Shown here piece by piece: positions 1-64,000 of a stretch of 64,000 bases of DNA. The position numbers were made by a program, and so were the translations under genes. The DNA is taken from the NCBI GenBank assembly GCA_947589095.1, contig CANQBX010000001.1, forward strand, positions 1 through 64,000, read 5' to 3'. The notes beneath the pieces were generated by a model. The model had not been told where the DNA came from and searched no databases. It worked only from the letters and a program-made list of their open reading frames with translations. How positions within the stretch are numbered: the first letter of the stretch is position 1; the number at the start of each line of letters is the position of its first letter. The stretch comes from an uncultured Lachnospiraceae bacterium (GTDB lineage Bacteria; Bacillota; Clostridia; Lachnospirales; Lachnospiraceae).

Positions 1-71
1 AAAAGCTGGGAGAATCTTTTATTTATAAGGAAAAACGGTACATTCTTTGCATAGTCTTCTGCTTTGCATAG

Positions 72-776
72 GGAGGGAACCTCTCGCCCCTGCTGGCGAA
101 CATCTACCTCAATGAGTTCGACCGGGAGTACGAGAAGCGGGGCGTGCCATGTATACGCTATGCAGACGACATCGTCTTATTGGCAAGGAGTGAGCGCGCG
201 GCAAAGAGACTTCTGGAGAACAGCGCGAAATATCTGGAAGGGGAACTGAAACTAAAAGTGAACCGGGAAAAGAGCCGCGTTGTGAGTGTGTTTGCGATCC
301 GAAATTTTAAATTCCTCGGCTTCACACTAGGAAGGAATGGGCAAGGCATCTACATACGGGTGCACCCGAGGCCGAGGGAGAAGTTCAAAGCCCATTTGAG
401 GGAATTATCATCAAGAAAGAAGTGCCAGAGCATCCGGCCATCCTTAAAGAAAATAGAAGTTTATGCGAGGGGATGGTTGAATTACTATGGGATAGCAGAC
501 ATGAAGAACAGTATCGACGACCTGAACAAGTGGCTGTATCACAGAATCCGGATGTGTATCTGGAAACAGTGGAAACTGCCAAGGACGAAGAAACGGAACC
601 TGATAAAGCTGGGGATACCGGAATACTATGCATGTATGGCGGCGAACAGCCGAAAAGGGTATTGGAGAACGTCCAACACAACAACGGTCAATAGGGCACT
701 ATCAAAAGAAAGACTGATACGGTCAGGCTTTTATGATTTAGCCATTGCGTACCAGTCGTTGCACGTCAACTGTTGA
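72..776 (+). pseudogene. Group II intron reverse transcriptase/maturase, C-terminal fragment
   Basis: Translation from 72 gives the RT block before the catalytic motif (GGNLSPLLANIYLNEF), then YADD (the metal-binding aspartates of the polymerase palm) and the maturase domain X with the GWLNYYG signature. No HNH endonuclease domain follows, as in many bacterial class C-like introns. Fingers and the start of the palm are missing: frame 72 is closed by TAG at 69-71 and there is no start codon with a ribosome site. The ATG inside the YADD block (144) is not a plausible start. The protein would be inactive as a reverse transcriptase, although domain X could still bind RNA if expressed. Confidence 0.85.
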
Positions 777-847
777 AACCGCCGTGTACCGAACGGTACG
801 CACGGTGGTGTGAGAGGACGGCGGCTAATCACCGCCTCCTACTCGAT
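775..847 (+). ncRNA. Group II intron domains V and VI
   Basis: Directly after the maturase stop, CCGTGTACC and GGTACGCACGG pair around a GAAC loop, which matches a catalytic domain V hairpin. The next stem (GGCGG with CCGCC, loop CTAATCA) looks like domain VI. The A of CCTACTCGAT lies seven nucleotides from the terminal T at 847, the position expected of a branch-point adenosine, and the last two bases AT fit the AY 3' splice rule. The 3' exon would begin at 848. Confidence 0.65.
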
Positions 848-912
848 CCGGTTGACGCTAAACCTACTATGGGGATGAGCGGCCGGCATCTTAAAAACAG
901 AGAAAGGGAGAA

Positions 913-3900
913 ATGGGAGGAAACAGCAGCCTTAAGAAAAGGCTGAAGCGTATATCTGCAGGGTTGTTGTCTGCAGTCATGGCGGTTCAGTCATTTTTTG
1001 GTGTGAATTATGGTACGATTCCGGTCATGGCATCGGAAACAGAGGGGCGCGGAACGGTATTTCCTTACTACGATACGTCCAATCTGCTGAAGCCTGGGGC
1101 ATCGTTTCCGTTTTACGGAAAGGAACATAACCGTGTAGGACTGTGGCCTTATGGCATTACCAATGTAGAAGGAGGCATGAGCGCGCCTGCTTACTGTCTG
1201 GAGCCGAATAAATCGATGCAGTCCGGAACGGGCGGTACGATCGTGACCTACGATCTTGATGAGGACGGCGACAATCTTCCTCTGGGGATTACCAGGGAAG
1301 AGGCTGAGATCCTCTGGTATGCATTATCCTCTTCTGGTAATTTTGAAGGATACCAGACCGGTGTCGGAAGGATCGGACAGGGTGGTTACATTCTGGGACA
1401 GTGCGCTACCTGGGCGATCATGTCCGGTAACTGGAATGGTCTGGATGATTTCCGCAACCAGATGGAAGTCCTGCTCGTCAATCTGAAAAGTGCAGCTTTG
1501 GCGCAGCAGACCAGGAATGCCATGGAGCAGTTTTTTAACCAGACAAATGATGCGATTGAAGAAATCTCTATACCGTCGTTCGCTTCAAAATATAAGAGTA
1601 CGGCGCCGGTTCATCAGATGCAGGAGGATGGGGATGGAACCTACAGCATCACCTTGAAATATGATGAAGGCTTCGATTGGCGTCAGTCCACCCTTGTGTA
1701 TGATCTTCCGGAAGGCTGGACATTTACGAAGGAAACGGACGGCGTCACGTTCACCTGTATGACGGGAGATCCCGAAATCGGTCTGGTGAGGGGACATTTT
1801 GAAGAAGGCTCCGGCGGTGCAAGATACTGGGTGAAGCCGAATACATTCAAAATCTGGTTCCCGGATGGTTGGGACGAAACAAGCGCTATCGAAGGAAAGC
1901 AGGCGATGATCACCATGGCCGGCGAACAGCAGACCTGGGAAGTCTGGCTGGCTTTCGGTAAAGGGGACACGACAGAGCAGCATGGAACATATGAGATCCC
2001 CTATACTCAGTACCAGCATCAGGAAACCTTTAAGCGTGATTACAAGATTGAACTGGAGAAACTCTGTGATGAAACGGGAAAACCGTTGGAAGGCGCTACA
2101 TTCGAAATTCTGGAACAGTTTGATTTCTCTCAGCTGGAAGGTACGAACCTGGAAACTCCCCAGTTTCTGGAGAATAAGCCGGAATCAGAAGGAAAGTTTG
2201 CAGACTTAACGGTCTGCCAGAGTAAGATCACAACGGATGGCAATGGCCATTTGGAGCATTCCGACCACAAGACGTATAGTTACCGGAATACTTACTGCGG
2301 CGGCCATCCGGATCCGGTCATCACATATGTTGAACTGGAGGAGGATGCCACGGAGGAGGAGATCGCCCAGGCTGAGGAAGAGAATGCCCTTCTGGATGAA
2401 GCAGCATGGGCAGCGTGGCAGGAGTGTGTGGACTGGTGTGAGGAAAACTGTGATTTCCATTCCATAGATGGCGGCGTTGCAGAGGAACAACTTCGGGCTG
2501 ACCGAGATGCCGCATGGAATTCCTTTATCCAGCTGAAACGGAAATACACCGTCAGGGAAATTCTGGCAAGGAATGGGTATATCCTTCATGACCTGCACAA
2601 TGATGACATTCCGGTCGAGATCGTAGAGTTTTCATCCTCCCAGACAGGTGGAGAGGGAATAGTCATTGGAAGCTACCGCGGCAATAAGTCAGGCACAGCC
2701 GGACTGTATGCGGACAGCGTAAATATGGATGCATTGACAGAGGCGCATCCGGTCCTTGATGAGATGATGGCAGCACTCTCTGCTCCGACGAATGCTGAAG
2801 ATACGAGAGTTACAATCCGAACGCGCAATGCAGGAGATGAAGCGAATGAATCCGAAACGGTATCAGGTGCTGCGAATACCGCCGCACCGTTGCTGGCCGG
2901 CCAGGAATTGCTGCGCCTTCGGTTACTTTCCCACAATCCGACTATAGAAGAAGACGATGGGCGGCAGGAGAAACAGGAGATCTTTTCTGAGGAGATCAAA
3001 ATTGGTTCTGAAGATGGAGTCAGGACGCCTGAGGACGGAGAGATAAGAAAAGCGACGCCGGCTGATGCCAGTTATAGAAAAGCGACACCCTCCGATGCCT
3101 GCTACATGATAAGTATGCCTGTGCTTCTTGCTGACGGACCGGAAGAAGGTGAAATCAGCGAGGGCTGGGAGTGGGATGGGGTACAGGAAGGGAGTGAACT
3201 GCCGCCCATCAACCAGTCGTTATATTCTTCTGACAGGACAGGTTACAGGTTTACAGTGAAAGACCACCGTACAGAAGGGGAACTGCATGTCAATAAGCGT
3301 GATTTGGAACTTTATGAAGAAGATGAATCCGGAAGCTATGGGAATGTGCAGGCAGATGCCACTTTGGAAGGCGCGGTTTACGGCCTGTATGCGGCAGAGG
3401 ACATCATCCATCCGGATGGCAGGACAGGAAAGGTTTTTTCCGCAGGTGAACTGGTGGCGGTAGCGTCTACAGATAAGAACGGGGACGCTTCTTTCCTGGT
3501 GATCACGGAAGTGTCTGAGACGTCACAGCGTGTCCCCAATTTGTATTCATCCAATGAACAGAGAAACGGAAATGGCTGGATTGGCCGGCCGCTCCTTTTG
3601 GGAAGCTATTATGTGGAAGAAATCTCACGTTCCGAAGGGTATGAATTGTCACAGACCGGAAAGAACCTGACGGAGAGCAACCGCAACGGTCAAGCGTTTA
3701 TACTGGCGGAGTCCGGGAGCGCTTACACAGAAGGCTTCTATCACGGGATTAATGAGTGGGATGGGATGTCCTATGATTTCGATGTGGATTATTACGGAAC
3801 CAGCGGTTTTGATATTTACCTGTCGGGACTACCTGAAAATGCAAAGCTTTATGAGGTGACGCAGTCCGAATCGGTCCGTCAGGAACAGGCTGTTGTCGGG

Positions 3901-6900
3901 ACGAAGCAGGTAGAGAAACGGGATGAGAATGGAAATATCATATATCAGACTGCCCAGGGCGGTGAGTATAAGCTGGATGAGACCGGTAATAAGAAAATCA
4001 AAGTAGATGCCGAAGGGAATCCTGTCCTCTCCGATATGCCTCAGAAAGTGACGCTTTCGGCGGTCAATCGGTTAAATGCGTATATTGACTCCATAAACCG
4101 AGGTGTACCATCAGATTCAGGTCAGGAATCCTCGACTGTCGTAAACAATGCCTACATAGTGAAGGAGGTCGCGGCGGCATTAAAAGGATCTGGCTATAAA
4201 TCAGGAATCACCGATGCGCCCTGGACTCTCCTGAAGCTTAATGAGATGACCAATGGCGGGATGATCACGGAGATCCTGAAGTACTGTGCGTCGGACAGCT
4301 TCTGGGATGCATATGAACTGGAAGAGGTTGTCCAGAAGGATGGCGTCTGGTATGCGAAGCTTAAGTATGCCTATAAGGCTCTGAGCGGAGCCAGTGTGAT
4401 TTATGACCGTATAACCGGAAGGCTGGCAGTGCGTAAGAATTATGACGACGGATACTACTATGCGGTCTATGAAGCCGGGGAATATGAACAGGAAGGCATG
4501 CGGTTCACTATAGAGAACAGGACCGTTGATTCGGATGCCCTTAAGAAAGGTGAGATTGTTCTGAAGCCAGTCTATAACCCGGTTTATGAAACGTATGCCC
4601 CGGGGGAGTTCCTTTTGGACAGCCAGGGGCAGAAGATACCGGTTATGGAGACAGTACCGGAGTATGGCTCGCAGGAGATCACGACCTATGAAGAAAGCCT
4701 GAAGCCGCTGGGAGCTACTTATGATGCTGCAAAAGGCCGTCTGACTGTGCACATTTCCACGGACGGTGAAGAATTCGGCGACGAGGGGAACCATACCAGA
4801 AGATTCCGCGTAGCGGTGGAGGGAGAGATCACTCGTTTTGCAGAGGCAGCTGTCAGCGTGACGACGGAAAAGCAGGCGCTGGATGAAGGCAGTTATGTGA
4901 AACAGGCCGTCCTTCTTTATCCCGGGCAGTATGACATTTATGAGGATGACGGTACCCGGATAACGCCTATCATTGTGCAGGAACGCGTGATCAAGCAGGC
5001 GATCAAGGTGACGAAGGACATCGCGCTGGATTCCTATGAATATAACAATTATGAGATCCACAGGGATCCGTTCACAGTCCTGTTCGGCGGTTATAACGGG
5101 AAGCAGGAGGCAAAGACCCTGCCGGGATTTTTCTTTAAGCTTTACCTGCGTTCTGATCTGGAATCCACCGGGAAACTTAAGAGGAATCCGGACGGTACCT
5201 ATGACTACGAGGGTTTCTTTACGGATTATCCGGAATATGCCCAGTCCCTGGCCCTTGATTGGGATGTGGACAAGTATGACGAGGACGGGGATCCGAAAAC
5301 GGTGCATGCAAGCCGGGGCGGAGGTAAAGATGATTACTGGGGCCAGAGCCGTATGCTCCCTTATGGCGTCTATGTGCTGGTGGAGCAGCAGCCGACGCAG
5401 ATCCCCCAGAAGCATTACGCGATCGATGCGCCGCAGGAGGTGGAGATCCCGTTTATCCCGCAGGTGGACGCGGACGGCACGGTTCATGACAATATCCCAT
5501 CCCCTGAGTATCTGTATGATTCCCAGATGACGCCGGAGAAACTGACCGAGAGATATCGGATCCGTTTCAATGAGGAGACACATGTGATATACGCCCATAA
5601 CAATGACGGTGATTTCGAGGTGTTCAAGTACGGGCTGGAACCGGACAGCGCAAAGGACTGCGGAAATGAGACGGTCGCCGGGTATTACCATTACGGCTCA
5701 ATCAGTGAGGATGCGGGAACTGCAGACGGCGTTTATTATGAAACCTACTATGACCGGAACGGGGATATTTCCGATTACGGATTGACGCTGGACGGTGTGG
5801 CGACGATGACCGGAGTTTCCACGGCTGTGGACCGGCAGTTTGCGAAAGCCCTAATTCCATGGAGTGTCCTTGATCCCAGATACGGCGAGGTCATCAACGA
5901 CGAGGGGGATATCGGAAACCGGGATTCCGGACTGGAAGATGACGGGAGCTTTAATTTCGTGGCCTTTTCCAATAAGGATTTTGAAAACGAATTCTACAGT
6001 ACAAGGCTGCGGATCGAGAAGCTGGATGCGGAAACCGGGGAAAACATTCTTCATGACGGCGCGCTGTTTAAGATTTATGCCGCGAAGAGGGACATTTCCG
6101 GAAGCGGCGCGTCTGGGGTTACCGGAACCGGTGATGTGCTGTTCGGTGCGGATGGGGTTCCGCTCTATGACGAAAACGAGCAGGTATTCATGCAGGACGC
6201 GTCCGGCGCTGAGGTCGGGATCTTTAAGGCCTATTCCACGGTGCGTGACGGCGAGGTCATGGGGCCGGATGGAAAGCTGACGACGGAAAAGCAGACGGTA
6301 GGCTATATTGAACTGTACCAGCCGCTTGGCGCAGGGGCCTATGTCCTGGTGGAGATAGAGGCGCCGGAAGGTTATGTCCGGTCAAAGCCCATTGCGTTTA
6401 TCGTATACAGCGACAAGGTGGAATACTACGAGGACGGCGATCCGCAGAAGAAAAAGGAGGCGGTGAGATATCAGTATGTACGCCCGGTCGGTGCGGATGG
6501 GAAGACTGTGACGGAAGATATGCATCAGATTACGGTCAAGGATGCTCCTACGCGGATTGAAATCCATAAGGTTGAGGACGGCGCACAGACGATCACCTAC
6601 CGGGTGGACGGCGATGAGGCGCAGCTTAAGGCCAGGGGCGACGTGGAACTTCAATATCTGCCCAACGGTGAATTTGCCGGTTTCGGTTTTGTGACCAGAA
6701 ATGTGCCTGACTGGTCGAAGGAGGAGATCAGCGGAACTGAAGCGGAGCTTCTTGCCATGGGGAATGTGCGCCTGATTTATGACGAGGACGGTCGTTTTAC
6801 CGGCAGGGGATTCCGATACCGCAATTATGTCGGCAATGCGACGCTTACCTTGTATGAAGGGCTTGAGGTGAAAAAGACCGGGGAACATGAATATGAGGGC

Positions 6901-9900
6901 GTGACCGTTATGCAGAACCTGTTTGACTCGGTGGTTGGCATCCGGGCGGAGAAGACCGGGACAGACGCTGATATCCGAAAGATCGGGAAGGACTCTGCCG
7001 GCAGGGATTTATGGGATATCACGGAGGAAGCAGAGCCGGCCGCGGATCTCTGGTATTATGATCTGGAGTACGATCCGACCGAACTGGATGAAGAAACAGG
7101 GATCCTGTATGGCCTGGACGATTGGGGGAACCGGATATGCATGCTGGATTCGGAAACCGGCATGGCCTATGTGACGGATGAGAAGGGAGCCATTATCGTA
7201 TGGCCGCTGGATGATAACGGTGAGAAGATCATATCCCAGTCAGTGGAGGTCTATACGGATGAAGAGGGGCGCAAAACGATCAATTCGGACCTTATGGCGG
7301 AAACCGATGAGAACGGCTTGCCTGTCTACTATAAGGACGGCGGAGTAACCTGGATTGAAAATGAATGGGTTACCTCTGACCGTACAGAAGGTTATCCGAT
7401 TGCCAGAGTGGCGCAGGGCGCCTATATCCTGGAAGAAACGGCAGCCCCGCTTGCAGACGGCTACGTTCAGTCCCTGGCAGTAGGACTGATCGTAAAGGAT
7501 GCGGCAGATGTCCAGTCCTTCTTTATGGAGGATGACTATACCAAGATAGAGATATCCAAGCTGGATATGACCACCCGGGAAGAGATTGCCGGAGCGGCGC
7601 TTACCTTGTATGAGGCGTATCGGGAATATGACGATTCCGACCGCGGCTGGCATCTTGAGATCCTGAAGGACAGCGCAGGAGAGCCGGTTGTGGCGGAAAC
7701 CTGGATATCGGAAGGCGCTAAGCCTCACTGGATCGACCATATCATGCCGGGAGACTACATCCTGGAGGAGACCAGGGTACCGACCGCTGGCGGTTATGTG
7801 ACATCCGCAAGCGTGGAGGTGGTCATAGAGGAGACCGGGGAGGTACAGGCTGCGGTGATGGAGGATGACCATACGGCGGTGGAATTTTTGAAGGTCGATG
7901 CCAGGACCGGAAAGCCTATGGATAATGACCACAGGGCTATCCTTGCCCTTTACGCGGCTGTCCTGAATGATGCCGGGGAGCCTCAGTATGATTCTGACGG
8001 CAATATTCTCTACGACACCAGCCGGAAGATCTACGAGTGGCAGACAGATGACGGAAGCGATGTAAGGGCAACGGCCCATCAGGTGGAGATTACAGGAGGG
8101 CACAGCTACACGGCATACGACTATGATGTGAAGAAAGTCCCGCAGACGCAGCAGGCTGTCTGCTACATAACGGAGACAGGCGCCATGCGGTTTGAGTATC
8201 TGCCGGTCGGAAAATATGTGCTGGTAGAAGAAAAAGCACCTGTCGGGTATCTGGTGGCTGCGCCGCTGTACGTTTCTGTACTGGACATTGGCTCCCGGGA
8301 TGGGGTTCAGCAGTTTTCCATGATCGATGAACCAATCCTGGTATATCTCACAAAGGTAAATGCCGCTGGAGGAAAAGAGATAGCAGGTGCGACTCTGGCT
8401 GTATACCGGGCAAAGGAAGACGGGAGCCTTGCAAAGAGTCAGATGAAGGATAAGGATGGGAACCTTCTTTATGTAACGGACCTTGACGGGAATCTCCTGC
8501 GCGACAGTGACGGGAGGCTGATTCCCGCCGTGGAATATGACCAGTCTTACTTGGTCGACCGGTGGATCTCCGGTTCTGACGGTGCATATTCGGAGGAAGA
8601 TGAGAAAGCCGGCCGGATTCCGGCTGGGTATGCGGCTGGTGACCTGCGGCTGCACGAACTGAAGGACGCGAAAGCCGGCTCCTACTATTTTGTAGAAGAG
8701 GAGACACCGTTCGGATACACAAGGGCAGCAGAGCTTCCGTTTGAGATCGTGGATACAGAGACTGTCCAGAAGCTGGAACTGGTGGACGAACTGATTCTGG
8801 GTCAGCTGCAGATCCGGAAATCGGATGCGAAGATTCCGGACAGGCCCCTGGCGGGCGCCAGATTCCGGTTTACCAACTTGGATACCAATTCTGCAACGAT
8901 CCTGATTACGGGCGAAGACGGTCAGGCCTTCAGCCGGGAGGTCCCGATCGGTTCCATAGCGGCAGACGGATCTGTAAGCCTATACCATTTCAGTGTGCAG
9001 GAGATTTCGGCTCCGGACGGGTATCTGCTGGATGATACAATCCACGAATTCCAGTTCAATGTCAATACAGACCGGTACCATGTCCTGACCTATCTCCATG
9101 AAGTGAAGGACAGTCCCAGCAAAGTGATCGTCTCGAAAAAGGCGCTGACCACGAAGGAAGAACTTCCTGGTGCGAGTCTGGAGATACGTCCTGTTACGTC
9201 AGTGGAAGGTGGCAATGGTGAAATAATCCGGAAGGAGGGAGATGTGATCGAAGCCTGGGTATCCACGGATACGCCGCATGAGATCGAGGGACTTATGCCG
9301 GGGGATTACGTCCTGATCGAGACGCGGGCGCCGGAGGGATTCCTGGAAGCGGAGAAGGTTTATTTTACGGTAAAGGAAAACATGACGATCGAAGATATCC
9401 CGCTTGTGGAGATGTTTGATGATGACACGAAAACCGAGTTTAAGAAGATTGACCGGGAGACGAAGGAACCGGTCGCAGGCGTGAAACTGCAGCTGATCCG
9501 GGAAGACACCGGCGAGGTCGTGGAGGAATGGGTGACCGATGAGAGCGGCACGATTCAGTTTACCGGTCTGAAGGCAGGAAACTACCTGATAAAGGAGCTG
9601 GATGCGCCGGATGGGTATCTGCTGCTGAAGGAACCGTTCCGGGTGACAGTCACCAAGGACTATAAGCTGCAGACCTTCGTGCTGGAGAATCAGAAGATTG
9701 AAGTGGTAGTGGAAAAGCGGGATGCGGAGACCAGAGAATTTGTTTCCGGTGCTGTCCTGCAGCTTGTGGACGAAGCGGGTTCCGTTGTGGCTGAGTGGAC
9801 GACATCCGGACAGCCGGAGGTACTGAAGGGAATGAAACCTGGAACCTATACCCTGCGGGAGAAAACTGTGCCGGAAGGTTACCTGCTTATGAAGGAACCG

Positions 9901-12705
9901 CTTTCCATCGTTGTAACTGGTACGGAAGGCCGGCAGGTCTTTACCATAACGAACCAGAAGATCGAAGTCGATATCCAGAAGACGGATAAGGACAGCGGGG
10001 CTCTGCTTCCGGGAGCGAAGCTGAGACTTACAAGGGATTCCGACCAGAAGATAATCCGTGAATGGGTGAGCGGTTCTGTACCGGAAGTATTCAAGGGACT
10101 GGTTCCAGGCACCTACACCCTGGAAGAGACGTCTGCACCGGAAGGCTACGCAACAGGAAGGAAACAGTCCATTACAGTGGCAGCGGATTCAGCAAAACAG
10201 GTATTTTCGCTGGAGAATGAGAAGATCACGGTGGAACTTGCAAAGGTGAATGGCCTGAATGGGGAGATTTTGTCAGGCGCAAGGCTCCAGCTGATCAGGA
10301 ACGCCGGTACGGAAAGAGAACAGGTTGTTGCAGAGTGGGTTTCCGGAAATGAACCGTATGTAATGAAAGGGATACCGGCCGGAACGTATGTGATCCGCGA
10401 AACAGAAGTACCGGAGGGCTTCGTGCCTATGGACGATATGACTATTGAGATTTTGCCAGACCAGGCTCTGCAGCAGTATTCTGTCAAAAACATGCCGATC
10501 CGTGTGGAACTGGAAAAGACGAACGGCAGCACGGGAAAGCTTTTGGGCGGCGCGACATTGCAGCTGATCCGAAACAGGGATGGGGCTGTGATCCGGGAAT
10601 GGATATCAAAGGAGAATGAGGCGGAAGCCTTTGAGGGCCTGGAGGCCGGCAAATACACGGTACGTGAAGTGAAGGCGCCGGCTGGGTATCAGAAGATGGA
10701 AGCGCAGGTGATTGATATCAGAGCTACAGAGGGGGTTCAGGTGTTTAATATCAAAAACTACCGGATCCAGCATTCCGGGAGCGGCAGCCCCGGGCCAGAG
10801 AAAGAATATATGGAACTCTATAAGACGGACGGTCATACCGGGAAACGGCTGCCAGGGGCCAGGATCACGGTTTATGCGCCGGATGGGAGGCTGTATTTTG
10901 ACGGAGTAACCGACGCTTCCGGGGTAGTACGTTTTTCAAAACCAGGGGATGGCACCTATACCTTCCGTGAGACAGAAGCACCTTCCGGGTATTACCTGAA
11001 TGGGAATACGTACCAGTTTACCGTTACAGCGGGCGGTAACATTGAGGGAGAAACTACGATTCCGGATTACGAAAAGGTCACGGTTACCATATCCAAAGAG
11101 GATGTGACGACAGCAGAAGAGCTTCCCGGCGCGGAGATCGAGATTACGGACAAAGATGGGAACGTCGTTTATAAGGGAACCAGCGATGAAAACGGAAAAA
11201 TCTATTTTGATGTGCCAGAGCCCGGTCAATACCATTTTTATGAGAAAGTTGCTCCAGAAGGCTACGAGCTGAATGAAACCGTGTTCAGCTTTACCGTGTT
11301 CGATGACGGAACCATCGTGGGTGATTGTGTTATCAAAGACCGGAAGCATTACGGAAGAATTACTGCAGAGTATGAAACGGATCGAAACGGAGAAGGCGAC
11401 ATGACGATTAAGGAACTGCTTCAGATACCTGAAACAGGAGACAGCCACCACATCGGCCTGATTCTTCTGGCGTGGCTTATATCCATATTCGGAATGCTTG
11501 TGATCGGGTATTTCATGTGGAAGGAGTACCGGGATGATGGAAAGCCTCCGAGACCCTCGAAAAGAGGGCCACGAAGAAGAAAACCGTCCGCATATCGTAC
11601 AGGAGCGATGCTGCTGGCAGTGATCTTGGCGGCCGGAAGTGTCTACAGACTGTCATTCTTCGATGTTTATGCCGCTGGCGGCGGGACTGTTCCAGAACAA
11701 GAGGTACTTGATAGGATTTACGAGGAGCATTTCTATACCACAGATAATCCAGATTCCGACGAAGCGCAGAAGCTGTTTGAAAAGGAGATCGAACGGGACG
11801 GGCGGAAATACCGCCTGTCCGAGATCCGCACGGAGGTCGTAACTGAGGAACCGGAAGCGGCAGTGTCTGAAGCCGAAACGCTTGAGACTGCAACTAATCC
11901 ATTCCTGAAAGCGGAGTCTGAGAAGCACAAACCGGCTGATTCGGTAGTGAAAGACGGTAAGACATATATGCTTTCGGATCTACGGCTGGAGGATGCGCTG
12001 ATTCCGGCCCATGAAACGCAGGTTCAGGAGGATATTATTTATGAGTCAGTGGAGGTGAAAGACAGGATTCCGTCGGAGATCATGGTGACCGTGACGGACG
12101 AAAGTACCGGACAGAGCCTGGAAATAAAGGCAAAGGCAGCGGAGATAAAGACGGGTGAATCTGAGTGGACAGAAGGCTTTTCCTTTACGGCAACTTTCCA
12201 TGAGTACGGGCTTGATGGCTACTGGCTGGGTGATGATGTATTTCTTCTGGAAGACGATATTCCGGATTTTACTGGTTATGAGGATGCCCTGCTTTCCCTG
12301 ATTGATGCGAACAGTACATCCTATCAGATTGAGGACGCACAGTGGGCGGGGGATGCCTACGAGGATGAAGGGGGAATCCTCTGCCGTGATGCCGCGGTGA
12401 CCGGGAAGAAACTGGTGCAGGACTGCACAGTGCGGTATACAGGAACAGCCGTGTTTCCGGAAGAGGCAGGTGCGCGTTATATCGCAGTTTATGAAACTGA
12501 ACAGCCCCAGACCGGTCAGACTACCGGACAGGCAGATGCCGGGAAGTATCGTATGAAGGCCATTGGTGTTTATGAACCCAGAAAGAGGAATGGCGCGCTT
12601 CTGGCTGCTGTCGCTGTGGCGGGGCTTACAGGCGCAGGGGCAGGTGGTATGGTATATGCCGGGCGCAGGAAGAAACGGAAGATTCAGGACAATGCAAACA
12701 CCTGA
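913..12705 (+). CDS. Giant thioester-domain / Cna-B repeat surface adhesin with fused C-terminal anchored domain
   Basis: This is a 3930-residue secreted wall protein, presumably for adhesion or mating-pair contact. A signal peptide (about 1-41, ending VMASE) is followed by a thioester domain with Cys95 (AYCLEP) and Gln163 (LGQCATW), the pair that forms the internal thioester in Gram-positive adhesins. SpaA/Cna-B-like modules follow, each ending in a glutamate motif such as YVLVEIEAPEGY. Those near residues 2798, 2891, 2978, 3068, 3158, 3247, 3349 and 3440 are spaced about 90 residues apart, as for isopeptide-forming domains. A sortase signal IPETG (3505-3509) with a membrane segment and basic tail comes next, but translation continues. 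A second signal-like hydrophobic segment (about 3563-3583), some 300 acidic extracellular-type residues and a last membrane helix (about 3894-3916) with RRKKRK follow. The start has AAAGGGAG upstream. The frame is unbroken. Confidence 0.9.
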   Translation: MGGNSSLKKRLKRISAGLLSAVMAVQSFFGVNYGTIPVMASETEGRGTVFPYYDTSNLLKPGASFPFYGKEHNRVGLWPYGITNVEGGMSAPAYCLEPNKSMQSGTGGTIVTYDLDEDGDNLPLGITREEAEILWYALSSSGNFEGYQTGVGRIGQGGYILGQCATWAIMSGNWNGLDDFRNQMEVLLVNLKSAALAQQTRNAMEQFFNQTNDAIEEISIPSFASKYKSTAPVHQMQEDGDGTYSITLKYDEGFDWRQSTLVYDLPEGWTFTKETDGVTFTCMTGDPEIGLVRGHFEEGSGGARYWVKPNTFKIWFPDGWDETSAIEGKQAMITMAGEQQTWEVWLAFGKGDTTEQHGTYEIPYTQYQHQETFKRDYKIELEKLCDETGKPLEGATFEILEQFDFSQLEGTNLETPQFLENKPESEGKFADLTVCQSKITTDGNGHLEHSDHKTYSYRNTYCGGHPDPVITYVELEEDATEEEIAQAEEENALLDEAAWAAWQECVDWCEENCDFHSIDGGVAEEQLRADRDAAWNSFIQLKRKYTVREILARNGYILHDLHNDDIPVEIVEFSSSQTGGEGIVIGSYRGNKSGTAGLYADSVNMDALTEAHPVLDEMMAALSAPTNAEDTRVTIRTRNAGDEANESETVSGAANTAAPLLAGQELLRLRLLSHNPTIEEDDGRQEKQEIFSEEIKIGSEDGVRTPEDGEIRKATPADASYRKATPSDACYMISMPVLLADGPEEGEISEGWEWDGVQEGSELPPINQSLYSSDRTGYRFTVKDHRTEGELHVNKRDLELYEEDESGSYGNVQADATLEGAVYGLYAAEDIIHPDGRTGKVFSAGELVAVASTDKNGDASFLVITEVSETSQRVPNLYSSNEQRNGNGWIGRPLLLGSYYVEEISRSEGYELSQTGKNLTESNRNGQAFILAESGSAYTEGFYHGINEWDGMSYDFDVDYYGTSGFDIYLSGLPENAKLYEVTQSESVRQEQAVVGTKQVEKRDENGNIIYQTAQGGEYKLDETGNKKIKVDAEGNPVLSDMPQKVTLSAVNRLNAYIDSINRGVPSDSGQESSTVVNNAYIVKEVAAALKGSGYKSGITDAPWTLLKLNEMTNGGMITEILKYCASDSFWDAYELEEVVQKDGVWYAKLKYAYKALSGASVIYDRITGRLAVRKNYDDGYYYAVYEAGEYEQEGMRFTIENRTVDSDALKKGEIVLKPVYNPVYETYAPGEFLLDSQGQKIPVMETVPEYGSQEITTYEESLKPLGATYDAAKGRLTVHISTDGEEFGDEGNHTRRFRVAVEGEITRFAEAAVSVTTEKQALDEGSYVKQAVLLYPGQYDIYEDDGTRITPIIVQERVIKQAIKVTKDIALDSYEYNNYEIHRDPFTVLFGGYNGKQEAKTLPGFFFKLYLRSDLESTGKLKRNPDGTYDYEGFFTDYPEYAQSLALDWDVDKYDEDGDPKTVHASRGGGKDDYWGQSRMLPYGVYVLVEQQPTQIPQKHYAIDAPQEVEIPFIPQVDADGTVHDNIPSPEYLYDSQMTPEKLTERYRIRFNEETHVIYAHNNDGDFEVFKYGLEPDSAKDCGNETVAGYYHYGSISEDAGTADGVYYETYYDRNGDISDYGLTLDGVATMTGVSTAVDRQFAKALIPWSVLDPRYGEVINDEGDIGNRDSGLEDDGSFNFVAFSNKDFENEFYSTRLRIEKLDAETGENILHDGALFKIYAAKRDISGSGASGVTGTGDVLFGADGVPLYDENEQVFMQDASGAEVGIFKAYSTVRDGEVMGPDGKLTTEKQTVGYIELYQPLGAGAYVLVEIEAPEGYVRSKPIAFIVYSDKVEYYEDGDPQKKKEAVRYQYVRPVGADGKTVTEDMHQITVKDAPTRIEIHKVEDGAQTITYRVDGDEAQLKARGDVELQYLPNGEFAGFGFVTRNVPDWSKEEISGTEAELLAMGNVRLIYDEDGRFTGRGFRYRNYVGNATLTLYEGLEVKKTGEHEYEGVTVMQNLFDSVVGIRAEKTGTDADIRKIGKDSAGRDLWDITEEAEPAADLWYYDLEYDPTELDEETGILYGLDDWGNRICMLDSETGMAYVTDEKGAIIVWPLDDNGEKIISQSVEVYTDEEGRKTINSDLMAETDENGLPVYYKDGGVTWIENEWVTSDRTEGYPIARVAQGAYILEETAAPLADGYVQSLAVGLIVKDAADVQSFFMEDDYTKIEISKLDMTTREEIAGAALTLYEAYREYDDSDRGWHLEILKDSAGEPVVAETWISEGAKPHWIDHIMPGDYILEETRVPTAGGYVTSASVEVVIEETGEVQAAVMEDDHTAVEFLKVDARTGKPMDNDHRAILALYAAVLNDAGEPQYDSDGNILYDTSRKIYEWQTDDGSDVRATAHQVEITGGHSYTAYDYDVKKVPQTQQAVCYITETGAMRFEYLPVGKYVLVEEKAPVGYLVAAPLYVSVLDIGSRDGVQQFSMIDEPILVYLTKVNAAGGKEIAGATLAVYRAKEDGSLAKSQMKDKDGNLLYVTDLDGNLLRDSDGRLIPAVEYDQSYLVDRWISGSDGAYSEEDEKAGRIPAGYAAGDLRLHELKDAKAGSYYFVEEETPFGYTRAAELPFEIVDTETVQKLELVDELILGQLQIRKSDAKIPDRPLAGARFRFTNLDTNSATILITGEDGQAFSREVPIGSIAADGSVSLYHFSVQEISAPDGYLLDDTIHEFQFNVNTDRYHVLTYLHEVKDSPSKVIVSKKALTTKEELPGASLEIRPVTSVEGGNGEIIRKEGDVIEAWVSTDTPHEIEGLMPGDYVLIETRAPEGFLEAEKVYFTVKENMTIEDIPLVEMFDDDTKTEFKKIDRETKEPVAGVKLQLIREDTGEVVEEWVTDESGTIQFTGLKAGNYLIKELDAPDGYLLLKEPFRVTVTKDYKLQTFVLENQKIEVVVEKRDAETREFVSGAVLQLVDEAGSVVAEWTTSGQPEVLKGMKPGTYTLREKTVPEGYLLMKEPLSIVVTGTEGRQVFTITNQKIEVDIQKTDKDSGALLPGAKLRLTRDSDQKIIREWVSGSVPEVFKGLVPGTYTLEETSAPEGYATGRKQSITVAADSAKQVFSLENEKITVELAKVNGLNGEILSGARLQLIRNAGTEREQVVAEWVSGNEPYVMKGIPAGTYVIRETEVPEGFVPMDDMTIEILPDQALQQYSVKNMPIRVELEKTNGSTGKLLGGATLQLIRNRDGAVIREWISKENEAEAFEGLEAGKYTVREVKAPAGYQKMEAQVIDIRATEGVQVFNIKNYRIQHSGSGSPGPEKEYMELYKTDGHTGKRLPGARITVYAPDGRLYFDGVTDASGVVRFSKPGDGTYTFRETEAPSGYYLNGNTYQFTVTAGGNIEGETTIPDYEKVTVTISKEDVTTAEELPGAEIEITDKDGNVVYKGTSDENGKIYFDVPEPGQYHFYEKVAPEGYELNETVFSFTVFDDGTIVGDCVIKDRKHYGRITAEYETDRNGEGDMTIKELLQIPETGDSHHIGLILLAWLISIFGMLVIGYFMWKEYRDDGKPPRPSKRGPRRRKPSAYRTGAMLLAVILAAGSVYRLSFFDVYAAGGGTVPEQEVLDRIYEEHFYTTDNPDSDEAQKLFEKEIERDGRKYRLSEIRTEVVTEEPEAAVSEAETLETATNPFLKAESEKHKPADSVVKDGKTYMLSDLRLEDALIPAHETQVQEDIIYESVEVKDRIPSEIMVTVTDESTGQSLEIKAKAAEIKTGESEWTEGFSFTATFHEYGLDGYWLGDDVFLLEDDIPDFTGYEDALLSLIDANSTSYQIEDAQWAGDAYEDEGGILCRDAAVTGKKLVQDCTVRYTGTAVFPEEAGARYIAVYETEQPQTGQTTGQADAGKYRMKAIGVYEPRKRNGALLAAVAVAGLTGAGAGGMVYAGRRKKRKIQDNANT

Positions 12706-12956
12706 CGGCTCTTTCCGCAGAGACGCCGCAGTTCCTCGAAACGGATGTGGTTACGTAGGAAATCCATAGCTGCGATGAGTAAGATTCCTGCGCGGGCGGA
12801 TTCCGTATTGGGTGAAATGAGAGGGGAGAAGCAGGCGCTATTTCTTGTTTCTCCCCAAAGGGGAAATAGGTTATCATGTTTTTTTCAAATGCCATTGCGC
12901 CGGACAAGGCCGTTTTTCTACAATAGTATTATAACTCTGATAGGAGGGGGTAAAAA
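12706..12956. other. Intergenic region with alternative hairpins
   Basis: No gene is seen. GGGGAGAA (12823-12830) can pair with TTCTCCCC (12849-12856). Alternatively CTATTTC (12838-12844) and CCCC (12853-12856) can pair with GAAATAG (12863-12869) and GGGG (12860-12863). The two folds exclude each other, and a run of seven T follows at about 12879. The end of the region has AT-rich -10-like sequences (TACAAT, TATTAT) and the GGAGGGGG ribosome site of the next gene. Confidence 0.4.
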
Positions 12957-13430
12957 TTGAGGTTACAGAAAGGTTACAGGAAAATGCGCCACACAGCCAA
13001 AAGAAAACAGGAAATCAACGCGGCACCGTATTGTCCCTATTGCGGAAGACGGTCTGTTCTGCGGCCGGCTGAGTATGTATACGGAGCGAATACAATCAAT
13101 ATATCAGATCAGCTCTACGTCTGTGCAGGATATCCGGGATGTAATGCCTATGATGGTGTGCATGAAGGCACAACAAAACCGATGGGTAGCCTGGCTAATC
13201 CGGAACTGCGGAATAAACGGATACGCGCTCACCGCGCAATTAACCATATTATTGAGAAGGGGTACATGAGTAAAGATGATATATATGCCCTGCTGTCACT
13301 CCGGCTGAATGTTCCAAGGAAGGAGACGCATATCGGGAGATTCTCTGACTATTTGTGTGAACAGACAATCCTGGAGTGCGAGAAGGTATTAAAGGATTGT
13401 GACAGAGCCAATGAAAAAAAAGCGGCATAG
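12957..13430 (+). CDS. DUF3268-type zinc-finger protein
   Basis: A 157-residue basic protein. Near residues 26-60 it has CPYCGRRSVLRPAEYVYG followed by VCAGYPGCNAYDGVHEG, a four-cysteine zinc site typical of DUF3268 proteins found on phages and mobile elements; the family has no defined role. The C-terminal half (RNKRIRAHRAINHII) is helical and basic, so nucleic-acid binding is plausible. The TTG start at 12957 sits six bases after GGAGGGGG; ATG at 12984 is the alternative. It heads a short run of three co-directional genes. Confidence 0.7.
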   Translation: MRLQKGYRKMRHTAKRKQEINAAPYCPYCGRRSVLRPAEYVYGANTINISDQLYVCAGYPGCNAYDGVHEGTTKPMGSLANPELRNKRIRAHRAINHIIEKGYMSKDDIYALLSLRLNVPRKETHIGRFSDYLCEQTILECEKVLKDCDRANEKKAA

Positions 13431-13442
13431 GGGGATGGCAGG

Positions 13443-13976
13443 ATGCGGATTGAACTGGCTGAGGAGGCCATGTATAAAAGGATGGACCGAAAGGACAGGG
13501 CGCGGATCCTGATCCCGGTGTCCGGTAGTATCCTGTTTCTTGGGGTGGTGCTTCTGGCACAAAACTTTTCTTTCTTAATCAGTGCGGGATTGATTCTGGC
13601 AGGAGCGGTTGGGATTTTTTGGAATACGTGTGCCTACTGTAGGCTGAAACGGCTGGTTATGCCGACAAGCGGGTGCTTTCTGGAAATTGAAAACGCCTGC
13701 TTTTCTTTTATACAGCCATATAGGAACGGGATATACCAGAAGGGCAGAATCTATTTATGTGAAGTAAAGGAACTGATAGACGACGGGAAAGAAGGCGGAT
13801 TCTATCTTCGGTTTGGTGAGGGAGGAAAAAGCAGGGTGGATGACGGAAACGGTAACGAGCGGAGAGTGGTTTATATTGCACCGTTTGGTTATAAAACGGA
13901 ACAGATGGATGAAATCTATGGCCGTATATACGAACTGCTCCCGGAAAGCGCAGGTGTTTATGAGAAAGAAAAATAG
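13443..13976 (+). CDS. Unknown small membrane protein (two TM)
   Basis: A 177-residue protein that I do not recognise. Residues about 22-60 form two adjacent hydrophobic helices (ILIPVSGSILFLGVVLLAQ, then FLISAGLILAGAVGIFW). They are followed by a soluble domain of about 110 residues that is probably cytoplasmic. This layout resembles bacterial PH-like or DUF membrane proteins, but no motif decides it. It lies 12 bp after the zinc-finger gene and 16 bp before a second two-helix membrane protein, so the three are probably co-transcribed. Confidence 0.6.
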   Translation: MRIELAEEAMYKRMDRKDRARILIPVSGSILFLGVVLLAQNFSFLISAGLILAGAVGIFWNTCAYCRLKRLVMPTSGCFLEIENACFSFIQPYRNGIYQKGRIYLCEVKELIDDGKEGGFYLRFGEGGKSRVDDGNGNERRVVYIAPFGYKTEQMDEIYGRIYELLPESAGVYEKEK

Positions 13977-13992
13977 ATGGAAAGAGGTACCG

Positions 13993-14370
13993 ATGGTTCT
14001 GAGAAGAAAGCTGCTGGCAAATCTGGTATTGATCATCGGAATATTGGCTGTGGGGTTATTCATGGAGTTCCGGCAGAGTGGGGAAGGCTTTCTTAAAGTA
14101 ACAATCATCTGTGCTGCCGGATTACTGGTTTATTGGCTTCTGCTTCTGAAAACGGTGCTTCTCAGGCAGTATCAGGTTATCGAAGGTATTGTAGTGGAAG
14201 TATATAATAGCGGGATCGGCAGAAAACGCAGTCAGGAAATTGAACTGGAAGGAGATAATGGGGAACGGAAATGTTTCTGTCTGCCGGTCAGGGAAGCAAT
14301 AAAAGGAAAACGGTATCGGCTTTATATATGGGAGGAGATCGTGCAGGTGGTGGAAGAAGCAGCAGGATGA
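13993..14370 (+). CDS. Unknown small membrane protein
   Basis: A 125-residue protein if ATG 13993 is used, with AGAGG five bases upstream; the frame is open further upstream to 13813 and ATG 13960 is an alternative. Two hydrophobic helices (LLANLVLIIGILAVGLFME and VTIICAAGLLVYWLLLL) precede a short soluble beta-rich domain (QYQVIEGIVVEVYNSG onward). Its layout matches the gene before it (two helices, then a soluble domain), so the two may act together. No function can be assigned. Confidence 0.55.
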   Translation: MVLRRKLLANLVLIIGILAVGLFMEFRQSGEGFLKVTIICAAGLLVYWLLLLKTVLLRQYQVIEGIVVEVYNSGIGRKRSQEIELEGDNGERKCFCLPVREAIKGKRYRLYIWEEIVQVVEEAAG

Positions 14371-14447
14371 AGCTTTTACTGCCGGGCGATTGAGAAGGCT
14401 TGAGGATGCACCTGAGTAGGAAAATGCAAAATACCAGAAATAGCATA

Positions 14448-14476
14448 TTGACTCGAACGTGTGTTCGTGTTATTAT
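14448..14476 (+). promoter_or_regulatory. LexA-controlled (SOS) promoter
   Basis: TTGACT (14448-14453) and TATTAT (14471-14476) are separated by exactly 17 bp. The spacer begins with the perfect palindrome CGAACGTGTGTTCG (14454-14467), which fits the Gram-positive LexA box CGAAC-N4-GTTCG. A repressor bound here would cover the promoter. The downstream group ends in an SOS-associated peptidase gene, which agrees with DNA-damage control. Confidence 0.85.
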
Positions 14477-14499
14477 GAAATCCTAAGAGGGAGCGTGAT

Positions 14500-14640
14500 A
14501 TGTATGGCATTGACTGTATTAAGCGGGCCTGTTTCCTGGAGAGCGGATCCTGGCCGGAAACGAAAGGAATGGATCATATGGGCGGTGGAATCAGCCGGGA
14601 AAAAAGAAGCGTTGATTATGCAAAGGAGATAATTCTGTGA
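14500..14640 (+). CDS. Small SOS-controlled ORF, 46 residues, unknown
   Basis: This is the first ORF after the LexA-box promoter (start ATG 14500, AGAGGGAG seven to eight bases upstream). It encodes 46 residues beginning MYGIDCIKRACFLESG and ending in a charged helix (EKRSVDYAKEIIL). No family is recognised. It is followed 16 bp later by another small gene and then the SRAP gene. It could be a real small DNA-damage protein or a leader ORF; position and ribosome site are the only support. Confidence 0.45.
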   Translation: MYGIDCIKRACFLESGSWPETKGMDHMGGGISREKRSVDYAKEIIL

Positions 14641-14656
14641 GGGAGAGGGTGCAGGA

Positions 14657-14968
14657 ATGGGGTTTGCAGATGCTGCGCAGCTGCCGCCGGAAAAGGACAG
14701 CGGGGAAATACGTGGAAAACAGTATCGTATTGCCTGCCTGACGTGGTTTACCGCAGACGGCACTCCGAAGCCATTGAAATTCAAGTTTATGGGCGACGAC
14801 GGGACAATTCAGGCTGTAAATGAAATAAAGGTTAACTATTCTGAAGAAAAGTATTATTCTGGCATCCCAAGTAAAGAATATAGCTGTGAGGCAGTAATTG
14901 GTGGGCTGCTGAGAAATTTTAAGTTGGTTTTTTACATGGAGGCCAGCCAGTGGGTTATGCTGGTCTGA
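14657..14968 (+). CDS. Unknown 103-residue protein in SOS group
   Basis: The product of 103 residues is not recognised. The middle part (GKQYRIACLTWFTADGTPKP, then FKFMGDDGTIQAVNEIKV) looks like a small beta-barrel or SH3-like fold, and the C-terminus (IGGLLRNFKLVFYMEASQW) is a beta-hairpin. There are no membrane segments. A purine-rich ribosome site precedes ATG 14657. The gene lies between the LexA-controlled small ORF and the SRAP peptidase gene (15 bp before it), so a role in DNA-damage response is suggested only by position. Confidence 0.6.
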   Translation: MGFADAAQLPPEKDSGEIRGKQYRIACLTWFTADGTPKPLKFKFMGDDGTIQAVNEIKVNYSEEKYYSGIPSKEYSCEAVIGGLLRNFKLVFYMEASQWVMLV

Positions 14969-14983
14969 GAGAGGCGGGGTTAT

Positions 14984-15571
14984 ATGTGCGGGCGTTATTA
15001 TGTATCGGATGAAATGGTGCGGGAACTGGAGCGTGTAATAAAGAATATTGATACCACCGAAAGGGTGGGCCGGCAGGATATTTTTCCATCCCAGAAGGGT
15101 CTGGTGCTAGCTGAACGGTGCAGGGATTTGAGACCTGAACCAATGATATGGGGATTCCCGAAGTACACAGGAAATGGACTTATTATTAATGCTCGGTCAG
15201 AAACGGCTCTGGAGAGCGGAATGTTTCGCGACAGCCTGCTTAGGCGGCGGTGTATCGTACCGGCCGGAGGGTTTTATGAGTGGAACCGGGCGCATGAGAT
15301 GGTTGTTTTCACAAGCGGAAACATGCCGGTGCTGTACATGGCCGGTTTCTATAGCATCTTTGGCGACCAGTACCGATATGTAATCCTGACGACAGAGGCC
15401 AATCAATCCGTGGCTCCGGTTCATCCACGTATGCCCTTAGTTTTGGAAGAGAGCGAGATTCGTGATTGGATATTTGACACCGATTTTATGAAACAGACAC
15501 TTTCGAAAACGCCTTTGCCTTTAGTGAAGGCGCAGGAATATGAGCAGCAGACGATGGGATTTATTCTGTAG
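14984..15571 (+). CDS. SOS response-associated peptidase (SRAP, HMCES/YedK family)
   Basis: Known role of the family: Cys2, exposed after removal of the first Met, links covalently to abasic sites in single-stranded DNA and shields them. The 195-residue protein starts MCGRYY. It has the conserved NARSET, the GGFYEWN motif with the catalytic Glu, and VHPRMP with the conserved His. Length is typical. It lies at the end of the group driven by the LexA-box promoter. Carriage on the element may protect ssDNA during transfer or repair. Confidence 0.93.
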   Translation: MCGRYYVSDEMVRELERVIKNIDTTERVGRQDIFPSQKGLVLAERCRDLRPEPMIWGFPKYTGNGLIINARSETALESGMFRDSLLRRRCIVPAGGFYEWNRAHEMVVFTSGNMPVLYMAGFYSIFGDQYRYVILTTEANQSVAPVHPRMPLVLEESEIRDWIFDTDFMKQTLSKTPLPLVKAQEYEQQTMGFIL

Positions 15572-15604
15572 AGGAATTTCCAGCCTATGCGTAAACAACC
15601 AGTC

Positions 15605-15754
15605 TTAGATGGGGACAGTTTTATCGGGGAGAAAGCGATGGGTATATTCTTCGTCGTCAATTGCCAATTCCATGCTATTTAGGTTTTCAATCTGCTCGTC
15701 AATTGTGATTGCAGCCTGCTTGCTGTTTTTCGAGCCCCATATTTCTTCCGGAAA
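15605..15754 (-). pseudogene. Remnant of an unidentified gene, 3' end
   Basis: On the minus strand 49 codons are open, with an ordinary protein-like composition (it begins FPEEIWGSKNSKQAA and ends FLPDKTVPI before TAA). The frame is closed upstream by TAA with no start. A 7-bp inverted repeat (ACCCGAC / GTCGGGT) lies just beyond the break. It may be the 3' scrap of a gene cut when the adjacent toxin-antitoxin block arrived. The family is not identified. Confidence 0.3.
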
Positions 15755-15887
15755 TTAAGTGACCCGACGTGGTACGCATCGTTGAGAGGCGTGTCGGGTA
15801 CTGTTATTACTATTATATGTGGCAGGATAGAAAAGTCAATGGTAGAATGTTGAAAAACAGATATATTTCGCATGCAAAAGCTCGAGA

Positions 15888-16286
15888 TTATTCTTCCACG
15901 CCCTCACTTTCAAAAAATTGTGCGACTGTCATACATTTTGGGTGTTCCATTTCCAGACTTAAAAAGTCTTTATCCCCCGTCAGAATAATATCCACATCGG
16001 ACACAATCGCCGCGTTTAAAATCGGCTGGTCTTTTGCGTCGCGTATTAACTTTTCCGCATGATCTACTGCCGGAATCAATTCATAGGACATTTCGGCAAG
16101 CAGCACTTCCGCGTCCGGCAGGAACTTAGGTGCTTTGCGCTGCAAAATATCCCGCAGTTCCATGATGTTACGGTCACATAAAACAATTTCGTGATTATCC
16201 GCAATATACAATAGCGCCTGCGCCGGTTTGGAACGAGGAAAAACCAATGCGGAGAACAGGATATTTGTGTCAACTAATATCCGCAT
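15888..16286 (-). CDS. PIN-domain toxin (VapC-like ribonuclease)
   Basis: A 132-residue protein starting MRILVDTNILFSAL, where Asp6 is the first acidic residue of the PIN metal site. A Glu in NIMELRDIL and two Asp in ILTGDKDF complete the acidic cluster. The family cleaves RNA, usually under control of a partner antitoxin. ATG 16286 is preceded by AAAGGAAAG; an upstream start would overlap the antitoxin. It follows the AbrB-type gene with a one-base gap, the usual antitoxin-toxin order. Confidence 0.85.
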   Translation of the reverse strand: MRILVDTNILFSALVFPRSKPAQALLYIADNHEIVLCDRNIMELRDILQRKAPKFLPDAEVLLAEMSYELIPAVDHAEKLIRDAKDQPILNAAIVSDVDIILTGDKDFLSLEMEHPKCMTVAQFFESEGVEE

Positions 16287-16287
16287 A

Positions 16288-16545
16288 TTATCTTTCCTTT
16301 CCGTAGCGTACTTCGTCCACAAGTGCCTGAATATCGTCCTCGCTTGTAACGCCTATTGTTTCGGCAGCACCGGCAAAGGTAGCCTGCGCTTTGCGGATTG
16401 CTTTTGAAGAAGCGTTGCTTACAACGATCTCCCCGTCCTGCTTTTGGAAGAACAGAATTTTATCCCCGGATTTTAACCCGAGCAGCCGCCGAATTTCTAC
16501 CGGCACAGTGATTTGACCGTTTGCAGAGAGTTTTGCCAAATTCAT
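16288..16545 (-). CDS. AbrB/MazE-like antitoxin
   Basis: The protein of 85 residues begins with a SpoVT/AbrB swapped-hairpin domain (LSANGQITVPVEIRRLLGLK, then GDKILFFQ). Its helical C-terminal tail presumably binds the PIN toxin. ATG 16545 is chosen; GTG 16554 is also in frame. Such proteins usually repress their own promoter, and the promoter at 16598-16626 lies just upstream. The gene ends one base before the toxin start. Confidence 0.85.
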   Translation of the reverse strand: MNLAKLSANGQITVPVEIRRLLGLKSGDKILFFQKQDGEIVVSNASSKAIRKAQATFAGAAETIGVTSEDDIQALVDEVRYGKER

Positions 16546-16597
16546 AAAAGTCACCCTTTCTATTCTTGAAATCTAAAGAAAACTTGATGCCACTTAT

Positions 16598-16626
16598 AGT
16601 ATATCCCATTCAGTGACAAAAGTAAA
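16598..16626 (-). promoter_or_regulatory. Promoter of the toxin-antitoxin pair
   Basis: On the minus strand TTTACT (16626-16621) and TATACT (16603-16598) are 17 bp apart, about 55 bp before the antitoxin start. This is a good sigma-A match. Confidence 0.6.
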
Positions 16627-16833
16627 CTGGTCGGGAGAGAAAAAGAGCCGCCGTTTTATGAATTTATCGACATGAATAAAAAGACCTTGACAAATCGTTT
16701 CTGGAACTGCCTGAAAGTATGTTCTTATTCTGGGAAAAATCGGTAGCATACAGCGATTTTATTCCACCAGACATGGGATGTATGAATAGGGAGTGCGGAG
16801 AATATAGAAATACTATATATTGACAAAATATAA

Positions 16834-16862
16834 TTGACAACAACAATATATAGTGTTATAAT
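16834..16862 (+). promoter_or_regulatory. Consensus sigma-A promoter of operon 1 leader
   Basis: TTGACA (16834-16839) and TATAAT (16857-16862) are both perfect consensus hexamers with a 17-bp spacer. Transcription should start near 16869 and run into the structured leader and terminator ahead of the DUF5688-like gene. An almost identical promoter lies at 32046. Confidence 0.85.
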
Positions 16863-16868
16863 CAAACT

Positions 16869-17033
16869 GAAATTGATTTTTGTGTCCCAATGATGGGCCA
16901 CATGAAAGCATTGTTCCGGTTTGAGCCGGAAGTAAACTTTTAGGTTTCAGCCTATTAACCATGGCCGGATCAGGTATCGGCCGGCGCAAGTAAGACACCA
17001 GAAATTTTATGTTTTCTGGTGTCTTATTTTTTT
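16869..17033 (+). ncRNA. Structured leader RNA with terminator, copy 1
   Basis: About 165 nt lie between a perfect promoter and an intrinsic terminator. It shares layout and short blocks with the sequence at 32081-32224: AAATTGATTTTTGT near the 5' end, a small C-rich/G-rich hairpin (CCCAATGATGGG), then TTGTTCCGG with CCGGAAGT as a six-base-loop hairpin, and a last long stem. The loops and linkers differ between copies while pairing is kept, which points to a functional RNA: either a cis-acting attenuator of the operon or a small trans-acting RNA. No riboswitch class is recognised. Confidence 0.65.
16992..17033 (+). terminator. Intrinsic terminator of leader copy 1
   Basis: A perfect 13-bp stem (AAGACACCAGAAA at 16992-17004 with TTTCTGGTGTCTT at 17013-17025) is followed by ATTTTTTT. 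The stem lies only about 30 bp before the first gene of the operon, so readthrough or antitermination is needed to express it. Confidence 0.88.
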
Positions 17034-17053
17034 GCGCAGAAAGGAGAGAAAAA

Positions 17054-17965
17054 GTGGATGAATGGATGAAACGGGTTGTTTCCGCCCTGCAGGTGCAGTT
17101 GGGAGAAATGTACGAGGTTGCGTATCTTGGCGATTATGAAGCCGCGGTAAAGAGGAAAGGTGATGATCAGGCCATAAGCGTCAGCCTGGAAGAAGGGATT
17201 CACGAAAATCCGTTGTATCTTGTGGATGCTGAATTGGCTGCGGGTTATCTTCTGGAACAGTTTGAGAGAAAGGAACGGGTGATCATGGACTTCATGAAAT
17301 TTCAGGATGATTATACCTTAATGAAGGATCATATCATTTTCCGTATGGTGAGCCGGAGTTATGCAGACAGCCGCTTGTGTATAAACGATCCGTGGCTGGA
17401 TGTATCAATCGTATATGAACTTGCAATTGAGGATGGCGATCATATGTATGTCAGATTGATCACGGAGGATGAACTTAAGCTATGGAATGTGACGAAGGAG
17501 GATATTGGTGCTGCGGCAATGATAAATACGCCGCGGATTCTCCCGGCCCAGATGCTGATATATGAGGATATGGTTCTGGATGGGGAGCGGAAAGGAACCT
17601 CCCTTGAAGAGGAGCTTCAGGGAAGTGAAGAGTCGCCGGTAGTGCAAGTAGTGCTGACAAATCAAAAGTTGATGAATGGCGCAGGATGCATTTTTTATGA
17701 AGATGTCCTAAAACGGGTGGCGGACGCATGGCAGGCGGATTTATTAATTATTCCATCAAGTGTCCATGAAACAATCTTAATGCCGGATAAGGATGGCCAT
17801 CTATCTGAATGGGAGGCACAGGATGTACATCATGACGTACTCAGTGTGGAACTGTTACGTGAAAATGAGTTCCTGTCCGACAGTATTTACCGTTATGACC
17901 GTAAGACGCAGAAGATCACCATTGCCGCTTGCGGAAAAAACCAGGCAGAAGGCCTGATTTCATAG
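17054..17965 (+). CDS. DUF5688-like protein
   Basis: A 303-residue cytoplasmic protein, first gene of operon 1. The C-terminal third has the pattern VVLTNQKLMNGAGCIFYED, then LLIIPSSVHETILMP and LSDSIYRYDRKT, which I associate with DUF5688 proteins of Clostridia mobile elements; no biochemical role is known. GTG 17054 is chosen because AAGGAGAG lies five bases upstream. The frame extends back to ATG 17009, but that codon lies inside the terminator stem. ATG 17066 is another option. Confidence 0.75.
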   Translation: MDEWMKRVVSALQVQLGEMYEVAYLGDYEAAVKRKGDDQAISVSLEEGIHENPLYLVDAELAAGYLLEQFERKERVIMDFMKFQDDYTLMKDHIIFRMVSRSYADSRLCINDPWLDVSIVYELAIEDGDHMYVRLITEDELKLWNVTKEDIGAAAMINTPRILPAQMLIYEDMVLDGERKGTSLEEELQGSEESPVVQVVLTNQKLMNGAGCIFYEDVLKRVADAWQADLLIIPSSVHETILMPDKDGHLSEWEAQDVHHDVLSVELLRENEFLSDSIYRYDRKTQKITIAACGKNQAEGLIS

Positions 17966-17994
17966 ATAAATCTAAGGAAAGGATGGAAAAACAA

Positions 17995-18129
17995 ATGAAG
18001 ATCGAAGAAAAATGGGAAAACCCCGGAAGAGACAGCATACTTCTTGAAGAAGTTCTCGACTGGTTTGGTCAGGGCTTCGAGTTCGTAGTTTCTGGCGGTC
18101 ACATTACAGCGGTCGTGTATGAGGTGTAA
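17995..18129 (+). CDS. Small acidic ORF, 44 residues
   Basis: A 44-residue ORF between two real genes, 12 bp before the next start. It begins MKIEEKWENPGRDSILLEE and continues with an amphipathic helix (VLDWFGQGFEFVV). ATG 17983 in the same frame is an alternative, but the ribosome site is too close to it. The family is unknown. The tight fit in the operon suggests a translated gene. Confidence 0.5.
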   Translation: MKIEEKWENPGRDSILLEEVLDWFGQGFEFVVSGGHITAVVYEV

Positions 18130-18141
18130 AGGAGGCGCAGA

Positions 18142-19272
18142 ATGAATTACGCGGACAATCACTCATATATGACAGGGAACTGGCGGCAGTTTATGGAATA
18201 TCTTGACCAGATAGAACAGCGCGCTTTTTGGGATGTCTGCCCGACGAGTGACATCCGGGTTCAGGCGCTGGCAGACGTACCTGATGCCGGGATATGCCTT
18301 GCCGAAGAATTTGGAGCCGAGGCGCAGGATATTATAGCGGACACGATTCAAAACAGCGGACTTCTTCTGTCCGTAGGCAACGTATATTATCCGGTTGGCG
18401 GTACGGCAGTCAAAACGCTGGAAAACAGGGCCAGAATATCCGGATATGCGCTTTCTGATCTGGAGAAAGGGAAACTTGCAAGGATTCTGAATGACTGTCT
18501 GGAAGTGACAAAAGGGCAGGCGCTGCTGCGGATGCATGAGGGAAAGATCCGTGCCGTACATGGCGGGGATAAGAGTGATTATGTGATCCTTCCCATGCCG
18601 GAAGTGTATGAGGCAGCGGCTCTGTACCTGAAGGAGAATTTCAGTGAAGTTGTTTTTGCCGGAGGATACTGGGATCACTGGCTTACCGAAGGGGCCTGGG
18701 AAGTACGGGATGACAGGCTGGTGGATACATACCGGGAACTGCTTTTGCGGTATGGACAGATGGCTGACCGGGAACTGACTGCGCTGATCCGTGTACATAC
18801 ATCCGATGTGGGATTCAGCGGCGCCAACATTACCACCATGCTGCTTGTGGGAGAGCATAAACTGCCAATCATTCTGGGTGAACTCAAACTTCCCCATAAG
18901 GATAACGCCTCGATAGAACTCTTTTCCCATAACATGTCACTGGTCTACGCAAGATACCAGGAAGAGGTGGAAGGACTCGGTCGGCTGTTTGACATACAGA
19001 TAGATTATCCGCTTAATGTCATGTCCGGAGTGATGAAGAAGGCCGATATCGGACTGAACCTGAGGGTTCAGACGGTGGAACGGTTTAAGGCGGTACATGG
19101 TTCGGGACAGTGCAATGGGTATGATCTGTATTGCGGAATCTGTGAGGCTGTTTTTCTGGCTGAGAGCAGCGGCGCGACCCGGAGGGTGTTGATTAACCTG
19201 GAAGAGCAGGTGTCCAAGTGCCTGAAATATCGGTTCAGTGATTTCGATGTGCCGGGAGTGGTCAATTTTTGA
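18142..19272 (+). CDS. Unknown 376-residue mobile-element protein
   Basis: I do not recognise this protein with confidence. It is soluble, with no membrane segments or obvious catalytic motif. A region around ADRELTALIRVHTSDVGFSG is followed by an LKLPHKDNASIELF segment. Its place before the YqaJ exonuclease and ERF genes recalls DUF932-type plasmid/phage proteins that often accompany such modules, but the similarity is weak. A good ribosome site (AAAGGAGG) precedes ATG 18142. Co-transcription with the recombination genes is likely. Confidence 0.65.
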   Translation: MNYADNHSYMTGNWRQFMEYLDQIEQRAFWDVCPTSDIRVQALADVPDAGICLAEEFGAEAQDIIADTIQNSGLLLSVGNVYYPVGGTAVKTLENRARISGYALSDLEKGKLARILNDCLEVTKGQALLRMHEGKIRAVHGGDKSDYVILPMPEVYEAAALYLKENFSEVVFAGGYWDHWLTEGAWEVRDDRLVDTYRELLLRYGQMADRELTALIRVHTSDVGFSGANITTMLLVGEHKLPIILGELKLPHKDNASIELFSHNMSLVYARYQEEVEGLGRLFDIQIDYPLNVMSGVMKKADIGLNLRVQTVERFKAVHGSGQCNGYDLYCGICEAVFLAESSGATRRVLINLEEQVSKCLKYRFSDFDVPGVVNF

Positions 19273-19320
19273 TGGACAGGGCATGGCGGGGATGCACCCG
19301 CCTGCCCGGAAAGGAGGAAG

Positions 19321-20352
19321 ATGGCGTTAAATCTGAATTACAGCCCGGAAATCGTTGTACCGGATATCCGAAAACTGAGTGAGGAACAGTGGAAGGCGTA
19401 CCGCCGCGAGGGAATCGGCGGGAGCGACGCAGCGGCTGTGTGCGGAGTTTCTCCCTGGAAAACGGCCCGTGATCTGTATTGGGAAAAGACCCGTATGGCG
19501 GATAGTCTGGCCGATGAGGATAATTGGGTAGCCAAAGAGATTGGGAAGCGTCTGGAGGAACTGGTAGTGCAGATCTTTATGAAGCGTACCGGGTATGAAC
19601 CCTATGCAATCAGGAAGATGTTCCGCCACCCGCTTTTTCCGTTCATGCTGGCGAATGTGGATTATTTCGTCAATATCAATGGTCAGATCTATATCATTGA
19701 GTGCAAGACCTCCTTCTCTTATGGAACAGGAGAATGGGAAGATAATGCGATTCCGTATCATTATGAACTGCAGGGACGCCATTACATGGCTGTCTTAAAT
19801 GTCAGCGGGGTAATCTTTCTATGTCTGTACGGTAATAATGAGGACACCTTTCTCATGCGTATGATGAAACGGGATTTGAAGTTGGAGGAGGAACTGATCC
19901 GGCAGGAGGCCTATTACTGGAAAAACTATGTACAAAGCGGCATTGAACCTGCCTATTCCGAACGTGCAGACCTGGTGATTGAGAGTATCCGAAGGCATAT
20001 GCCGGTGCAGGAAGGTAAGCAGGTGACACTTTCGGGAGATCTGTCCGGGAATGTACTGTCATACCTGCAGATGAAAGAACGGAAAAGCAGGCTGGAGGAG
20101 CAGGCCAGAAAGGTTGAGGAACAGATGAAGTTGGCTTATGCGCCGGTACAGGAAGCGATGAATGGGGCTGAGAAGGGAATCATTACGATTGGGAGCGATC
20201 GGTTTGAAGCTGGATACAGCAAGCGTGTCACAACCTCAATCAATAAAAAGAACATGGAAGCCCTGAAACTGGAGTACCCTGAAATCTGTGGGAAGTTTGC
20301 GGAGACAAAGACGACCCGCAGTTTTTATATAAAGGAAAAAAAGGCAGGATGA
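19321..20352 (+). CDS. YqaJ-type viral recombinase / exonuclease
   Basis: A 343-residue protein of the lambda-exonuclease (PD-(D/E)XK) superfamily. It has the GIGGSDAAAVCGVSPW start of YqaJ domains, LEELVVQIF, a core acidic residue in LANVDYF and the catalytic IIECKTS (E-x-K). The C-terminal part (about 235-343) adds a coiled segment. These nucleases resect dsDNA 5'-3' and work with an annealing protein, here the ERF protein encoded about 0.5 kb downstream. The start ATG 19321 has AAAGGAGG upstream. Confidence 0.9.
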   Translation: MALNLNYSPEIVVPDIRKLSEEQWKAYRREGIGGSDAAAVCGVSPWKTARDLYWEKTRMADSLADEDNWVAKEIGKRLEELVVQIFMKRTGYEPYAIRKMFRHPLFPFMLANVDYFVNINGQIYIIECKTSFSYGTGEWEDNAIPYHYELQGRHYMAVLNVSGVIFLCLYGNNEDTFLMRMMKRDLKLEEELIRQEAYYWKNYVQSGIEPAYSERADLVIESIRRHMPVQEGKQVTLSGDLSGNVLSYLQMKERKSRLEEQARKVEEQMKLAYAPVQEAMNGAEKGIITIGSDRFEAGYSKRVTTSINKKNMEALKLEYPEICGKFAETKTTRSFYIKEKKAG

Positions 20353-20365
20353 AAGGAATGATAAT

Positions 20366-20452
20366 ATGGCAGCGGTAAGGAAGGAGAACTGGCGGCTGGT
20401 CAATATATCCGCTGAAGATAAGCAGCATTGGTCTGCCATATATCGATGGTGA
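20366..20452 (+). CDS. Tiny ORF coupled to next gene, 28 residues
   Basis: ATG 20366, preceded by AAAGG, opens 28 codons (MAAVRKENWRLVN, ending SAIYRW). Its TGA overlaps the ATG of the next gene in ATGGTGA. The overlap suggests translational coupling. The peptide itself is not recognised and may act only as a translated leader. Confidence 0.4.
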   Translation: MAAVRKENWRLVNISAEDKQHWSAIYRW

Positions 20453-20844
20453 ACCGTATGAATCCGGATGAGAGACATTTTCTGGAGCTAAACTTAAGGG
20501 TTATGCTGCGGAGACTGAGAAACAGTTGCAGGCCTGAAAAACAAGGTCCGGGTGCTGCAGATCCAGCTTCTGCACTGCTCAGAGAGATTTGTGAGGCAGC
20601 GGTTTTATATCTGCGGGATGTAATCTTTGTCGGTGTTTCTGGTATGTACCTGTCATCTGAAGTGGCACAGCTGGAATGCGAACTGGAAAACCTGCTGGCA
20701 TCATCCGGTGTACAGAAGCAACTTCGCGAGTCCCTGTTTGTCCGGCCAGATCTGGAATCTTTCAAAAAAACCGCGGATGGTATCCGCTTGAAAGTGGAAG
20801 CTGTTGCTGCAGCTTACCAATCACATGTAGGAGGAAGAAAATAG
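20446..20844 (+). CDS. Unknown 132-residue helical protein
   Basis: A helical, soluble protein with no recognised family. It starts MVNRMNPDERHFLELNL and contains VAQLECELENLLASSGVQ. It lies between the exonuclease and ERF genes, two bases before the ERF start, so it is probably part of the recombination module. The frame opens further upstream at 20428. ATG 20446 is preferred because it overlaps the stop of the tiny ORF and would be reached by reinitiation. Confidence 0.6.
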   Translation: MVNRMNPDERHFLELNLRVMLRRLRNSCRPEKQGPGAADPASALLREICEAAVLYLRDVIFVGVSGMYLSSEVAQLECELENLLASSGVQKQLRESLFVRPDLESFKKTADGIRLKVEAVAAAYQSHVGGRK

Positions 20845-20845
20845 A

Positions 20846-22126
20846 ATGGAGAAAAAAATATTGTCGCTGCACGAAAAGATGGTACTGGTGCGAAGCGAGA
20901 TCCCGGCGCTGGTGAAAAAAGCGTACAGCGACCAGGTTAATTATGATTTTACAAAGATCGATGATATCTTCCGGTATCTGGCACCGGCCATGAAGAACCA
21001 TATGGTGGACTGGGTGATTATTTCGGAAGAGGCTTCCAGAAGGGACAGCGGCGGGAATCCCTGCTATCTTACCTATATCGAGAAGAACTTCCAATGGCTC
21101 TATGAAGCCGACCTGACAATTCGGTGGATAAACGCAGAAGCGCCGGCAGAGACAGAGGAGGTTAAGCTTCATCTGATCGGAACCCATGAAATGCCGGAAA
21201 AGGCCAAAGGCTGTGCCTGGACATATGCCTTAAAGTATTATCTTCAGGATTTGTTCTGCGCGGATCAGGGCGGTGAGGATCCGGATATGCGGTCCGGTGA
21301 ACCACAGTATCAAACCTCTGCAACGCCGAAACAACCCGTGGTAACGGAACAGGCATTGTCATCTGAGCTTTTGGACGAAGGGTTTGAAATCGTAGCAGAG
21401 CAGACGGTATTTGATGAGCAGCCTACCAGAATCGAACGGGAATCCGAGAATCTGTATGCTGGAGAAGTGGAATCAGATCGCGAGTTTACGAACTGCGCGG
21501 GAACTGACCTGCCGGCAAGTGAAGCACATATGACCGGATGCCTCGCAGATATTGTTGCGGAGGAATTCTCTGTCTGCCTGGAAGAACCGGAAGTCTTACC
21601 GGAAGCATCGGCAGATAGCATGTTGCCTGGTGCTGATGATGAAGGGGGTATCAGGGATGGTGCTGAAGAAACAGATGATGCGGCTTCACCTCCAATCAGT
21701 TCTTATATCCTGCCGGGAAAGGAAGATATGGTGAAGCTTCCTTCGGGTGTCAGGAAACGGGAACGGGCACAGAAAGTTTCTGATATATCGGGAGAAGAGA
21801 CCCCGGAAATGATACTGAAAGAAGCAGCTGATCCGCGGCCGGTACAGAAAGAAACGGCTAGGCCTGTATCAGACCAGACGGGAGGCATCCCGGCCCTGGG
21901 AACGAATACTTCTGATCAGAATGGCGTGAGCATAAGTCTGGAGGAAGCCTGCGGAATCAAGATCAAAGTGGGTATCCATAAAGGTAAGAGCCTGGGACAG
22001 CTGGCAAGCCTGGGGAAAGAAGGAATCGAGATGCTGGCATGGTATGCAGATAACTACCGCGGAAGTGACGAGAAACTGAAACAGGGTGCAAAACTTCTGC
22101 TTCAGGAGGCGCGAAAGGCTGCATAG
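20846..22126 (+). CDS. ERF-family single-strand annealing protein with ExoX-C-like tail
   Basis: The N-terminal region of about 150 residues matches the ERF annealing family: a helix with YDFTKIDDIFRYLAPAMKNH, then WVIISEEASRR, LHLIGTHEMP and WTYALKYYLQDLF. ERF proteins anneal ssDNA strands in phage and ICE recombination. A long acidic, low-complexity linker (about 155-360) follows. The C-terminus (KVGIHKGKSLGQLASLGKEG, then MLAWYADNYRG) resembles the exodeoxyribonuclease X C-terminal motif. The 426-residue length exceeds ordinary ERF proteins because of the linker and tail. Its partner nuclease is the YqaJ protein upstream. Confidence 0.85.
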   Translation: MEKKILSLHEKMVLVRSEIPALVKKAYSDQVNYDFTKIDDIFRYLAPAMKNHMVDWVIISEEASRRDSGGNPCYLTYIEKNFQWLYEADLTIRWINAEAPAETEEVKLHLIGTHEMPEKAKGCAWTYALKYYLQDLFCADQGGEDPDMRSGEPQYQTSATPKQPVVTEQALSSELLDEGFEIVAEQTVFDEQPTRIERESENLYAGEVESDREFTNCAGTDLPASEAHMTGCLADIVAEEFSVCLEEPEVLPEASADSMLPGADDEGGIRDGAEETDDAASPPISSYILPGKEDMVKLPSGVRKRERAQKVSDISGEETPEMILKEAADPRPVQKETARPVSDQTGGIPALGTNTSDQNGVSISLEEACGIKIKVGIHKGKSLGQLASLGKEGIEMLAWYADNYRGSDEKLKQGAKLLLQEARKAA

Positions 22127-22150
22127 CCGGGAGCGAAAGGAGGCGGAATC

Positions 22151-23395
22151 ATAGAAACGTATGAGCCCCAGTTTGATATATCCGATGTGGCGGATCTTCT
22201 GGGAATCCGCCGCTTAACCGATGGAAATTCCTTTGGCGTGGTCTGTCCATACTGTGGCGATACCAGAGGAAAGATGAATTTCCGCATTATGAAGGATGGA
22301 AAGCCAGCGAACACCTATCATTGCTTTGCCAGCGGCTGCGGCGCGAAGGGAAATATGCTTACGCTTTACGCAGATATGAAAGGAATCTTCGGTGCTGACC
22401 GCTATAAGACCGCATACCGGCAGATTTGTGAAGAACTCTATGGTCTGTCCCGGACAGAAACACGGAAAAGGAAATCGAACGATGAGCGAGAGGAGATTCC
22501 TGCCAGTGCAGAGAAGCGGGATGCGGTGTACCGCAGGCTTCTTAAACTGCTTTCCCTTTCTGATGAACACAGGATGCAGCTAATGGTAAGGGGATTGACG
22601 GATGATCAGATTATAAAATATCAGTTTTGCAGTACCCCGATGTCCGGAACAGAGAATCTGGTGAGACATCTTCTGCAGGAAGGATATTCTGTGACCGGGG
22701 TTCCTGGATTCTTCATGAATGACAGAGGCAACTGGGATGTAGCCTTCTACCGGAGAAATAGCGGAATCCTGTGCCCGGCATTTGGTATTGATGCAAATAT
22801 AGAAGGATTCCAGATCCGTCTGGATGAGCCGTACGAAGGCCGTAAATATCTGTGGCTCAGCAGCAGCAATAAAAACCGTGGAGTAGGAAGCAAAAGTCCG
22901 GTGACCTTTCTCGGCAACCCATATGATCGTGTTGTACGTGTGACAGAGGGGATACTAAAGGCTGTTGTGGCCCATTCCTTGTCCGGATACAGCTTCCTCG
23001 GGACACCGGGCGTGAACCAGTATAAGGAACTTGAAAAGACCCTGGCGGTTTTGAAGAAGAACGGGCTTAAGGAAGTTCAGGAGTATTATGACATGGACAA
23101 GCAGATGGATATCACCTGTTGCAGGATCTGCAGAAGCGCCGAATGTGCAGGGTGTATGGAGACAGAATCCGTACCTTACGAAACCGTCTGTCCGAAAAAA
23201 GAGAGAAAACGGAACCAGATACAGGAGGGCTGTATGCGTCTGTATGAAGTCTGTGAAAACCTGGGACTTCATTATGTCAAAAAAGTCTGGGATTTGGATG
23301 AAAACGGTTTATGGGCTGGTCATTTCAAAGGGATTGATGATTACTGGGCTGGATGTCTCCGCAAGAGGAAGGAGATGGAGTATGGTTTTAATTGA
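22151..23395 (+). CDS. Zinc-finger / Toprim-like (DUF3854-type) primase-related protein
   Basis: An N-terminal CHC2-like zinc finger (VVCPYCGDTRGKMNF, then TYHCFASGCGAKG) and a central Toprim-like core (RVTEGILKAVVAHSLSGYSF, then EVQEYYDMDKQMD with the acidic DxD) are the layout of mobile-element primases with DUF3854 domains. A second Cys cluster (CCRICRSAECAGC) near residue 325 is unusual. Start choice: the ideal site AAAGGAGG (22136-22143) points to ATA at 22151, and the frame has no ATG/GTG/TTG before GTG 22187. Starting at 22187 would remove twelve residues (ETYEPQFDISDV) that look native. Overlaps the next gene by 14 bp. Confidence 0.8.
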   Translation: METYEPQFDISDVADLLGIRRLTDGNSFGVVCPYCGDTRGKMNFRIMKDGKPANTYHCFASGCGAKGNMLTLYADMKGIFGADRYKTAYRQICEELYGLSRTETRKRKSNDEREEIPASAEKRDAVYRRLLKLLSLSDEHRMQLMVRGLTDDQIIKYQFCSTPMSGTENLVRHLLQEGYSVTGVPGFFMNDRGNWDVAFYRRNSGILCPAFGIDANIEGFQIRLDEPYEGRKYLWLSSSNKNRGVGSKSPVTFLGNPYDRVVRVTEGILKAVVAHSLSGYSFLGTPGVNQYKELEKTLAVLKKNGLKEVQEYYDMDKQMDITCCRICRSAECAGCMETESVPYETVCPKKERKRNQIQEGCMRLYEVCENLGLHYVKKVWDLDENGLWAGHFKGIDDYWAGCLRKRKEMEYGFN

Positions 23396-23813
23396 AGAAT
23401 TTATGGTTGATGCTGTCTGCCGACATGCCATGCATGCAGTTTGGAACGATGAATCCAAAGGGTTGGAAATACAGAAGGCGTCCATGGAAGCGTTTCAGAC
23501 GGTTTACCAGAGAGTCCGGGGATATATGGGCGATTATCTTGATTTCAGGTTGTGCCTGGCAATTCTTTACCGGAAAGGCCGGATGATTGAGGAGGCACGG
23601 ACAAAAGCTGAATTGAATGAAATTTCCAAGCCGTCAGTTCCGGTGAAAACCTACAGTGGCTTTCGGGAAGGGCTTTATCATGTCCCTGAAGAAGAAATAC
23701 TGTTATGGTCGTATGTATCGATGGAAACGCCGCTAAACGACGAGGGGTATCATCGGTATATGGAGTTATTCGCCCGCTTTTTTCCGGAGGCTGCAAAAAA
23801 GATTTGTGTTTAG
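23382..23813 (+). CDS. Unknown 143-residue protein
   Basis: This helical protein (MVLIEEFMVDAVCRHAMHAV start) has no recognised domain. The ATG at 23382 overlaps the end of the primase-like gene and is preceded by GGAAGGAGATGG, so this start is preferred to the much longer frame opening at 23088, which lies wholly inside the primase-like gene. The residues GFREGLYHVPEEEIL look like a conserved core. It sits between primase-like and ssb genes, so a replication accessory role is possible. Confidence 0.6.
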   Translation: MVLIEEFMVDAVCRHAMHAVWNDESKGLEIQKASMEAFQTVYQRVRGYMGDYLDFRLCLAILYRKGRMIEEARTKAELNEISKPSVPVKTYSGFREGLYHVPEEEILLWSYVSMETPLNDEGYHRYMELFARFFPEAAKKICV

Positions 23814-23906
23814 CTATGGCAGGCTATGGAGTGATGGAGAGCAGTAATGCGTTACAGACCCAACAGAGGGTTTGAAATATAGATATTTTAGTAGAGGAGG
23901 AAGAAA

Positions 23907-24497
23907 ATGAACCAGTGTACATTTTTAGGAAGACTGACAAGAGACCCCGAGATCCGGTATACCGATTCGGGAATGGCGATTGCGAGATTCAGCATTGCCG
24001 TGGATCGCAGGCGGGGCGGTGACAATGAGCAGCAGGCCGATTTTTTCGACTGCGTGGCATTTGACAAGCGGGCAGAGTTCGTTGAGAAGTATCTGACCAG
24101 CGGGTTAAGGATTCTTGTCAGTGGGGAAATGCATAACAACAATTATACGAATAAAAACGGCGACAAGGTGTATAAGGTTGAGCTTACCACGAACGTAATT
24201 GAATTCGCGGATGCAAAGCGGGACCGAACCGATGAGGATACGCCTGTTCAGCAGGAAAACGGGGCTGGAAAACCGGCGTCATCGGGAAACCGAAAGAGTC
24301 AGTCGGCGCCTGCCGCAGGAAGTACCCGTCCGGCGCAGTCGGAAAGCAGCAGAGAGGCAGCTCCGGCACCGGCTCGTCGGGCCGCCGGGCGGGGAACAGG
24401 CGGCAGAAGGCCGGCCGGCAGCGCACCGCGTACCGAAAACGACGGATTTATGAATATCCCGGAAGGGATTGAGGATGAAGGGCTGCCGTTCAACTAG
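23907..24497 (+). CDS. ssb: Single-stranded DNA-binding protein
   Basis: A 196-residue SSB. The OB fold occupies about 1-105 (FLGRLTRDPEIRYTDSGMAI, FFDCVAFDKRAEFVEKYL, ILVSGEMHNNNYTNKNGDKV). A basic Gly/Ala/Arg-rich linker follows, then the acidic C-terminal tip EDEGLPFN. That tip departs from the usual DDDIPF because Asn ends the protein, so interaction with host SSB partners may be altered. It coats ssDNA of the element during transfer, replication or recombination. A good AGGAGGAAG ribosome site precedes it. Confidence 0.95.
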   Translation: MNQCTFLGRLTRDPEIRYTDSGMAIARFSIAVDRRRGGDNEQQADFFDCVAFDKRAEFVEKYLTSGLRILVSGEMHNNNYTNKNGDKVYKVELTTNVIEFADAKRDRTDEDTPVQQENGAGKPASSGNRKSQSAPAAGSTRPAQSESSREAAPAPARRAAGRGTGGRRPAGSAPRTENDGFMNIPEGIEDEGLPFN

Positions 24498-24515
24498 ATT
24501 TTTTATACAGGCAAA

Positions 24516-24545
24516 GGCTGCCGGGAAGATTTCATTCCGGCAGCC
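24516..24545 (+). repeat. Hairpin between ssb and the next gene
   Basis: GGCTGCCGG (24516-24524) pairs perfectly with CCGGCAGCC (24537-24545). No T-run follows, so it is not a classical terminator. It may stabilise the ssb mRNA 3' end or mark a processing site. Confidence 0.5.
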
Positions 24546-24566
24546 GCCTGAGAAAGAGAGAAGAAA

Positions 24567-25085
24567 ATGAAAAAGAAGATCATGATCGTGGGAATCTGTT
24601 TTTTTGGCATGATCCTGCTCCATATTTCGTTTCCGCTGCTGCTTGGCGTACTTGTTAATGTACTGTCAGTGGCGGTGCCGCTTCTTTTCTATCATTTTGT
24701 CATCCGCGAGGGATGGAGGATCCGGTTGGATCGGAAGAAAGAAAAAGCGGAAGGCGTACCCGAAGGCGGGGAGAATGAATCGGATGTGGAAACAGAAGAG
24801 GAAGTACAGGTTCCGCCTGATGATATGGTGACCGCATGGTATCTGGACAGCGGGAAGGCGAGAATCCGTAAGATTATATCGGAACAGAAACAGAGGGGAT
24901 ATTCTGAGTGCTGGATCCGGACGGATGGAATCTGCAATGTGAGGACAGAGAAAGGCTACCGCCGTGCCGGATGTCTGCCTAACTATCCGGGAGCCTTGGT
25001 TCAGCATGTGGAACAGCTCCTGAGAATAGATGGATGGGCAGCCGAGCAACAGGGAAAATATCTCCATATCATGTGGAATGTATAG
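24567..25085 (+). CDS. Unknown membrane protein with soluble C-terminal domain
   Basis: A 172-residue protein with two hydrophobic helices at about 5-50 (IMIVGICFFGMILLHISF and LLLGVLVNVLSVAVPLLFY). An acidic linker follows, then a C-terminal domain (ARIRKIISEQKQRGYSECWI onward) that is probably cytoplasmic. No family is recognised. It lies 12 bp upstream of the RecD-type helicase gene. An attachment role for replication proteins at the membrane is a guess from position only. Confidence 0.6.
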   Translation: MKKKIMIVGICFFGMILLHISFPLLLGVLVNVLSVAVPLLFYHFVIREGWRIRLDRKKEKAEGVPEGGENESDVETEEEVQVPPDDMVTAWYLDSGKARIRKIISEQKQRGYSECWIRTDGICNVRTEKGYRRAGCLPNYPGALVQHVEQLLRIDGWAAEQQGKYLHIMWNV

Positions 25086-25097
25086 CGGGAGGACGGA

Positions 25098-27326
25098 ATG
25101 ATTGTTCAGTTTGTATCAGTACTGTATCAGAATGCGTCCAACGGTTATACAGTCGCAGTGTACGAGACGGCAGAGACGGATAAGATTCCGAACTCTGCCG
25201 TCCGGCAGTTGCGGGGACGCAATATTTCGTTTACAGCAGTGGGGACAGAACTTCCTGTGATGCGGAATGCGGAGTTTGAAATGGAAGGAAGCTGGAAGGA
25301 ATCGGAACGGTATGGGAAACAGTATTATGTGGACTGGTTCCGGATCATCCTTCCTAAGACGCGGGATGGGATTCTGGGTTATCTGTCTTCCGGTATCATT
25401 AAGGGAATCGGGCCAAGTACCGCGGCAAAGATCGTGGATTTGTTTGGTACGGATACATTCCGGGTTTTTGATGAGTCTCCAAAAGAACTTCTGAAGGTAA
25501 AAGGGATCACAGAAAAAAGGCTGGAGGAGATCATGGAAACCTACCGGGGAAGTGCCGGGATCCGGGAACTTTTGGCATTCCTGGCGCCGTACCATGTAAC
25601 GCCTAAAAAGGCAGAGAAGATCCAGGAACACTTTGGCGTAAAGGCGGCCCGGATCGTGAAGGAGCAGCCGTACCGGCTCTGCGAGGTCAAAGGATTTGGA
25701 TTCCTGACGGTTGATCCGATTGCCAGGGCCAGCCGTGACTTTGCACCGGATGACCCGGAACGTGTCAAGGCGGCCATACGGTATGTCCTGAAAGAAGCGG
25801 AGAAGGAAGGACATCTGTTTTTGGAAAGTCCTGAGGTGATAGAAAGGGCTCTCCGGCTTCTGAACCAGGGCTTTGCGCCGGATACGGTTAAGACCGCAGA
25901 TGCAGTGACTGCGGGGAACTCCCTGGTCTTGACGGAGAAAAAACTTGGAGCAGACGGAAGGGCCGTTTTTCTGAAAGAGAACCGGGACGCGGAAATAAGC
26001 GCTGCGTATCATATCAACCGGATTCTTTCCGCTTCCGCCCCTGTTTATGACGTAGAACAGTTATTGGAGGAAACGCAGGCAGAATTTGGGATCATTCTGG
26101 CTGAGAAACAGAAAGAGGCTGTCCGGATGGTGTTTAAGTCCCCGCTTTCCATCATTACCGGCGGCCCCGGTAAAGGAAAGACGACCAATCTTCGAATCAT
26201 CCTGCGGATTTATGAGCGTCTGGAAAGAAATGGGGAAGTGTTGGCCTGCGCACCTACCGGAAGAGCACGGAAACGCCTGGCGGAAAGTACAGGTTACCCG
26301 GCCATGACGATCCATAAAGCATTGTACCTGAAGGAAGATGATGATTACGATACAGATGCAGATATGCTTTTGGAAGACTTTATCATCGCGGATGAATTTA
26401 CAATGGCGGACATGAGGCTTGCAAGTATCCTGTTTTCCAGAATCAAGAGCGGAGCGCGGGTCGTATTGGTCGGCGATGTGGATCAGCTTCCATCTGTGGG
26501 GCCTGGCAATGTCTTTAAGGAAATGATCGAATCCGGCGTGATTCCGGTTACGGTTCTGGACGTGTTTTTCCGGCAGGCGCAAAACTCCAGGATTATTATC
26601 AACTCAAACCGGATGAACCAGAACCAGAAGAATCTTTTATATGGCGAGGATTTTCGGTTCGTGTATGCGGACAGTCCGGAGGAAGCATCGGTGAAGATTC
26701 AGGAGATCTACCGGGAAGAACTTGCGAAAAACCAGAATGACCCGGACAGAGTGCAGGTGTTATCCCCTTTGCGTGTGAATACGGAGGCCGGTGTTAATAC
26801 CCTGAACCGTAATCTGAGGGAATTGGTGAATCCACCGTCATTTAGTAAAGCAGAATGGAAAGCGGGCGCACGCTTGTTCCGAGTCGGGGATAAAGTCATG
26901 CAGACGAAAAACACAGAAGCCGTATCAAACGGTGATATCGGAAGACTCACGGATATCAGCGTAAACAGGGACGGCCAGAAGGAGATCACGGTAGATTACG
27001 GTGATGTCCAGAAGAATTATCAGGAGGAGGAACTGGAGATTCTTGACCATTCCTATGCCATGAGCATCCATAAGAGCCAGGGAGCCGAGTATCCGGTCGT
27101 TATCATACCGGTTCTTAAAAGTTTCTATCCGATGCTGCGTCGGAATGTATACTATACCGGCATAACAAGGGCAAAGGAGCGGGTCTACCTGGTCGGAACG
27201 AAACAGGCACTCTATATGGCGATAGCAAATGGGAAAGAAGAGCGGAGAAATACCCTGCTTGGCAGACGTATTCGTCAGGCGGCTGCGAAGAATGGGTACC
27301 AGGAAGCGAGCAAAAAAGCTGCGTAA
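25098..27326 (+). CDS. recD2: RecD2-type DNA helicase
   Basis: A 742-residue SF1B 5'-3' helicase. An N-terminal OB-like part is followed by helix-hairpin-helix units (SSGIIKGIGPSTAAKIVDLF and LLKVKGITEKRLEEI). Walker A is GGPGKGKTT (355-363), Walker B-like IIADEFTMADM comes next, and motif VI-type YAMSIHKSQGAEYPVVIIPV precedes YTGITRAKERV. Length and order match RecD2/YrrC rather than RecBCD RecD. It probably unwinds element DNA with the SSB encoded upstream. GGGAGG precedes ATG 25098. Confidence 0.93.
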   Translation: MIVQFVSVLYQNASNGYTVAVYETAETDKIPNSAVRQLRGRNISFTAVGTELPVMRNAEFEMEGSWKESERYGKQYYVDWFRIILPKTRDGILGYLSSGIIKGIGPSTAAKIVDLFGTDTFRVFDESPKELLKVKGITEKRLEEIMETYRGSAGIRELLAFLAPYHVTPKKAEKIQEHFGVKAARIVKEQPYRLCEVKGFGFLTVDPIARASRDFAPDDPERVKAAIRYVLKEAEKEGHLFLESPEVIERALRLLNQGFAPDTVKTADAVTAGNSLVLTEKKLGADGRAVFLKENRDAEISAAYHINRILSASAPVYDVEQLLEETQAEFGIILAEKQKEAVRMVFKSPLSIITGGPGKGKTTNLRIILRIYERLERNGEVLACAPTGRARKRLAESTGYPAMTIHKALYLKEDDDYDTDADMLLEDFIIADEFTMADMRLASILFSRIKSGARVVLVGDVDQLPSVGPGNVFKEMIESGVIPVTVLDVFFRQAQNSRIIINSNRMNQNQKNLLYGEDFRFVYADSPEEASVKIQEIYREELAKNQNDPDRVQVLSPLRVNTEAGVNTLNRNLRELVNPPSFSKAEWKAGARLFRVGDKVMQTKNTEAVSNGDIGRLTDISVNRDGQKEITVDYGDVQKNYQEEELEILDHSYAMSIHKSQGAEYPVVIIPVLKSFYPMLRRNVYYTGITRAKERVYLVGTKQALYMAIANGKEERRNTLLGRRIRQAAAKNGYQEASKKAA

Positions 27327-27344
27327 TATGCACAGGAGGAACAA

Positions 27345-29162
27345 ATGGGTAAAGTAAGATTATTTGCAAGCTGGACATTTGGCAGGCCCCTGCCGGATCC
27401 GTTTGCATCGGAATGTGTGAGGATCGGCCAAAAAAACACGCAGGATAGTGACTGCCTGTCCATACATAATCATGCCGGACGCAAGGTTGCAACGATGCAC
27501 TCGGCATCACTCAGGGCGCTGATCGCGCTGGCCGGCCTGGTCAACGGGGATGAGGAAGGCGGAACCGGTTATCATATGAAGAACGGCGAGATCACCTGTT
27601 ATTGTCTGGAGCATATCAGGGAAGAAGCCAGCGTCCGTAAAAACCGGGTATCTGTGTATGATCCGGCAGGCGGGATATGGAAATGTGTAGTAAAAAGCGG
27701 TTCATCGGAATTACCGCACCCGCCGATTCAGGATAAGGGAAGTGCCGGGATGGAGGCTCTTCTTGTTATGGCCTATGCCAGCACGGTAAAGGAAGGCAAA
27801 CTGTTTGATGCGGAATTTGCGTCAGACTTTCACGATTTCAAGGAATGCTGGAAGAACGGCACAGATATAAGCCGGATGATGAGTCTGGGCTACCGTTTGT
27901 GTGATAATCTGTACCGGAGAATCGAAGGTGCAGAAAACCTTGGCAGTGCGGGGATTCCTTTTCTCAATGACGCAATCGCATCCGGTAATGTACCGATGCT
28001 GCAGCCGGCCGTGGCGGAAGCCAACGGTTATTCCCTGACAAAAATAACAAACGGAAGATTTGAAGTGCTTCCGGTTCAGTCGTGCGGCAGTTCCGAAACC
28101 ATAGGCAGTTTGAAAGAAAAGTATGACAGACATTTCCTGCTGACGGAAGAGGAAAAAGCGCTTGTGCCGCAGCTCCCGGAAACATATGACGTGCCGGAAG
28201 AAGTGACGGAAATTCTGGATGCTGTCTGTAATACGCCGATGCGGGTATTCATGAGTGCCGGCGAGTCCGGAACAGGAAAAACGACCAATGCCAAAATGGT
28301 GGCGCAGCTTCTGGGACTGCCCTATTACTTTTTCACATGCGGGGAAGGGACGGATGAAGTGGATCTCATTTCGTCTATGATTCCCAATGTAGGAAAGCAA
28401 AACTCCCAGACGACTGCCGAGCGGCCGTCTTTCCATGATTTATGCATGGATCCGGCATCCGCTCTTGTAATGGCGGGAGGTACCTATGAGGAAGACCTTG
28501 ATGAAGAAACCGCTTTTCTTAAGATTCAGGAAGCGCTATACCGGAAAGGCATGGAAGACGGACAGAAGGAAAAGGATTTCCAACTCGTAGAATCCAGCAT
28601 TGTGACCGGATGCCGGAGACCTTCTGTGATCGAGATCCAGGAACCCTCCGTTATCACTAAGGCCGGTACGCTTGTAAAGTTGAACGGTCTTTTAGACGAT
28701 GGTGCAGCCATTACCCTGACTAATGGGGAGGTGGTAAGGAGAAACCCGGAAACAGTGATTTTGTTGACGACAAATATGGGCTACAAAGGCTGCCGGGGAT
28801 TCAATGAATCTGTATTGTCCAGGATGCGCATGATCCTGTATTCAGATCCTCTGGATGCCGAGGCCATGGTGAAACGGGTCCAAAAGAAGGTGCCTGCCGG
28901 ATCAGTAAGGGTGCCGCTCCTTAGAAAGATGGCGGCGACTGTCACTTCAATTCAAGAATTCTGCAGGACAGAGATGATAGACGGAGGTGTATGCGGCTAT
29001 CGCGAATATGAGGACTGGGTATGGGCTTATCTGGTACAGAGAGATATCTGCAGTGCGGCCAGAAGAACCATAGTGGCGAAGGCCGCTCCGAGACAGGAAG
29101 ATCGGGATGAAATCTATAATACGCAGATCCTGACAAAGTTTCAGGAAGGAAAAGCGGCGTAG
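27345..29162 (+). CDS. MoxR-like AAA ATPase
   Basis: A 605-residue protein. The N-terminal 270 residues are not recognised. The C-terminal half is an AAA+ module of the MoxR/CbbQ type with Walker A GESGTGKTT (306-314), CGEGTDEVDLISSMIPN, and a sensor region VILLTTNMGYKGCRGFNESV followed by LSRMRMI. Such ATPases remodel partner proteins and are typically encoded beside a VWA-domain protein. Here the next gene is exactly that, 12 bp downstream. Many homologues load or release metals or activate enzymes; the substrate here is unknown. Confidence 0.88.
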   Translation: MGKVRLFASWTFGRPLPDPFASECVRIGQKNTQDSDCLSIHNHAGRKVATMHSASLRALIALAGLVNGDEEGGTGYHMKNGEITCYCLEHIREEASVRKNRVSVYDPAGGIWKCVVKSGSSELPHPPIQDKGSAGMEALLVMAYASTVKEGKLFDAEFASDFHDFKECWKNGTDISRMMSLGYRLCDNLYRRIEGAENLGSAGIPFLNDAIASGNVPMLQPAVAEANGYSLTKITNGRFEVLPVQSCGSSETIGSLKEKYDRHFLLTEEEKALVPQLPETYDVPEEVTEILDAVCNTPMRVFMSAGESGTGKTTNAKMVAQLLGLPYYFFTCGEGTDEVDLISSMIPNVGKQNSQTTAERPSFHDLCMDPASALVMAGGTYEEDLDEETAFLKIQEALYRKGMEDGQKEKDFQLVESSIVTGCRRPSVIEIQEPSVITKAGTLVKLNGLLDDGAAITLTNGEVVRRNPETVILLTTNMGYKGCRGFNESVLSRMRMILYSDPLDAEAMVKRVQKKVPAGSVRVPLLRKMAATVTSIQEFCRTEMIDGGVCGYREYEDWVWAYLVQRDICSAARRTIVAKAAPRQEDRDEIYNTQILTKFQEGKAA

Positions 29163-29174
29163 GAGGTGTTGGAA

Positions 29175-31262
29175 TTGAGTACAAAGGCACTTCAGAGCGG
29201 CAGCAGGGCCATCCTTCGCAGGATGAGGGATTCTCTTACGGATCAGGAACTGTTTTTATCCATACAGTATGGCAGCGCTCTATCTACCTATGCACGGGCC
29301 CTGGCGAAAGAAAAAGACATTCGAATGAAGGTGGAATATGACATATCACCTGAAAGCGAAGCCGCATATACGGATGGCAGACTGATCTATCTGAATACGG
29401 GAAACTGTATTACCAATCAGCTTTCGGACAGAAAACAGAAAATCCAAAGCCATGAGGGACTGGTTGCGCATGAATGCGGGCATATTCGTTTTTCGGATAT
29501 GAATCGTCGGCAGGCCTATGTGGAGGGGTACAGTGAAGGAATCATTTTTCCGGAACCGCCCATTGCAGGAAACGCACAGGATAAGAAGAGTTGGTCTGAA
29601 ATCCAGGACAGGCTGGATCGCAAGGATTTGGTGACAATCGGCGTCCTGCAGAAGCTGGCGGCGGACCTTCATAACATTCTGGAGGATGTCTATATCGAAC
29701 TGGCGATGAGTTATGAATACCAGGGAAGCGTGAAATCAGCGTTCCGGATGAATGCAGAGCTTATTACTTCCTCTATCCCGGACGAATCTATGCGGAAGAT
29801 GAAAGGCGAAGAGGATCTGGTAATCATGGTGGATCTCATTCTGCGGTACGCAAGGATGGGAAAGACGGAAGCAGAACTTGGATACAGTAAAGACTATATC
29901 CGGAGTCTGAACCAATGCCGGGGAATCATTGACAGAGCGGTAGTAAGCCAGGATCCGGACAGCAGGTACCGTGCAGCAAACCAGCTGATCCTGAAACTGT
30001 GGAAATATGCGAAGGGTGTAGTCCGCAGGGCCAGACAGAATCTGAAGGGTATACCGGACAAGGAGATGCAGAAAGAACTGGAAGATTACCTGAAGAAGAA
30101 CTGCAAATGGATCGTACTCTCGGAGAGCAATGACAGGGAACAGGGTAAGTCCCGTATGAAGATTCCCGGCTGGACAGGGAAATCTTCCGGTGACAATGAC
30201 GGTTCTGCTGCAGATGGTACCGAAGACGAAAATGGTAATGTTGATGGAAATCAGGAAGGACAGGAACAGCTAAAGAAGTTTCGCTCCGGGCAGGAAGAGC
30301 CGGATACGGGGAAAAACTGCTCAGGTATAACCGGCCGGATGCCCGAAATAGTGAACGGTCTTGCGACGGAAAAACTGACCAGAGAAAAGGAACAAAGCCT
30401 TATCGAAAGGCGTAAGCAGGAAATCAAAAGGCAGGATTTGGGCACTGTCCACAAAGAGATCGGAGTGGAATATCACCGGAGCATTGAGCCCGGTGAGAAC
30501 GCGATCTGCATCTATGACAAGCTTGAGCCGGAGCTTCAGAAGGTAGTCCGGCATCTGGAAAAAGAAATCGAGGAAATCCTGGTACGCAGGGACGAGGGGC
30601 TTGTCACTGGCCTTTATATGGGAAAAAGGCTGGACAGAAGCAGGCTGTACCGGCAGGATGGGAAACTCTTTTCCAGGCGTGTTCTTCCGGATGAGGGGAT
30701 ATCTCTGGCGGTCGCAATCTTGGTGGATAATTCAGGCTCCATGCGGTGGGATCGCCGCATTAGATGCGCGCTGAAGGCTGCCATGTCGCTCTATCTGTTC
30801 TGCAGCAGACTTGATATCCCGGTTATGGTGTATGGTCATTCCAATCACGATGAGGGGATCAAGGAAATTGTGGATATTTATTCCTATGCAGATTTTGATT
30901 CCAGAGACGGGAAGGATTATCTAAGAATCGCTGAAATGACTACGCATGATGGGAATCGTGATGGGGCGGCACTTCGTATTGCAGGGGATTGCCTTCTTAA
31001 ACGGGAAGAGGAAGTGCGGCTTCTGATCCTGATCTCGGATGGAAAACCAAACGCAAATTATTATTACGGCGAAACTGCACGGAAGGATTTGCAGCAGATC
31101 AAGAAAACTCTGGAAAAACAGGGGATCCAGTTGTTTGCCGCTGCTATAGGGGATGACAAAGAGAATATTGAAGAGATCTATGGAAATGGTTTCCTAAATA
31201 TTTCTGACTTGGAGACGATGCCCGTAAAGCTGGGAAAACTACTAACACAGTACATCAGATAG
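29175..31262 (+). CDS. CobT-like VWA protein with HExxH motif
   Basis: A 695-residue soluble protein. Near the N-terminus VAHECGHIRF contains HECGH (99-103), the HExxH zinc-protease signature. The middle is acidic and low in complexity (about 330-400). The C-terminal quarter is a von Willebrand A domain with the MIDAS motif DNSGS (518-522) and LILISDGKPNAN, most like CobT. TTG 29175 is chosen (AGGAGG eight bases upstream); GTG 29166 overlaps that site. It pairs with the MoxR-like ATPase upstream, the usual MoxR-VWA arrangement. Whether the HExxH site is proteolytic is not shown. Confidence 0.85.
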   Translation: MSTKALQSGSRAILRRMRDSLTDQELFLSIQYGSALSTYARALAKEKDIRMKVEYDISPESEAAYTDGRLIYLNTGNCITNQLSDRKQKIQSHEGLVAHECGHIRFSDMNRRQAYVEGYSEGIIFPEPPIAGNAQDKKSWSEIQDRLDRKDLVTIGVLQKLAADLHNILEDVYIELAMSYEYQGSVKSAFRMNAELITSSIPDESMRKMKGEEDLVIMVDLILRYARMGKTEAELGYSKDYIRSLNQCRGIIDRAVVSQDPDSRYRAANQLILKLWKYAKGVVRRARQNLKGIPDKEMQKELEDYLKKNCKWIVLSESNDREQGKSRMKIPGWTGKSSGDNDGSAADGTEDENGNVDGNQEGQEQLKKFRSGQEEPDTGKNCSGITGRMPEIVNGLATEKLTREKEQSLIERRKQEIKRQDLGTVHKEIGVEYHRSIEPGENAICIYDKLEPELQKVVRHLEKEIEEILVRRDEGLVTGLYMGKRLDRSRLYRQDGKLFSRRVLPDEGISLAVAILVDNSGSMRWDRRIRCALKAAMSLYLFCSRLDIPVMVYGHSNHDEGIKEIVDIYSYADFDSRDGKDYLRIAEMTTHDGNRDGAALRIAGDCLLKREEEVRLLILISDGKPNANYYYGETARKDLQQIKKTLEKQGIQLFAAAIGDDKENIEEIYGNGFLNISDLETMPVKLGKLLTQYIR

Positions 31263-31274
31263 GAGGAAAAACGA

Positions 31275-32021
31275 ATGGCGGATCAGAAAGAAAAAGACTG
31301 GTCGAAGGAAATATCAAGACAGATTGCTGTTTGCAAAACAGATAAGGCCCTTTTGGAACTGTGCGAGAACCTGAAACCTGCGTCACGCCTCTTTCCGGCT
31401 CACATCCATGCTTCGGGAGAGAAGACGGAGAACGGGGAACGGTCGCTGATACGGCTGAATATGGTTGATTACAGCAAAGGAACTGGCAATAAAGCGGTTT
31501 CTGTATACGCAAATATTTCACCAGATGAGGCCCGGTATATTTATTCAGCTCTGACGAGTCATCTGTTGAGTTTTAATTTTGTCCAGGAGAAGATTTTTGG
31601 TGAATTGGAAAATGGCTTTAGTACGGTGACAAAACTGCATATTGGACGTTATGATACAGATAGCAAGGGAAAAAAGAGAAGCTATCCATGGTATGTGGAG
31701 ATTCAGAATGGCAAAGGGATTGCAGTCACAAATTCTAACGGCGGACGGTACTGTGAAAAGGGATCCTATGTCTGCGAACGGACAGTGAAGCAGTTTTTCA
31801 GTGACAGGGATATGTTTGTTCTGTTCAGCAGAGCAATCAGTTATATCACCGCATTTGAACTGGAGTATGCGTTCCGGCAGAACCGAATCGGAAATTTCGG
31901 CAGCCTGTATCGTATGCTGAGCGGCGAGATCGGAAAAGTGCTGAACGGACAGAATGAGATTATGGGTAAAATTATCCCGTTTCCTGACCGACAGGAGTGT
32001 TTGGATAAGAAAACGGGATAA
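31275..32021 (+). CDS. Unknown 248-residue mobile-element protein
   Basis: Last gene of operon 1, 12 bp after the VWA gene. It is soluble, with no membrane segment or clear motif. Notable segments are VYANISPDEARYIYSALTSH, then WYVEIQNGKGIAVTNSNGG, with a C-terminal helical part (AFRQNRIGNFGSLYRM). I do not recognise the family. A good AGGAGG ribosome site precedes ATG 31275. Transcription probably stops or is re-started at the leader module immediately downstream. Confidence 0.6.
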   Translation: MADQKEKDWSKEISRQIAVCKTDKALLELCENLKPASRLFPAHIHASGEKTENGERSLIRLNMVDYSKGTGNKAVSVYANISPDEARYIYSALTSHLLSFNFVQEKIFGELENGFSTVTKLHIGRYDTDSKGKKRSYPWYVEIQNGKGIAVTNSNGGRYCEKGSYVCERTVKQFFSDRDMFVLFSRAISYITAFELEYAFRQNRIGNFGSLYRMLSGEIGKVLNGQNEIMGKIIPFPDRQECLDKKTG

Positions 32022-32045
32022 TGTTCTATATGTAGTATTACATAA

Positions 32046-32074
32046 TTGACAAATACTATATATTGTATTAAAAT
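32046..32074 (+). promoter_or_regulatory. Sigma-A promoter of operon 2 leader
   Basis: TTGACA (32046-32051) and TAAAAT (32069-32074) are separated by 17 bp. The spacer (AATACTATATATTGTAT) resembles that of the promoter at 16834, so both operons probably respond alike. Confidence 0.8.
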
Positions 32075-32080
32075 GAAATT

Positions 32081-32224
32081 GTAAATTGATTTTTGTTGCC
32101 GTAGGGCTACAGTGAGATTTTGTTCCGGTTCAGGCCGGAAGTCAAATTTGGCATTATATGAACAGGCTTTATGCCGGGAAGAAAGACATCAAACAGGAAT
32201 GAACATTGTTTGGTGTCTTTTTTG
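32081..32224 (+). ncRNA. Structured leader RNA with terminator, copy 2
   Basis: About 145 nt with the same order of elements as 16869-17033: AAATTGATTTTTGT, a short GCC/GGGC hairpin, TTGTTCCGG with CCGGAAGT enclosing a six-base loop, and a final long stem with a T-run. The last stem differs in sequence from copy 1 but remains paired. It precedes operon 2 by about 50 bp. Cis attenuation or release of a small RNA are both possible. Confidence 0.65.
32182..32224 (+). terminator. Intrinsic terminator of leader copy 2
   Basis: AAAGACATCAAACA (32182-32195) pairs with TGTTTGGTGTCTTT (32207-32220), 14 bp with one G-T pair, followed by further T residues. It is equivalent to the terminator of copy 1. 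Confidence 0.85.
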
Positions 32225-32274
32225 TTGCAGAAAAGCCGGGAAGGAGGAAGTGTAAAAGAATGGAGGAATGATGA

Positions 32275-32574
32275 ATGCAGGATTTTGACAACCGGGACGG
32301 ATGGTACTGTCTGTGCATTTCCATTGTGATGGGACTGGATCCGCAGGAGGCGGCACTGCTCTATGAGCATGGGCCGGATTATCCACAGTGCAGGGAGTTC
32401 TTAAAGAAACGGGCTTATCTTGCATCGGTAGAAAGGCCGAAAAACAGAGAGGAGGAGAGGAAGCTTATTATTAAATTGCGAAAACGTGGCTACAGTATAG
32501 AGGACATAGCGGAAGCATTGAACCGTGATAGTTCAACCATCAGAAGGGCGATACAAAAATCGAAGGAGAAGTAG
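32275..32574 (+). CDS. Small helix-turn-helix protein
   Basis: A 99-residue protein, first gene of operon 2. The C-terminal half (KLRKRGYSIEDIAEALNRDS, then STIRRAI) reads as a helix-turn-helix with the turn after the alanine, similar to resolvase/sigma-like HTH units. The N-terminal half (WYCLCISIVMGLDPQEAALL) may mediate dimer contacts. It is a candidate DNA-binding regulator of the element. GGAGG lies eight bases before ATG 32275. Confidence 0.65.
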   Translation: MQDFDNRDGWYCLCISIVMGLDPQEAALLYEHGPDYPQCREFLKKRAYLASVERPKNREEERKLIIKLRKRGYSIEDIAEALNRDSSTIRRAIQKSKEK

Positions 32575-32589
32575 TAAAGGGGGAAAAGC

Positions 32590-33483
32590 ATGGAGCAGTA
32601 CATTATGTTTGACCGGCTTCCCCAAAAGATAGAGGCCGCGGTCAGTATGTTCCGGTACCTGGAACGGAGTGCCCTGGTTATGAATCCGGAAGGTTTCTAT
32701 GTCGCATTCAGTGGTGGAAAGGACAGTGTGGTCATCTATGCGCTGGCAAAGCTGGCGGGGGTGCGGTTTAAGGCACATTACCACCTGACAACGGTAGATC
32801 CTCCAGAGCTTGTATGGTTCATCAGGGAGTATTATCCGGATGTGGAAATGTGCTATCCAGCCCAAAGTATGTGGCGGTTGATAGTAGAGAAACAGATTCC
32901 GCCGACACCGTCTGCCCGATACTGCTGCGAAGTGTTGAAGGAGCAGGGCGGAGAGGGATTTTTTACCGTCACCGGGGTGCGCAAGCAGGAAAGCCAGAAT
33001 CGTCAGTCCCGGGAGCTGCTGGAGATCTTTGCGAACAAAAAGGCGGATAAGAAGGTCCTGTACCTGAACAATGATAATGATGATACACGGCGCCAGCTGG
33101 AAGCCTGTGCGTTAAAGGGCAAACGCATCTTCAATCCGATCATCGACTGGACGGATGAGGATGTGTGGCGTTTTATCCTGTCGTATAAGCTTCCTTACTG
33201 CGGTCTGTACAATGAAGGCTTCAGTCGGATCGGATGCATCGGTTGTCCACTCGCAAGTGTGAAGATTCGGGAAAAGGAGTTTATTCGGTATCCGAAGTAT
33301 AAGAGAGCGTATATCAGGGCGTTTGACCGGATGGTTGACGCCAGAACGGCAGCGGGGAAGACAAAGGGAAACTGGCCGGATGGTGAGAGTGTGTTCAACT
33401 GGTGGCTGTACGGGAGGAAGCTGACAGAGAAACAGGTAGAAGGACAGATTGATATTGAGCAGCTATATGACACGGCTGCGTAA
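32590..33483 (+). CDS. PAPS reductase-like PP-loop protein with Fe-S cysteines
   Basis: A 297-residue member of the phosphoadenosine phosphosulfate reductase family. The PP-loop is SGGKDS (41-46). Cys112-Cys113 (ARYCCEVLK) and Cys216/Cys219 (GCIGCPLA) could hold a 4Fe-4S cluster, as in DndC and related sulfur-transfer proteins. WTDEDVWRFI is the conserved C-terminal motif. Such genes on phages and ICEs are suspected of modifying nucleic acid or nucleotides. No dndB/D/E or ParB-like ibrB partner is seen nearby, so a true sulfur-assimilation role is unlikely but its target is unknown. Confidence 0.88.
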   Translation: MEQYIMFDRLPQKIEAAVSMFRYLERSALVMNPEGFYVAFSGGKDSVVIYALAKLAGVRFKAHYHLTTVDPPELVWFIREYYPDVEMCYPAQSMWRLIVEKQIPPTPSARYCCEVLKEQGGEGFFTVTGVRKQESQNRQSRELLEIFANKKADKKVLYLNNDNDDTRRQLEACALKGKRIFNPIIDWTDEDVWRFILSYKLPYCGLYNEGFSRIGCIGCPLASVKIREKEFIRYPKYKRAYIRAFDRMVDARTAAGKTKGNWPDGESVFNWWLYGRKLTEKQVEGQIDIEQLYDTAA

Positions 33484-33497
33484 AAGGAGGAGAAGAA

Positions 33498-34289
33498 GTG
33501 AAGGACAGGTGTAAGAATTGCAGTAACTGCGTGCATCTGGATGTTACAAAAAGGATCCCATTGGATGGAAGACTGATTGGGAGATACCGTTTTGGCTGCG
33601 GGTTCCGGAAATCCGGCTGTATAAATGGGATTCTTTCTGAGGATGGCGATTTGGCATTGTTTTCATGTGAAGGCTGGCAGGATGGCGTGACACAAGAAAC
33701 AGAAGCCGACCGCCGGCGACAGCGGTATGGCGGAGAACTGCAGGAACTGTTTATGCGTTGGACATCCTGGGATGCATATGGAAATCCGGATGCATCGGCG
33801 CCGGATGGGGTCTGTCTGAACCGGCTGCGGGATGCAATCAGGCTGAAAATGCAGAGAATTGAGAAAGAACTGCCAGAGGAGAAATACCCGGAAAGCTTTT
33901 ACTCACCGCTGCCCCCTGTGCGTGATGAACGGTATATGGCAGACTGTCATGGAATCCGCAAGGCTGCCGAGAGGGCATTGGAACAGTACGAAAACCATGA
34001 GGATTACCTGTGGCTGTCCGGTCGGATTTCTAAGCTGGAGAATAATTCGAAAGAATATAGCGAGGCTTACCGTCTGCTGAATCATGCTGACGCGTTGCGC
34101 CGGGCTATCTCCGATGACGACTGCTTCCGAATGAAAGTGGAGAGCAGGCAGGAACACTTGTTGGGGGAAATGGCGGAACTCCGGTCGCAGCTTCTGACGC
34201 ATGCCCGGAAACACAGAAAGCGCCGTAGGACATCTGCCCGAACACAGATTACAGGTCAGATGGAAGCGACAGAACTGAAAGCATCATAA
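33498..34289 (+). CDS. Cys-rich N-terminal, coiled-coil unknown protein
   Basis: A 263-residue protein. The first 60 residues carry CKNCSNCVHLD, then GCGFRKSGC and SCEGW, which probably bind zinc or an Fe-S cluster. The remainder is helical and charged, ending in a strongly basic tail (RKHRKRRRTSARTQ). The family is not recognised. It directly follows the PP-loop gene (14 bp), so a functional link with that Fe-S-type enzyme is possible but untested. Confidence 0.6.
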   Translation: MKDRCKNCSNCVHLDVTKRIPLDGRLIGRYRFGCGFRKSGCINGILSEDGDLALFSCEGWQDGVTQETEADRRRQRYGGELQELFMRWTSWDAYGNPDASAPDGVCLNRLRDAIRLKMQRIEKELPEEKYPESFYSPLPPVRDERYMADCHGIRKAAERALEQYENHEDYLWLSGRISKLENNSKEYSEAYRLLNHADALRRAISDDDCFRMKVESRQEHLLGEMAELRSQLLTHARKHRKRRRTSARTQITGQMEATELKAS

Positions 34290-34303
34290 GGAGGGAAGGA
34301 TAG

Positions 34304-34753
34304 ATGGGAAGTTCTTTAACAGTGAAGGGTATTTTTAATGACATATTTTCATTTTTAAATGGCAGGAAAGAATTTGACCTGGCGACTCTTTATGATGTCT
34401 ATCAGGATCAACCCCTTTTTCTGGCATTGATCGGAAATCTGGATGAAGCTGCAAAGATACCGTATAATGATGCGATGATGGAATGCTACGATTTCTATAA
34501 ACGCTATCGCGACAGGCCGTTGAGTGATGCAGACTGGGATGCAATCGTGGATGACATTAAGATGATTACGGACAGATGGCAGGGGAACCGTTGGTGTAGG
34601 AGTGTGCTCTTAAGCCTTCTGGGTGTTTTAGAGACGCAGGACAAAGAATACAGACAGTCAGCGGGAACTTCTGAAGGAGGAGATTCCGGTCAAAGTGCAG
34701 TAAATAGCAATATGGAAGGCTCTGCTGGGCAGGAAGAAGCGCTGGCGGCGTAA
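34304..34753 (+). CDS. Unknown 149-residue acidic protein
   Basis: A soluble acidic protein with no recognised family. Helical segments (FNDIFSFLNGRKEFDLATLY, then YNDAMMECYDFYKRYRDRP) are followed by a disordered Ser/Gly/Glu-rich tail. The start ATG 34304 has AAGGAGGG upstream. It precedes a hairpin and the PcfK/AcrIIA9-type gene. Small acidic proteins beside transfer genes are sometimes anti-defence factors; nothing in this sequence proves that. Confidence 0.55.
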   Translation: MGSSLTVKGIFNDIFSFLNGRKEFDLATLYDVYQDQPLFLALIGNLDEAAKIPYNDAMMECYDFYKRYRDRPLSDADWDAIVDDIKMITDRWQGNRWCRSVLLSLLGVLETQDKEYRQSAGTSEGGDSGQSAVNSNMEGSAGQEEALAA

Positions 34754-34785
34754 GAAATGGATTGGCATAGAGGACGATTAAGTAT

Positions 34786-34818
34786 AAACAGCCGGGGAAG
34801 AGTATTCCCTGGCTGTTT
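34786..34818 (+). repeat. Hairpin before the PcfK/AcrIIA9-type gene
   Basis: AAACAGCCGGGGAA (34786-34799) pairs with TTCCCTGGCTGTTT (34805-34818) around a five-base loop, with one G-T pair. Only TTT ends the right arm, so termination would be weak. It is a possible attenuator or processing site inside operon 2. Confidence 0.5.
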
Positions 34819-34838
34819 CCGGAAAGGAAAGAGTGTAC

Positions 34839-35636
34839 ATGATAGAAAAAATATATGACAATATCAAATCAGTGAAAGAGATCAACCAATTAGCTGCAGA
34901 CCTTCGCCAGACCAGGCAAAAGGAGATGCTTTTGGTTCTGGCGGGAAAGTATAATCTGCCCTGTAAGACGGTAGAAGATTTCATGACCGGCAAAAGACGA
35001 TTTCTGGTCGATGGCGGAGATATGGCATCTTCTTACAGTACGGTTAAGAGCAAGTTGGTAGACGAAATGATGGATTTGGGATATGAACCGTTTGCGAAGC
35101 CAATCGGGGATTATCTGCTAAGACAGGATATTAGTGAGAAACTTGAAAAACAGATCCTTCTTCCGTACAAGACTCTCCAGCGTTGCATCGAATACCTGAT
35201 GGACAAGGCATATAGCATGATTGATGAAAGCCTGAAAACACCAGGTCGGATGCTTAGCTATGCTGCCACTGATGAAACGGTTTATGAATGGGTCTGGGAG
35301 TATTACCAGACAGACGATGCAGGCAAGGTGGCTGAGAAGGAAGCGGACGCAGACAGTAAATTTCAGAAGAATGCGGCTTCAGGAGCTACACGTTCTGCAT
35401 CCGCAACGAAAAGCAGTGGTAAAAAGGCATCTGGCAGGCGAAAAGGGCCATCAGCCGGAAAAACATCCGCATCAGCGCAGCCGCAAAAAGCAACACCGGC
35501 CAGGATTGTTCATGATTTTGCTGTCCCGCAAGATACCGAGACTGCGGAAAAGGAACAACTGGCGGAGAATGGAGACAAGACACAGATGGCAGGACAGTTT
35601 TCCCTGTTCGATATCTTGGAATCTAAATCAGCATGA
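34839..35636 (+). CDS. PcfK-like / AcrIIA9-family protein
   Basis: A 265-residue protein. The core (LVDEMMDLGYEPFAKPIGDY, LLRQDISEKLEKQILL, TLQRCIEYLMDKAYSMI, then DETVYEWVWEYYQTDD) fits the PcfK-like family, some members of which are described as Cas9 inhibitors AcrIIA9. A lysine/alanine-rich linker follows, and the protein ends QFSLFDILESKSA, a motif common to these proteins. ATG 34839 is preferred to GTG 34833. The PcfJ-like gene two genes downstream reproduces the pcfJ/pcfK neighbourhood of conjugative plasmids. Family placement is from memory; Cas9 inhibition is inference. Confidence 0.7.
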   Translation: MIEKIYDNIKSVKEINQLAADLRQTRQKEMLLVLAGKYNLPCKTVEDFMTGKRRFLVDGGDMASSYSTVKSKLVDEMMDLGYEPFAKPIGDYLLRQDISEKLEKQILLPYKTLQRCIEYLMDKAYSMIDESLKTPGRMLSYAATDETVYEWVWEYYQTDDAGKVAEKEADADSKFQKNAASGATRSASATKSSGKKASGRRKGPSAGKTSASAQPQKATPARIVHDFAVPQDTETAEKEQLAENGDKTQMAGQFSLFDILESKSA

Positions 35637-35649
35637 CGGAGGATTTCGG

Positions 35650-36225
35650 ATGAGGATTGCATATAAAGCATTTGCACCGGATCTTTCCTGCACGTCCGGC
35701 GGAAACCACTATCAATATCAGATTGGTGTATGGAATGAAGAACCAGAAGCCAACTGTGCAAAAAACGGTTTCCATTGTGCCGAAAACCCGCTTGACTGCC
35801 TGTCTTACTATCCTGACTGGGATCATGCCGTTTATTATATGGTTCTTGTCGATGGGGATATTGATGAGGATGCGTATGACAGCCGTATATCCTGTACAAG
35901 GCTGAAACTGGTCAAGCAGCTGGATAAGATGGAGTTTGTGATTCATGGCTTGAATTATATACAGAAATATCCTTTTCTTCCCGAAAATAAACTTGTGAGA
36001 AGGAATAGAGGATCAACCGAACGGGGATTTGTAATTGTTAGGGGCAGGAGTCCCAAAGCCATGGGAGGACAAATAGGAGCCATCCTGGGATTTGCTAAGG
36101 AAGAGAAAAGCAGCAGGCGAATCGTAGAGATTGGATTGCAGGTGGTCGATGGCAATAATATCTTGCCGGATACTCTATACAATATCAATGGAAAACGATG
36201 TTCTGAGAAAGGAAGGAAGAAATGA
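35650..36225 (+). CDS. DUF7666-like protein
   Basis: A 191-residue protein. Its start (AYKAFAPDLSC, then YQIGVWNEEPEANCAKNGFH, then CAENPLDCLSYYP) matches the KAF...GFH.CENPLDCL pattern of proteins now grouped as DUF7666, found on phages and mobile elements and of unknown role. ATG 35650 is preceded by GGAGGATTTCGG. The frame is open far upstream, but that part overlaps the previous gene and is a shadow. The 3' end overlaps the PcfJ-like gene by four bases (ATGA). Confidence 0.7.
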   Translation: MRIAYKAFAPDLSCTSGGNHYQYQIGVWNEEPEANCAKNGFHCAENPLDCLSYYPDWDHAVYYMVLVDGDIDEDAYDSRISCTRLKLVKQLDKMEFVIHGLNYIQKYPFLPENKLVRRNRGSTERGFVIVRGRSPKAMGGQIGAILGFAKEEKSSRRIVEIGLQVVDGNNILPDTLYNINGKRCSEKGRKK

Positions 36226-38462
36226 TAAAGAAAACACTGGAGAATATGCCCCGCCTTTATGCAACGAAAACGCTTCTTCAAAAGGCCTTGATAGAAAAGG
36301 ATACGGAAGAAAGGACATACAATTATAAGAGACGGGATGATTCCCACTATCCTATATTACTTCGATGTGATATTGCGGAAGGAATCCTTCATGTGTCCGT
36401 ATTCCTGAGTTGTGATTTACGGCTGAAAAGCCGAAAACCCTTGTATGACATCTATATTGATAAAGCGAAGAAGCAGTACACAACATGGGATAACCTGAAC
36501 GGAAAATGGCTAGAGGCGAGGATTTATAATCTGCCCGCATTTTTGTATTCCATTTACGCTGAGGTTTCACACAATGAGCGGATTTATGTTTCTCAGAAGG
36601 ATGATGCCATGATAAAAGAGTACCTTGAAACGCAGAACGGCGGTTTCTATGGCATTGGTGAGTATCAGGACCGTCTTGGTAAAGAAAGGCTCCTGGCGCA
36701 GCGAAAAAGGGAAACAGACCAATGGGATAACATGTTGTCAGGTATTCCATCATTACCGAAGGATTGGCTACACTGGGTGGATAAGCATGGCATCAAAGAC
36801 AATTATATCTTCTATGAATATTCGAAAAAGAAGAGAAAGGAAGGATATTGTACCTGGTGCGAGCGAAATGTACCCATTATAGATCCTCATCATAATAAAA
36901 AAGGAATATGTCCCAGGTGCCATCATGAAATCATATATAAGGCAACTGGAAGGGCAGGAAGATTTGATACAAATGTTGTAGAAGTTTTTTTAATACAAAG
37001 AATGAAGCAGGGGTTTGTGATCCGACAGTTTTCCGCTTACAGACAATATGAAAAAGGAGTGTACAGGAATCCAGATCATAGAATCTTTGAAGAAAGACGT
37101 GTCATTTTTCCAGATTGCCTGCATGGAACGGTCTTTTCCTGGGGACGGTATAAGGACGGCCGCTACCGTTGGAAAAAAGGAGAGTACTATCATGGATATT
37201 TTGGTTACAGGTACTATAACGGTTATTATTGCAGCTTCGATGCGAATCTGTATACCAGAAACCTTGCGGCGCTCGAAAAAAGTGTTTTGAGGAAAACAGC
37301 TTTAGTGCAGATGCTGCGAATAAGGAATCGTCTTGATCTTCTTGCATACATGAATTGCCTGGTAAAGTATCCCTGTCTGGAGCAGATTGTGAAAGCGGGT
37401 CTGAATACATTGGCTTATGATTTTTTACATGGCAAAGGGATGGAAGGAATTTCAGGGGACAGCGAACTTGCCAAGGCTCTGGGGATTGATAATTACCGCC
37501 TGAAACGTCTGAAACGTCTCAATGGAGGTATTGCACATCTGCTCTGGCTGCAGCATGAGAAAAAAGCAGGGAAAGAATTCGCTGATGAATTGATTCAGTC
37601 CTTTATAGCTTCGTCAATTCTTCCCTCTGATATGGACTTCATTCTGAACAGAATGAGCGAGGTGAGAATACTTCATTATCTGAATAAGCAAAGCCAGTTG
37701 GTTCAGAGAGAACCGAAGCAATTACTTTCTACGTGGCAGGACTATCTTTCCATGGCGGAGAAATTACATATGGATGTAAGTAAGGAATTATTTTATAAGC
37801 CTAAGAACCTGATTATCAGCCATAATCTGGTGTCAGCAGAATGCAGAGGCGTCAGCGCGGCGGCCCGTGAGGAGGAAATACTGAAGAAGTATCCGAATGT
37901 GAACGAAATCTGCCGGTTCGTTGCTGAAAAGTATACGTATGTCGGAGAAGATTTCCGGATCGTGGCACCGATGGGTGTGAAGGACATCGTACGGGAAGGT
38001 ATTGCATTGGGACACTGCCTGCACAGCAGCGATATTTATTTTGCGAGAATTCAGCGGCGTGAGAGCTATATTCTTTTTCTGCGGAGAAACAAAGAGCCGG
38101 ACTTGCCGTTTTATACGCTTGAGATCGAACCGGACGGTACAACCAGACAGAAGCGTACTACCGGGGACATACAGGGAGAAGACTACGAGGAAGCCCGTTC
38201 TTTTATTAAGGAGTGGCAGAAGGTAATCCAAAAGCGCCTTTCGGCTGAAGACCGGATGCTTGCAAAAGTAAGTTCCGTTCTGCGGAAAGAGGAATTTGAG
38301 GAGTTGCGAGAGAAAAAGACGAGGATCCGAGGAGGGCATCTGGCTGGGAAGCTGTTGGTTGAGGTGCTGGAAGCGGATCTTATGCTGGCTGAACAGATAA
38401 TACAGAATGAAAATGAGACATTAGTATCAGCAGGAAGCGATATGGAAGCCAGGGCAGCGTAA
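36222..38462 (+). CDS. PcfJ-like protein
   Basis: A 746-residue protein. A central CxxC pair twice (YCTWCERN and CPRCHHEIIYK, about residues 208-240) suggests a zinc ribbon. The C-terminal region has the PcfJ signature: APMGVKDIVREGIALGHCLH, then YILFLRRNKEPDLPFYTLEI, then the tail helix FIKEWQKVIQKR. PcfJ genes occur with PcfK on conjugative plasmids such as pCF10 and on many Firmicutes ICEs; the biochemical role is not established. Starts in a four-base overlap with the preceding gene. Confidence 0.85.
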   Translation: MIKKTLENMPRLYATKTLLQKALIEKDTEERTYNYKRRDDSHYPILLRCDIAEGILHVSVFLSCDLRLKSRKPLYDIYIDKAKKQYTTWDNLNGKWLEARIYNLPAFLYSIYAEVSHNERIYVSQKDDAMIKEYLETQNGGFYGIGEYQDRLGKERLLAQRKRETDQWDNMLSGIPSLPKDWLHWVDKHGIKDNYIFYEYSKKKRKEGYCTWCERNVPIIDPHHNKKGICPRCHHEIIYKATGRAGRFDTNVVEVFLIQRMKQGFVIRQFSAYRQYEKGVYRNPDHRIFEERRVIFPDCLHGTVFSWGRYKDGRYRWKKGEYYHGYFGYRYYNGYYCSFDANLYTRNLAALEKSVLRKTALVQMLRIRNRLDLLAYMNCLVKYPCLEQIVKAGLNTLAYDFLHGKGMEGISGDSELAKALGIDNYRLKRLKRLNGGIAHLLWLQHEKKAGKEFADELIQSFIASSILPSDMDFILNRMSEVRILHYLNKQSQLVQREPKQLLSTWQDYLSMAEKLHMDVSKELFYKPKNLIISHNLVSAECRGVSAAAREEEILKKYPNVNEICRFVAEKYTYVGEDFRIVAPMGVKDIVREGIALGHCLHSSDIYFARIQRRESYILFLRRNKEPDLPFYTLEIEPDGTTRQKRTTGDIQGEDYEEARSFIKEWQKVIQKRLSAEDRMLAKVSSVLRKEEFEELREKKTRIRGGHLAGKLLVEVLEADLMLAEQIIQNENETLVSAGSDMEARAA

Positions 38463-38517
38463 AGAACTGAAGCATGGTAATATAGTTTTCCATATTTGCG
38501 ATAAGAGGAGAAGACAT

Positions 38518-38925
38518 ATGAATTTTTATGAAACAATGATGGGACAAAAGATTTTTGCCAACCGGTTGCCCAGGTTGATTAGGTCTCTGGAGGAAATTGA
38601 AACAGCACTTAAGCAGGGACAAAGACCTGTGATGCAAGCGACAGAGGTGCAACCGAATTTTCTCGAAGATCTGGATTATGGAAATGTGAAGATCGGTGTT
38701 TGCTCTGAACCAGGGTATTCAGATCAGAATGTGAAGAGACTGCTGCCTCTTCTGAAAGAACTGGAAGAGAAGTTGACACCGGAGCAGTGGAGTTTATGCT
38801 TGCGGTATCAGGAGATAAGCAATGAATTTGCAATGCAGGAAGCCAGGCGAATGTTTGAGCATGGATTCCGTTTAGCTCATTTTCGCAGGATTAGGTACAA
38901 GTCTGGAAAGAAAGGAAGTTTCTGA
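38518..38925 (+). CDS. DUF6809-like small protein
   Basis: A 135-residue helical protein. The part LEDLDYGNVKIGVCSEPGYS, followed by LKELEEKLTPEQWSLCLRYQ and the end FEHGFRLAHF, resembles DUF6809 proteins (a YYGN motif, then a helical pair ending in FIYGFRLG). These are common beside recombinases and conjugation genes in Clostridia. No activity is known. AAGAGGAG precedes ATG 38518. It overlaps the next gene by one base. Confidence 0.6.
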   Translation: MNFYETMMGQKIFANRLPRLIRSLEEIETALKQGQRPVMQATEVQPNFLEDLDYGNVKIGVCSEPGYSDQNVKRLLPLLKELEEKLTPEQWSLCLRYQEISNEFAMQEARRMFEHGFRLAHFRRIRYKSGKKGSF

Positions 38926-39290
38926 TGAGAAGGTTTGAGATAAAAAAAGACGGATTTGTGCTTCATGCATTTCTTAAAATCTCCGCGGATTCAGAGGGCA
39001 ACTTATCTATCAGGATTTTATTTGCTGATGGAGAAGCAACGAAAGAGGAGTTATTAACAATAAGCTTCCCAGGAAAAAGAAAAAGGAACCATGCTTATAT
39101 TGATACGAAAAGACATGGTTGGGAAATTACAAAATGGCTTATTGATAATGCCCTGGCCGAGCCTGCTTTCAGTTATCTTGCCGGTGGGGATGGTATCTAT
39201 CCGATATACCGCTTTCATGCTTCCATGCTCAAGAAGGCTGATCCGACCGGGTATGAGGAATACTTGTCATCGTTAAAGAAAGACGGATGA
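38925..39290 (+). CDS. Unknown 121-residue protein
   Basis: Last gene of operon 2. It is a small mixed alpha/beta protein (FEIKKDGFVLHAFLKI, then HAYIDTKRHGWEITKWLIDN) with no recognised domain and no membrane segment. It is translationally coupled to the gene upstream through TGATG. An intrinsic terminator follows within 20 bp. Confidence 0.55.
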   Translation: MRRFEIKKDGFVLHAFLKISADSEGNLSIRILFADGEATKEELLTISFPGKRKRNHAYIDTKRHGWEITKWLIDNALAEPAFSYLAGGDGIYPIYRFHASMLKKADPTGYEEYLSSLKKDG

Positions 39291-39306
39291 TAGTATAGTA
39301 TTTTAT

Positions 39307-39344
39307 GGACCGGGGAGGCAAATAATGCTTCCTTGGTCCTTTTT
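39307..39344 (+). terminator. Terminator of operon 2
   Basis: GGACCGGGGAGGCA (39307-39320) pairs with TGCTTCCTTGGTCC (39326-39339), including several G-T pairs, followed by TTTTT. Confidence 0.85.
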
Positions 39345-39435
39345 CATTTTGAAATGTTTGGGTGGGAAATTAGTTGCAAAGAAATAGATTTTGGTTTCCT
39401 TTTTTTCCCAGAAAGTTTCGTTTTGTCCCTATTTA

Positions 39436-39792
39436 TATAATGAAAGGAGTAATTTCAGTCGCACATTGACAGCTGAATAAAGAAGCTGCCTCGAAACGAA
39501 GCAGATTCCGAGCATACAGGGGATACGCGATGGTCGCGAGACCGCGGTTACTGTCCACCTCAAATAGACCAGGCACAGGGCTGATGGTTCATGATAATCA
39601 ATTGAACCGTGCGATGAAAGGATCTGCGGGAGACATATATGGGCGCCGCTCACCAAACGAGGGGGAATTGGCTGGAATCGGGGGATTCCGGCTATTCGTG
39701 CCGTTTTGCAGACGGGCGAGGCAGCATAATTTGTAACTTGCTTTGGAGAATGAACAGATAAGGCATCAGGGGGAAAAGATGCCTTATCTGTT
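39436..39792 (+). ncRNA. Candidate structured RNA in the long gap before the recombinases
   Basis: There is no convincing gene between 39345 and 39889. A TATAAT (39436-39441, weak -35) is followed by a series of short palindromes: AGCTGC...GCAG, CGCGA-TGG-TCGCG, GGTTCA...TGAACC, GGAATC-GGGG-GATTCC. A perfect 15-bp inverted repeat ends it (39753-39767 with 39778-39792, ten-base loop). No T-run follows the last stem. This could be a noncoding RNA, an origin of transfer or a recombination-associated region; no known RNA class is recognised. Confidence 0.35.
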
Positions 39793-39889
39793 CCGTAGTT
39801 TGATAATTGGAAGGGACAAAACAGAGGGCAGAATAATACCTTTTGTATGAAAATTCCAGATTTGGATATAATATATCCAGGTGAAGAAT

Positions 39890-40129
39890 ATGGGAGAAAG
39901 CAAAGAAGATATCAAGGCTGTAAGCAGACATGATTTGAAAAGTATAAACTCAGTAAAGATTGATTCATCGGCGGGGAAGCAGGAGAGGATACGCTCCTTT
40001 ATTGAACAGATAGGTGATCCGAATTGCTATCTGGATGGGGATATGGTTGTCAAGATCAGTTATGCGGACACGGATGTCACACTGGAAGAACGGCTGATAT
40101 CCTATCTTGGCCTGCTGATGCAGGGATGA
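39890..40129 (+). CDS. DUF6870-like small protein
   Basis: A 79-residue acidic protein. Its second half, IGDPNCYLDGDMVVKISYAD followed by TDVTLEERLISYL, resembles the small DUF6870-type proteins often encoded next to serine recombinases on Clostridia elements. ATG 39890 has AGGTGAAG upstream; GTG 39881 is in frame too. A role as excision or regulatory partner of the recombinases is a guess from position. Confidence 0.6.
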   Translation: MGESKEDIKAVSRHDLKSINSVKIDSSAGKQERIRSFIEQIGDPNCYLDGDMVVKISYADTDVTLEERLISYLGLLMQG

Positions 40130-40160
40130 TTGCGACTGTTTGGGAAAAGAGTCCGGTTGT

Positions 40161-40185
40161 CCATAATGCAATATCATCATTATGG
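40161..40185. repeat. Inverted repeat upstream of the recombinase operon
   Basis: CCATAATG (40161-40168) and CATTATGG (40178-40185) form a perfect 8-bp inverted repeat with a nine-base centre, followed by AAAAAA. It lies about 30 bp before the putative recombinase promoter and could be an operator. Confidence 0.45.
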
Positions 40186-40211
40186 AAAAAACAGGAATAT
40201 TGGAAATGCCA

Positions 40212-40241
40212 TTGACGTTAGAATTATGATAATGATATAGT
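40212..40241 (+). promoter_or_regulatory. Putative promoter of the recombinase operon
   Basis: TTGACG (40212-40217) and TATAGT (40236-40241) have an 18-bp spacer and lie about 100 bp before the first recombinase. The match is moderate. Confidence 0.5.
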
Positions 40242-40340
40242 GATAGTGGTCAATGTATGTAGCTTTGTGCTGAGGATAAGCAACCGAAATGGATTTCCTG
40301 TATTGGCAGATTCTGCAATAAGACAATCAGGAGGTGCATT

Positions 40341-41966
40341 ATGGCTGCGAAAAATGGTGTCACCTATAGGGCATTTGCCTATCTTCGGTTATCCCGAGAA
40401 GATGGTGACAAGGAAGAAAGCAACAGTATTGCCAATCAAAGACAGTTCATAATGGATTACGTAAGCCGGCAGGATGACATTGTCCTTATGCGTGAATACT
40501 GCGATGACGGGTTCACCGGAACGAATTTCGAGCGGCCTCGGTTCAGGATGATGATGAGTGCCATCGAACGAGGGGAAGCTGACTGCGTGATTGTAAAGGA
40601 TCTGTCCAGATTTGGAAGGGACTATATTGATTCCGGAAAATACATACAAAAGATTTTTCCCATGCTTGGCGTGCGATTCATCGCGATAAACGATAATGTG
40701 GATTCCGGCCGTTCGGACCGGTCAGATGATCTGATTATTCCTTTTAAGAACCTGATAAACGATTCTTATTGTCGAGATCTCTCACTGAAATTGAGAGGTC
40801 AGTTTCGCGTGCAGAGAAAAAAGGGAGAATATATCGGGGCCTATGTGTTTTTTGGATATGTAAAATCAAAAACAGATAGACATAAACTGGAAATTGATCC
40901 GTTTGCAGCAGATGTTGTGCGTGAAATTTTCCAGATGAAACTTAAGGGGAACAGTCAGCAGCAGATCGCGGATGATTTGAACGCTAAGGGGATACCGGCG
41001 CCGGCAGAATACAAAAAGCTTTGCGGTCTGAAGTATCAAAGCGGTTTTCAGCAGGGGGCGGAGAGTTGCTGGACAGCAGTCGCTGTTACCAGGATTTTGA
41101 CGAATCGTATCTATACAGGATGTCTTGAGCAGGGGAAAAGGAGTACGCCGAACTACAAAGTAAAGAAAATGGTGGAACGGCCGCAGGATGAGTGGGTTGT
41201 TGTGGAACATAATCATGAACCGATTATAGATGATAAGGTTTTTACTGCTGTTCAGCGGGTCCTAAAAAGAGATACAAGGATATCGAAAAACGGAGTAGTT
41301 CGTCCTCTTTCTGGGTATCTGTACTGCGGGGACTGTAAGAACCAGATGGTTTACCGGTCGGTAAAACGAAGCGGAGTGATCCACGGGTATTATGTATGCG
41401 GCGCCAACCGTGCCGGCCGTGGCTGTAGCAGCCATAGCTTTTCGGCAGAAAAGCTGGAAGAAGCCGTTTTGCGGGCGATTAATGCATGGATAAAACTGGT
41501 TACGGATGTAAGAAAAGATTCTCAGAAATTGGGGGATGAGAGGCTCAAGTTTTATCGGGCACAGCGGTATGACGATCTGATAGAAGCCAAAAGAAGGGAG
41601 ATTGACGATAATAAAGATTACCGGATGAAGCTTTATGAATCCCTTGTAGATGGAGTCATTACGCGTGAGGAGTATGTGACACTTCGCCAGCGTTACACGC
41701 AGAAAATCGAAGAATGCCAGGAAGAATTAAAACGACTGGAGGAAGAATTGGGGAAAATCAATGACGGTCTGCTTATGTCCTGCTCCTGGATGGATCATTT
41801 TCTGCAGTATGGGCAAGCAGAAAGCTTAAACCGTGAACTGGTTATGCTTGCAGTCGATCAGATATTTATATATGAAGACAAGCGGTTTGAGATTGTCTTT
41901 AATTTCAAGGATGAACTGGAAGAAATCCGAAAGTATCTGGATTATGTATCGAAGGAGGCCGGGTGA
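40341..41966 (+). CDS. Large serine recombinase 1
   Basis: A 541-residue site-specific recombinase. The resolvase catalytic domain (1-160) has the nucleophile Ser18 in AYLRLSRED, plus VIVKDLSRFGRDYI. The recombinase domain (about 165-290; YVFFGYVKSK, then QQIADDLNAKGIP) and a zinc ribbon (YLYCGDCKNQM, then CGANRAGRGC) follow, then a coiled coil (about 400-475). All key residues are present, so it should be active. It integrates or excises the element together with the two recombinases that follow. AGGAGG lies before ATG 40341. Confidence 0.95.
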   Translation: MAAKNGVTYRAFAYLRLSREDGDKEESNSIANQRQFIMDYVSRQDDIVLMREYCDDGFTGTNFERPRFRMMMSAIERGEADCVIVKDLSRFGRDYIDSGKYIQKIFPMLGVRFIAINDNVDSGRSDRSDDLIIPFKNLINDSYCRDLSLKLRGQFRVQRKKGEYIGAYVFFGYVKSKTDRHKLEIDPFAADVVREIFQMKLKGNSQQQIADDLNAKGIPAPAEYKKLCGLKYQSGFQQGAESCWTAVAVTRILTNRIYTGCLEQGKRSTPNYKVKKMVERPQDEWVVVEHNHEPIIDDKVFTAVQRVLKRDTRISKNGVVRPLSGYLYCGDCKNQMVYRSVKRSGVIHGYYVCGANRAGRGCSSHSFSAEKLEEAVLRAINAWIKLVTDVRKDSQKLGDERLKFYRAQRYDDLIEAKRREIDDNKDYRMKLYESLVDGVITREEYVTLRQRYTQKIEECQEELKRLEEELGKINDGLLMSCSWMDHFLQYGQAESLNRELVMLAVDQIFIYEDKRFEIVFNFKDELEEIRKYLDYVSKEAG

Positions 41967-41970
41967 TTGT

Positions 41971-43623
41971 ATGGCACGACGGAGCAGAAGAAAAACAACA
42001 ACCGATTCGAGGCCGTTGGAGAGTGCGTATTTATGTGGATTGTATCAGCGGTTGTCTGACGAGGATCGGAGTGATTTGGAAGAGAATTCGATAGAGAATC
42101 AACGAAAAATCTGCATAGATTATCTCAGTCGGAATCCGGGAATCCGGTTGGTTTCTGTTTATACAGACAATGGCTTTACAGGAACGAATTTTTCGCGCAG
42201 CGGATTTTGCCAGATGATGGAAGACATTGAATCCGGAAAGATCAACTGCGTGATTGTAAAAGATTTATCCAGACTGGGGAGGGAGTATATTGAGACAAGC
42301 GAATTGGTCGAGCGGGTCTTTCCGCAAAAGGGGATACGGTTTATTGCTGTCAATAATCAATATGACAGCTTAAGGGATACGACGGCCAATCTGGCAATAT
42401 CGATCCCTGTGGCGAATATTGTAAATGATTATTACGCAAAGGATACTTCCCAAAAGATCAGGAGCGCAATTCAGGCAAAAATGTCTGCGGGTGAGTTTAT
42501 GGCGTCTTCAAGCAGCATCCCGTATGGGTACATAAGAGGGCAGGATTCATATGAGGTCGATGAAGAGGTCCGCGGGAATATAGTCAGGCTCTATCAGCTG
42601 CGGGCGCAAGGAAAGTCTTATGTGCAGATTGCAAGGATCATGAACGATGAAGGGATCCCATCGCCGGGAAGACTTCGCTATATGCGGGGAATCACGGCGG
42701 ACGAGCGGTTTGAAACGGCGGTCTGGGATCGGAAGACAATCAGGTCTATCGTTTATGACGAAGTGTATTTGGGGCATCGAGTACATGGAAAGATCAAACG
42801 CGAGAAAATGGGGGCACCGAAAAGAAAAACTGATCCTTCTGAATGGCAGTACATTCGGAATGCCCATGAGGCAATCATATCGCAGGAATTATTCGATAAG
42901 GTACAAAAATATAACAGAACTCAGGAGGATCGGCGCTCGGGTTTTCAGCCACGGGCAAAAGCGGTGGATGATAACAGGAAATTTCTGAGAGAGAAAATTA
43001 TCTGCGGGGATTGCGGGGCCAGAATGGCTGGTATGAAACGCATTCAAAGGGAAGGCAGCAGATGTGGAAATTCCATTTATTATCAGTGCAGCAGCTATTT
43101 GCAAAAAAATCGGAAGGAGAATTGCAGCAATCATTATATTCCGGAGAGAGATATTATATCAGAAATTCGGAAGGTTCTGCTTTTCCATGCCTCAGTGATG
43201 GTTGATTATCAGAAACTGGGTTCTTTACTTAAGAAAGGCTGTGCACCGGGTGCAGAACTGCAGGCGATAAGGAGACAGACAGAAAAACAGAATGAGAAAA
43301 AGAACCGGCTGTGGCAGGATTATGTGGATGGATTACTGAGTAAGGAAGAATACGTATATGTGAAACAAAGAACGGATCAGGTAATCCGGGAGTTGGAAGA
43401 GAAGGAGGATAATCTAAAAAAAGAGGAGGAAAAGCAAAAGGATCTCAGGTCGGCAGCAGAAAAATGGCTGGAGCTTGCCGATAAGGACTGGGGGAAAGAG
43501 GGAATCTTACCTGACAGCTTAGGATTTCTTATTAAAGAGATCCGCATATATCACGACAAACGGATAGAGATTGTCTTAAACTACCGGGATGAATTCCTGA
43601 ATGCATATGAGGAGGATATCTAA
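41971..43623 (+). CDS. Large serine recombinase 2
   Basis: A 550-residue protein with the same layout as its neighbours: a basic N-terminal extension, nucleophile Ser29 in [23 protein letters not shown], recombinase domain (IPYGYIRGQD, then YVQIARIMNDEGIPSPG), zinc ribbon (IICGDCGARM, then NRKENCSNH) and coiled coil. The three sequences are clearly diverged, so they are old paralogues and not recent duplicates. It starts five bases after the first recombinase gene ends, at ATG 41971. The frame is open upstream, but that part is a shadow. Confidence 0.95.
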   Translation: MARRSRRKTTTDSRPLESAYLCGLYQRLSDEDRSDLEENSIENQRKICIDYLSRNPGIRLVSVYTDNGFTGTNFSRSGFCQMMEDIESGKINCVIVKDLSRLGREYIETSELVERVFPQKGIRFIAVNNQYDSLRDTTANLAISIPVANIVNDYYAKDTSQKIRSAIQAKMSAGEFMASSSSIPYGYIRGQDSYEVDEEVRGNIVRLYQLRAQGKSYVQIARIMNDEGIPSPGRLRYMRGITADERFETAVWDRKTIRSIVYDEVYLGHRVHGKIKREKMGAPKRKTDPSEWQYIRNAHEAIISQELFDKVQKYNRTQEDRRSGFQPRAKAVDDNRKFLREKIICGDCGARMAGMKRIQREGSRCGNSIYYQCSSYLQKNRKENCSNHYIPERDIISEIRKVLLFHASVMVDYQKLGSLLKKGCAPGAELQAIRRQTEKQNEKKNRLWQDYVDGLLSKEEYVYVKQRTDQVIRELEEKEDNLKKEEEKQKDLRSAAEKWLELADKDWGKEGILPDSLGFLIKEIRIYHDKRIEIVLNYRDEFLNAYEEDI

Positions 43624-45216
43624 GTGAGGACTGACAAAAGAATCAATGCGGCATATTTCAGGCTTTCCCTTGCGGACGGCGACATAGTTTTTGAAGAAGG
43701 GAATGGAAAACGGGAAAGCAACAGTATAGCTTCTCAGCGGCTTTGCATTCATGAATATGCGAGGGCATATCTGCAGTTGGAAGAACCGCTGGTAGAGTTC
43801 GTGGACGACGGCTATACAGGAACAAATTTCGAAAGACCGGGATTTAGGCGTCTGCTTCAGGAAATCATGGCAGGTAATGTGCAAACCCTGTTTATCAAGG
43901 ACCTCTCCAGGCTGGGCAGGAATTATATTGAAGTAGGATATTACCTTGAAAAGTATTTTCCATTCTACCATGTCCGGGTAATTCTCGTGAATGATGGATA
44001 TGACAGTGGAGAAGGGAGTGGGGAGATACCTGGACTTGATCTCGTAATAAAGAATTTGATCAATGAATGGTATAGTCGAGATATCTCCAGAAAGATAAAA
44101 AGCGTCGTCGATATGAAAAAGTATGACGGTGAATATGTTTATGGTGCGGTTCCGTTTGGGTATGTAAAGGGGAAAGAGAAGAACACAATTGAAATTGATC
44201 CGCCTGCGGCAGAAGTTGTGAAGAGTATATTTGACCTGGCCTGCGGGGGAAAAACGATTACGCAGATCGCCAGGGAACTGAATGAACGAAAGGTCATCAC
44301 GCCAAGCGTATATATGGCGCAGATCCGGAAGAATTATAAGATCAGGGAATTCTGGACCTACGAATCAGTACGGAACATTATGACAAACCGAATTTATACA
44401 GGAGATACGGAAGTTTTCAAATCCCATGTCGTACAGGTTGGAAGTGACAGAGTGAAGCAGATTCCGCCTCGGGAGAGGCCGGTGATTGAGAATACTCATC
44501 CGGCGATTATAAGCAGGGAAATGTATTTTGAAGCCAGGAATGTGATTAAGCACAAAGGAGAGACCAAAAAACATGGCAAAGGAGACATTCTTTCGGGTTA
44601 CTTGGTATGCGGCTGTTGCGGGAATCGTTTGATCAAGGGGAAGGATGGAAATAAAAAGTATTACTGCGCCTCGTCCCGGTACGCCGGGGACAAAGATTGC
44701 AGTCAGGTAAAGGTGCCGGCCGATAAGGTGAAAACGGCACTGCTGCACGCGATCCGGATGCAGCTCGATATTGCGGGTATTTCCGTGACAGAAGCAATAA
44801 GGGGGCAGAAGGTGTCGTACAGGCAGCAGGAACTGGACCGGGAGCTTAAGAGAATATCGAACAGACTGGACTCCTGGATGGATGAATCTCTTGCCCTATA
44901 TGAGGAGTATATTACCGGGAAGATTGATAAGATATTATATATGAAGAAGAAGGAGCAATTGATTACCGATAAGAAGGCACTGGAGCAGCAAAAAGATGAA
45001 CTGGAGGCCCAAAGGGCAAAGAATAATCTGCAGAAGGAAAAGATAAATCTTCATAACCAGTATCAGAAAAAGTATGGAGCATTCGATACCTTAAATGATG
45101 TTATGATGAAAGAGTTTATTGACCGCGTAACGATTATGCCGGGTGGGGAGATGCAGATTAAATGGAATTTCAAAGAGAATAAGCTTTTGGCACTGGCCGA
45201 CTACAATCGGACATAA
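43624..45216 (+). CDS. Large serine recombinase 3
   Basis: A 530-residue protein. The nucleophile is Ser15 in AYFRLSLAD, then [14 protein letters not shown]. The recombinase domain ([12 protein letters not shown], then [17 protein letters not shown]), zinc ribbon ([11 protein letters not shown], then SRYAGDKDC) and coiled coil are complete. GTG 43624 begins right after the TAA of recombinase 2, with GAGGAGG nine bases upstream. Its stop lies only 67 bp before the spoIVB junction, the usual place of the integrase gene next to an attachment site. Confidence 0.95.
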
Positions 45217-45277
45217 TTTTTCGGAATCTGACAGAAGTTTGCAAAAAAGGAGAAAATACTGTTGTCCATTCCTTGAC

Positions 45278-45294
45278 ACAATCGTGAGCGGCTC
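45278..45294 (+). other. spoIVB: Right attachment junction (attR-like) in spoIVB
   Basis: The sequence changes here from element DNA to spoIVB codons. The spoIVB frame becomes recognisable at GTGAGCGG (45284-45291), where intact genes read Gly-Met-Ser-Gly-Ser-Pro. The crossover core is probably inside or just before TGAGCGG. The exact core cannot be set without the left junction. Confidence 0.65.
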
Positions 45295-45400
45295 GCCGAT
45301 CATTCAGGATGGGAAATTGATCGGAGCTGTAACACATGTGTTTATCCAGGACAGTACGAGAGGGTATGGGATATTTGTTGAAAACATGCTAAAGCATTGA
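45284..45400 (+). pseudogene. spoIVB: SpoIVB sporulation protease, 3' fragment
   Basis: The last 38 codons read [20 protein letters not shown] and continue through [13 protein letters not shown] to TGA. This is the C-terminal end of SpoIVB, the serine protease (S55) that signals from forespore to mother cell and triggers pro-sigma-K processing. The first Ser of the SGSP block is the catalytic nucleophile in family members. Upstream codons are replaced by element sequence, so this fragment is not a working gene while the element is in place. A strong terminator follows. Confidence 0.85.
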
Positions 45401-45417
45401 GCCGGCAGGCCGGGAGT

Positions 45418-45466
45418 AAAGAGAAGTTCTGAGCAAGCTCGCTTGTTCAGAACTTCTCTTTGCGAG
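45418..45466 (+). terminator. Strong terminator after spoIVB
   Basis: AAAGAGAAGTTCTGA (45418-45432) pairs perfectly with TCAGAACTTCTCTTT (45447-45461), and the inner CAAGC/GCTTG also pair. Only TTT ends the stem, but AAA precedes it, so it may act in both directions. Confidence 0.75.
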
Positions 45467-45614
45467 CGGCCTATGGGGCGAAAGCCCCACATCCGATGGT
45501 GCCGTCAGGCGCCAGCGGATGCCGCCCGGCGGACTAGCGCCCCGCCCCCCGCCGTTCAGCCGTCAGGCGCCAACGGCCCCGCCCGGTCCCCCCGCTCCCA
45601 CATCTCCCCCCATC

Positions 45615-45644
45615 TTTACATCCTCTTCTCCCCTGTGCTATACT
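45615..45644 (+). promoter_or_regulatory. Putative sigma-A promoter
   Basis: TTTACA (45615-45620) and TATACT (45639-45644) with an 18-bp spacer lie about 40 bp before the Nif11-like gene. The GC-rich 150 bp upstream hold no gene that I can support. Confidence 0.55.
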
Positions 45645-45680
45645 AAAGCATATTCTTATACCCAACGGAGGATTACACAG

Positions 45681-45977
45681 ATGACAATTTCCGAGTATCT
45701 CGATCTTCTGCTTCAGAAAGCCCTTCGCGATCCGTCCCTTCGCGCCCGCCTTCTTGCCACCCGTACCGCGCCCAATCCGGTCGCCGCCTTCTGCGCGGTC
45801 TGCCGCGACCAGGGATTTCCGGTCTACGAGATGGATCTGATCGACGCGGGCGAGGCCTTTTACGCCGCCATCAAGCGCAGCACCAACGGCGGCGGTGAGA
45901 ATTCTCCGGTACTGACCGGGGAGGACGATTTCTACGAGATGTTTTTCGCGGCGCTGGAGCCGGGAAACGCAACTTAA
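45681..45977 (+). CDS. Small Nif11-like protein
   Basis: A 98-residue protein. LLQKALRDPSLRARLLATRT, then FCAVCRDQGFPVYEMDLID, recalls Nif11-type leader/helper domains (a helix with DPxLxxxL, then a GF/GY turn). The C-terminal part (KRSTNGGGENSPVLTGEDDF) is not conserved with known leaders and has no clear cleavage motif. It could be an orphan peptide precursor or just a small housekeeping protein. AACGGAGG precedes ATG 45681. Confidence 0.5.
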   Translation: MTISEYLDLLLQKALRDPSLRARLLATRTAPNPVAAFCAVCRDQGFPVYEMDLIDAGEAFYAAIKRSTNGGGENSPVLTGEDDFYEMFFAALEPGNAT

Positions 45978-46088
45978 GAAAACCTATCGCTTTTGTCACA
46001 AAATCTTAAATAGCAATCCCCCTGCCGCTATGCTATGATAAATACAACAATATTTTGGGAGATTCAGCTAAATATGAGGAGAATTGTT

Positions 46089-47411
46089 ATGAAACTATGC
46101 GCGTTGGCGTTATCCGCCGCCTGCCTGTCCGCGACCGCGGCCGTGAGCGCCGGCGCGGCCGTCTGGAGGCGGGAGACCATATCGCCGCAGCCGGTAAGCT
46201 ACAGCGGCGGGCCGTTGGGCGGGCTGCTGATCCCGCAGACGATCCGCACGGATGTGCCGGCTCCGGAGGGGGAGCTTCGGGGCGTCTGGGTATCCTATCT
46301 GATCTGGGATACGCTTCCGGCGGACGAGTCGTCTTTCCGCCGGGGCGTCGATGAGATACTGGATAACTGCGTGTCCTGGGGGATGAACGCGGTGTTCGTT
46401 CATGTCCGGTCCCATGGCGACGCCATGTACCCGTCGTCCGTCTATCCCTGGTCCAAGTTCGCGAGCGGCTCCCAGGGGACCGGCGTGCAGGGCAGGGATC
46501 CGGGCTACGATCCGCTGGCGTATTTCGTAAAGGCCGCCCATGACCGGGGGCTTAAGTTCCATGCCTGGTTTAATCCGTACCGGATCACCGGCTACCGGAT
46601 GAACTGGTCCGAGGTGTCCAGCATAAGTCCGGCGAAGCGCTGGATGAGCGACGGCGACGCGGGGAACGACCGCAACGTCCTCTGCCACGACGGCGCGTAC
46701 TATTATAACCCGTCCTCCGAGGAGGTCAAGCAGATGGTGGTGAACGGCGTCATGGAGGTCGTGCGGGGCTATGATGTGGACGGGATCCATTTTGACGATT
46801 ATTTCTATCCGGAGCTGGACGATACGGTGGAAGGAAGACAGTTCGACCTTCCCGAGTACAGGGCCAGCGGAAGCAGCCTTCCGGCTGCCCAGTGGCGCCG
46901 CAACCAGGTCAGCGATCTGGTCAGCCGCGTGTACCGGGCGATCAAGGCCGAGAAGCCGCAGGTGGAATTCGGCATCAGTCCCCAGGGCTATGTGGCTCAC
47001 CTGCGGAGTGACGACAAGCTGTTTGTGGATATCGACCGGTGGATGAGCGAGGACGGCTTCATTGACTACATCATGCCGCAGCTGTACTGGGGCTTCGAGA
47101 CGAAGACATCCTCCGGCGCGCCGGCGCCGTACGCGTTCCTGGAGAATCTCAGGACCTGGCGGGACCTGAAGCGGAAGGGCAATGTAAAGCTGTATCTGGG
47201 GCTTGGCCTTTACCGGGCCGGGACGAATGTGACCGACTATAACCAGGTGTCCGAGTGGCTGCGCCGCAGCGATATCATCGGCCGCCAGGTGGTGGAAGGC
47301 CGCCTGTCCGGCGATGTGTCCGGATACTGCTTCTACAGCTATGATTCCTTCCTTCAGCCGGAGGCGAAGGGCGAGGTAGCCAATCTCCTGCCTCTGCTCC
47401 GACAGAGATAG
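46089..47411 (+). CDS. Secreted GH10-like (DUF187 / GHL10) hydrolase
   Basis: A 440-residue protein with a signal peptide (MKLCALALSAACLSATAA onward), then a TIM-barrel beginning ELRGVWVSYLIWDTLP. DUF187 signatures are present: VHVRSHGDAMYPSSVYPWSK, LKFHAWFNPYRITG, YDVDGIHFDDYFYP and EDGFIDYIMPQLYWGF. Family members are thought to cut cell-wall or other polysaccharides outside the cell. ATG 46089 fits the signal peptide and has GAGGAG seven bases upstream; a start at 46035 would not. An extended -10 (TGCTATGAT) lies at about 46031. Confidence 0.85.
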   Translation: MKLCALALSAACLSATAAVSAGAAVWRRETISPQPVSYSGGPLGGLLIPQTIRTDVPAPEGELRGVWVSYLIWDTLPADESSFRRGVDEILDNCVSWGMNAVFVHVRSHGDAMYPSSVYPWSKFASGSQGTGVQGRDPGYDPLAYFVKAAHDRGLKFHAWFNPYRITGYRMNWSEVSSISPAKRWMSDGDAGNDRNVLCHDGAYYYNPSSEEVKQMVVNGVMEVVRGYDVDGIHFDDYFYPELDDTVEGRQFDLPEYRASGSSLPAAQWRRNQVSDLVSRVYRAIKAEKPQVEFGISPQGYVAHLRSDDKLFVDIDRWMSEDGFIDYIMPQLYWGFETKTSSGAPAPYAFLENLRTWRDLKRKGNVKLYLGLGLYRAGTNVTDYNQVSEWLRRSDIIGRQVVEGRLSGDVSGYCFYSYDSFLQPEAKGEVANLLPLLRQR

Positions 47412-47506
47412 TCCCGCCGGGAAAGGAATCGAAAGAAATAGTGGAAATGTCTGTCAAAATGGTGTATACTGTTGACTTAGAAAGTACAAGATATGGAGGG
47501 TTGGCG

Positions 47507-48460
47507 ATGAAGAGAAGAATTTACATATGGATGGCCGCTGCTGTGACCGCTCTTGCCCTGACGGCGTGCGGGGACGGCTCCGGAGTAGTGATCAATGGGA
47601 CTACGGCTCCGCAGGGGGAGGAGACCGGGAGTAAGGGAGATACTTCGGACGCGGAGACGCCGGCCCCTCAGGATGCGGAGACCACAGCCTCCCAGGGAGG
47701 CACGAAGATAGAGATATTTACCGGCGAGACGGTGCCGGTGACGGACAGCACGCAGGCTGCCCCGGAGGAGACCCAGCCCGCGCCGACGGCGGCTCCTACG
47801 ACAGCCGCGCCGACGACGGCGGCTCCCACTACGACGGCGGCACCGACGACGACCGCGGCGCCGGAGACGACCGCCGCTAGGGAATACGAGGTGCGCGAGA
47901 TCAGCAAGACCATGTACGCCAAATCCTCCGTCCGCGTGAGAGCCGGTTATTCCACATCGACGGAGATACTGGGAGCGCTGGCCGAGGGCGAGAGCGTCCA
48001 GATCACCGGCGAGTCCGATAACGGATGGATGCGCGTGACCTGGAAAGGCCTGACCGGCTTTGTATCCAAGAGCTATCTGTCGGATGAACCGCCTGCGACC
48101 ACGGCCGCTGCGACGGAGACCCGGCCGACCGCCACCCAGACCGGCGGCACGACGCCCGGCGGAACGACGCAGACCGGCGGCACGACGCCCGGAGGAACGA
48201 CCCAGACCGGCGGCACAGCGCCCGGCGGGAACAGCCAGGGACCGGGAACCGGTACCCAGACCGGCGGATCGAATACCGGCTCCAGCAGCCTTTCCGGCGT
48301 CGTGATGTCGCTGGATCCGTCGGGGCTGACGGTTCAGGCGTCCAACGGTACCAGCTATACCTTCTCCTGGGGTACCGCGACGATACCGGCGGATCTTCAG
48401 CCCGGCAACAACGTGCAGATCACCTATCAGGGAAGCACGGTGGTAACGATAAGTAAGTAG
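47507..48460 (+). CDS. SH3-domain lipoprotein with Thr/Pro/Gly-rich linkers
   Basis: A 317-residue lipoprotein. The signal peptide ends in the lipobox LTAC, giving a lipidated Cys. Order: an acidic Thr-rich stretch with TTAAPTT repeats, a bacterial SH3 domain (about 133-195; SSVRVRAGYSTSTEILGAL, then GWMRVTWKGLTGFVSKSYL), a TGGTTPGG-repeat linker, and a C-terminal beta domain (VVMSLDPSGLTVQASNG to the end). It probably binds peptidoglycan outside the membrane. ATG 47507 is set by the signal peptide. Confidence 0.8.
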   Translation: MKRRIYIWMAAAVTALALTACGDGSGVVINGTTAPQGEETGSKGDTSDAETPAPQDAETTASQGGTKIEIFTGETVPVTDSTQAAPEETQPAPTAAPTTAAPTTAAPTTTAAPTTTAAPETTAAREYEVREISKTMYAKSSVRVRAGYSTSTEILGALAEGESVQITGESDNGWMRVTWKGLTGFVSKSYLSDEPPATTAAATETRPTATQTGGTTPGGTTQTGGTTPGGTTQTGGTAPGGNSQGPGTGTQTGGSNTGSSSLSGVVMSLDPSGLTVQASNGTSYTFSWGTATIPADLQPGNNVQITYQGSTVVTISK

Positions 48461-48501
48461 AAGCTCATTAACATGCAGGCAGTATAACGGGGGTGACGGA
48501 T

Positions 48502-48837
48502 ATGAAGATTATCTTTGCGATCGTAGGCTCGGACGACGGTACCAGGGTGACGGACGCGCTGAATGAACACGGCTTCGGGGTGACCCGGCTGGCTACGACC
48601 GGCGGGTTCCTGAAGAAAGGGAACGCTACGCTGATGATCGGTACGGAGGAAGAGAAGGTGGACGAGGCGATTCGCCTGATCCAGGAGACATGCGGGAAGC
48701 GGCAGAAGATCACGTGCAATGTGCCGACTCCCAATGTGGCTTCGATCTCGGCCGGCTATATGATGATGCCGATGACGGTGGAGCTCGGCGGAGCGACCAT
48801 ATTTGTGACGGATGTGGAACGGTTCGAGAAGATATGA
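48502..48837 (+). CDS. darA: Cyclic-di-AMP receptor DarA (PstA-like)
   Basis: A 111-residue PII-like protein. The pattern KIIFAIVGSDDGTRVTDALN, then VTRLATTGGFLKKGNATLMI and EEEKVDEAIRLI, is that of DarA/PstA, which binds c-di-AMP. The conserved TTGGFL loop and the Asn of GNATL are present. GGGGGTGA precedes ATG 48502. A strong terminator follows. Confidence 0.88.
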   Translation: MKIIFAIVGSDDGTRVTDALNEHGFGVTRLATTGGFLKKGNATLMIGTEEEKVDEAIRLIQETCGKRQKITCNVPTPNVASISAGYMMMPMTVELGGATIFVTDVERFEKI

Positions 48838-48870
48838 CGGACGGAAGAGAATGAAAAGCGTGTAAGAGAG

Positions 48871-48907
48871 ATCCCGGGAGCGCCGCGAAGGCTCCCGGGA
48901 TTTTTTC
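48871..48907 (+). terminator. Terminator after darA
   Basis: ATCCCGGGAGC (48871-48881) pairs with GCTCCCGGGAT (48891-48901), followed by TTTTTT. The T-run abuts the end of the convergent regulator gene. Confidence 0.92.
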
Positions 48908-49874
48908 ATCCGGCCTGCAAGCGCCGGTAATCCTTCGGCGTCTGGTGATAATATTCCCGGAAGATCCGGTGGAAGTAGCTGGTGTTGTCGTACCCCACGG
49001 CGTTGCAGATATCGGCGATGGGCAGCCGGGTACTCTGCAGCAGGAAGGCGGCCTGGTTCAGCCGCTTGATCTGGAGAAGCTCCTTATAGGTGCGGCCCAG
49101 AAGCCGCTTGACGGCGCGGCTGAGCCAAGGCACGTCGTAGCCGAGGATAGCGGCCAGCTCGGTCAGTTCGCCGTCCCGGTAATTCTCATCGATATAGCGG
49201 AGGACCTGGAAGGCCAGCTGCTGTTCGGGGGACCGGGACGCGGAATCGAGCCGGTCGGTGTAATGGGTCAGCTGCAGAAACAGGAGCCCCATGGTGATCT
49301 GGTTGATGCTGCGCTTGTCCTGCTGGTTGTTTAACAGGGTCCAGACCATGTTCTCCACCAGGTTCTGGACCGGAAGAACGTCGGCCACGCGGAAATGCAG
49401 ATAATTGCCGAAAAGGTTCTCCTGACGCAGGCAGCTGATCAGGAAATCGCGCAGCGTATTCTCCTCCTCGCCCATCATCCGGAAGGCGGTATCGAAAAAC
49501 TCCGGCAGGATGATGAAATTGACCGCGATATCGTCGCGCCCCGCGGGCAGGATCTCCTGAACCGCGTTCTGGTTCAGAAACAGCAGTTCCCCGGTTCTGA
49601 GCAGCACCCGGTTGCCGTCGATGATATGAGTGGTCTGCCCCCGGCACATGTAGATGACCTCCACGTAATTGTGACGGTGCTTGGGGAAATGGACGAACCG
49701 GGTGTGGGGGCGCACGCGGATCAGCTTGCCGTGCTCCAGCATCCTGCCGCTGTCGATGACCATCGGGCTGTTGCGGGACGAATAGAGCGTGGCGTCGATC
49801 TCGCCGCGCCCGGCGAGGATCGCCTGCTCCTCTTCGGTGATAACGCTTAAGCGGTCGATGAGCTGCCGGTTCAT
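48906..49874 (-). CDS. AraC-family regulator of the rhamnose operon
   Basis: A 322-residue protein. The N-terminal cupin region (about 55-120; FPKHRHNYVEVIYMCRGQTT) binds the inducer, presumably L-rhamnose. Two C-terminal HTH units (ELTELAAILGYDVPWLSRAV and ADICNAVGYDNTSYFHRIFR) are typical of AraC/RhaS proteins. It is divergent from rhaB across a 152-bp gap with opposed promoters, so it likely controls rhaBMD and itself. AAAGGAGG precedes ATG 49874. Confidence 0.88.
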   Translation of the reverse strand: MNRQLIDRLSVITEEEQAILAGRGEIDATLYSSRNSPMVIDSGRMLEHGKLIRVRPHTRFVHFPKHRHNYVEVIYMCRGQTTHIIDGNRVLLRTGELLFLNQNAVQEILPAGRDDIAVNFIILPEFFDTAFRMMGEEENTLRDFLISCLRQENLFGNYLHFRVADVLPVQNLVENMVWTLLNNQQDKRSINQITMGLLFLQLTHYTDRLDSASRSPEQQLAFQVLRYIDENYRDGELTELAAILGYDVPWLSRAVKRLLGRTYKELLQIKRLNQAAFLLQSTRLPIADICNAVGYDNTSYFHRIFREYYHQTPKDYRRLQAG

Positions 49875-49906
49875 GGAAAATGCCTCCTTTCGCTGCCGAT
49901 ACCGTC

Positions 49907-49935
49907 AGTATAGCACAATTCTCCTTCCGGTGCAA
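49907..49935 (-). promoter_or_regulatory. Promoter of the AraC-family gene
   Basis: On the minus strand TTGCAC (49935-49930) and TATACT (49912-49907) are 17 bp apart. Confidence 0.65.
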
Positions 49936-49966
49936 ATGAGGACGCTTTTTTTCGCGAACAAAGTCC

Positions 49967-49995
49967 TTTATTTCCGGAAAAAGGCGCGCTATAAT
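49967..49995 (+). promoter_or_regulatory. Promoter of the rhamnose operon
   Basis: A perfect TATAAT (49990-49995) has a poor -35 (TTTATT, 49967-49972) at 17 bp. This fits a promoter that needs an activator such as the divergent AraC-type protein. Confidence 0.65.
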
Positions 49996-50026
49996 AGAAA
50001 CAGCTGAGAATAAGGAGGGGTATACG

Positions 50027-51445
50027 ATGACGCGGTATTATCTGGCGGTGGATATCGGGGCTTCCAGCGGCAGGCATATTCTGGGAAGCGTGCAGGACGG
50101 AAGGATCGTTCTGGAGGAGGTCTACCGCTTTCCCAACGGCATGAAGAAGAAGGACGGACAGCTTTGCTGGGATACGGAAGAGTTGTTCGGTCATATCAAG
50201 GCCGGTATGAAGAAGTGCGGCGAGCTGGGACGGATCCCGGTCAGTATGGGGATCGACACCTGGGGGGTCGATTTCGTGCTTCTGGACGAGAATGACCGGA
50301 TCGTGGGCAATACGGTCGGCTATCGGGACGGACGCACGAAGGGAATGGACGAAGAAGTCTATAGGATCATTCCCGAGGACAGGCTTTACGGGCGGACCGG
50401 TATTCAGAAGGCGATCTTTAACACGGTCTATCAGCTGATGGCGGTGAAGAAGCAGCATCCGGAATATCTGACGCAGGCCAGGTCGCTTCTGATGATCCCG
50501 GATTATTTCCATTTCCTGCTGACGGGGGTGAAGAAGCAGGAGTACACGGAGGCGACGACGAGCCAGCTGGTGGATCCCCATACGAAGCAGTGGGACCGGG
50601 AGCTGATCGGAATGCTCGGCTATCCGGAGGAATGGTTCGGACCGCTGTCCATGCCCGGAACCGTGACGGGCAGCCTGACGCCGCAGGTCCAGGAGGAGGT
50701 GGGCTTCAACTGCCTGGTGGTCCTTCCGCCCACCCACGACACCGGCTCCGCGGTAGCCGCGGTGCCGTCCAACGAGGCGGACGTCCTCTATATCAGCTCC
50801 GGCACATGGTCCCTGATGGGGACGGAGCGGATGGAGGCGGACTGCTCGATGGAAAGCAGGAAGCGGAATTTCACCAACGAGGGCGGCTACGACTACCGGT
50901 TCCGGTACCTGAAGAATATCATGGGCCTGTGGATGATCCAGTCGGTGAAGAAGGAACTGGCGGAAGCGGGAGAGGAGTATTCCTTCGGAGAGCTTTGCGA
51001 TATGGCCTCCCGTGAGACGATCCCGTCCATCGTGGCCTGCAACGACGACTGCTTCCTGGCTCCGGAGAGCATGATCCGGACGATCCAGGACTTCTGCGGG
51101 GCGTCCGGACAGCCGGTGCCCCGGACCGCGGGCGAGCTGGCCGCGGTGATCTATAACAGCCTGGCCAGATGCTACAAGGAGACGGTCGAGGAGCTGGAGC
51201 AGGTGACCGGGAAGCATTACAGCCGGATCCATATCGTGGGCGGCGGCGCCAACGCGGACTATCTCAACCGGCTGACGGCCGAATACACGCGGAGGCCGGT
51301 GTACGCCGGACCGACCGAGGCGACGGCGATCGGCAACCTGGCGGTCCAGATGATAAAGGCCGGGGAGTACGCCGGGCTGACCCAGGCCAGGGAAGCGATC
51401 TTTCGGTCGTTTGCGGTGAAGGAGTATCCGGCGCCGGAGAAGTGA
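50027..51445 (+). CDS. rhaB: Rhamnulokinase
   Basis: Phosphorylates L-rhamnulose with ATP. The 472-residue FGGY-family kinase has YYLAVDIGASSGRHILG at the N-terminus, then MGIDTWGVDFVLLDE, GYRDGRTKGM, PPTHDTGSAVAAVPS, LYISSGTWSLMG and the ATP-site HIVGGGANADYLNRLTA. Length is typical. AAGGAGGGG precedes ATG 50027. It is first in the operon rhaB-rhaM-rhaD. The isomerase gene rhaA is not in the window. Confidence 0.95.
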   Translation: MTRYYLAVDIGASSGRHILGSVQDGRIVLEEVYRFPNGMKKKDGQLCWDTEELFGHIKAGMKKCGELGRIPVSMGIDTWGVDFVLLDENDRIVGNTVGYRDGRTKGMDEEVYRIIPEDRLYGRTGIQKAIFNTVYQLMAVKKQHPEYLTQARSLLMIPDYFHFLLTGVKKQEYTEATTSQLVDPHTKQWDRELIGMLGYPEEWFGPLSMPGTVTGSLTPQVQEEVGFNCLVVLPPTHDTGSAVAAVPSNEADVLYISSGTWSLMGTERMEADCSMESRKRNFTNEGGYDYRFRYLKNIMGLWMIQSVKKELAEAGEEYSFGELCDMASRETIPSIVACNDDCFLAPESMIRTIQDFCGASGQPVPRTAGELAAVIYNSLARCYKETVEELEQVTGKHYSRIHIVGGGANADYLNRLTAEYTRRPVYAGPTEATAIGNLAVQMIKAGEYAGLTQAREAIFRSFAVKEYPAPEK

Positions 51446-51515
51446 CGGGAGAGAAGAAGCTATCAGCCTTCCGCGGCCGCGGACAGCGCCTGCGGGGGAA
51501 GGAAAGGAGCAGCAT

Positions 51516-51830
51516 ATGGTAAGAAAGGGTTTTAAGATGTTTCTGTATCCCGGCATGGCCGCGGAATATGAGAAACGCCACAACGAGCTGTGGCCGGAGA
51601 TGCGGGAGATGATCCATGCGCACGGCGGCCATAACTATTCGATCTATCTGGATAAGGACACCAACGTTCTCTACGGATACATCGAGGTGGAGGATGAGGA
51701 GCTGTGGGCGAAGTCGGCGGACACGCCGATCAACCGGAAGTGGTGGGATTTCATGGCGGACATCATGGAGACCAATCCGGACAACAGCCCGGTGAGTATC
51801 GACCTGTCGCCGGTGTTTCATCTGGACTGA
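51516..51830 (+). CDS. rhaM: L-rhamnose mutarotase
   Basis: Interconverts the anomers of L-rhamnose. The 104-residue protein has the RhaM pattern: FLYPGMAAEYEKRHNELWPE, with His in KRH, then HGGHNYSIYLDKDTNVLYGY and the tail KWWDFMADIMETNPDNSPVS. Length is as expected. A GGAAAGGAG site precedes ATG 51516. Confidence 0.94.
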   Translation: MVRKGFKMFLYPGMAAEYEKRHNELWPEMREMIHAHGGHNYSIYLDKDTNVLYGYIEVEDEELWAKSADTPINRKWWDFMADIMETNPDNSPVSIDLSPVFHLD

Positions 51831-51870
51831 GGCACCGGACGTAAATATTTCCCAAAAGAAGGAGAGAATC

Positions 51871-52698
51871 ATGAAAGTATTGGACGCGGAATTTGTGCAG
51901 GGTTTTATCAGGGTTTGCGACGATGGGTTCCATCAGAACTGGCATGAGAGAAACGGCGGCAATTTAAGCTACCGGATCAAGCCGGAGGAGATCGCATCGG
52001 TGATGGACGATCTGAACGAGGATAAGCCGTGGCAGCCGATCGGAACCAGCGTGCCGGATCTGGCGGGCGAGTATTTCCTGGTGACCGGAAGCGGCAAGTA
52101 TTTCCAGAATGTGAAGCGCGAACCGGAGGCCAACATCTGCATCATCGAGGTAGACGGCGCCGGTGAGAATTACCGGATCCGCTGGGGCCTGGTGAAGGGC
52201 GGACGTCCCACCAGCGAGCTGCCGTCCCATCTGATGAACCTGGAAGTGAAGAAGAAGATCACCAACGGCAGGTACCGTGTGGTTTATCACGCCCATCCGG
52301 CCAACACGGTGGCGCTGACCTTCGTGCTGCCGCTGGAGGACGAGGTGTTCACCCGGGAGATCTGGGAAATGATGACCGAGTGCCCGGTGGTGTTCCCGGA
52401 CGGCATCGGCGTCGTGGGATGGATGGTGCCCGGCGGCCGCGAGATCGCGGTGGCGACCAGCGAGCTGATGAAGAAGTATGACGTGGCGATCTGGGCCCAT
52501 CACGGAATGTTCTGTTCGGGAGAGGACTTCGACTCTACCTTCGGGCTGATGCATACGGTGGAGAAAGCGGCGGATATACTGGTGAAGGTAATGAGTATGG
52601 GGCAGGGCAAGCGGCAGACGATCACGCCGCAGGATTTCAGGGATCTGGCCGCGGATTTTAAGCTGACGCTGCCGGAGCGGTTCCTGTACGAGAAGTAG
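51871..52698 (+). CDS. rhaD: Rhamnulose-1-phosphate aldolase
   Basis: Cleaves L-rhamnulose-1-phosphate to dihydroxyacetone phosphate and L-lactaldehyde. The 275-residue class II aldolase has GFHQNWHERNGGNLSYR, FLVTGSGKYFQNV, the zinc-site histidines in VVYHAHPANT and WAHHGMFCSG, and the Glu of TSELPSH. It ends the rhamnose operon, and a repeat array and terminator follow. Confidence 0.95.
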   Translation: MKVLDAEFVQGFIRVCDDGFHQNWHERNGGNLSYRIKPEEIASVMDDLNEDKPWQPIGTSVPDLAGEYFLVTGSGKYFQNVKREPEANICIIEVDGAGENYRIRWGLVKGGRPTSELPSHLMNLEVKKKITNGRYRVVYHAHPANTVALTFVLPLEDEVFTREIWEMMTECPVVFPDGIGVVGWMVPGGREIAVATSELMKKYDVAIWAHHGMFCSGEDFDSTFGLMHTVEKAADILVKVMSMGQGKRQTITPQDFRDLAADFKLTLPERFLYEK

Positions 52699-52717
52699 GC
52701 GGGATGCGGTACGCGGC

Positions 52718-52860
52718 CGGAAGACCTGTCGGCTGCGTACACATTTTTGGACGGAAGACCTGCCGGCTGCGTACACATTTTTGGGCGGAAGACCTGCCGG
52801 CTGCGCGCACGTTTTCGGACGGAAGACCTGCTGGCTGCGCGCACGCTTTCGGACGGAAGA
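52718..52860 (+). repeat. 34-bp tandem repeat, about 4.2 copies
   Basis: Four units (52718, 52752, 52786, 52820) plus a 7-bp part copy each start CGGAAGACCTG and contain GGCTGCG. Units differ by a few substitutions. The unit is not a multiple of three and no supported ORF crosses it. It lies between rhaD and its terminator. Confidence 0.9.
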
Positions 52861-52879
52861 ATATCTGAGACAGAAAAGG

Positions 52880-52947
52880 AGCCGGTACGGGGCCGGGGAC
52901 AATGACCAACGGTTATGTCCTCCGTTCCCCGTACCGGCTGTTTTATT
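52880..52947 (+). terminator. Terminator of the rhamnose operon
   Basis: AGCCGGTACGGGG (52880-52892) pairs with CCCCGTACCGGCT (52927-52939), followed by GTTTTATT. The 34-base loop contains further short complementary pieces. Confidence 0.75.
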
Positions 52948-53005
52948 GATCCTTTAGGGTTGTTTTATTGATCCTTCAGGGTTGTTTTACTGCTCCTTCA
53001 GGGCG
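52940..53005. repeat. 22-bp tandem repeat covering a gene end
   Basis: Three units (52940, 52962, 52984) of the type GTTTTATTGATCCTTCAGGG. Read on the minus strand, the last unit encodes the final residues LKEQ and the stop of the amidase; the other two repeat this end as LKDQ-stop and a variant. Confidence 0.85.
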
Positions 53006-53964
53006 GCCTTCAGATCCTGACGGAAGCGCTTCCAGGCGTCTTCGTGGTCGACGTAGTATTTGGGGCAGCCCTTGCCGTTTACGTCGTAGTGGCGGATCAC
53101 GTCCTTTTCGTCAAGCGCAAGCTCGCCGCAGAGCCAGGCGGTCAGCTTCACCAGGGAATCGTAGGAAGCGCTGGTGAACTTGCCTGTATCGTCGGGGTGG
53201 CAGACCTCGATGGTGACGGTGTCGAAGTTGCGCGGAGCGTTGGCGTAGGAGATCTCATTGAGCGGAATGCACTGGATGATCTCGCCTTCCAGCCCAATGA
53301 TGAAATGGCTGGAGGAGGAGACGCCGCCCTGCTCCGGATCCTGGTCGGCCAGGCTGTCGAAATACCGCTGGTTGGACTCGGCGGAGGTGCCGGGGTTGCC
53401 GACGTAGTGGACGACGATGTTCTTCACTTCCCGCATGGACACGTCCGGGCGGGAGAAAATATTCTTCCGCAGAAGCTTCTGCTCGATCCAGTCCGGAGTC
53501 TCTATCGCCTTCAGGTCTACGGTATAGGGCGCCGTATATCCCCATACCATATAGCCGACGCCGGCGCCGGCTCCCAGGCCTGCAAGGAACAGGAGCGCCG
53601 GCAGAAGGATCGGAATGAACCGCTTAGAGGAACGCTGGCCGCGGCTGCGCGGCCGTCTGCCCGCCTCCGGATCGATCTCCGGCCTGAACCGGGGCCGCTC
53701 CGTGCGCGGATCCTGTCCCGGCCGCGGCGCTCCGTCCGTCCGAAAGTCCTGCCCGATTCGCGGATCCTGTCCCGGCCGCGGCGCTCCGTCCGTCCGAAAG
53801 TCCTGCCCGGTTCGCGAATCCTGCCCCGGCCGCGGCGCTCCGTCCGTCCGAAAGTCCTGCCCGGTTCGCGGATCCTGCCCCGGCCGCAGCGCTCCATCCG
53901 CCGGTTCCCGCGGCGCTCCGCCCGGAGTCTCTGCCTCTATATCCGATCTATAGTCATCCTGCAT
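52987..53964 (-). CDS. Membrane-anchored N-acetylmuramoyl-L-alanine amidase (amidase_2 / PGRP)
   Basis: A 325-residue type II membrane protein. The cytoplasmic N-terminal tail holds four 18-residue repeats (GAPRPGQDPRTGQDFRTD type). A basic stretch and one membrane helix (about 116-138; LPALLFLAGLGAGAGVGYMV) follow, then the extracellular amidase_2 domain with zinc ligands in NIVVHYVGNPG and VIRHYDVNGKGCP, plus HFIIGLEGEIIQCIP. It probably cleaves peptidoglycan stems. ATG 53964 is preferred because GAGAGGA lies upstream; 54021 lacks a ribosome site. Confidence 0.85.
   Translation of the reverse strand: MQDDYRSDIEAETPGGAPREPADGALRPGQDPRTGQDFRTDGAPRPGQDSRTGQDFRTDGAPRPGQDPRIGQDFRTDGAPRPGQDPRTERPRFRPEIDPEAGRRPRSRGQRSSKRFIPILLPALLFLAGLGAGAGVGYMVWGYTAPYTVDLKAIETPDWIEQKLLRKNIFSRPDVSMREVKNIVVHYVGNPGTSAESNQRYFDSLADQDPEQGGVSSSSHFIIGLEGEIIQCIPLNEISYANAPRNFDTVTIEVCHPDDTGKFTSASYDSLVKLTAWLCGELALDEKDVIRHYDVNGKGCPKYYVDHEDAWKRFRQDLKAALKEQ
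53708..53905. repeat. 54-bp in-frame repeats in the amidase gene
   Basis: Units begin at 53708, 53762, 53816 and 53870 (GGATCCTG or GAATCCTG). The unit is 18 codons, so copy changes keep the frame of the N-terminal tail. Confidence 0.85.
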
Positions 53965-54045
53965 GCTGAATCCTCTCTCTTTCCCCGCCGGCCTAAGGGC
54001 CGCCGGAATTTCTTCTATCATAGCATATCGTAAAGGAAAAGGGAA

Positions 54046-55062
54046 CTACGCAATCCCGAATTCTCTGTAGAGTTCCTGCCGGAACGCCCGATCCGTCATT
54101 GCCTTTGCCAGGTCGTCCATGCGTTTGGCCGTTATCAGATGTTCGCAGAGGGCTCGAAGACGTTCTTCGCCGATAGCGATGCCCTGTTCTCTGCCTTGCT
54201 CTCTGCCCTGTTCTCTGCCTAATTCTTTGCCTTCTTCTATTCCGTCGTTGATCAGTTCCTGAATTGCCTCACACAAATCGTATCCGCTCCCTTCTCTTTC
54301 CTTTTGCTGTTCCAAAAGCTCCACCATCCTTTTCGAAGCTCCCAGCATTGCCAGCGCTGCCGACATCTCCACACTGTCCATGCTGCGGAAGGCGTCGCGG
54401 TGCTTCTCCACGTAGCTTTGCAGCTTGTTTTTGTCTTTCCTGTATTTTACCATAGTAAAGATTTCTTGTAAACACGTATGAAAATATTCCGGATGCTCTA
54501 TGGCTCGGACAGGGATCAGATTAATGCGGTAGTCGGGAATACAGCTCCGCAGGATCTCTGCCGTCTCATCGGTTCGGTCGATATCCAGCAGTTCGTGGAG
54601 GGTCGTGCATCCGTCCCAGTTATCTCCCAAGAAGAGAACGGTACATACGACCGGATGGAGGCGGTCGGTCCTGGAGATCCCAGACAGGAATTCATCGGAG
54701 CCTGTCAGATCCCCGGCCTTCCGGTGCGCTTTCTCCAGATCCCGGAGCTGCCGGGTGTATTCAAGGGAACTATAGAGCATGTCGCGGACAGGCATGGCGT
54801 AGTGAACGCCGGTCTGCGATTCGTTGGCGTAGATGACCGAATAGGTAGCGTGCCGCGCGCGCATGCGGATGTCGCCGGTCCGTTCGACCGCCTTAGGGCG
54901 GCTGCCGGGAAATGAGGCATGTACGCCATTCTGTTCGGGGACAGGCTCCAGCTCGTCGGAGCGGATAGCCTGCCGGCCCTGGTAGAGGGAGCCGTTCATT
55001 AAGTCGGCAAAGATCTCTTTGCGGCGAAGAAGCTCATTGACTTCAAGATTCAATCTGCCCAT
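54046..55062 (-). CDS. Rpn-family (PD-(D/E)XK) recombination-promoting nuclease
   Basis: A 338-residue protein. The N-terminal nuclease domain has FADLMNGSLYQGRQAIRSDE, then TYSVIYANESQTGVHYAMPV and HPVVCTVLFLGDNWDGC. The C-terminal helix contains GREQG repeats (GKELGREQGREQGREQG) and ends AFRQELYREFGIA. Rpn nucleases cut DNA and some have antiphage activity, restrained by a smaller internal product of the same gene. ATG 55062 is chosen for GGAGGA upstream. The frame is open to 55182. Confidence 0.8.
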   Translation of the reverse strand: MGRLNLEVNELLRRKEIFADLMNGSLYQGRQAIRSDELEPVPEQNGVHASFPGSRPKAVERTGDIRMRARHATYSVIYANESQTGVHYAMPVRDMLYSSLEYTRQLRDLEKAHRKAGDLTGSDEFLSGISRTDRLHPVVCTVLFLGDNWDGCTTLHELLDIDRTDETAEILRSCIPDYRINLIPVRAIEHPEYFHTCLQEIFTMVKYRKDKNKLQSYVEKHRDAFRSMDSVEMSAALAMLGASKRMVELLEQQKEREGSGYDLCEAIQELINDGIEEGKELGREQGREQGREQGIAIGEERLRALCEHLITAKRMDDLAKAMTDRAFRQELYREFGIA

Positions 55063-55463
55063 GCGAAAACATTCCTCCTTCGTTTTCCGGGTTAAAGCGT
55101 GGTCAACAGTTACGGTGCCGCAGCGCGCTGTCCCTGGACAGGTCTGCCATAAAATGGAATCCGCCGGAGAAGGTCCGGGCATGACGCCAGAAAAACATAA
55201 ACGGGCTGGCGCGAAGCGCCTGCCGATACACCTATCATAACACGGCCCGGCGGAAAAGGAAAGAGAAAAATATTGTAAATCCGTTAAACTTTGTTGAAAA
55301 AGATGATTGACAGTATCTGAAAATCGTAGTATATTTTGGATAGTATATCAACCGGGTTAGGCAGACTTTTGTAGGGAACAGGGAAGTTCCAGGGGGTACA
55401 AAGGTCGTTTTTTCGTGATAGTAGAACTTGGTTCTGTGACAGATAGAACGGAGGGTGAGAGAT
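55063..55463. other. Gap between divergent Rpn gene and peptide locus
   Basis: The Rpn-proximal part is GC-rich and has no supported gene. From about 55250 the sequence becomes AT-rich and holds the promoter at 55307 and a long leader of about 120 nt with AGGGAACAGGGAAGTTCC (a possible short hairpin) before the precursor gene. Confidence 0.5.
55307..55335 (+). promoter_or_regulatory. Promoter of the peptide locus
   Basis: TTGACA (55307-55312) and TATATT (55330-55335) have a 17-bp spacer. The leader before the first gene is about 120 nt. Confidence 0.8.
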
Positions 55464-55760
55464 ATGGTAAGCGAGAGAAAGGTGTATGAGAAGCCGTTGA
55501 TTCTGATTGAGGAGTATCAGATGGTGGATTATCTTGCTAACAAGTGTAAAGGAAATGAAACGAATAATATGTCATTAACTCCTGGCATTTTAGTTTCAAC
55601 TCCTGGTGATGCCTTGAATGGAAATGCTTCGTTAGTGTTTGATACGATGGAATTGCCGGTTCCGGATGGAATTGAGAATGATGGTATGATTATTGGTAAT
55701 ACAGAACAGATAAATGGTAGTAATAAAACATTCGCGGGTAATCAGGGCTGTCATTCGTAA
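55464..55760 (+). CDS. Candidate RiPP precursor peptide
   Basis: A 98-residue peptide at the head of a locus with a PqqD-like carrier and radical SAM enzyme. The N-terminal part (MVSERKVYEKPLILIEEY, then QMVDYLANKCKG) is leader-like: K-x-Y-x-K-P, an E-x-Y/F position and a Cys. The C-terminal part is rich in Asn, Gly, Thr and Ser, has two Pro-Gly/Pro-Asp turns and ends GNQGCHS. Only two cysteines (about 28 and 96) are present. GGAGGGTGA precedes ATG 55464. The core boundary cannot be set by eye. Confidence 0.65.
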   Translation: MVSERKVYEKPLILIEEYQMVDYLANKCKGNETNNMSLTPGILVSTPGDALNGNASLVFDTMELPVPDGIENDGMIIGNTEQINGSNKTFAGNQGCHS

Positions 55761-55793
55761 TCAATTAATCAAAATATTGTATTTGATTTCCAG

Positions 55794-55829
55794 TAAGCCA
55801 TGTCATTGTAGGGCATGGCTTATATTTTG
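55794..55829 (+). terminator. Terminator or attenuator after the precursor gene
   Basis: TAAGCCATG (55794-55802) pairs with CATGGCTTA (55814-55822), followed by TATTTTG. The T-run is short, so partial readthrough to the enzyme genes is likely. This would keep precursor mRNA in excess. Confidence 0.65.
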
Positions 55830-55835
55830 TAAAGA

Positions 55836-56729
55836 ATGAAAATGGTATATTATGTTCATATTGCCAGGCATATAATCGGAATCGATGTTCCGTATCCGCT
55901 TATTGTTGATCCCTGGCTGTCAGAATTCCTGACGCCGAAAGCGGACATGACGGATATTTACTGCGAGGTTATTGTGGGAGAGCTTCCGGATCTAAACGGA
56001 TGGAAGCTGTTGGCAGATTTTTCCCCATATCAACTGTGGAAGCGGAACGAAATGGAGGCTGTCCGCTGCAGACTGTCGGATGGGTCAGGGGAAGCGTGCT
56101 GCCTGATAAAGAGCGGCGGTCTTCGATGGAAATTATGTATCCGCCCTGACATGGTGCGGGAATATGACAGTCTGTTTCAAATACTGTCCTCGATGGATCT
56201 GGAGCCGCTTTTTCTAAGTTGGGGCAGTTTGATCATGCATGCTTCGTATATTATACAGGAAGGCCGGGCGATCCTGTTCACTGCGCCGTCCACGTATGGC
56301 AAATCGACGCAGGCAGAATTATGGCGGCGGTACAAGGACGCAGAGATCATGAACGGGGATCGCGTGCTGTTAACGGAAAATGATGGAGTACTGTACGCCG
56401 ACGGGCTGCCGTTTCATGGTTCATCTGCGTATTGTCGGGATCGGAGGGCGCCGGTGCGGTGTATCGTACTGCTGGGGAAAGCACCCTGTAATAAGGTAAC
56501 TGATGCGAAGAAGAGCGACGCTGTGAAGTTTATCTATTCCCAGATCGGGGTCAGACGGTGGGATCCGGAAGGAATCTCTCGGTCGCTGGGCATTCTGGAT
56601 GGCATGATCGACAGAACCATGGTTGTACGTATGGACTGCAGACCGGATCGGGAAGCAGTAGAAATGCTGTATGATCATATTGGGTGGAAGGAGAGTAATT
56701 CCGGTGAAGAAAAAGATAACGATCGGTGA
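55836..56729 (+). CDS. HPr kinase-like protein of the peptide locus
   Basis: A 297-residue protein. The C-terminal half carries a P-loop (A150-T158, APSTYGKST) followed by EIMNGDRVLL, the layout of HPr kinase-like domains found in lasso and radical-SAM peptide loci. The N-terminal 130 residues are not recognised. In some RiPP loci such kinases phosphorylate the precursor; here that is inference. The ribosome site is weak. The 3' end overlaps the radical SAM gene by 26 bp. Confidence 0.75.
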   Translation: MKMVYYVHIARHIIGIDVPYPLIVDPWLSEFLTPKADMTDIYCEVIVGELPDLNGWKLLADFSPYQLWKRNEMEAVRCRLSDGSGEACCLIKSGGLRWKLCIRPDMVREYDSLFQILSSMDLEPLFLSWGSLIMHASYIIQEGRAILFTAPSTYGKSTQAELWRRYKDAEIMNGDRVLLTENDGVLYADGLPFHGSSAYCRDRRAPVRCIVLLGKAPCNKVTDAKKSDAVKFIYSQIGVRRWDPEGISRSLGILDGMIDRTMVVRMDCRPDREAVEMLYDHIGWKESNSGEEKDNDR

Positions 56730-57867
56730 ATATATGAGGCGGAAGGCGGAGATCCGCGGCATATCGCTTTATGGCACATTTGAATTGACTCCCTGTTGCA
56801 ACTTCAACTGCAGGATGTGCTATGTTAAAAAGACTCGGGAGGAAGCCGAGGCGCTGGGTGGGATGCTTTCTCCCGAGCAGTGGATCGAATTCGGAGAGTA
56901 TTATAGCAGTCAGGGGATGTTGGAGCTGCTGTTGACGGGAGGAGAGCCTCTGCTCTATAAAGGCTTTCGCCAGGTTTATGAGGCGCTGCACAGGATGGGC
57001 CTGGTGATATCGATCAATACGAACGGATCCCTGATCGACGATGAGATATTGGAGCTTTTTAAAGCGATGCCGCCTTTCAGAGTGAGCATCACCTTATATG
57101 GATGTTCCGCGGATACGTATGGAAAGCTTTGCGGTAATCCGAGCATGTATGAGCGGGTGCTACGAAATATAAGGAGGCTGAAGGAGGCAGGGGTTCATGT
57201 CAGAATCAATGCAATACTAAGTCCATATAACGCGGCGGATGCGGGGGCAATCTATCAGACAGCCGCCGGGATGGAGCTTCCCTTTCAGTATACGACCTAT
57301 ATATTCCCGACTCCGCGCAGGGAGGATTCATCTATAGGTTGTGCGAATCGGTTCCGGCCGGAAGAGGCGGCTGAGTGCTGGCTGCGGATGGAGGGAAGAT
57401 ATATGACGCGGGAGCAGATGCAGGAGCGGGCGAGAGCGGTGCAGAATTACGATTTCTCGTCGTTTGAGAAGACGGAACGGTGCGAGGGTGAAGGAGACAG
57501 GGGCGTCCTATGCGCTGCCGGGAAGTGTTCCTTCTGGATGAATTGGCGCGGTGAGATGCTTGCGTGCGGAATCTGTGATTATCCCAGGTCTTATCCGCTT
57601 GCAGAAGGATATAAGGAAGCCTGGGAGAAACTGAAGGAAGAGACGGCCCGGCTGCGTATGCCGAAGCAGTGCTGTGAATGCTCTCTGGCGAAGGCCTGCA
57701 ATGTATGTCTTGCGTCCTGTCTTGCGGAGAACGGCAATCTTACCGAAGCACCGGAGTACCAGTGCCGCCGCACCCGCCGCTATCTCGAACTCCTTAAGGA
57801 GCGGTATCTTCCAGACGACGAATCGTCGGAAGAGCAAATGACAGAACAGAAAGGAGCCGAATCATGA
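56704..57867 (+). CDS. Radical SAM / SPASM peptide maturase
   Basis: A 387-residue enzyme. The 4Fe-4S/SAM site is CNFNCRMC (Cys32, Cys36, Cys39), followed by LLLTGGEPLLYKGF. The C-terminal SPASM domain has CAAGKCSFWMNWRGEMLACG, then CCECSLAKACNVCLASC, holding auxiliary Fe-S clusters. Such enzymes install carbon-carbon or thioether crosslinks in precursor peptides delivered by a PqqD-like domain. GTG 56704 has AAGGAG ten bases upstream. It overlaps the PqqD-like gene by four bases. Confidence 0.9.
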   Translation: MKKKITIGEYMRRKAEIRGISLYGTFELTPCCNFNCRMCYVKKTREEAEALGGMLSPEQWIEFGEYYSSQGMLELLLTGGEPLLYKGFRQVYEALHRMGLVISINTNGSLIDDEILELFKAMPPFRVSITLYGCSADTYGKLCGNPSMYERVLRNIRRLKEAGVHVRINAILSPYNAADAGAIYQTAAGMELPFQYTTYIFPTPRREDSSIGCANRFRPEEAAECWLRMEGRYMTREQMQERARAVQNYDFSSFEKTERCEGEGDRGVLCAAGKCSFWMNWRGEMLACGICDYPRSYPLAEGYKEAWEKLKEETARLRMPKQCCECSLAKACNVCLASCLAENGNLTEAPEYQCRRTRRYLELLKERYLPDDESSEEQMTEQKGAES

Positions 57868-58130
57868 AGATCACGAAACAGTTCGTCCTCAGGGAGATCG
57901 CGGACGAGTATATCATTGTACCGACCGGCAACACAGCGTTTACGTTTAACGGGATCATCACCGTGAACGGGATCGGAGCGTTTCTGTGGCGGGAGCTGCA
58001 GGAGGAAGTGACCTTCGACCAGCTGGTGGGGAAGGTGCTGGAGGAATATGAGACGGACCGGGCGACGGCGGAGGCCGACGTGCGGGAGTTTCTGGACTGC
58101 CTGAAGGCGAGGGATATTCTCGGGGAGTAG
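57864..58130 (+). CDS. PqqD-like peptide chaperone
   Basis: An 88-residue RiPP recognition element. FVLREIADEYIIVPTGNTAF, then FNGIITVNGIGAFLWREL and YETDRATAEADVREFLDCLK are the usual PqqD pattern: beta strands, then a winged helix. It should bind the precursor leader and present it to the radical SAM enzyme encoded just upstream. The start codon overlaps the previous stop in ATGA. Confidence 0.9.
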   Translation: MKITKQFVLREIADEYIIVPTGNTAFTFNGIITVNGIGAFLWRELQEEVTFDQLVGKVLEEYETDRATAEADVREFLDCLKARDILGE

Positions 58131-58160
58131 GGCGGCGGGCGGTCCCGCGCGGGAGGGGGA

Positions 58161-60194
58161 GTGTGTCCGCGCCGGGAGCCGGAATACAGGATAGCAGAGG
58201 ATGTGAGACCGTATATGAAGAGGATCATCGAACGGATCCAGGCGGGATATCTGCTGGAGATCTGGGGAGAGCTCCGGTGGATGTGGCCGTACGCGAAGCG
58301 TTACCGGTCTTATATCGTGTATTATATTGTGCTGGGGCTCGTCGGAACCGGTATGGGCTTTGCCGGGAGCCTGGCGTCCAGGGAGCTGATCGACGTGGTC
58401 ACCGGTTACCGCGTGAGAGATCTGGGCTTCCTGATCCTTTTCATGCTGGCGATGGCGGGGGGCAGTATCCTTATGTCCGCCGCGGCGACAAGACTGTCGG
58501 CCGGCATCAGCGTGCGGGTGCAGAACGAGATCCAGGCGGAAGTGTACAGCGAGATCATGGTGACGGACTGGGAGTCGCTGCAGCGCTTCCGGAGCGGCGA
58601 TCTGCTGAACCGCCTGAACGGGGATGTGTCCACGGTAGCGGGAAGCGTGATCGGGTGGCTTCCTTCGCTTGTGACCAGGCTGTTCCAGTTCGTGGGGGCG
58701 CTGGTCATTATTCTGCATTACGACGTAACGATGGCGTGGATCGCGCTGGTGAGCGCGCCGGTTTCGCTGCTTCTGTCCAATCTGCTGATGCGGCGGATGC
58801 GGGAGTATAACAAGAAAGTTCGGAAAATGAGCAGCGAGATCATGTCTTTTCAGGAGGATTCTTTTCAGAATCTCCAGTCCATTAAAGCATTTAACCTGAC
58901 AGGTATGTTCGGACAGCGCATGATAGGTTACCAGGATGCGTATGAAACCATGTATCTGGATTATACGAATTTCTCTGTTGCCACCAGTTCGTTTATGTCG
59001 GCGGTGGGAACGCTGATCTCCTATGCCTGCTTCGGCTGGGGCGTGTACCGGCTGTGGAGCGGGAGGATCACCTATGGGACCATGACGCTGTTTCTGCAGA
59101 TGGCCGGGTATCTGAAGGGGTCGTTCTCTTCGCTGGTGGCGCTGGTGCCGTCGGCGATCGGCGCCGCCACATCGGCGGGCCGTATCATGGAAGTGGTGGG
59201 GCTGCCGCGGGAGGAGAGCGAGGCGGACCGGGAGGCCGCGCGGGAATTTGCGGAACGCCGGTCCGGCGCCGAGAGCGGCGGACGCACAGAAGCCGTGAAG
59301 ACTGACGCTGAGAATGGCGGACACGCAGAAGCCATGAAGCCCGGCAGTGAAAGCATTGGACACGCAGAAGCCGCGAAGTCCGGCGCCGAAAGCACCGGAC
59401 ACGCAGAAGCCGCAAAGACCGGCGCCGAGAGCGCCTCCGGCCTTCAGGTCCTTCTCCGCGACCTGGATTTCGCCTACCAGGACGGGACCAGGGTCTTCGA
59501 GCATGCGGAGTTCCACGCGGATCCTTCGGAGATCGTCGCGGTGGCCGGCCCGTCGGGAGGGGGCAAGACCACTCTGGTGCGCATCCTTCTGGGCATCGTG
59601 AAGCCGCAGAAGGGACAGGCGCTGGTAAGGACGGCGCGGGGAGAGACCTGCGCCATATCGGCGGCGACCAGGAAGCTGTTCTCCTATGTGCCGCAGGGCA
59701 ACACCATGTTTGCCGGTACCGTGGCGGAGAACATGCGCCTTCTGAAGGCGGACGCCACGGAGGAGGAGATGATCGCGGCGCTCCGGGCGGCCGCGGCGTG
59801 GGAGTTTGTGGAGAAGCTGCCGGGCGGGCTTGACTATGGGATCGGGGAGAGAGGCAACGGCCTGTCCGAGGGGCAGGCGCAGCGGATCGCCATCGCGCGG
59901 GCGCTCCTGCGGGATGCGCCGGTCCTGCTGCTGGATGAAGCCACGTCGGCGCTGGACGCGGAGACGGAGCGGCGGGTTCTCGCCAATATCATGGCGGCGG
60001 GACGCTGCCGGACCTGCATCGTGACGACCCACAGGCCCGGCGTGCTGGGAATAAGCGACCGGATCTATCAGGTGAAAGGGACGCGGATCGTTCCGTTCAC
60101 GGAGGAAGCGTATTCCGGGGAGTATCAGGATCCTGCCGGGGACGGAGACGAATCCGGCGGCAGCGGGGGGTGGGAAGATGAACGGCGGGAGTGA
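58161..60194 (+). CDS. ABC exporter, fused permease and ATPase
   Basis: A 677-residue half transporter. Six membrane helices (about 45-325) are followed by a linker with four 13-residue Ala/Glu/Gly-rich repeats, and then the nucleotide-binding domain: Walker A GPSGGGKTT, Q-loop VPQGNTMFAG, signature LSEGQAQRIAIARAL, Walker B VLLLDEATSALD and H-loop TTHRPG. It lacks a C39 peptidase domain, so leader removal would need the S26-type peptidase encoded next. It probably exports the modified peptide. The start could also be ATG 58215. Confidence 0.88.
   Translation: MCPRREPEYRIAEDVRPYMKRIIERIQAGYLLEIWGELRWMWPYAKRYRSYIVYYIVLGLVGTGMGFAGSLASRELIDVVTGYRVRDLGFLILFMLAMAGGSILMSAAATRLSAGISVRVQNEIQAEVYSEIMVTDWESLQRFRSGDLLNRLNGDVSTVAGSVIGWLPSLVTRLFQFVGALVIILHYDVTMAWIALVSAPVSLLLSNLLMRRMREYNKKVRKMSSEIMSFQEDSFQNLQSIKAFNLTGMFGQRMIGYQDAYETMYLDYTNFSVATSSFMSAVGTLISYACFGWGVYRLWSGRITYGTMTLFLQMAGYLKGSFSSLVALVPSAIGAATSAGRIMEVVGLPREESEADREAAREFAERRSGAESGGRTEAVKTDAENGGHAEAMKPGSESIGHAEAAKSGAESTGHAEAAKTGAESASGLQVLLRDLDFAYQDGTRVFEHAEFHADPSEIVAVAGPSGGGKTTLVRILLGIVKPQKGQALVRTARGETCAISAATRKLFSYVPQGNTMFAGTVAENMRLLKADATEEEMIAALRAAAAWEFVEKLPGGLDYGIGERGNGLSEGQAQRIAIARALLRDAPVLLLDEATSALDAETERRVLANIMAAGRCRTCIVTTHRPGVLGISDRIYQVKGTRIVPFTEEAYSGEYQDPAGDGDESGGSGGWEDERRE
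59268..59432 (+). repeat. 39-bp in-frame repeats in the ABC exporter linker
   Basis: Units begin at 59268, 59307, 59346 and 59385 with a part copy at 59424. Each encodes 13 residues of the type GAESTGHAEAAKT between membrane domain and ATPase. Confidence 0.85.
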
Positions 60195-60645
60195 GCTTCC
60201 GCGCCGCATGGTGGATGCGTCCGTGCTGATCCCGGAGTACCGGAAAATGATGGAGGAGGGACTGGAGGTTCCCCTTCTGGTGAGCGGCAGCAGCATGTCG
60301 CCGTTCATAATCCATCAGCGGGACCGGATCCTGCTGCGGCGGATCGATTCGCCCTTAAGGCGCGGGGATATGGCTATGTTCCAGCGGGAGGACGGCACGT
60401 ATGTAATGCACCGGATCTGCCGCATCCGCGGGGGGGAATACTATTTCGTCGGAGACGCCCAGACGGAGGTCGAGGGACCGGTGCGCCGGGACCGGATCTT
60501 CGCGGTTGTGACGGCGGTACAGCGCAAGGGGGTCTGGCAGAAGCCGGGGATGTTCTGGTGGGAATTCTTCCGAACCGTCTGGCTGTGGCTGCGTCCGGTC
60601 CGGCCGTGGCTTGTGAAATTTTACGGATGGACAAGAAATTGTTGA
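60178..60645 (+). CDS. S24/S26-type peptidase (signal peptidase I-like)
   Basis: A 155-residue protein overlapping the exporter gene by 17 bp. VSGSSMSPFII holds the nucleophile Ser39. RRGDMAMFQ and TYVMHRICRI (His-Arg as in ER-type signal peptidases) and YYFVGDAQTEVEGPV follow. It lacks the N-terminal membrane helix; a Trp-rich amphipathic C-terminus (MFWWEFFRTVWLWLRPVRPW) may attach it to the membrane. It probably trims the exported peptide. Confidence 0.8.
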   Translation: MNGGSELPRRMVDASVLIPEYRKMMEEGLEVPLLVSGSSMSPFIIHQRDRILLRRIDSPLRRGDMAMFQREDGTYVMHRICRIRGGEYYFVGDAQTEVEGPVRRDRIFAVVTAVQRKGVWQKPGMFWWEFFRTVWLWLRPVRPWLVKFYGWTRNC

Positions 60646-60675
60646 AATTCTGTTGAAAAATTAGCAGTTTTAAAA

Positions 60676-60704
60676 TTGAAATCGTTTTCCTGATGTGCTA
60701 TTAT
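60676..60704 (+). promoter_or_regulatory. Promoter of the exopolysaccharide locus
   Basis: TTGAAA (60676-60681) and TATTAT (60699-60704) have a 17-bp spacer, 15 bp before the CpsB-type gene, so the leader is very short. Confidence 0.7.
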
Positions 60705-60718
60705 AAGGTGGATTCTAT

Positions 60719-61465
60719 ATGGGGAGCTATACGATGATCGATATACATGCGCATATATATCCGGGAATCGACGACGGTTCCTCCGGCATGGAGGAATCGC
60801 TCCATATGGTTCAGACCGCGGCGGAGAGCGGGGTGACGGCGATCGTGGCGACGCCCCACTGCAATCTGCCCGGCTATTACGGAAACTACCGGGACGCCGC
60901 GTGGGAGCGGGGGCTGGCGGAGCTGGCGGACTGCGTGCGGACGGCCGGTATGCCGGTGCGGATATTGCCGGGGATGGAGATCTGCGGGACGGAAGGGCTT
61001 ACGGATCTGCTGCGGGACGGCAGGATCATCGGGCTGAATCGGACGAACTACGTGCTGACGGAATTTCTGTTCCGGGAGGATCCGGTGCGTATCTATCACT
61101 GGATCGGCGAGCTGAGGCGGGCGGGTTACCGGCCTGTGCTGGCGCACCCGGAGAGATACGCCTACGTGCAGGAGGATATCCGGCTGGTCTATGACTGGTA
61201 CGATATGGGCTGCGTACTGCAGCTGAATAAGGGAAGCATTCTGGGAAGGTTCGGCCGGGACGCCTGCGATACGGCCTGGCGCCTGCTGGACGAGGGGCTG
61301 GCCGGATGCGTGGCCAGCGACGCCCACTCGGCGCAGGTCCGGACCACCGATCTTTCGGAGGTGAGGGATGTCCTTGCGCAGAGGCTGGCGCCGGAGGAGG
61401 CCCGCAGGCTTCTGACGGAGAATCCGGAGAGGCTTCTGTCGGGCGAGGAGATCCCGCGCCGGTAG
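60719..61465 (+). CDS. CpsB/CapC-type tyrosine-protein phosphatase
   Basis: A 248-residue PHP-fold phosphatase. Metal ligands are in MIDIHAHIYPGIDDGS, IVATPHCN, LPGMEICG, VLAHPERY and CVASDAHSAQ. It dephosphorylates the BY-kinase that controls capsule/EPS chain length, and such a kinase gene lies two genes downstream. AAGGTGG precedes ATG 60719; ATG 60734 is an alternative. Confidence 0.92.
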   Translation: MGSYTMIDIHAHIYPGIDDGSSGMEESLHMVQTAAESGVTAIVATPHCNLPGYYGNYRDAAWERGLAELADCVRTAGMPVRILPGMEICGTEGLTDLLRDGRIIGLNRTNYVLTEFLFREDPVRIYHWIGELRRAGYRPVLAHPERYAYVQEDIRLVYDWYDMGCVLQLNKGSILGRFGRDACDTAWRLLDEGLAGCVASDAHSAQVRTTDLSEVRDVLAQRLAPEEARRLLTENPERLLSGEEIPRR

Positions 61466-61504
61466 CAGGACCGGCGGCCATAACGCTGTGAGGAGGTTAG
61501 CGGC

Positions 61505-62380
61505 ATGAAAAAGCTACGCATATTGATACTGGCGCTGTTCTTCGTGTCAGCCGCCTACAGCGGATTCTATTTCTGGCGGCTGAACGCCCGGACGGATGAG
61601 ACGGTGCCGGAGATCCGCTTCGACAGCGAGACGATCGAGGTCAGCGTGAACGACGGCGAGGAGGCGTGGCTTCGGGGCGTGACCGCCACGGACGGCCGGG
61701 ACGGGGATATCACCGATTCCGTTATGGTCGAGGGAATGTCGCGGTTTACGGAGAAAGGACGCCGTATCATTACCTACGCCGCCATTGACAGCGACGGGCA
61801 TGTGAGCAAGGCGTCCCGGGAGTTGGTCTATACGGATTATGAATCGCCGAGATTCAGGATCTCGCAGCCCCTGCGCTTCAGCCAGAGGGAGACGGCGGAT
61901 CTGCTGCGCGGCGTCAGCGTCGAGGACTGCCTGGACGGCGATATTGCCTACCGGGTGAAGGCGTCCGTGACGGGAAGCGCCGGATCCGGAAGCGTGCGGA
62001 CTTACGAAGTAATATATTCCGTGTCGAATTCGGCAGGCGACGTGGCGACGATTCCGGCGACCGTGCGGCTTTACGACGACCTGGCCGCGGAGTACGTGAA
62101 CGTCAACCTGAACCAATATATCGTATACCTGAAGACGGGGGACCGTCTGGATCCGATGGAATACCTGAAAAGCTTTTCCCTGGACGGCGAGGAATATGAA
62201 TTCGGGCAGGTCGTGAACCCGCTGGCTCCGCCGGAAGACCAGGTGACGCTCTATGCGAGCCAGGTCCGGGTACGCTCCGATGTGAATACCGCGGAGCCCG
62301 GCGTCTATACGATAACCTATACATTGCATACGGGACTGTATTCGGGGGCCGCGGATCTGATCGTTGTAGTCGAAGAATAA
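61505..62380 (+). CDS. Membrane-anchored protein with Ig-like (DUF5011-type) domains
   Basis: A 291-residue protein. One N-terminal membrane helix (LRILILALFFVSAAYSGFYF) is followed by extracellular beta-sandwich repeats with the DGDITDS and DGDIAYR signatures of DUF5011/HYR-like domains (about 65-100 and 140-175). The third part is unclassified. It lies between EPS phosphatase and kinase genes, so a role at the cell-surface polysaccharide assembly site is plausible. AGGAGG precedes ATG 61505. Confidence 0.7.
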   Translation: MKKLRILILALFFVSAAYSGFYFWRLNARTDETVPEIRFDSETIEVSVNDGEEAWLRGVTATDGRDGDITDSVMVEGMSRFTEKGRRIITYAAIDSDGHVSKASRELVYTDYESPRFRISQPLRFSQRETADLLRGVSVEDCLDGDIAYRVKASVTGSAGSGSVRTYEVIYSVSNSAGDVATIPATVRLYDDLAAEYVNVNLNQYIVYLKTGDRLDPMEYLKSFSLDGEEYEFGQVVNPLAPPEDQVTLYASQVRVRSDVNTAEPGVYTITYTLHTGLYSGAADLIVVVEE

Positions 62381-62459
62381 GAGAAGATCCGGGGCGGAAT
62401 GCCCGGAACCGGCCGGTCCGGCGGGAACGGCCCGGCGTAAGAGGAAGGGAGGTGCATCC

Positions 62460-63959
62460 ATGGCGGACGGAAGGAACAGCGCAGGCGGCGCGGCGCCGCG
62501 GCAGCTGGATCTGTACAGTATGATCCTGGACGTTCTCCGGAATCTGTGGATGGTCGTCCTCGTAGCCGCGAGCGCGGCCATGCTGACCGCCGTATACCAG
62601 GCGGAAAGCTATGCGCCGCAGTACACCTCCCAGACCATTCAGGCGGTTACGACGAAGGATTCTTCCTCGGGTACCTATGAACAGCTGCAGTCGGCCAGGG
62701 ATGTGGCCCAGGTGTTCGAACGCATTCTGAGCGGCTCCTTGCTGCGCAATAAGGTGGCCCAGAAGATGGGGCTCGACACGTTTCCCGCCGCCGTGACTTC
62801 CACAGCGGTGACGGAGACCAATATGATCGAGCTGAAGGTGACGGCTTCCAGTCCCCAGCTGGCTTTTACCACACTTAAGACGATCATGGATACCTACCAT
62901 GAGGTAACGGATTACGTGGTGATCAATGTGGTCCTGGAGGAGTTGCAGCCGCCGGAGATCCCTGTAAAGGCGGATCAGCCGATGGTGGTGGCGCCGGTCG
63001 TGGAGAAGGTCTTCCTGGCGGTGCTCGCCGCGGGGATCCTGCTCTGCGCCCTGGTCTCCTACCTGCGCGATACGGTGAAGACGGAGCAGGAGGTGGAGCA
63101 GAAGCTGGATACGACCCTTCTGGAGACCGTGTACCATGAGAGAAAGAGATTTACCTTTAAGGAGCGCCTGACCAGGAAGAAGAAATCGCTGCTGATCACG
63201 GATCCCGGCGTCAGCTTCCGGTACGCGGAGACCTTCCGGCGGCTCTGCGAGAAGACGGTATACCAGATGCTTGCCAGCCGCAACCGGCTGATCCTTGTGA
63301 CCAGCGTGGGACAGAACGAAGGCAAATCCACCGTGGCGGCCAACCTTGCGCTGGCGCTTGCCGACAGGCGCAGGAAGGTGCTTCTGGTGGACGCGGACCT
63401 GCGGCTTCCGGCTCAGCATAAGATCTTCGAATGCGAGATCCGCAGGGAGCAGGATATGCGGCGGTACCTTCGCGGAGCCGGAGAGTTTGAGGACCTGCTG
63501 GTCCCGCTTCCGGACTGCGACGTAAGCCTGATCGGCAGCAGCGTCGGCGATCCCCAGTCGGTGGAGCTGATATCGTCCGCGCGCATGCGCGAGCTGCTGG
63601 AGACGGCGGCCGCCCGTTTCGATTATGTCGTTGTGGATTCGCCGCCTGCGGCGATGATGGCGGACAGCGAGGTGCTGGCCGGCGAGGCTGCCAACACGCT
63701 TCTGGTGGTACGGCAGGGACTGGCGCTGACCAGGGATATCAACGACGCGATCGATCATCTGGAGCAGAGCGGTACGAAGCTTCTGGGCTGTGTCTATAAC
63801 AACGCCCACGCCCACGGCGTATCGGTGGCTGGGACGTATGGAGGTTATAGCGGTTACGGAGGGTACGGCGGTTACGGAGAGTACAGCGGCAGATACGAAT
63901 ACGTCCGCTTCGGGAACGCCTCCGTTTCCGGCGGCCAGGATGGAGAGAAGCATGGATGA
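62460..63959 (+). CDS. Fused Wzz-like chain-length protein and BY-family tyrosine kinase
   Basis: A 499-residue protein. The N-terminal Wzz-like part has two membrane helices (about 28-48 and 181-203) flanking an extracytoplasmic segment. The cytoplasmic kinase has Walker A GQNEGKSTVA, A' LLVDADLRLP and Walker B VVVDSPP. The tail is Tyr/Gly-rich (YGGYSGYGGYGGYGEY), the autophosphorylation cluster. Gram-positive systems usually split these into CpsC and CpsD; here they are one chain, as in Proteobacteria. It is regulated by the CpsB-type phosphatase upstream. Confidence 0.92.
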   Translation: MADGRNSAGGAAPRQLDLYSMILDVLRNLWMVVLVAASAAMLTAVYQAESYAPQYTSQTIQAVTTKDSSSGTYEQLQSARDVAQVFERILSGSLLRNKVAQKMGLDTFPAAVTSTAVTETNMIELKVTASSPQLAFTTLKTIMDTYHEVTDYVVINVVLEELQPPEIPVKADQPMVVAPVVEKVFLAVLAAGILLCALVSYLRDTVKTEQEVEQKLDTTLLETVYHERKRFTFKERLTRKKKSLLITDPGVSFRYAETFRRLCEKTVYQMLASRNRLILVTSVGQNEGKSTVAANLALALADRRRKVLLVDADLRLPAQHKIFECEIRREQDMRRYLRGAGEFEDLLVPLPDCDVSLIGSSVGDPQSVELISSARMRELLETAAARFDYVVVDSPPAAMMADSEVLAGEAANTLLVVRQGLALTRDINDAIDHLEQSGTKLLGCVYNNAHAHGVSVAGTYGGYSGYGGYGGYGEYSGRYEYVRFGNASVSGGQDGEKHG

Positions 63960-64000
63960 GAAGCAGGAACACGCCAAAACGGCGGAGCCGGAGAAGATCG
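63952..64000 (+). CDS. Start of the next EPS gene (partial)
   Basis: ATG 63952 overlaps the kinase stop by eight bases and has GGAGAGAAG upstream. Only 16 codons (MDEKQEHAKTAEPEKI) are visible, so no family can be given. Confidence 0.6.
   Translation, partial: MDEKQEHAKTAEPEKI

Follow-up and report, generated by a model that had tools for sequence, protein, structure and literature searches.

Results

Gene content and right end of the element

The window, i.e., the whole stretch of 64,000 nucleotides analysed here (contig C1 of the genome G000), harbors the following features on its plus strand. Its beginning (1..776) comprises a 35-bp end of an insertion sequence (IS; positions 43-77) and the 3′ half of a reverse-transcriptase gene that is continued on contig C47. 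The element genes that follow encode a 3930-aa protein with 12 SpaA domains (913..12705), DUF5688, YqaJ-like, ERF, RecD2-like helicase, AAA and VWA proteins (17009..31262), and PcfK-like, DUF7666 and PcfJ-like proteins (34833..38462). A gene for an 82-aa DUF6870 protein (39881..40129), whose position makes it a candidate directionality factor or regulator, precedes three large serine recombinase genes, r1 (40341..41966), r2 (41833..43623, the open reading frame as listed, in which the part alike to relatives begins at about 41998) and r3 (43624..45216). The latter adjoins the junction and is the probable integrase. The triplet is headed by a promoter and a leader (40212..40340). Downstream of r3, the right att arm TGTTGTCCATTCCTTGACACAATCG (45260..45284), which together with the left arm on C47 forms an imperfect inverted repeat (15 of 25 positions matching), is followed by the dinucleotide TG common to both junctions (45285..45286; partner C47:7162-7163, minus strand) and by the 3′ part of spoIVB (45287..45400), which consists of 37 codons starting with the SGSP block and a stop codon.

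When 27 proteins of the element were compared with Pfam, PcfK and PcfJ were matched, and neither a relaxase nor a T4SS ATPase was found among these proteins. Within the window, the element has a GC content of 0.47-0.49, versus 0.59 in the right flank. ParA and ParB genes are located near the left end of the element in the window's genome, and among 18 left ends examined, several of them short, 6 have ParA-like genes nearby. In addition, the element contains a 134-aa resolvase-like open reading frame (L004 3341-3745, minus strand), where by eye the motif YARVCYQDQ carries a Cys at the place usually occupied by the catalytic Ser.

The two halves of spoIVB in the window's genome

A search of the window's assembly (97.6% complete, 192 contigs) with the profile TIGR02860 matched the 3′ part of spoIVB at profile positions 361-398 (E 1.1e-16) and revealed the 5′ part on contig C47 (7159-8304, minus strand; profile 4-362, E 4.4e-73). 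The SGSP block, which contains the catalytic serine of S55 peptidases, is missing from this 5′ part. A third match was weak (profile 117-173, E 2.7e-4), and no intact second spoIVB was detected in this assembly by the profile. The junctions translate as GGIVQGM|VSCYN at the left and DTIV|SGSP at the right end, whereas the spoIVB gene of the intact relative G114 reads through the site without interruption, and the flanks of the element join in frame at TG.

A single group II intron reverse-transcriptase gene is divided between the starts of contigs C47 and C1, its 5′ half running to EGSPQGG on C47 and its 3′ half starting from GGNLSPLL in the window. Moreover, both contigs share the 35-bp inverted end, which we interpret as the opposite ends of a single IS copy that was left unassembled between them. 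Given this common intron gene, apparently broken by one IS, we consider the contigs neighbours, which yields an element length of approximately 52 kb (7.2 + 45.3 kb) plus one IS. The first-pass annotation had proposed a large element inserted in spoIVB at the SGSP block. This proposal is borne out: the missing 5′ part is present at the left junction on C47, and the intact second copy that would have spoken against an interruption was not encountered in the assembly. When compared with G114, the 3′ part (45287-45400) shows a dS of 0.70 over 37 codons and the 5′ part a dS of 0.22, which is a small sample.

The att sites and the reading frame predicted after excision

The ends of the element form a serine-integrase attP, composed of 25-bp imperfect inverted repeats around TG. 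Both junctions could be read in 19 genomes, all of which have TG at both, and in all 19 the flanks joined at TG yield ...QGM|SG... in frame. Outside this set are G340, where the left arm shows AG in place of TG, G042, G125 and G337, in which no tail (i.e., 3′ part of spoIVB) was found, and the unpaired G323. In the 19 genomes, 15-21 of the 25 positions agree when the two arms are paired as an inverted repeat, compared with a mean of 7.1 and a maximum of 16 for shuffled arms (3800 shuffles) and a mean of 8.6 and a maximum of 12 for the right arm against the host tail. On paper, excision would therefore restore spoIVB exactly and without a scar. These observations are in line with the gene-restoring geometry and the recombinase triplet suggested in the first-pass annotation. 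In G337, the contig carrying r3 (L124) stops exactly at the TG core; in this one case the contig end is what coexisting attR and attP would cause.

The recombinase triplet and its leader

The three recombinases are positional orthologues across the elements, all in one orientation and near one end as described for triplet ICEs and dICEs. Between the element of G000 and those of G143 and G301, r1 is ~45%, r2 ~39% and r3 ~45% identical. Of 29 loci examined, 28 contain the complete triplet, the exception being L124, where r1 had no match. In 21 of 25 loci, as judged by our own pattern, the triplet is preceded by a gene resembling that for the 82-aa DUF6870 protein, the Pfam assignment being based on the window copy; of the four missing loci, L112 starts too late, L129 is divergent, and in L109 and L128 the motif can be recognised by eye.

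The promoter ahead of the triplet resembles by eye the sigma-A type and not a sporulation type. In the leader (40248-40340), two hairpins are conserved across loci. Among 16 sequences, four of the five pairs of hairpin 1 display pair-keeping changes on both sides, and hairpin 2 pairs the ribosome-binding site; it formed in 10 of 11 single folds, the eleventh taking another GGAGG. No Rfam family matched between positions 39800 and 45500.

A Vescimonas replicon is annotated with the DUF6870 gene and three recombinases in the same order, so that the module is wider than spoIVB. Since the genes behind the left arms vary from element to element, we consider it a single integration module on several backbones. 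The best r3 relative among the plasmid records listed (20 of 35) is 32% identical, and the best one listed among phage records is 42% identical.

Distribution and mobility of the split

Among the Clostridia, 24 genomes were found in which spoIVB is interrupted at this codon. Hence, the interruption itself stands as annotated, yet it is a mobile family rather than the oddity of a single strain. Within the genus, 2 of 26 genomes are affected, namely G000 and G320. In the family, 20 of 299 genomes, picked for middling scores plus G114, were followed up, a choice from which no family rate can be derived; G042, G125 and G143 are split at profile position 364, and in G065 the gene runs off the contig at 354.

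A scan of named genomes for loci with an r3 alignment retained 80 of 111 loci. A spoIVB tail lies downstream of r3 in 24 of these 80 (in L172 with a length of only 18 residues), and three further contigs (L109, L113 and L124) end at the core or within the tail. Taken together, 27 of the 29 loci with at least 44% identity to r3 (all but L128 and L135) lead into a spoIVB tail or into a contig end that falls at the core or within the tail, versus 0 of 51 remoter loci. In these alignments, r3 marks a spoIVB-linked clade. Via the r3 loci 28 genomes were reached. In 19 of them spoIVB is split at profile positions 360-364, including G347, which also has a different intact spoIVB; six have an intact gene without a split 5′ part, three of these carrying an additional tail, in one genome just a tail was seen and in two there was no match. 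Both halves reside on one contig and strand in G328, G334 and G335, where they are 50.5 kb, 108.4 kb and 115.1 kb apart, respectively. Commensal isolates are among the carriers, namely Schaedlerella arabinosiphila DSM 106076 (115 kb) and Eubacterium sp. 14-2 (108 kb). Among 55 r3 relatives in IMG/VR, 6 carry the tail.

Apart from this site, spoIVB is broken elsewhere in three genomes, G130 (C50 20911-22550), G093 (C62 and C128) and G205 (C20 762-2016), the breaks lying at profile 170/177, 206/209, 123/118 and 249/248. At locus L224 (G323:C18), the spoIVB 5′ part continues in frame across the left junction into a ParA-like protein, resulting in an open frame of 724 codons.

In seven genome pairs r3 is near-identical (dS 0.02-0.06), while the dS of the spoIVB 5′ parts ranges from 0.8 to saturation. 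Near-identical r3 genes thus sit in hosts with very different spoIVB genes, which indicates that the element moves horizontally and that insertion at this codon is recent and recurrent. Consequently, intact halves alone are no proof of long-term restoration. We likewise discarded vertical inheritance of the split as proof of selection: between G000 and G320 the recombinases differ by a dS of 0.43-0.49 and spoIVB by 1.16, which renders independent insertions likelier. The only close pair with similar distances, G332 and G342 (r3 dS 1.05, spoIVB dS 0.90), is not conclusive. No excised attP circle was found in 33 genomes or in IMG/VR.

Sporulation genes of the carriers and loci with displaced tails

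Of the 24 split genomes, 19 have a full-length sigG (E below 1e-100), as do 21 of the 26 genomes of the genus. A full-length sigG was not found in the split genomes G000, G320, G042, G323 and G329. In G000, where spoIVA is intact, the expected place of sigG falls at a contig end (L329, G000:C74 1-315), and its absence therefore supports no conclusion. In G320, the gene neighbouring the expected place is followed by other genes. In G323 and G329 both spoIVB and sigG are cut, and the 3′ part of sigG starts near codon 90 immediately after serine-recombinase open reading frames. Some carriers may thus have lost sporulation, or sigG may be a second site of the same kind.

The 3′ part of sigG stands alone at four loci, L337 (G329:C66 2128-4162), L336 (G323:C320 3819-5764), L334 (G310:C66 6556-7721) and L335 (G313:C170 2935-4100), where it starts near codon 88-91 at V/IPMIxGE. 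Directly upstream, G329 encodes a 486-aa serine recombinase with 22-25% identity to r1-r3; in G323 open reading frames resemble by eye a broken recombinase, and in G310 and G313 a divergent 208-aa open reading frame precedes the fragment. From its sequence context, sigG looks like a second sporulation gene serving as an insertion hotspot. In G328 (C157 50963-51952), a full-length sigG starts ~110 bp after the spoIVB tail.

Three genomes contain loci that appear restored. In G336, an intact spoIVB is followed by 12.5 kb with r1-r3, a right arm and a second tail; counted from the core, the two tails are 99.2% identical across 133 bp. The second tail of G317 is 93% identical, and the genes in between resemble by eye a toxin-antitoxin pair, whereas G237 has three extra tails at 85-92%, each after a right arm. 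In these draft assemblies, in which mixed strains are possible, the arrangements look as if spoIVB had been rescued repeatedly next to remnants of elements. Displaced tails occur in arrays at L092 (G237:C27 8880-11603) and L225 (G323:C259, positions 192 and 1931), where every tail immediately follows a right att arm, with a spacing of ~1.2-1.7 kb and small open reading frames in between. Four other genomes in which a further tail accompanies an intact spoIVB (G347, G325, G330 and G301) were rejected as evidence for restoration: their tails are 74% identical or unalignable and, as they differ from the intact gene, the genomes are probably mixed bins.

Discussion

Role and compartment of SpoIVB

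The first-pass annotation regarded SpoIVB as needed for sigma-K activation. This requirement is borrowed from Bacillus and doubtful here: the window's genome encodes one M50 peptidase, and hence we found no separate SpoIVFB in it, as described for C. difficile and C. saccharolyticum (PMC3533761). C. difficile is reported to be devoid of bofA, spoIVFA and spoIVFB, and in a B. subtilis spoIVB null mutant spore formation is blocked also apart from sigma-K (PMC11392383, PMC3789822). A need for SpoIVB in spore formation of these hosts is plausible.

Both B. subtilis and C. difficile produce SpoIVB in the forespore; in the latter, SpoIVB is sigma-G-dependent and SpoIVB2 sigma-F-dependent (PMC11392383, PMC3789822). 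In the genus of the window, CATACTA is located 17 bases after a conserved hexamer in 23 of 24 regions upstream of spoIVB and resembles by eye a sigma-G-like -10 element. However, scoring of 92 upstream regions for sigma-G gave a mean of 8.4, hardly above the 8.0 of shuffled sequences, with a score of at least 9 in 15 of 92 regions versus 190 of 1840 shuffles. The comparison with skin drawn in the first-pass annotation does not hold in this respect: skin leaves the chromosome in the mother cell, while the model species make SpoIVB in the forespore, so that a mother-cell excision would not suffice. If spoIVB is expressed in the forespore, the element has to be excised from the spore-bound chromosome, unlike skin.

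Relation to known elements

The SCC cassettes of staphylococci likewise employ large serine recombinases, occupy one chromosomal site, rlmH, and grow by tandem accretion, and rlmH keeps working. The spoIVB elements share the recombinases, the single site and the tandem accretion (G237, G317 and G336), but in contrast to rlmH the target is broken in 24 genomes. In the window's genome spoIVB is cut before the SGSP block and thus falls outside the SCC type, in which the target is functional after integration. The interruption at one precise site, together with a serine recombinase and att sites that restore the frame on paper, conforms to elements of the skin and gin type.

The gin element is a non-phage island in gerE of Bacillus cereus ATCC10987, present in several strains, with three serine recombinase genes and a proven sporulation-specific excision by GirC and the 42-aa GirX (PMC5595907). 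As described there, gin resembles the spoIVB element in its three serine recombinases, in a sporulation gene as target and in the possible precise reconstitution. It differs in its size of 28.6 kb, with girA-girB apart from girC, as opposed to an adjacent triplet in ~52 kb plus an IS, in a shared sequence of 9 bp as opposed to TG only, and in that its excision from a mother-cell gene is proven, whereas for the spoIVB element, found in hosts of many genera, we infer excision from a forespore gene (PMC5595907). Going by their description, the triplet ICEs and dICEs of Streptococcus are similar as well, having co-oriented recombinases at one end, very short direct repeats and a disrupted target, albeit mutT, traG or hsdM instead of spoIVB (PMC4701971); with TG as a direct repeat of 2 bp, the spoIVB junctions are within their range of 2-8 bp. 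Skin (sigK), SP-beta (spsM), vfbin (spoVFB) and yin (yabG) are serine-recombinase elements in sporulation genes whose excision can also restore the interrupted gene; these are prophage-like and mostly reside in mother-cell genes, and spoIVB was not encountered among the targets named (PMC10747680).

An element interrupting spoIVB was not found in titles or abstract openings of the open-access papers listed, which agrees with the novelty claimed in the first-pass annotation. The spoIVB-splitting elements form a real and widespread mobile family with a new target and probably with a compartment logic that is new within a known kind of element.

A model for excision and its alternatives

We somewhat favour the explanation that a mobile element, with r3 as the most likely integrase, splits spoIVB at TG and that its excision before or in the forespore restores the gene. 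This supposes that carriers still sporulate and that the element leaves in time, possibly as a spore-borne circle. The integrase would recombine attP with attB, i.e., the spoIVB codons for GIVQGM-SGSP, with the crossover at TG. Integration would detach the SGSP nucleophile block from the remainder of the protease, and the integrated state should consequently give no active SpoIVB. Recombination of attL with attR, aided by a directionality factor, would then restore spoIVB scarlessly before or in the forespore, where model species make the protein. The excised circle may travel in the spore and reintegrate after germination; parA and parB near the left end would suit a circle in need of inheritance.

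The serious rival is permanent loss of sporulation: the element would park in a gene that vegetative cells can spare, carriers would be asporogenous or becoming so, and rare excision would serve transfer. We consider this less probable than not, but well within reach, as the points counted against developmental excision speak for it, namely the apparently recent insertions, the lack of an excised circle in 33 genomes and IMG/VR, the sigma-A-like promoter ahead of the triplet, and sigG, which was not found full-length in the assemblies of 5 of the 24 split genomes and is cut, like spoIVB but by other elements, in G323 and G329. However, 19 of 24 split genomes retain full-length sigG, G000 retains spoIVA and its expected sigG place falls at a contig end, and the spoIVB halves stay open with an in-frame joint in 19 of 19 genomes. 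Developmental excision is further favoured by the intact spoIVB beside displaced, core-starting tails in three genomes and by the precedent of gin, with its three serine recombinases and sporulation-specific excision. A skin-like switch, in which only the mother cell excises the element while the spore retains it in integrated form, is improbable. Although known intervening elements act on mother-cell genes such as sigK and gerE in the accounts cited above, SpoIVB is there a forespore product of sigma-G or sigma-F in B. subtilis and C. difficile; the CATACTA motif in 23 of 24 regions of the genus likewise argues for the forespore by eye, with the general scoring not above shuffles. Finally, the halves lie on two of 192 contigs in the window's assembly, but that they were never separated and the split is an assembly artefact is hardly credible, given that the same junction codon recurs across 24 genomes, three of them with both halves on a single contig.

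Developmental excision, the reading that we favour, suggests that a cell may have to release the element from its chromosome before it can make a spore. An extension of it, a skin element of the germline, is more speculative and we deem it rather unlikely: every viable spore would stem from a released chromosome, a circle partitioned by parA and parB would outlast sporulation within the spore and reintegrate at germination, and unrelated serine-recombinase elements may use sigG likewise. If true, plasmid-like and integrated states would be coupled to the spore cycle. The att sites, defined here at the base level, open the way to direct tests. If excision is needed for SpoIVB, how the element persists when the broken gene serves the future spore becomes a testable question, and a split sporulation gene would be no ground for scoring a genome as a non-spore-former from sequence alone. 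Spore formation and spread between hosts would then be gated by a horizontally moving element in many gut Clostridia.
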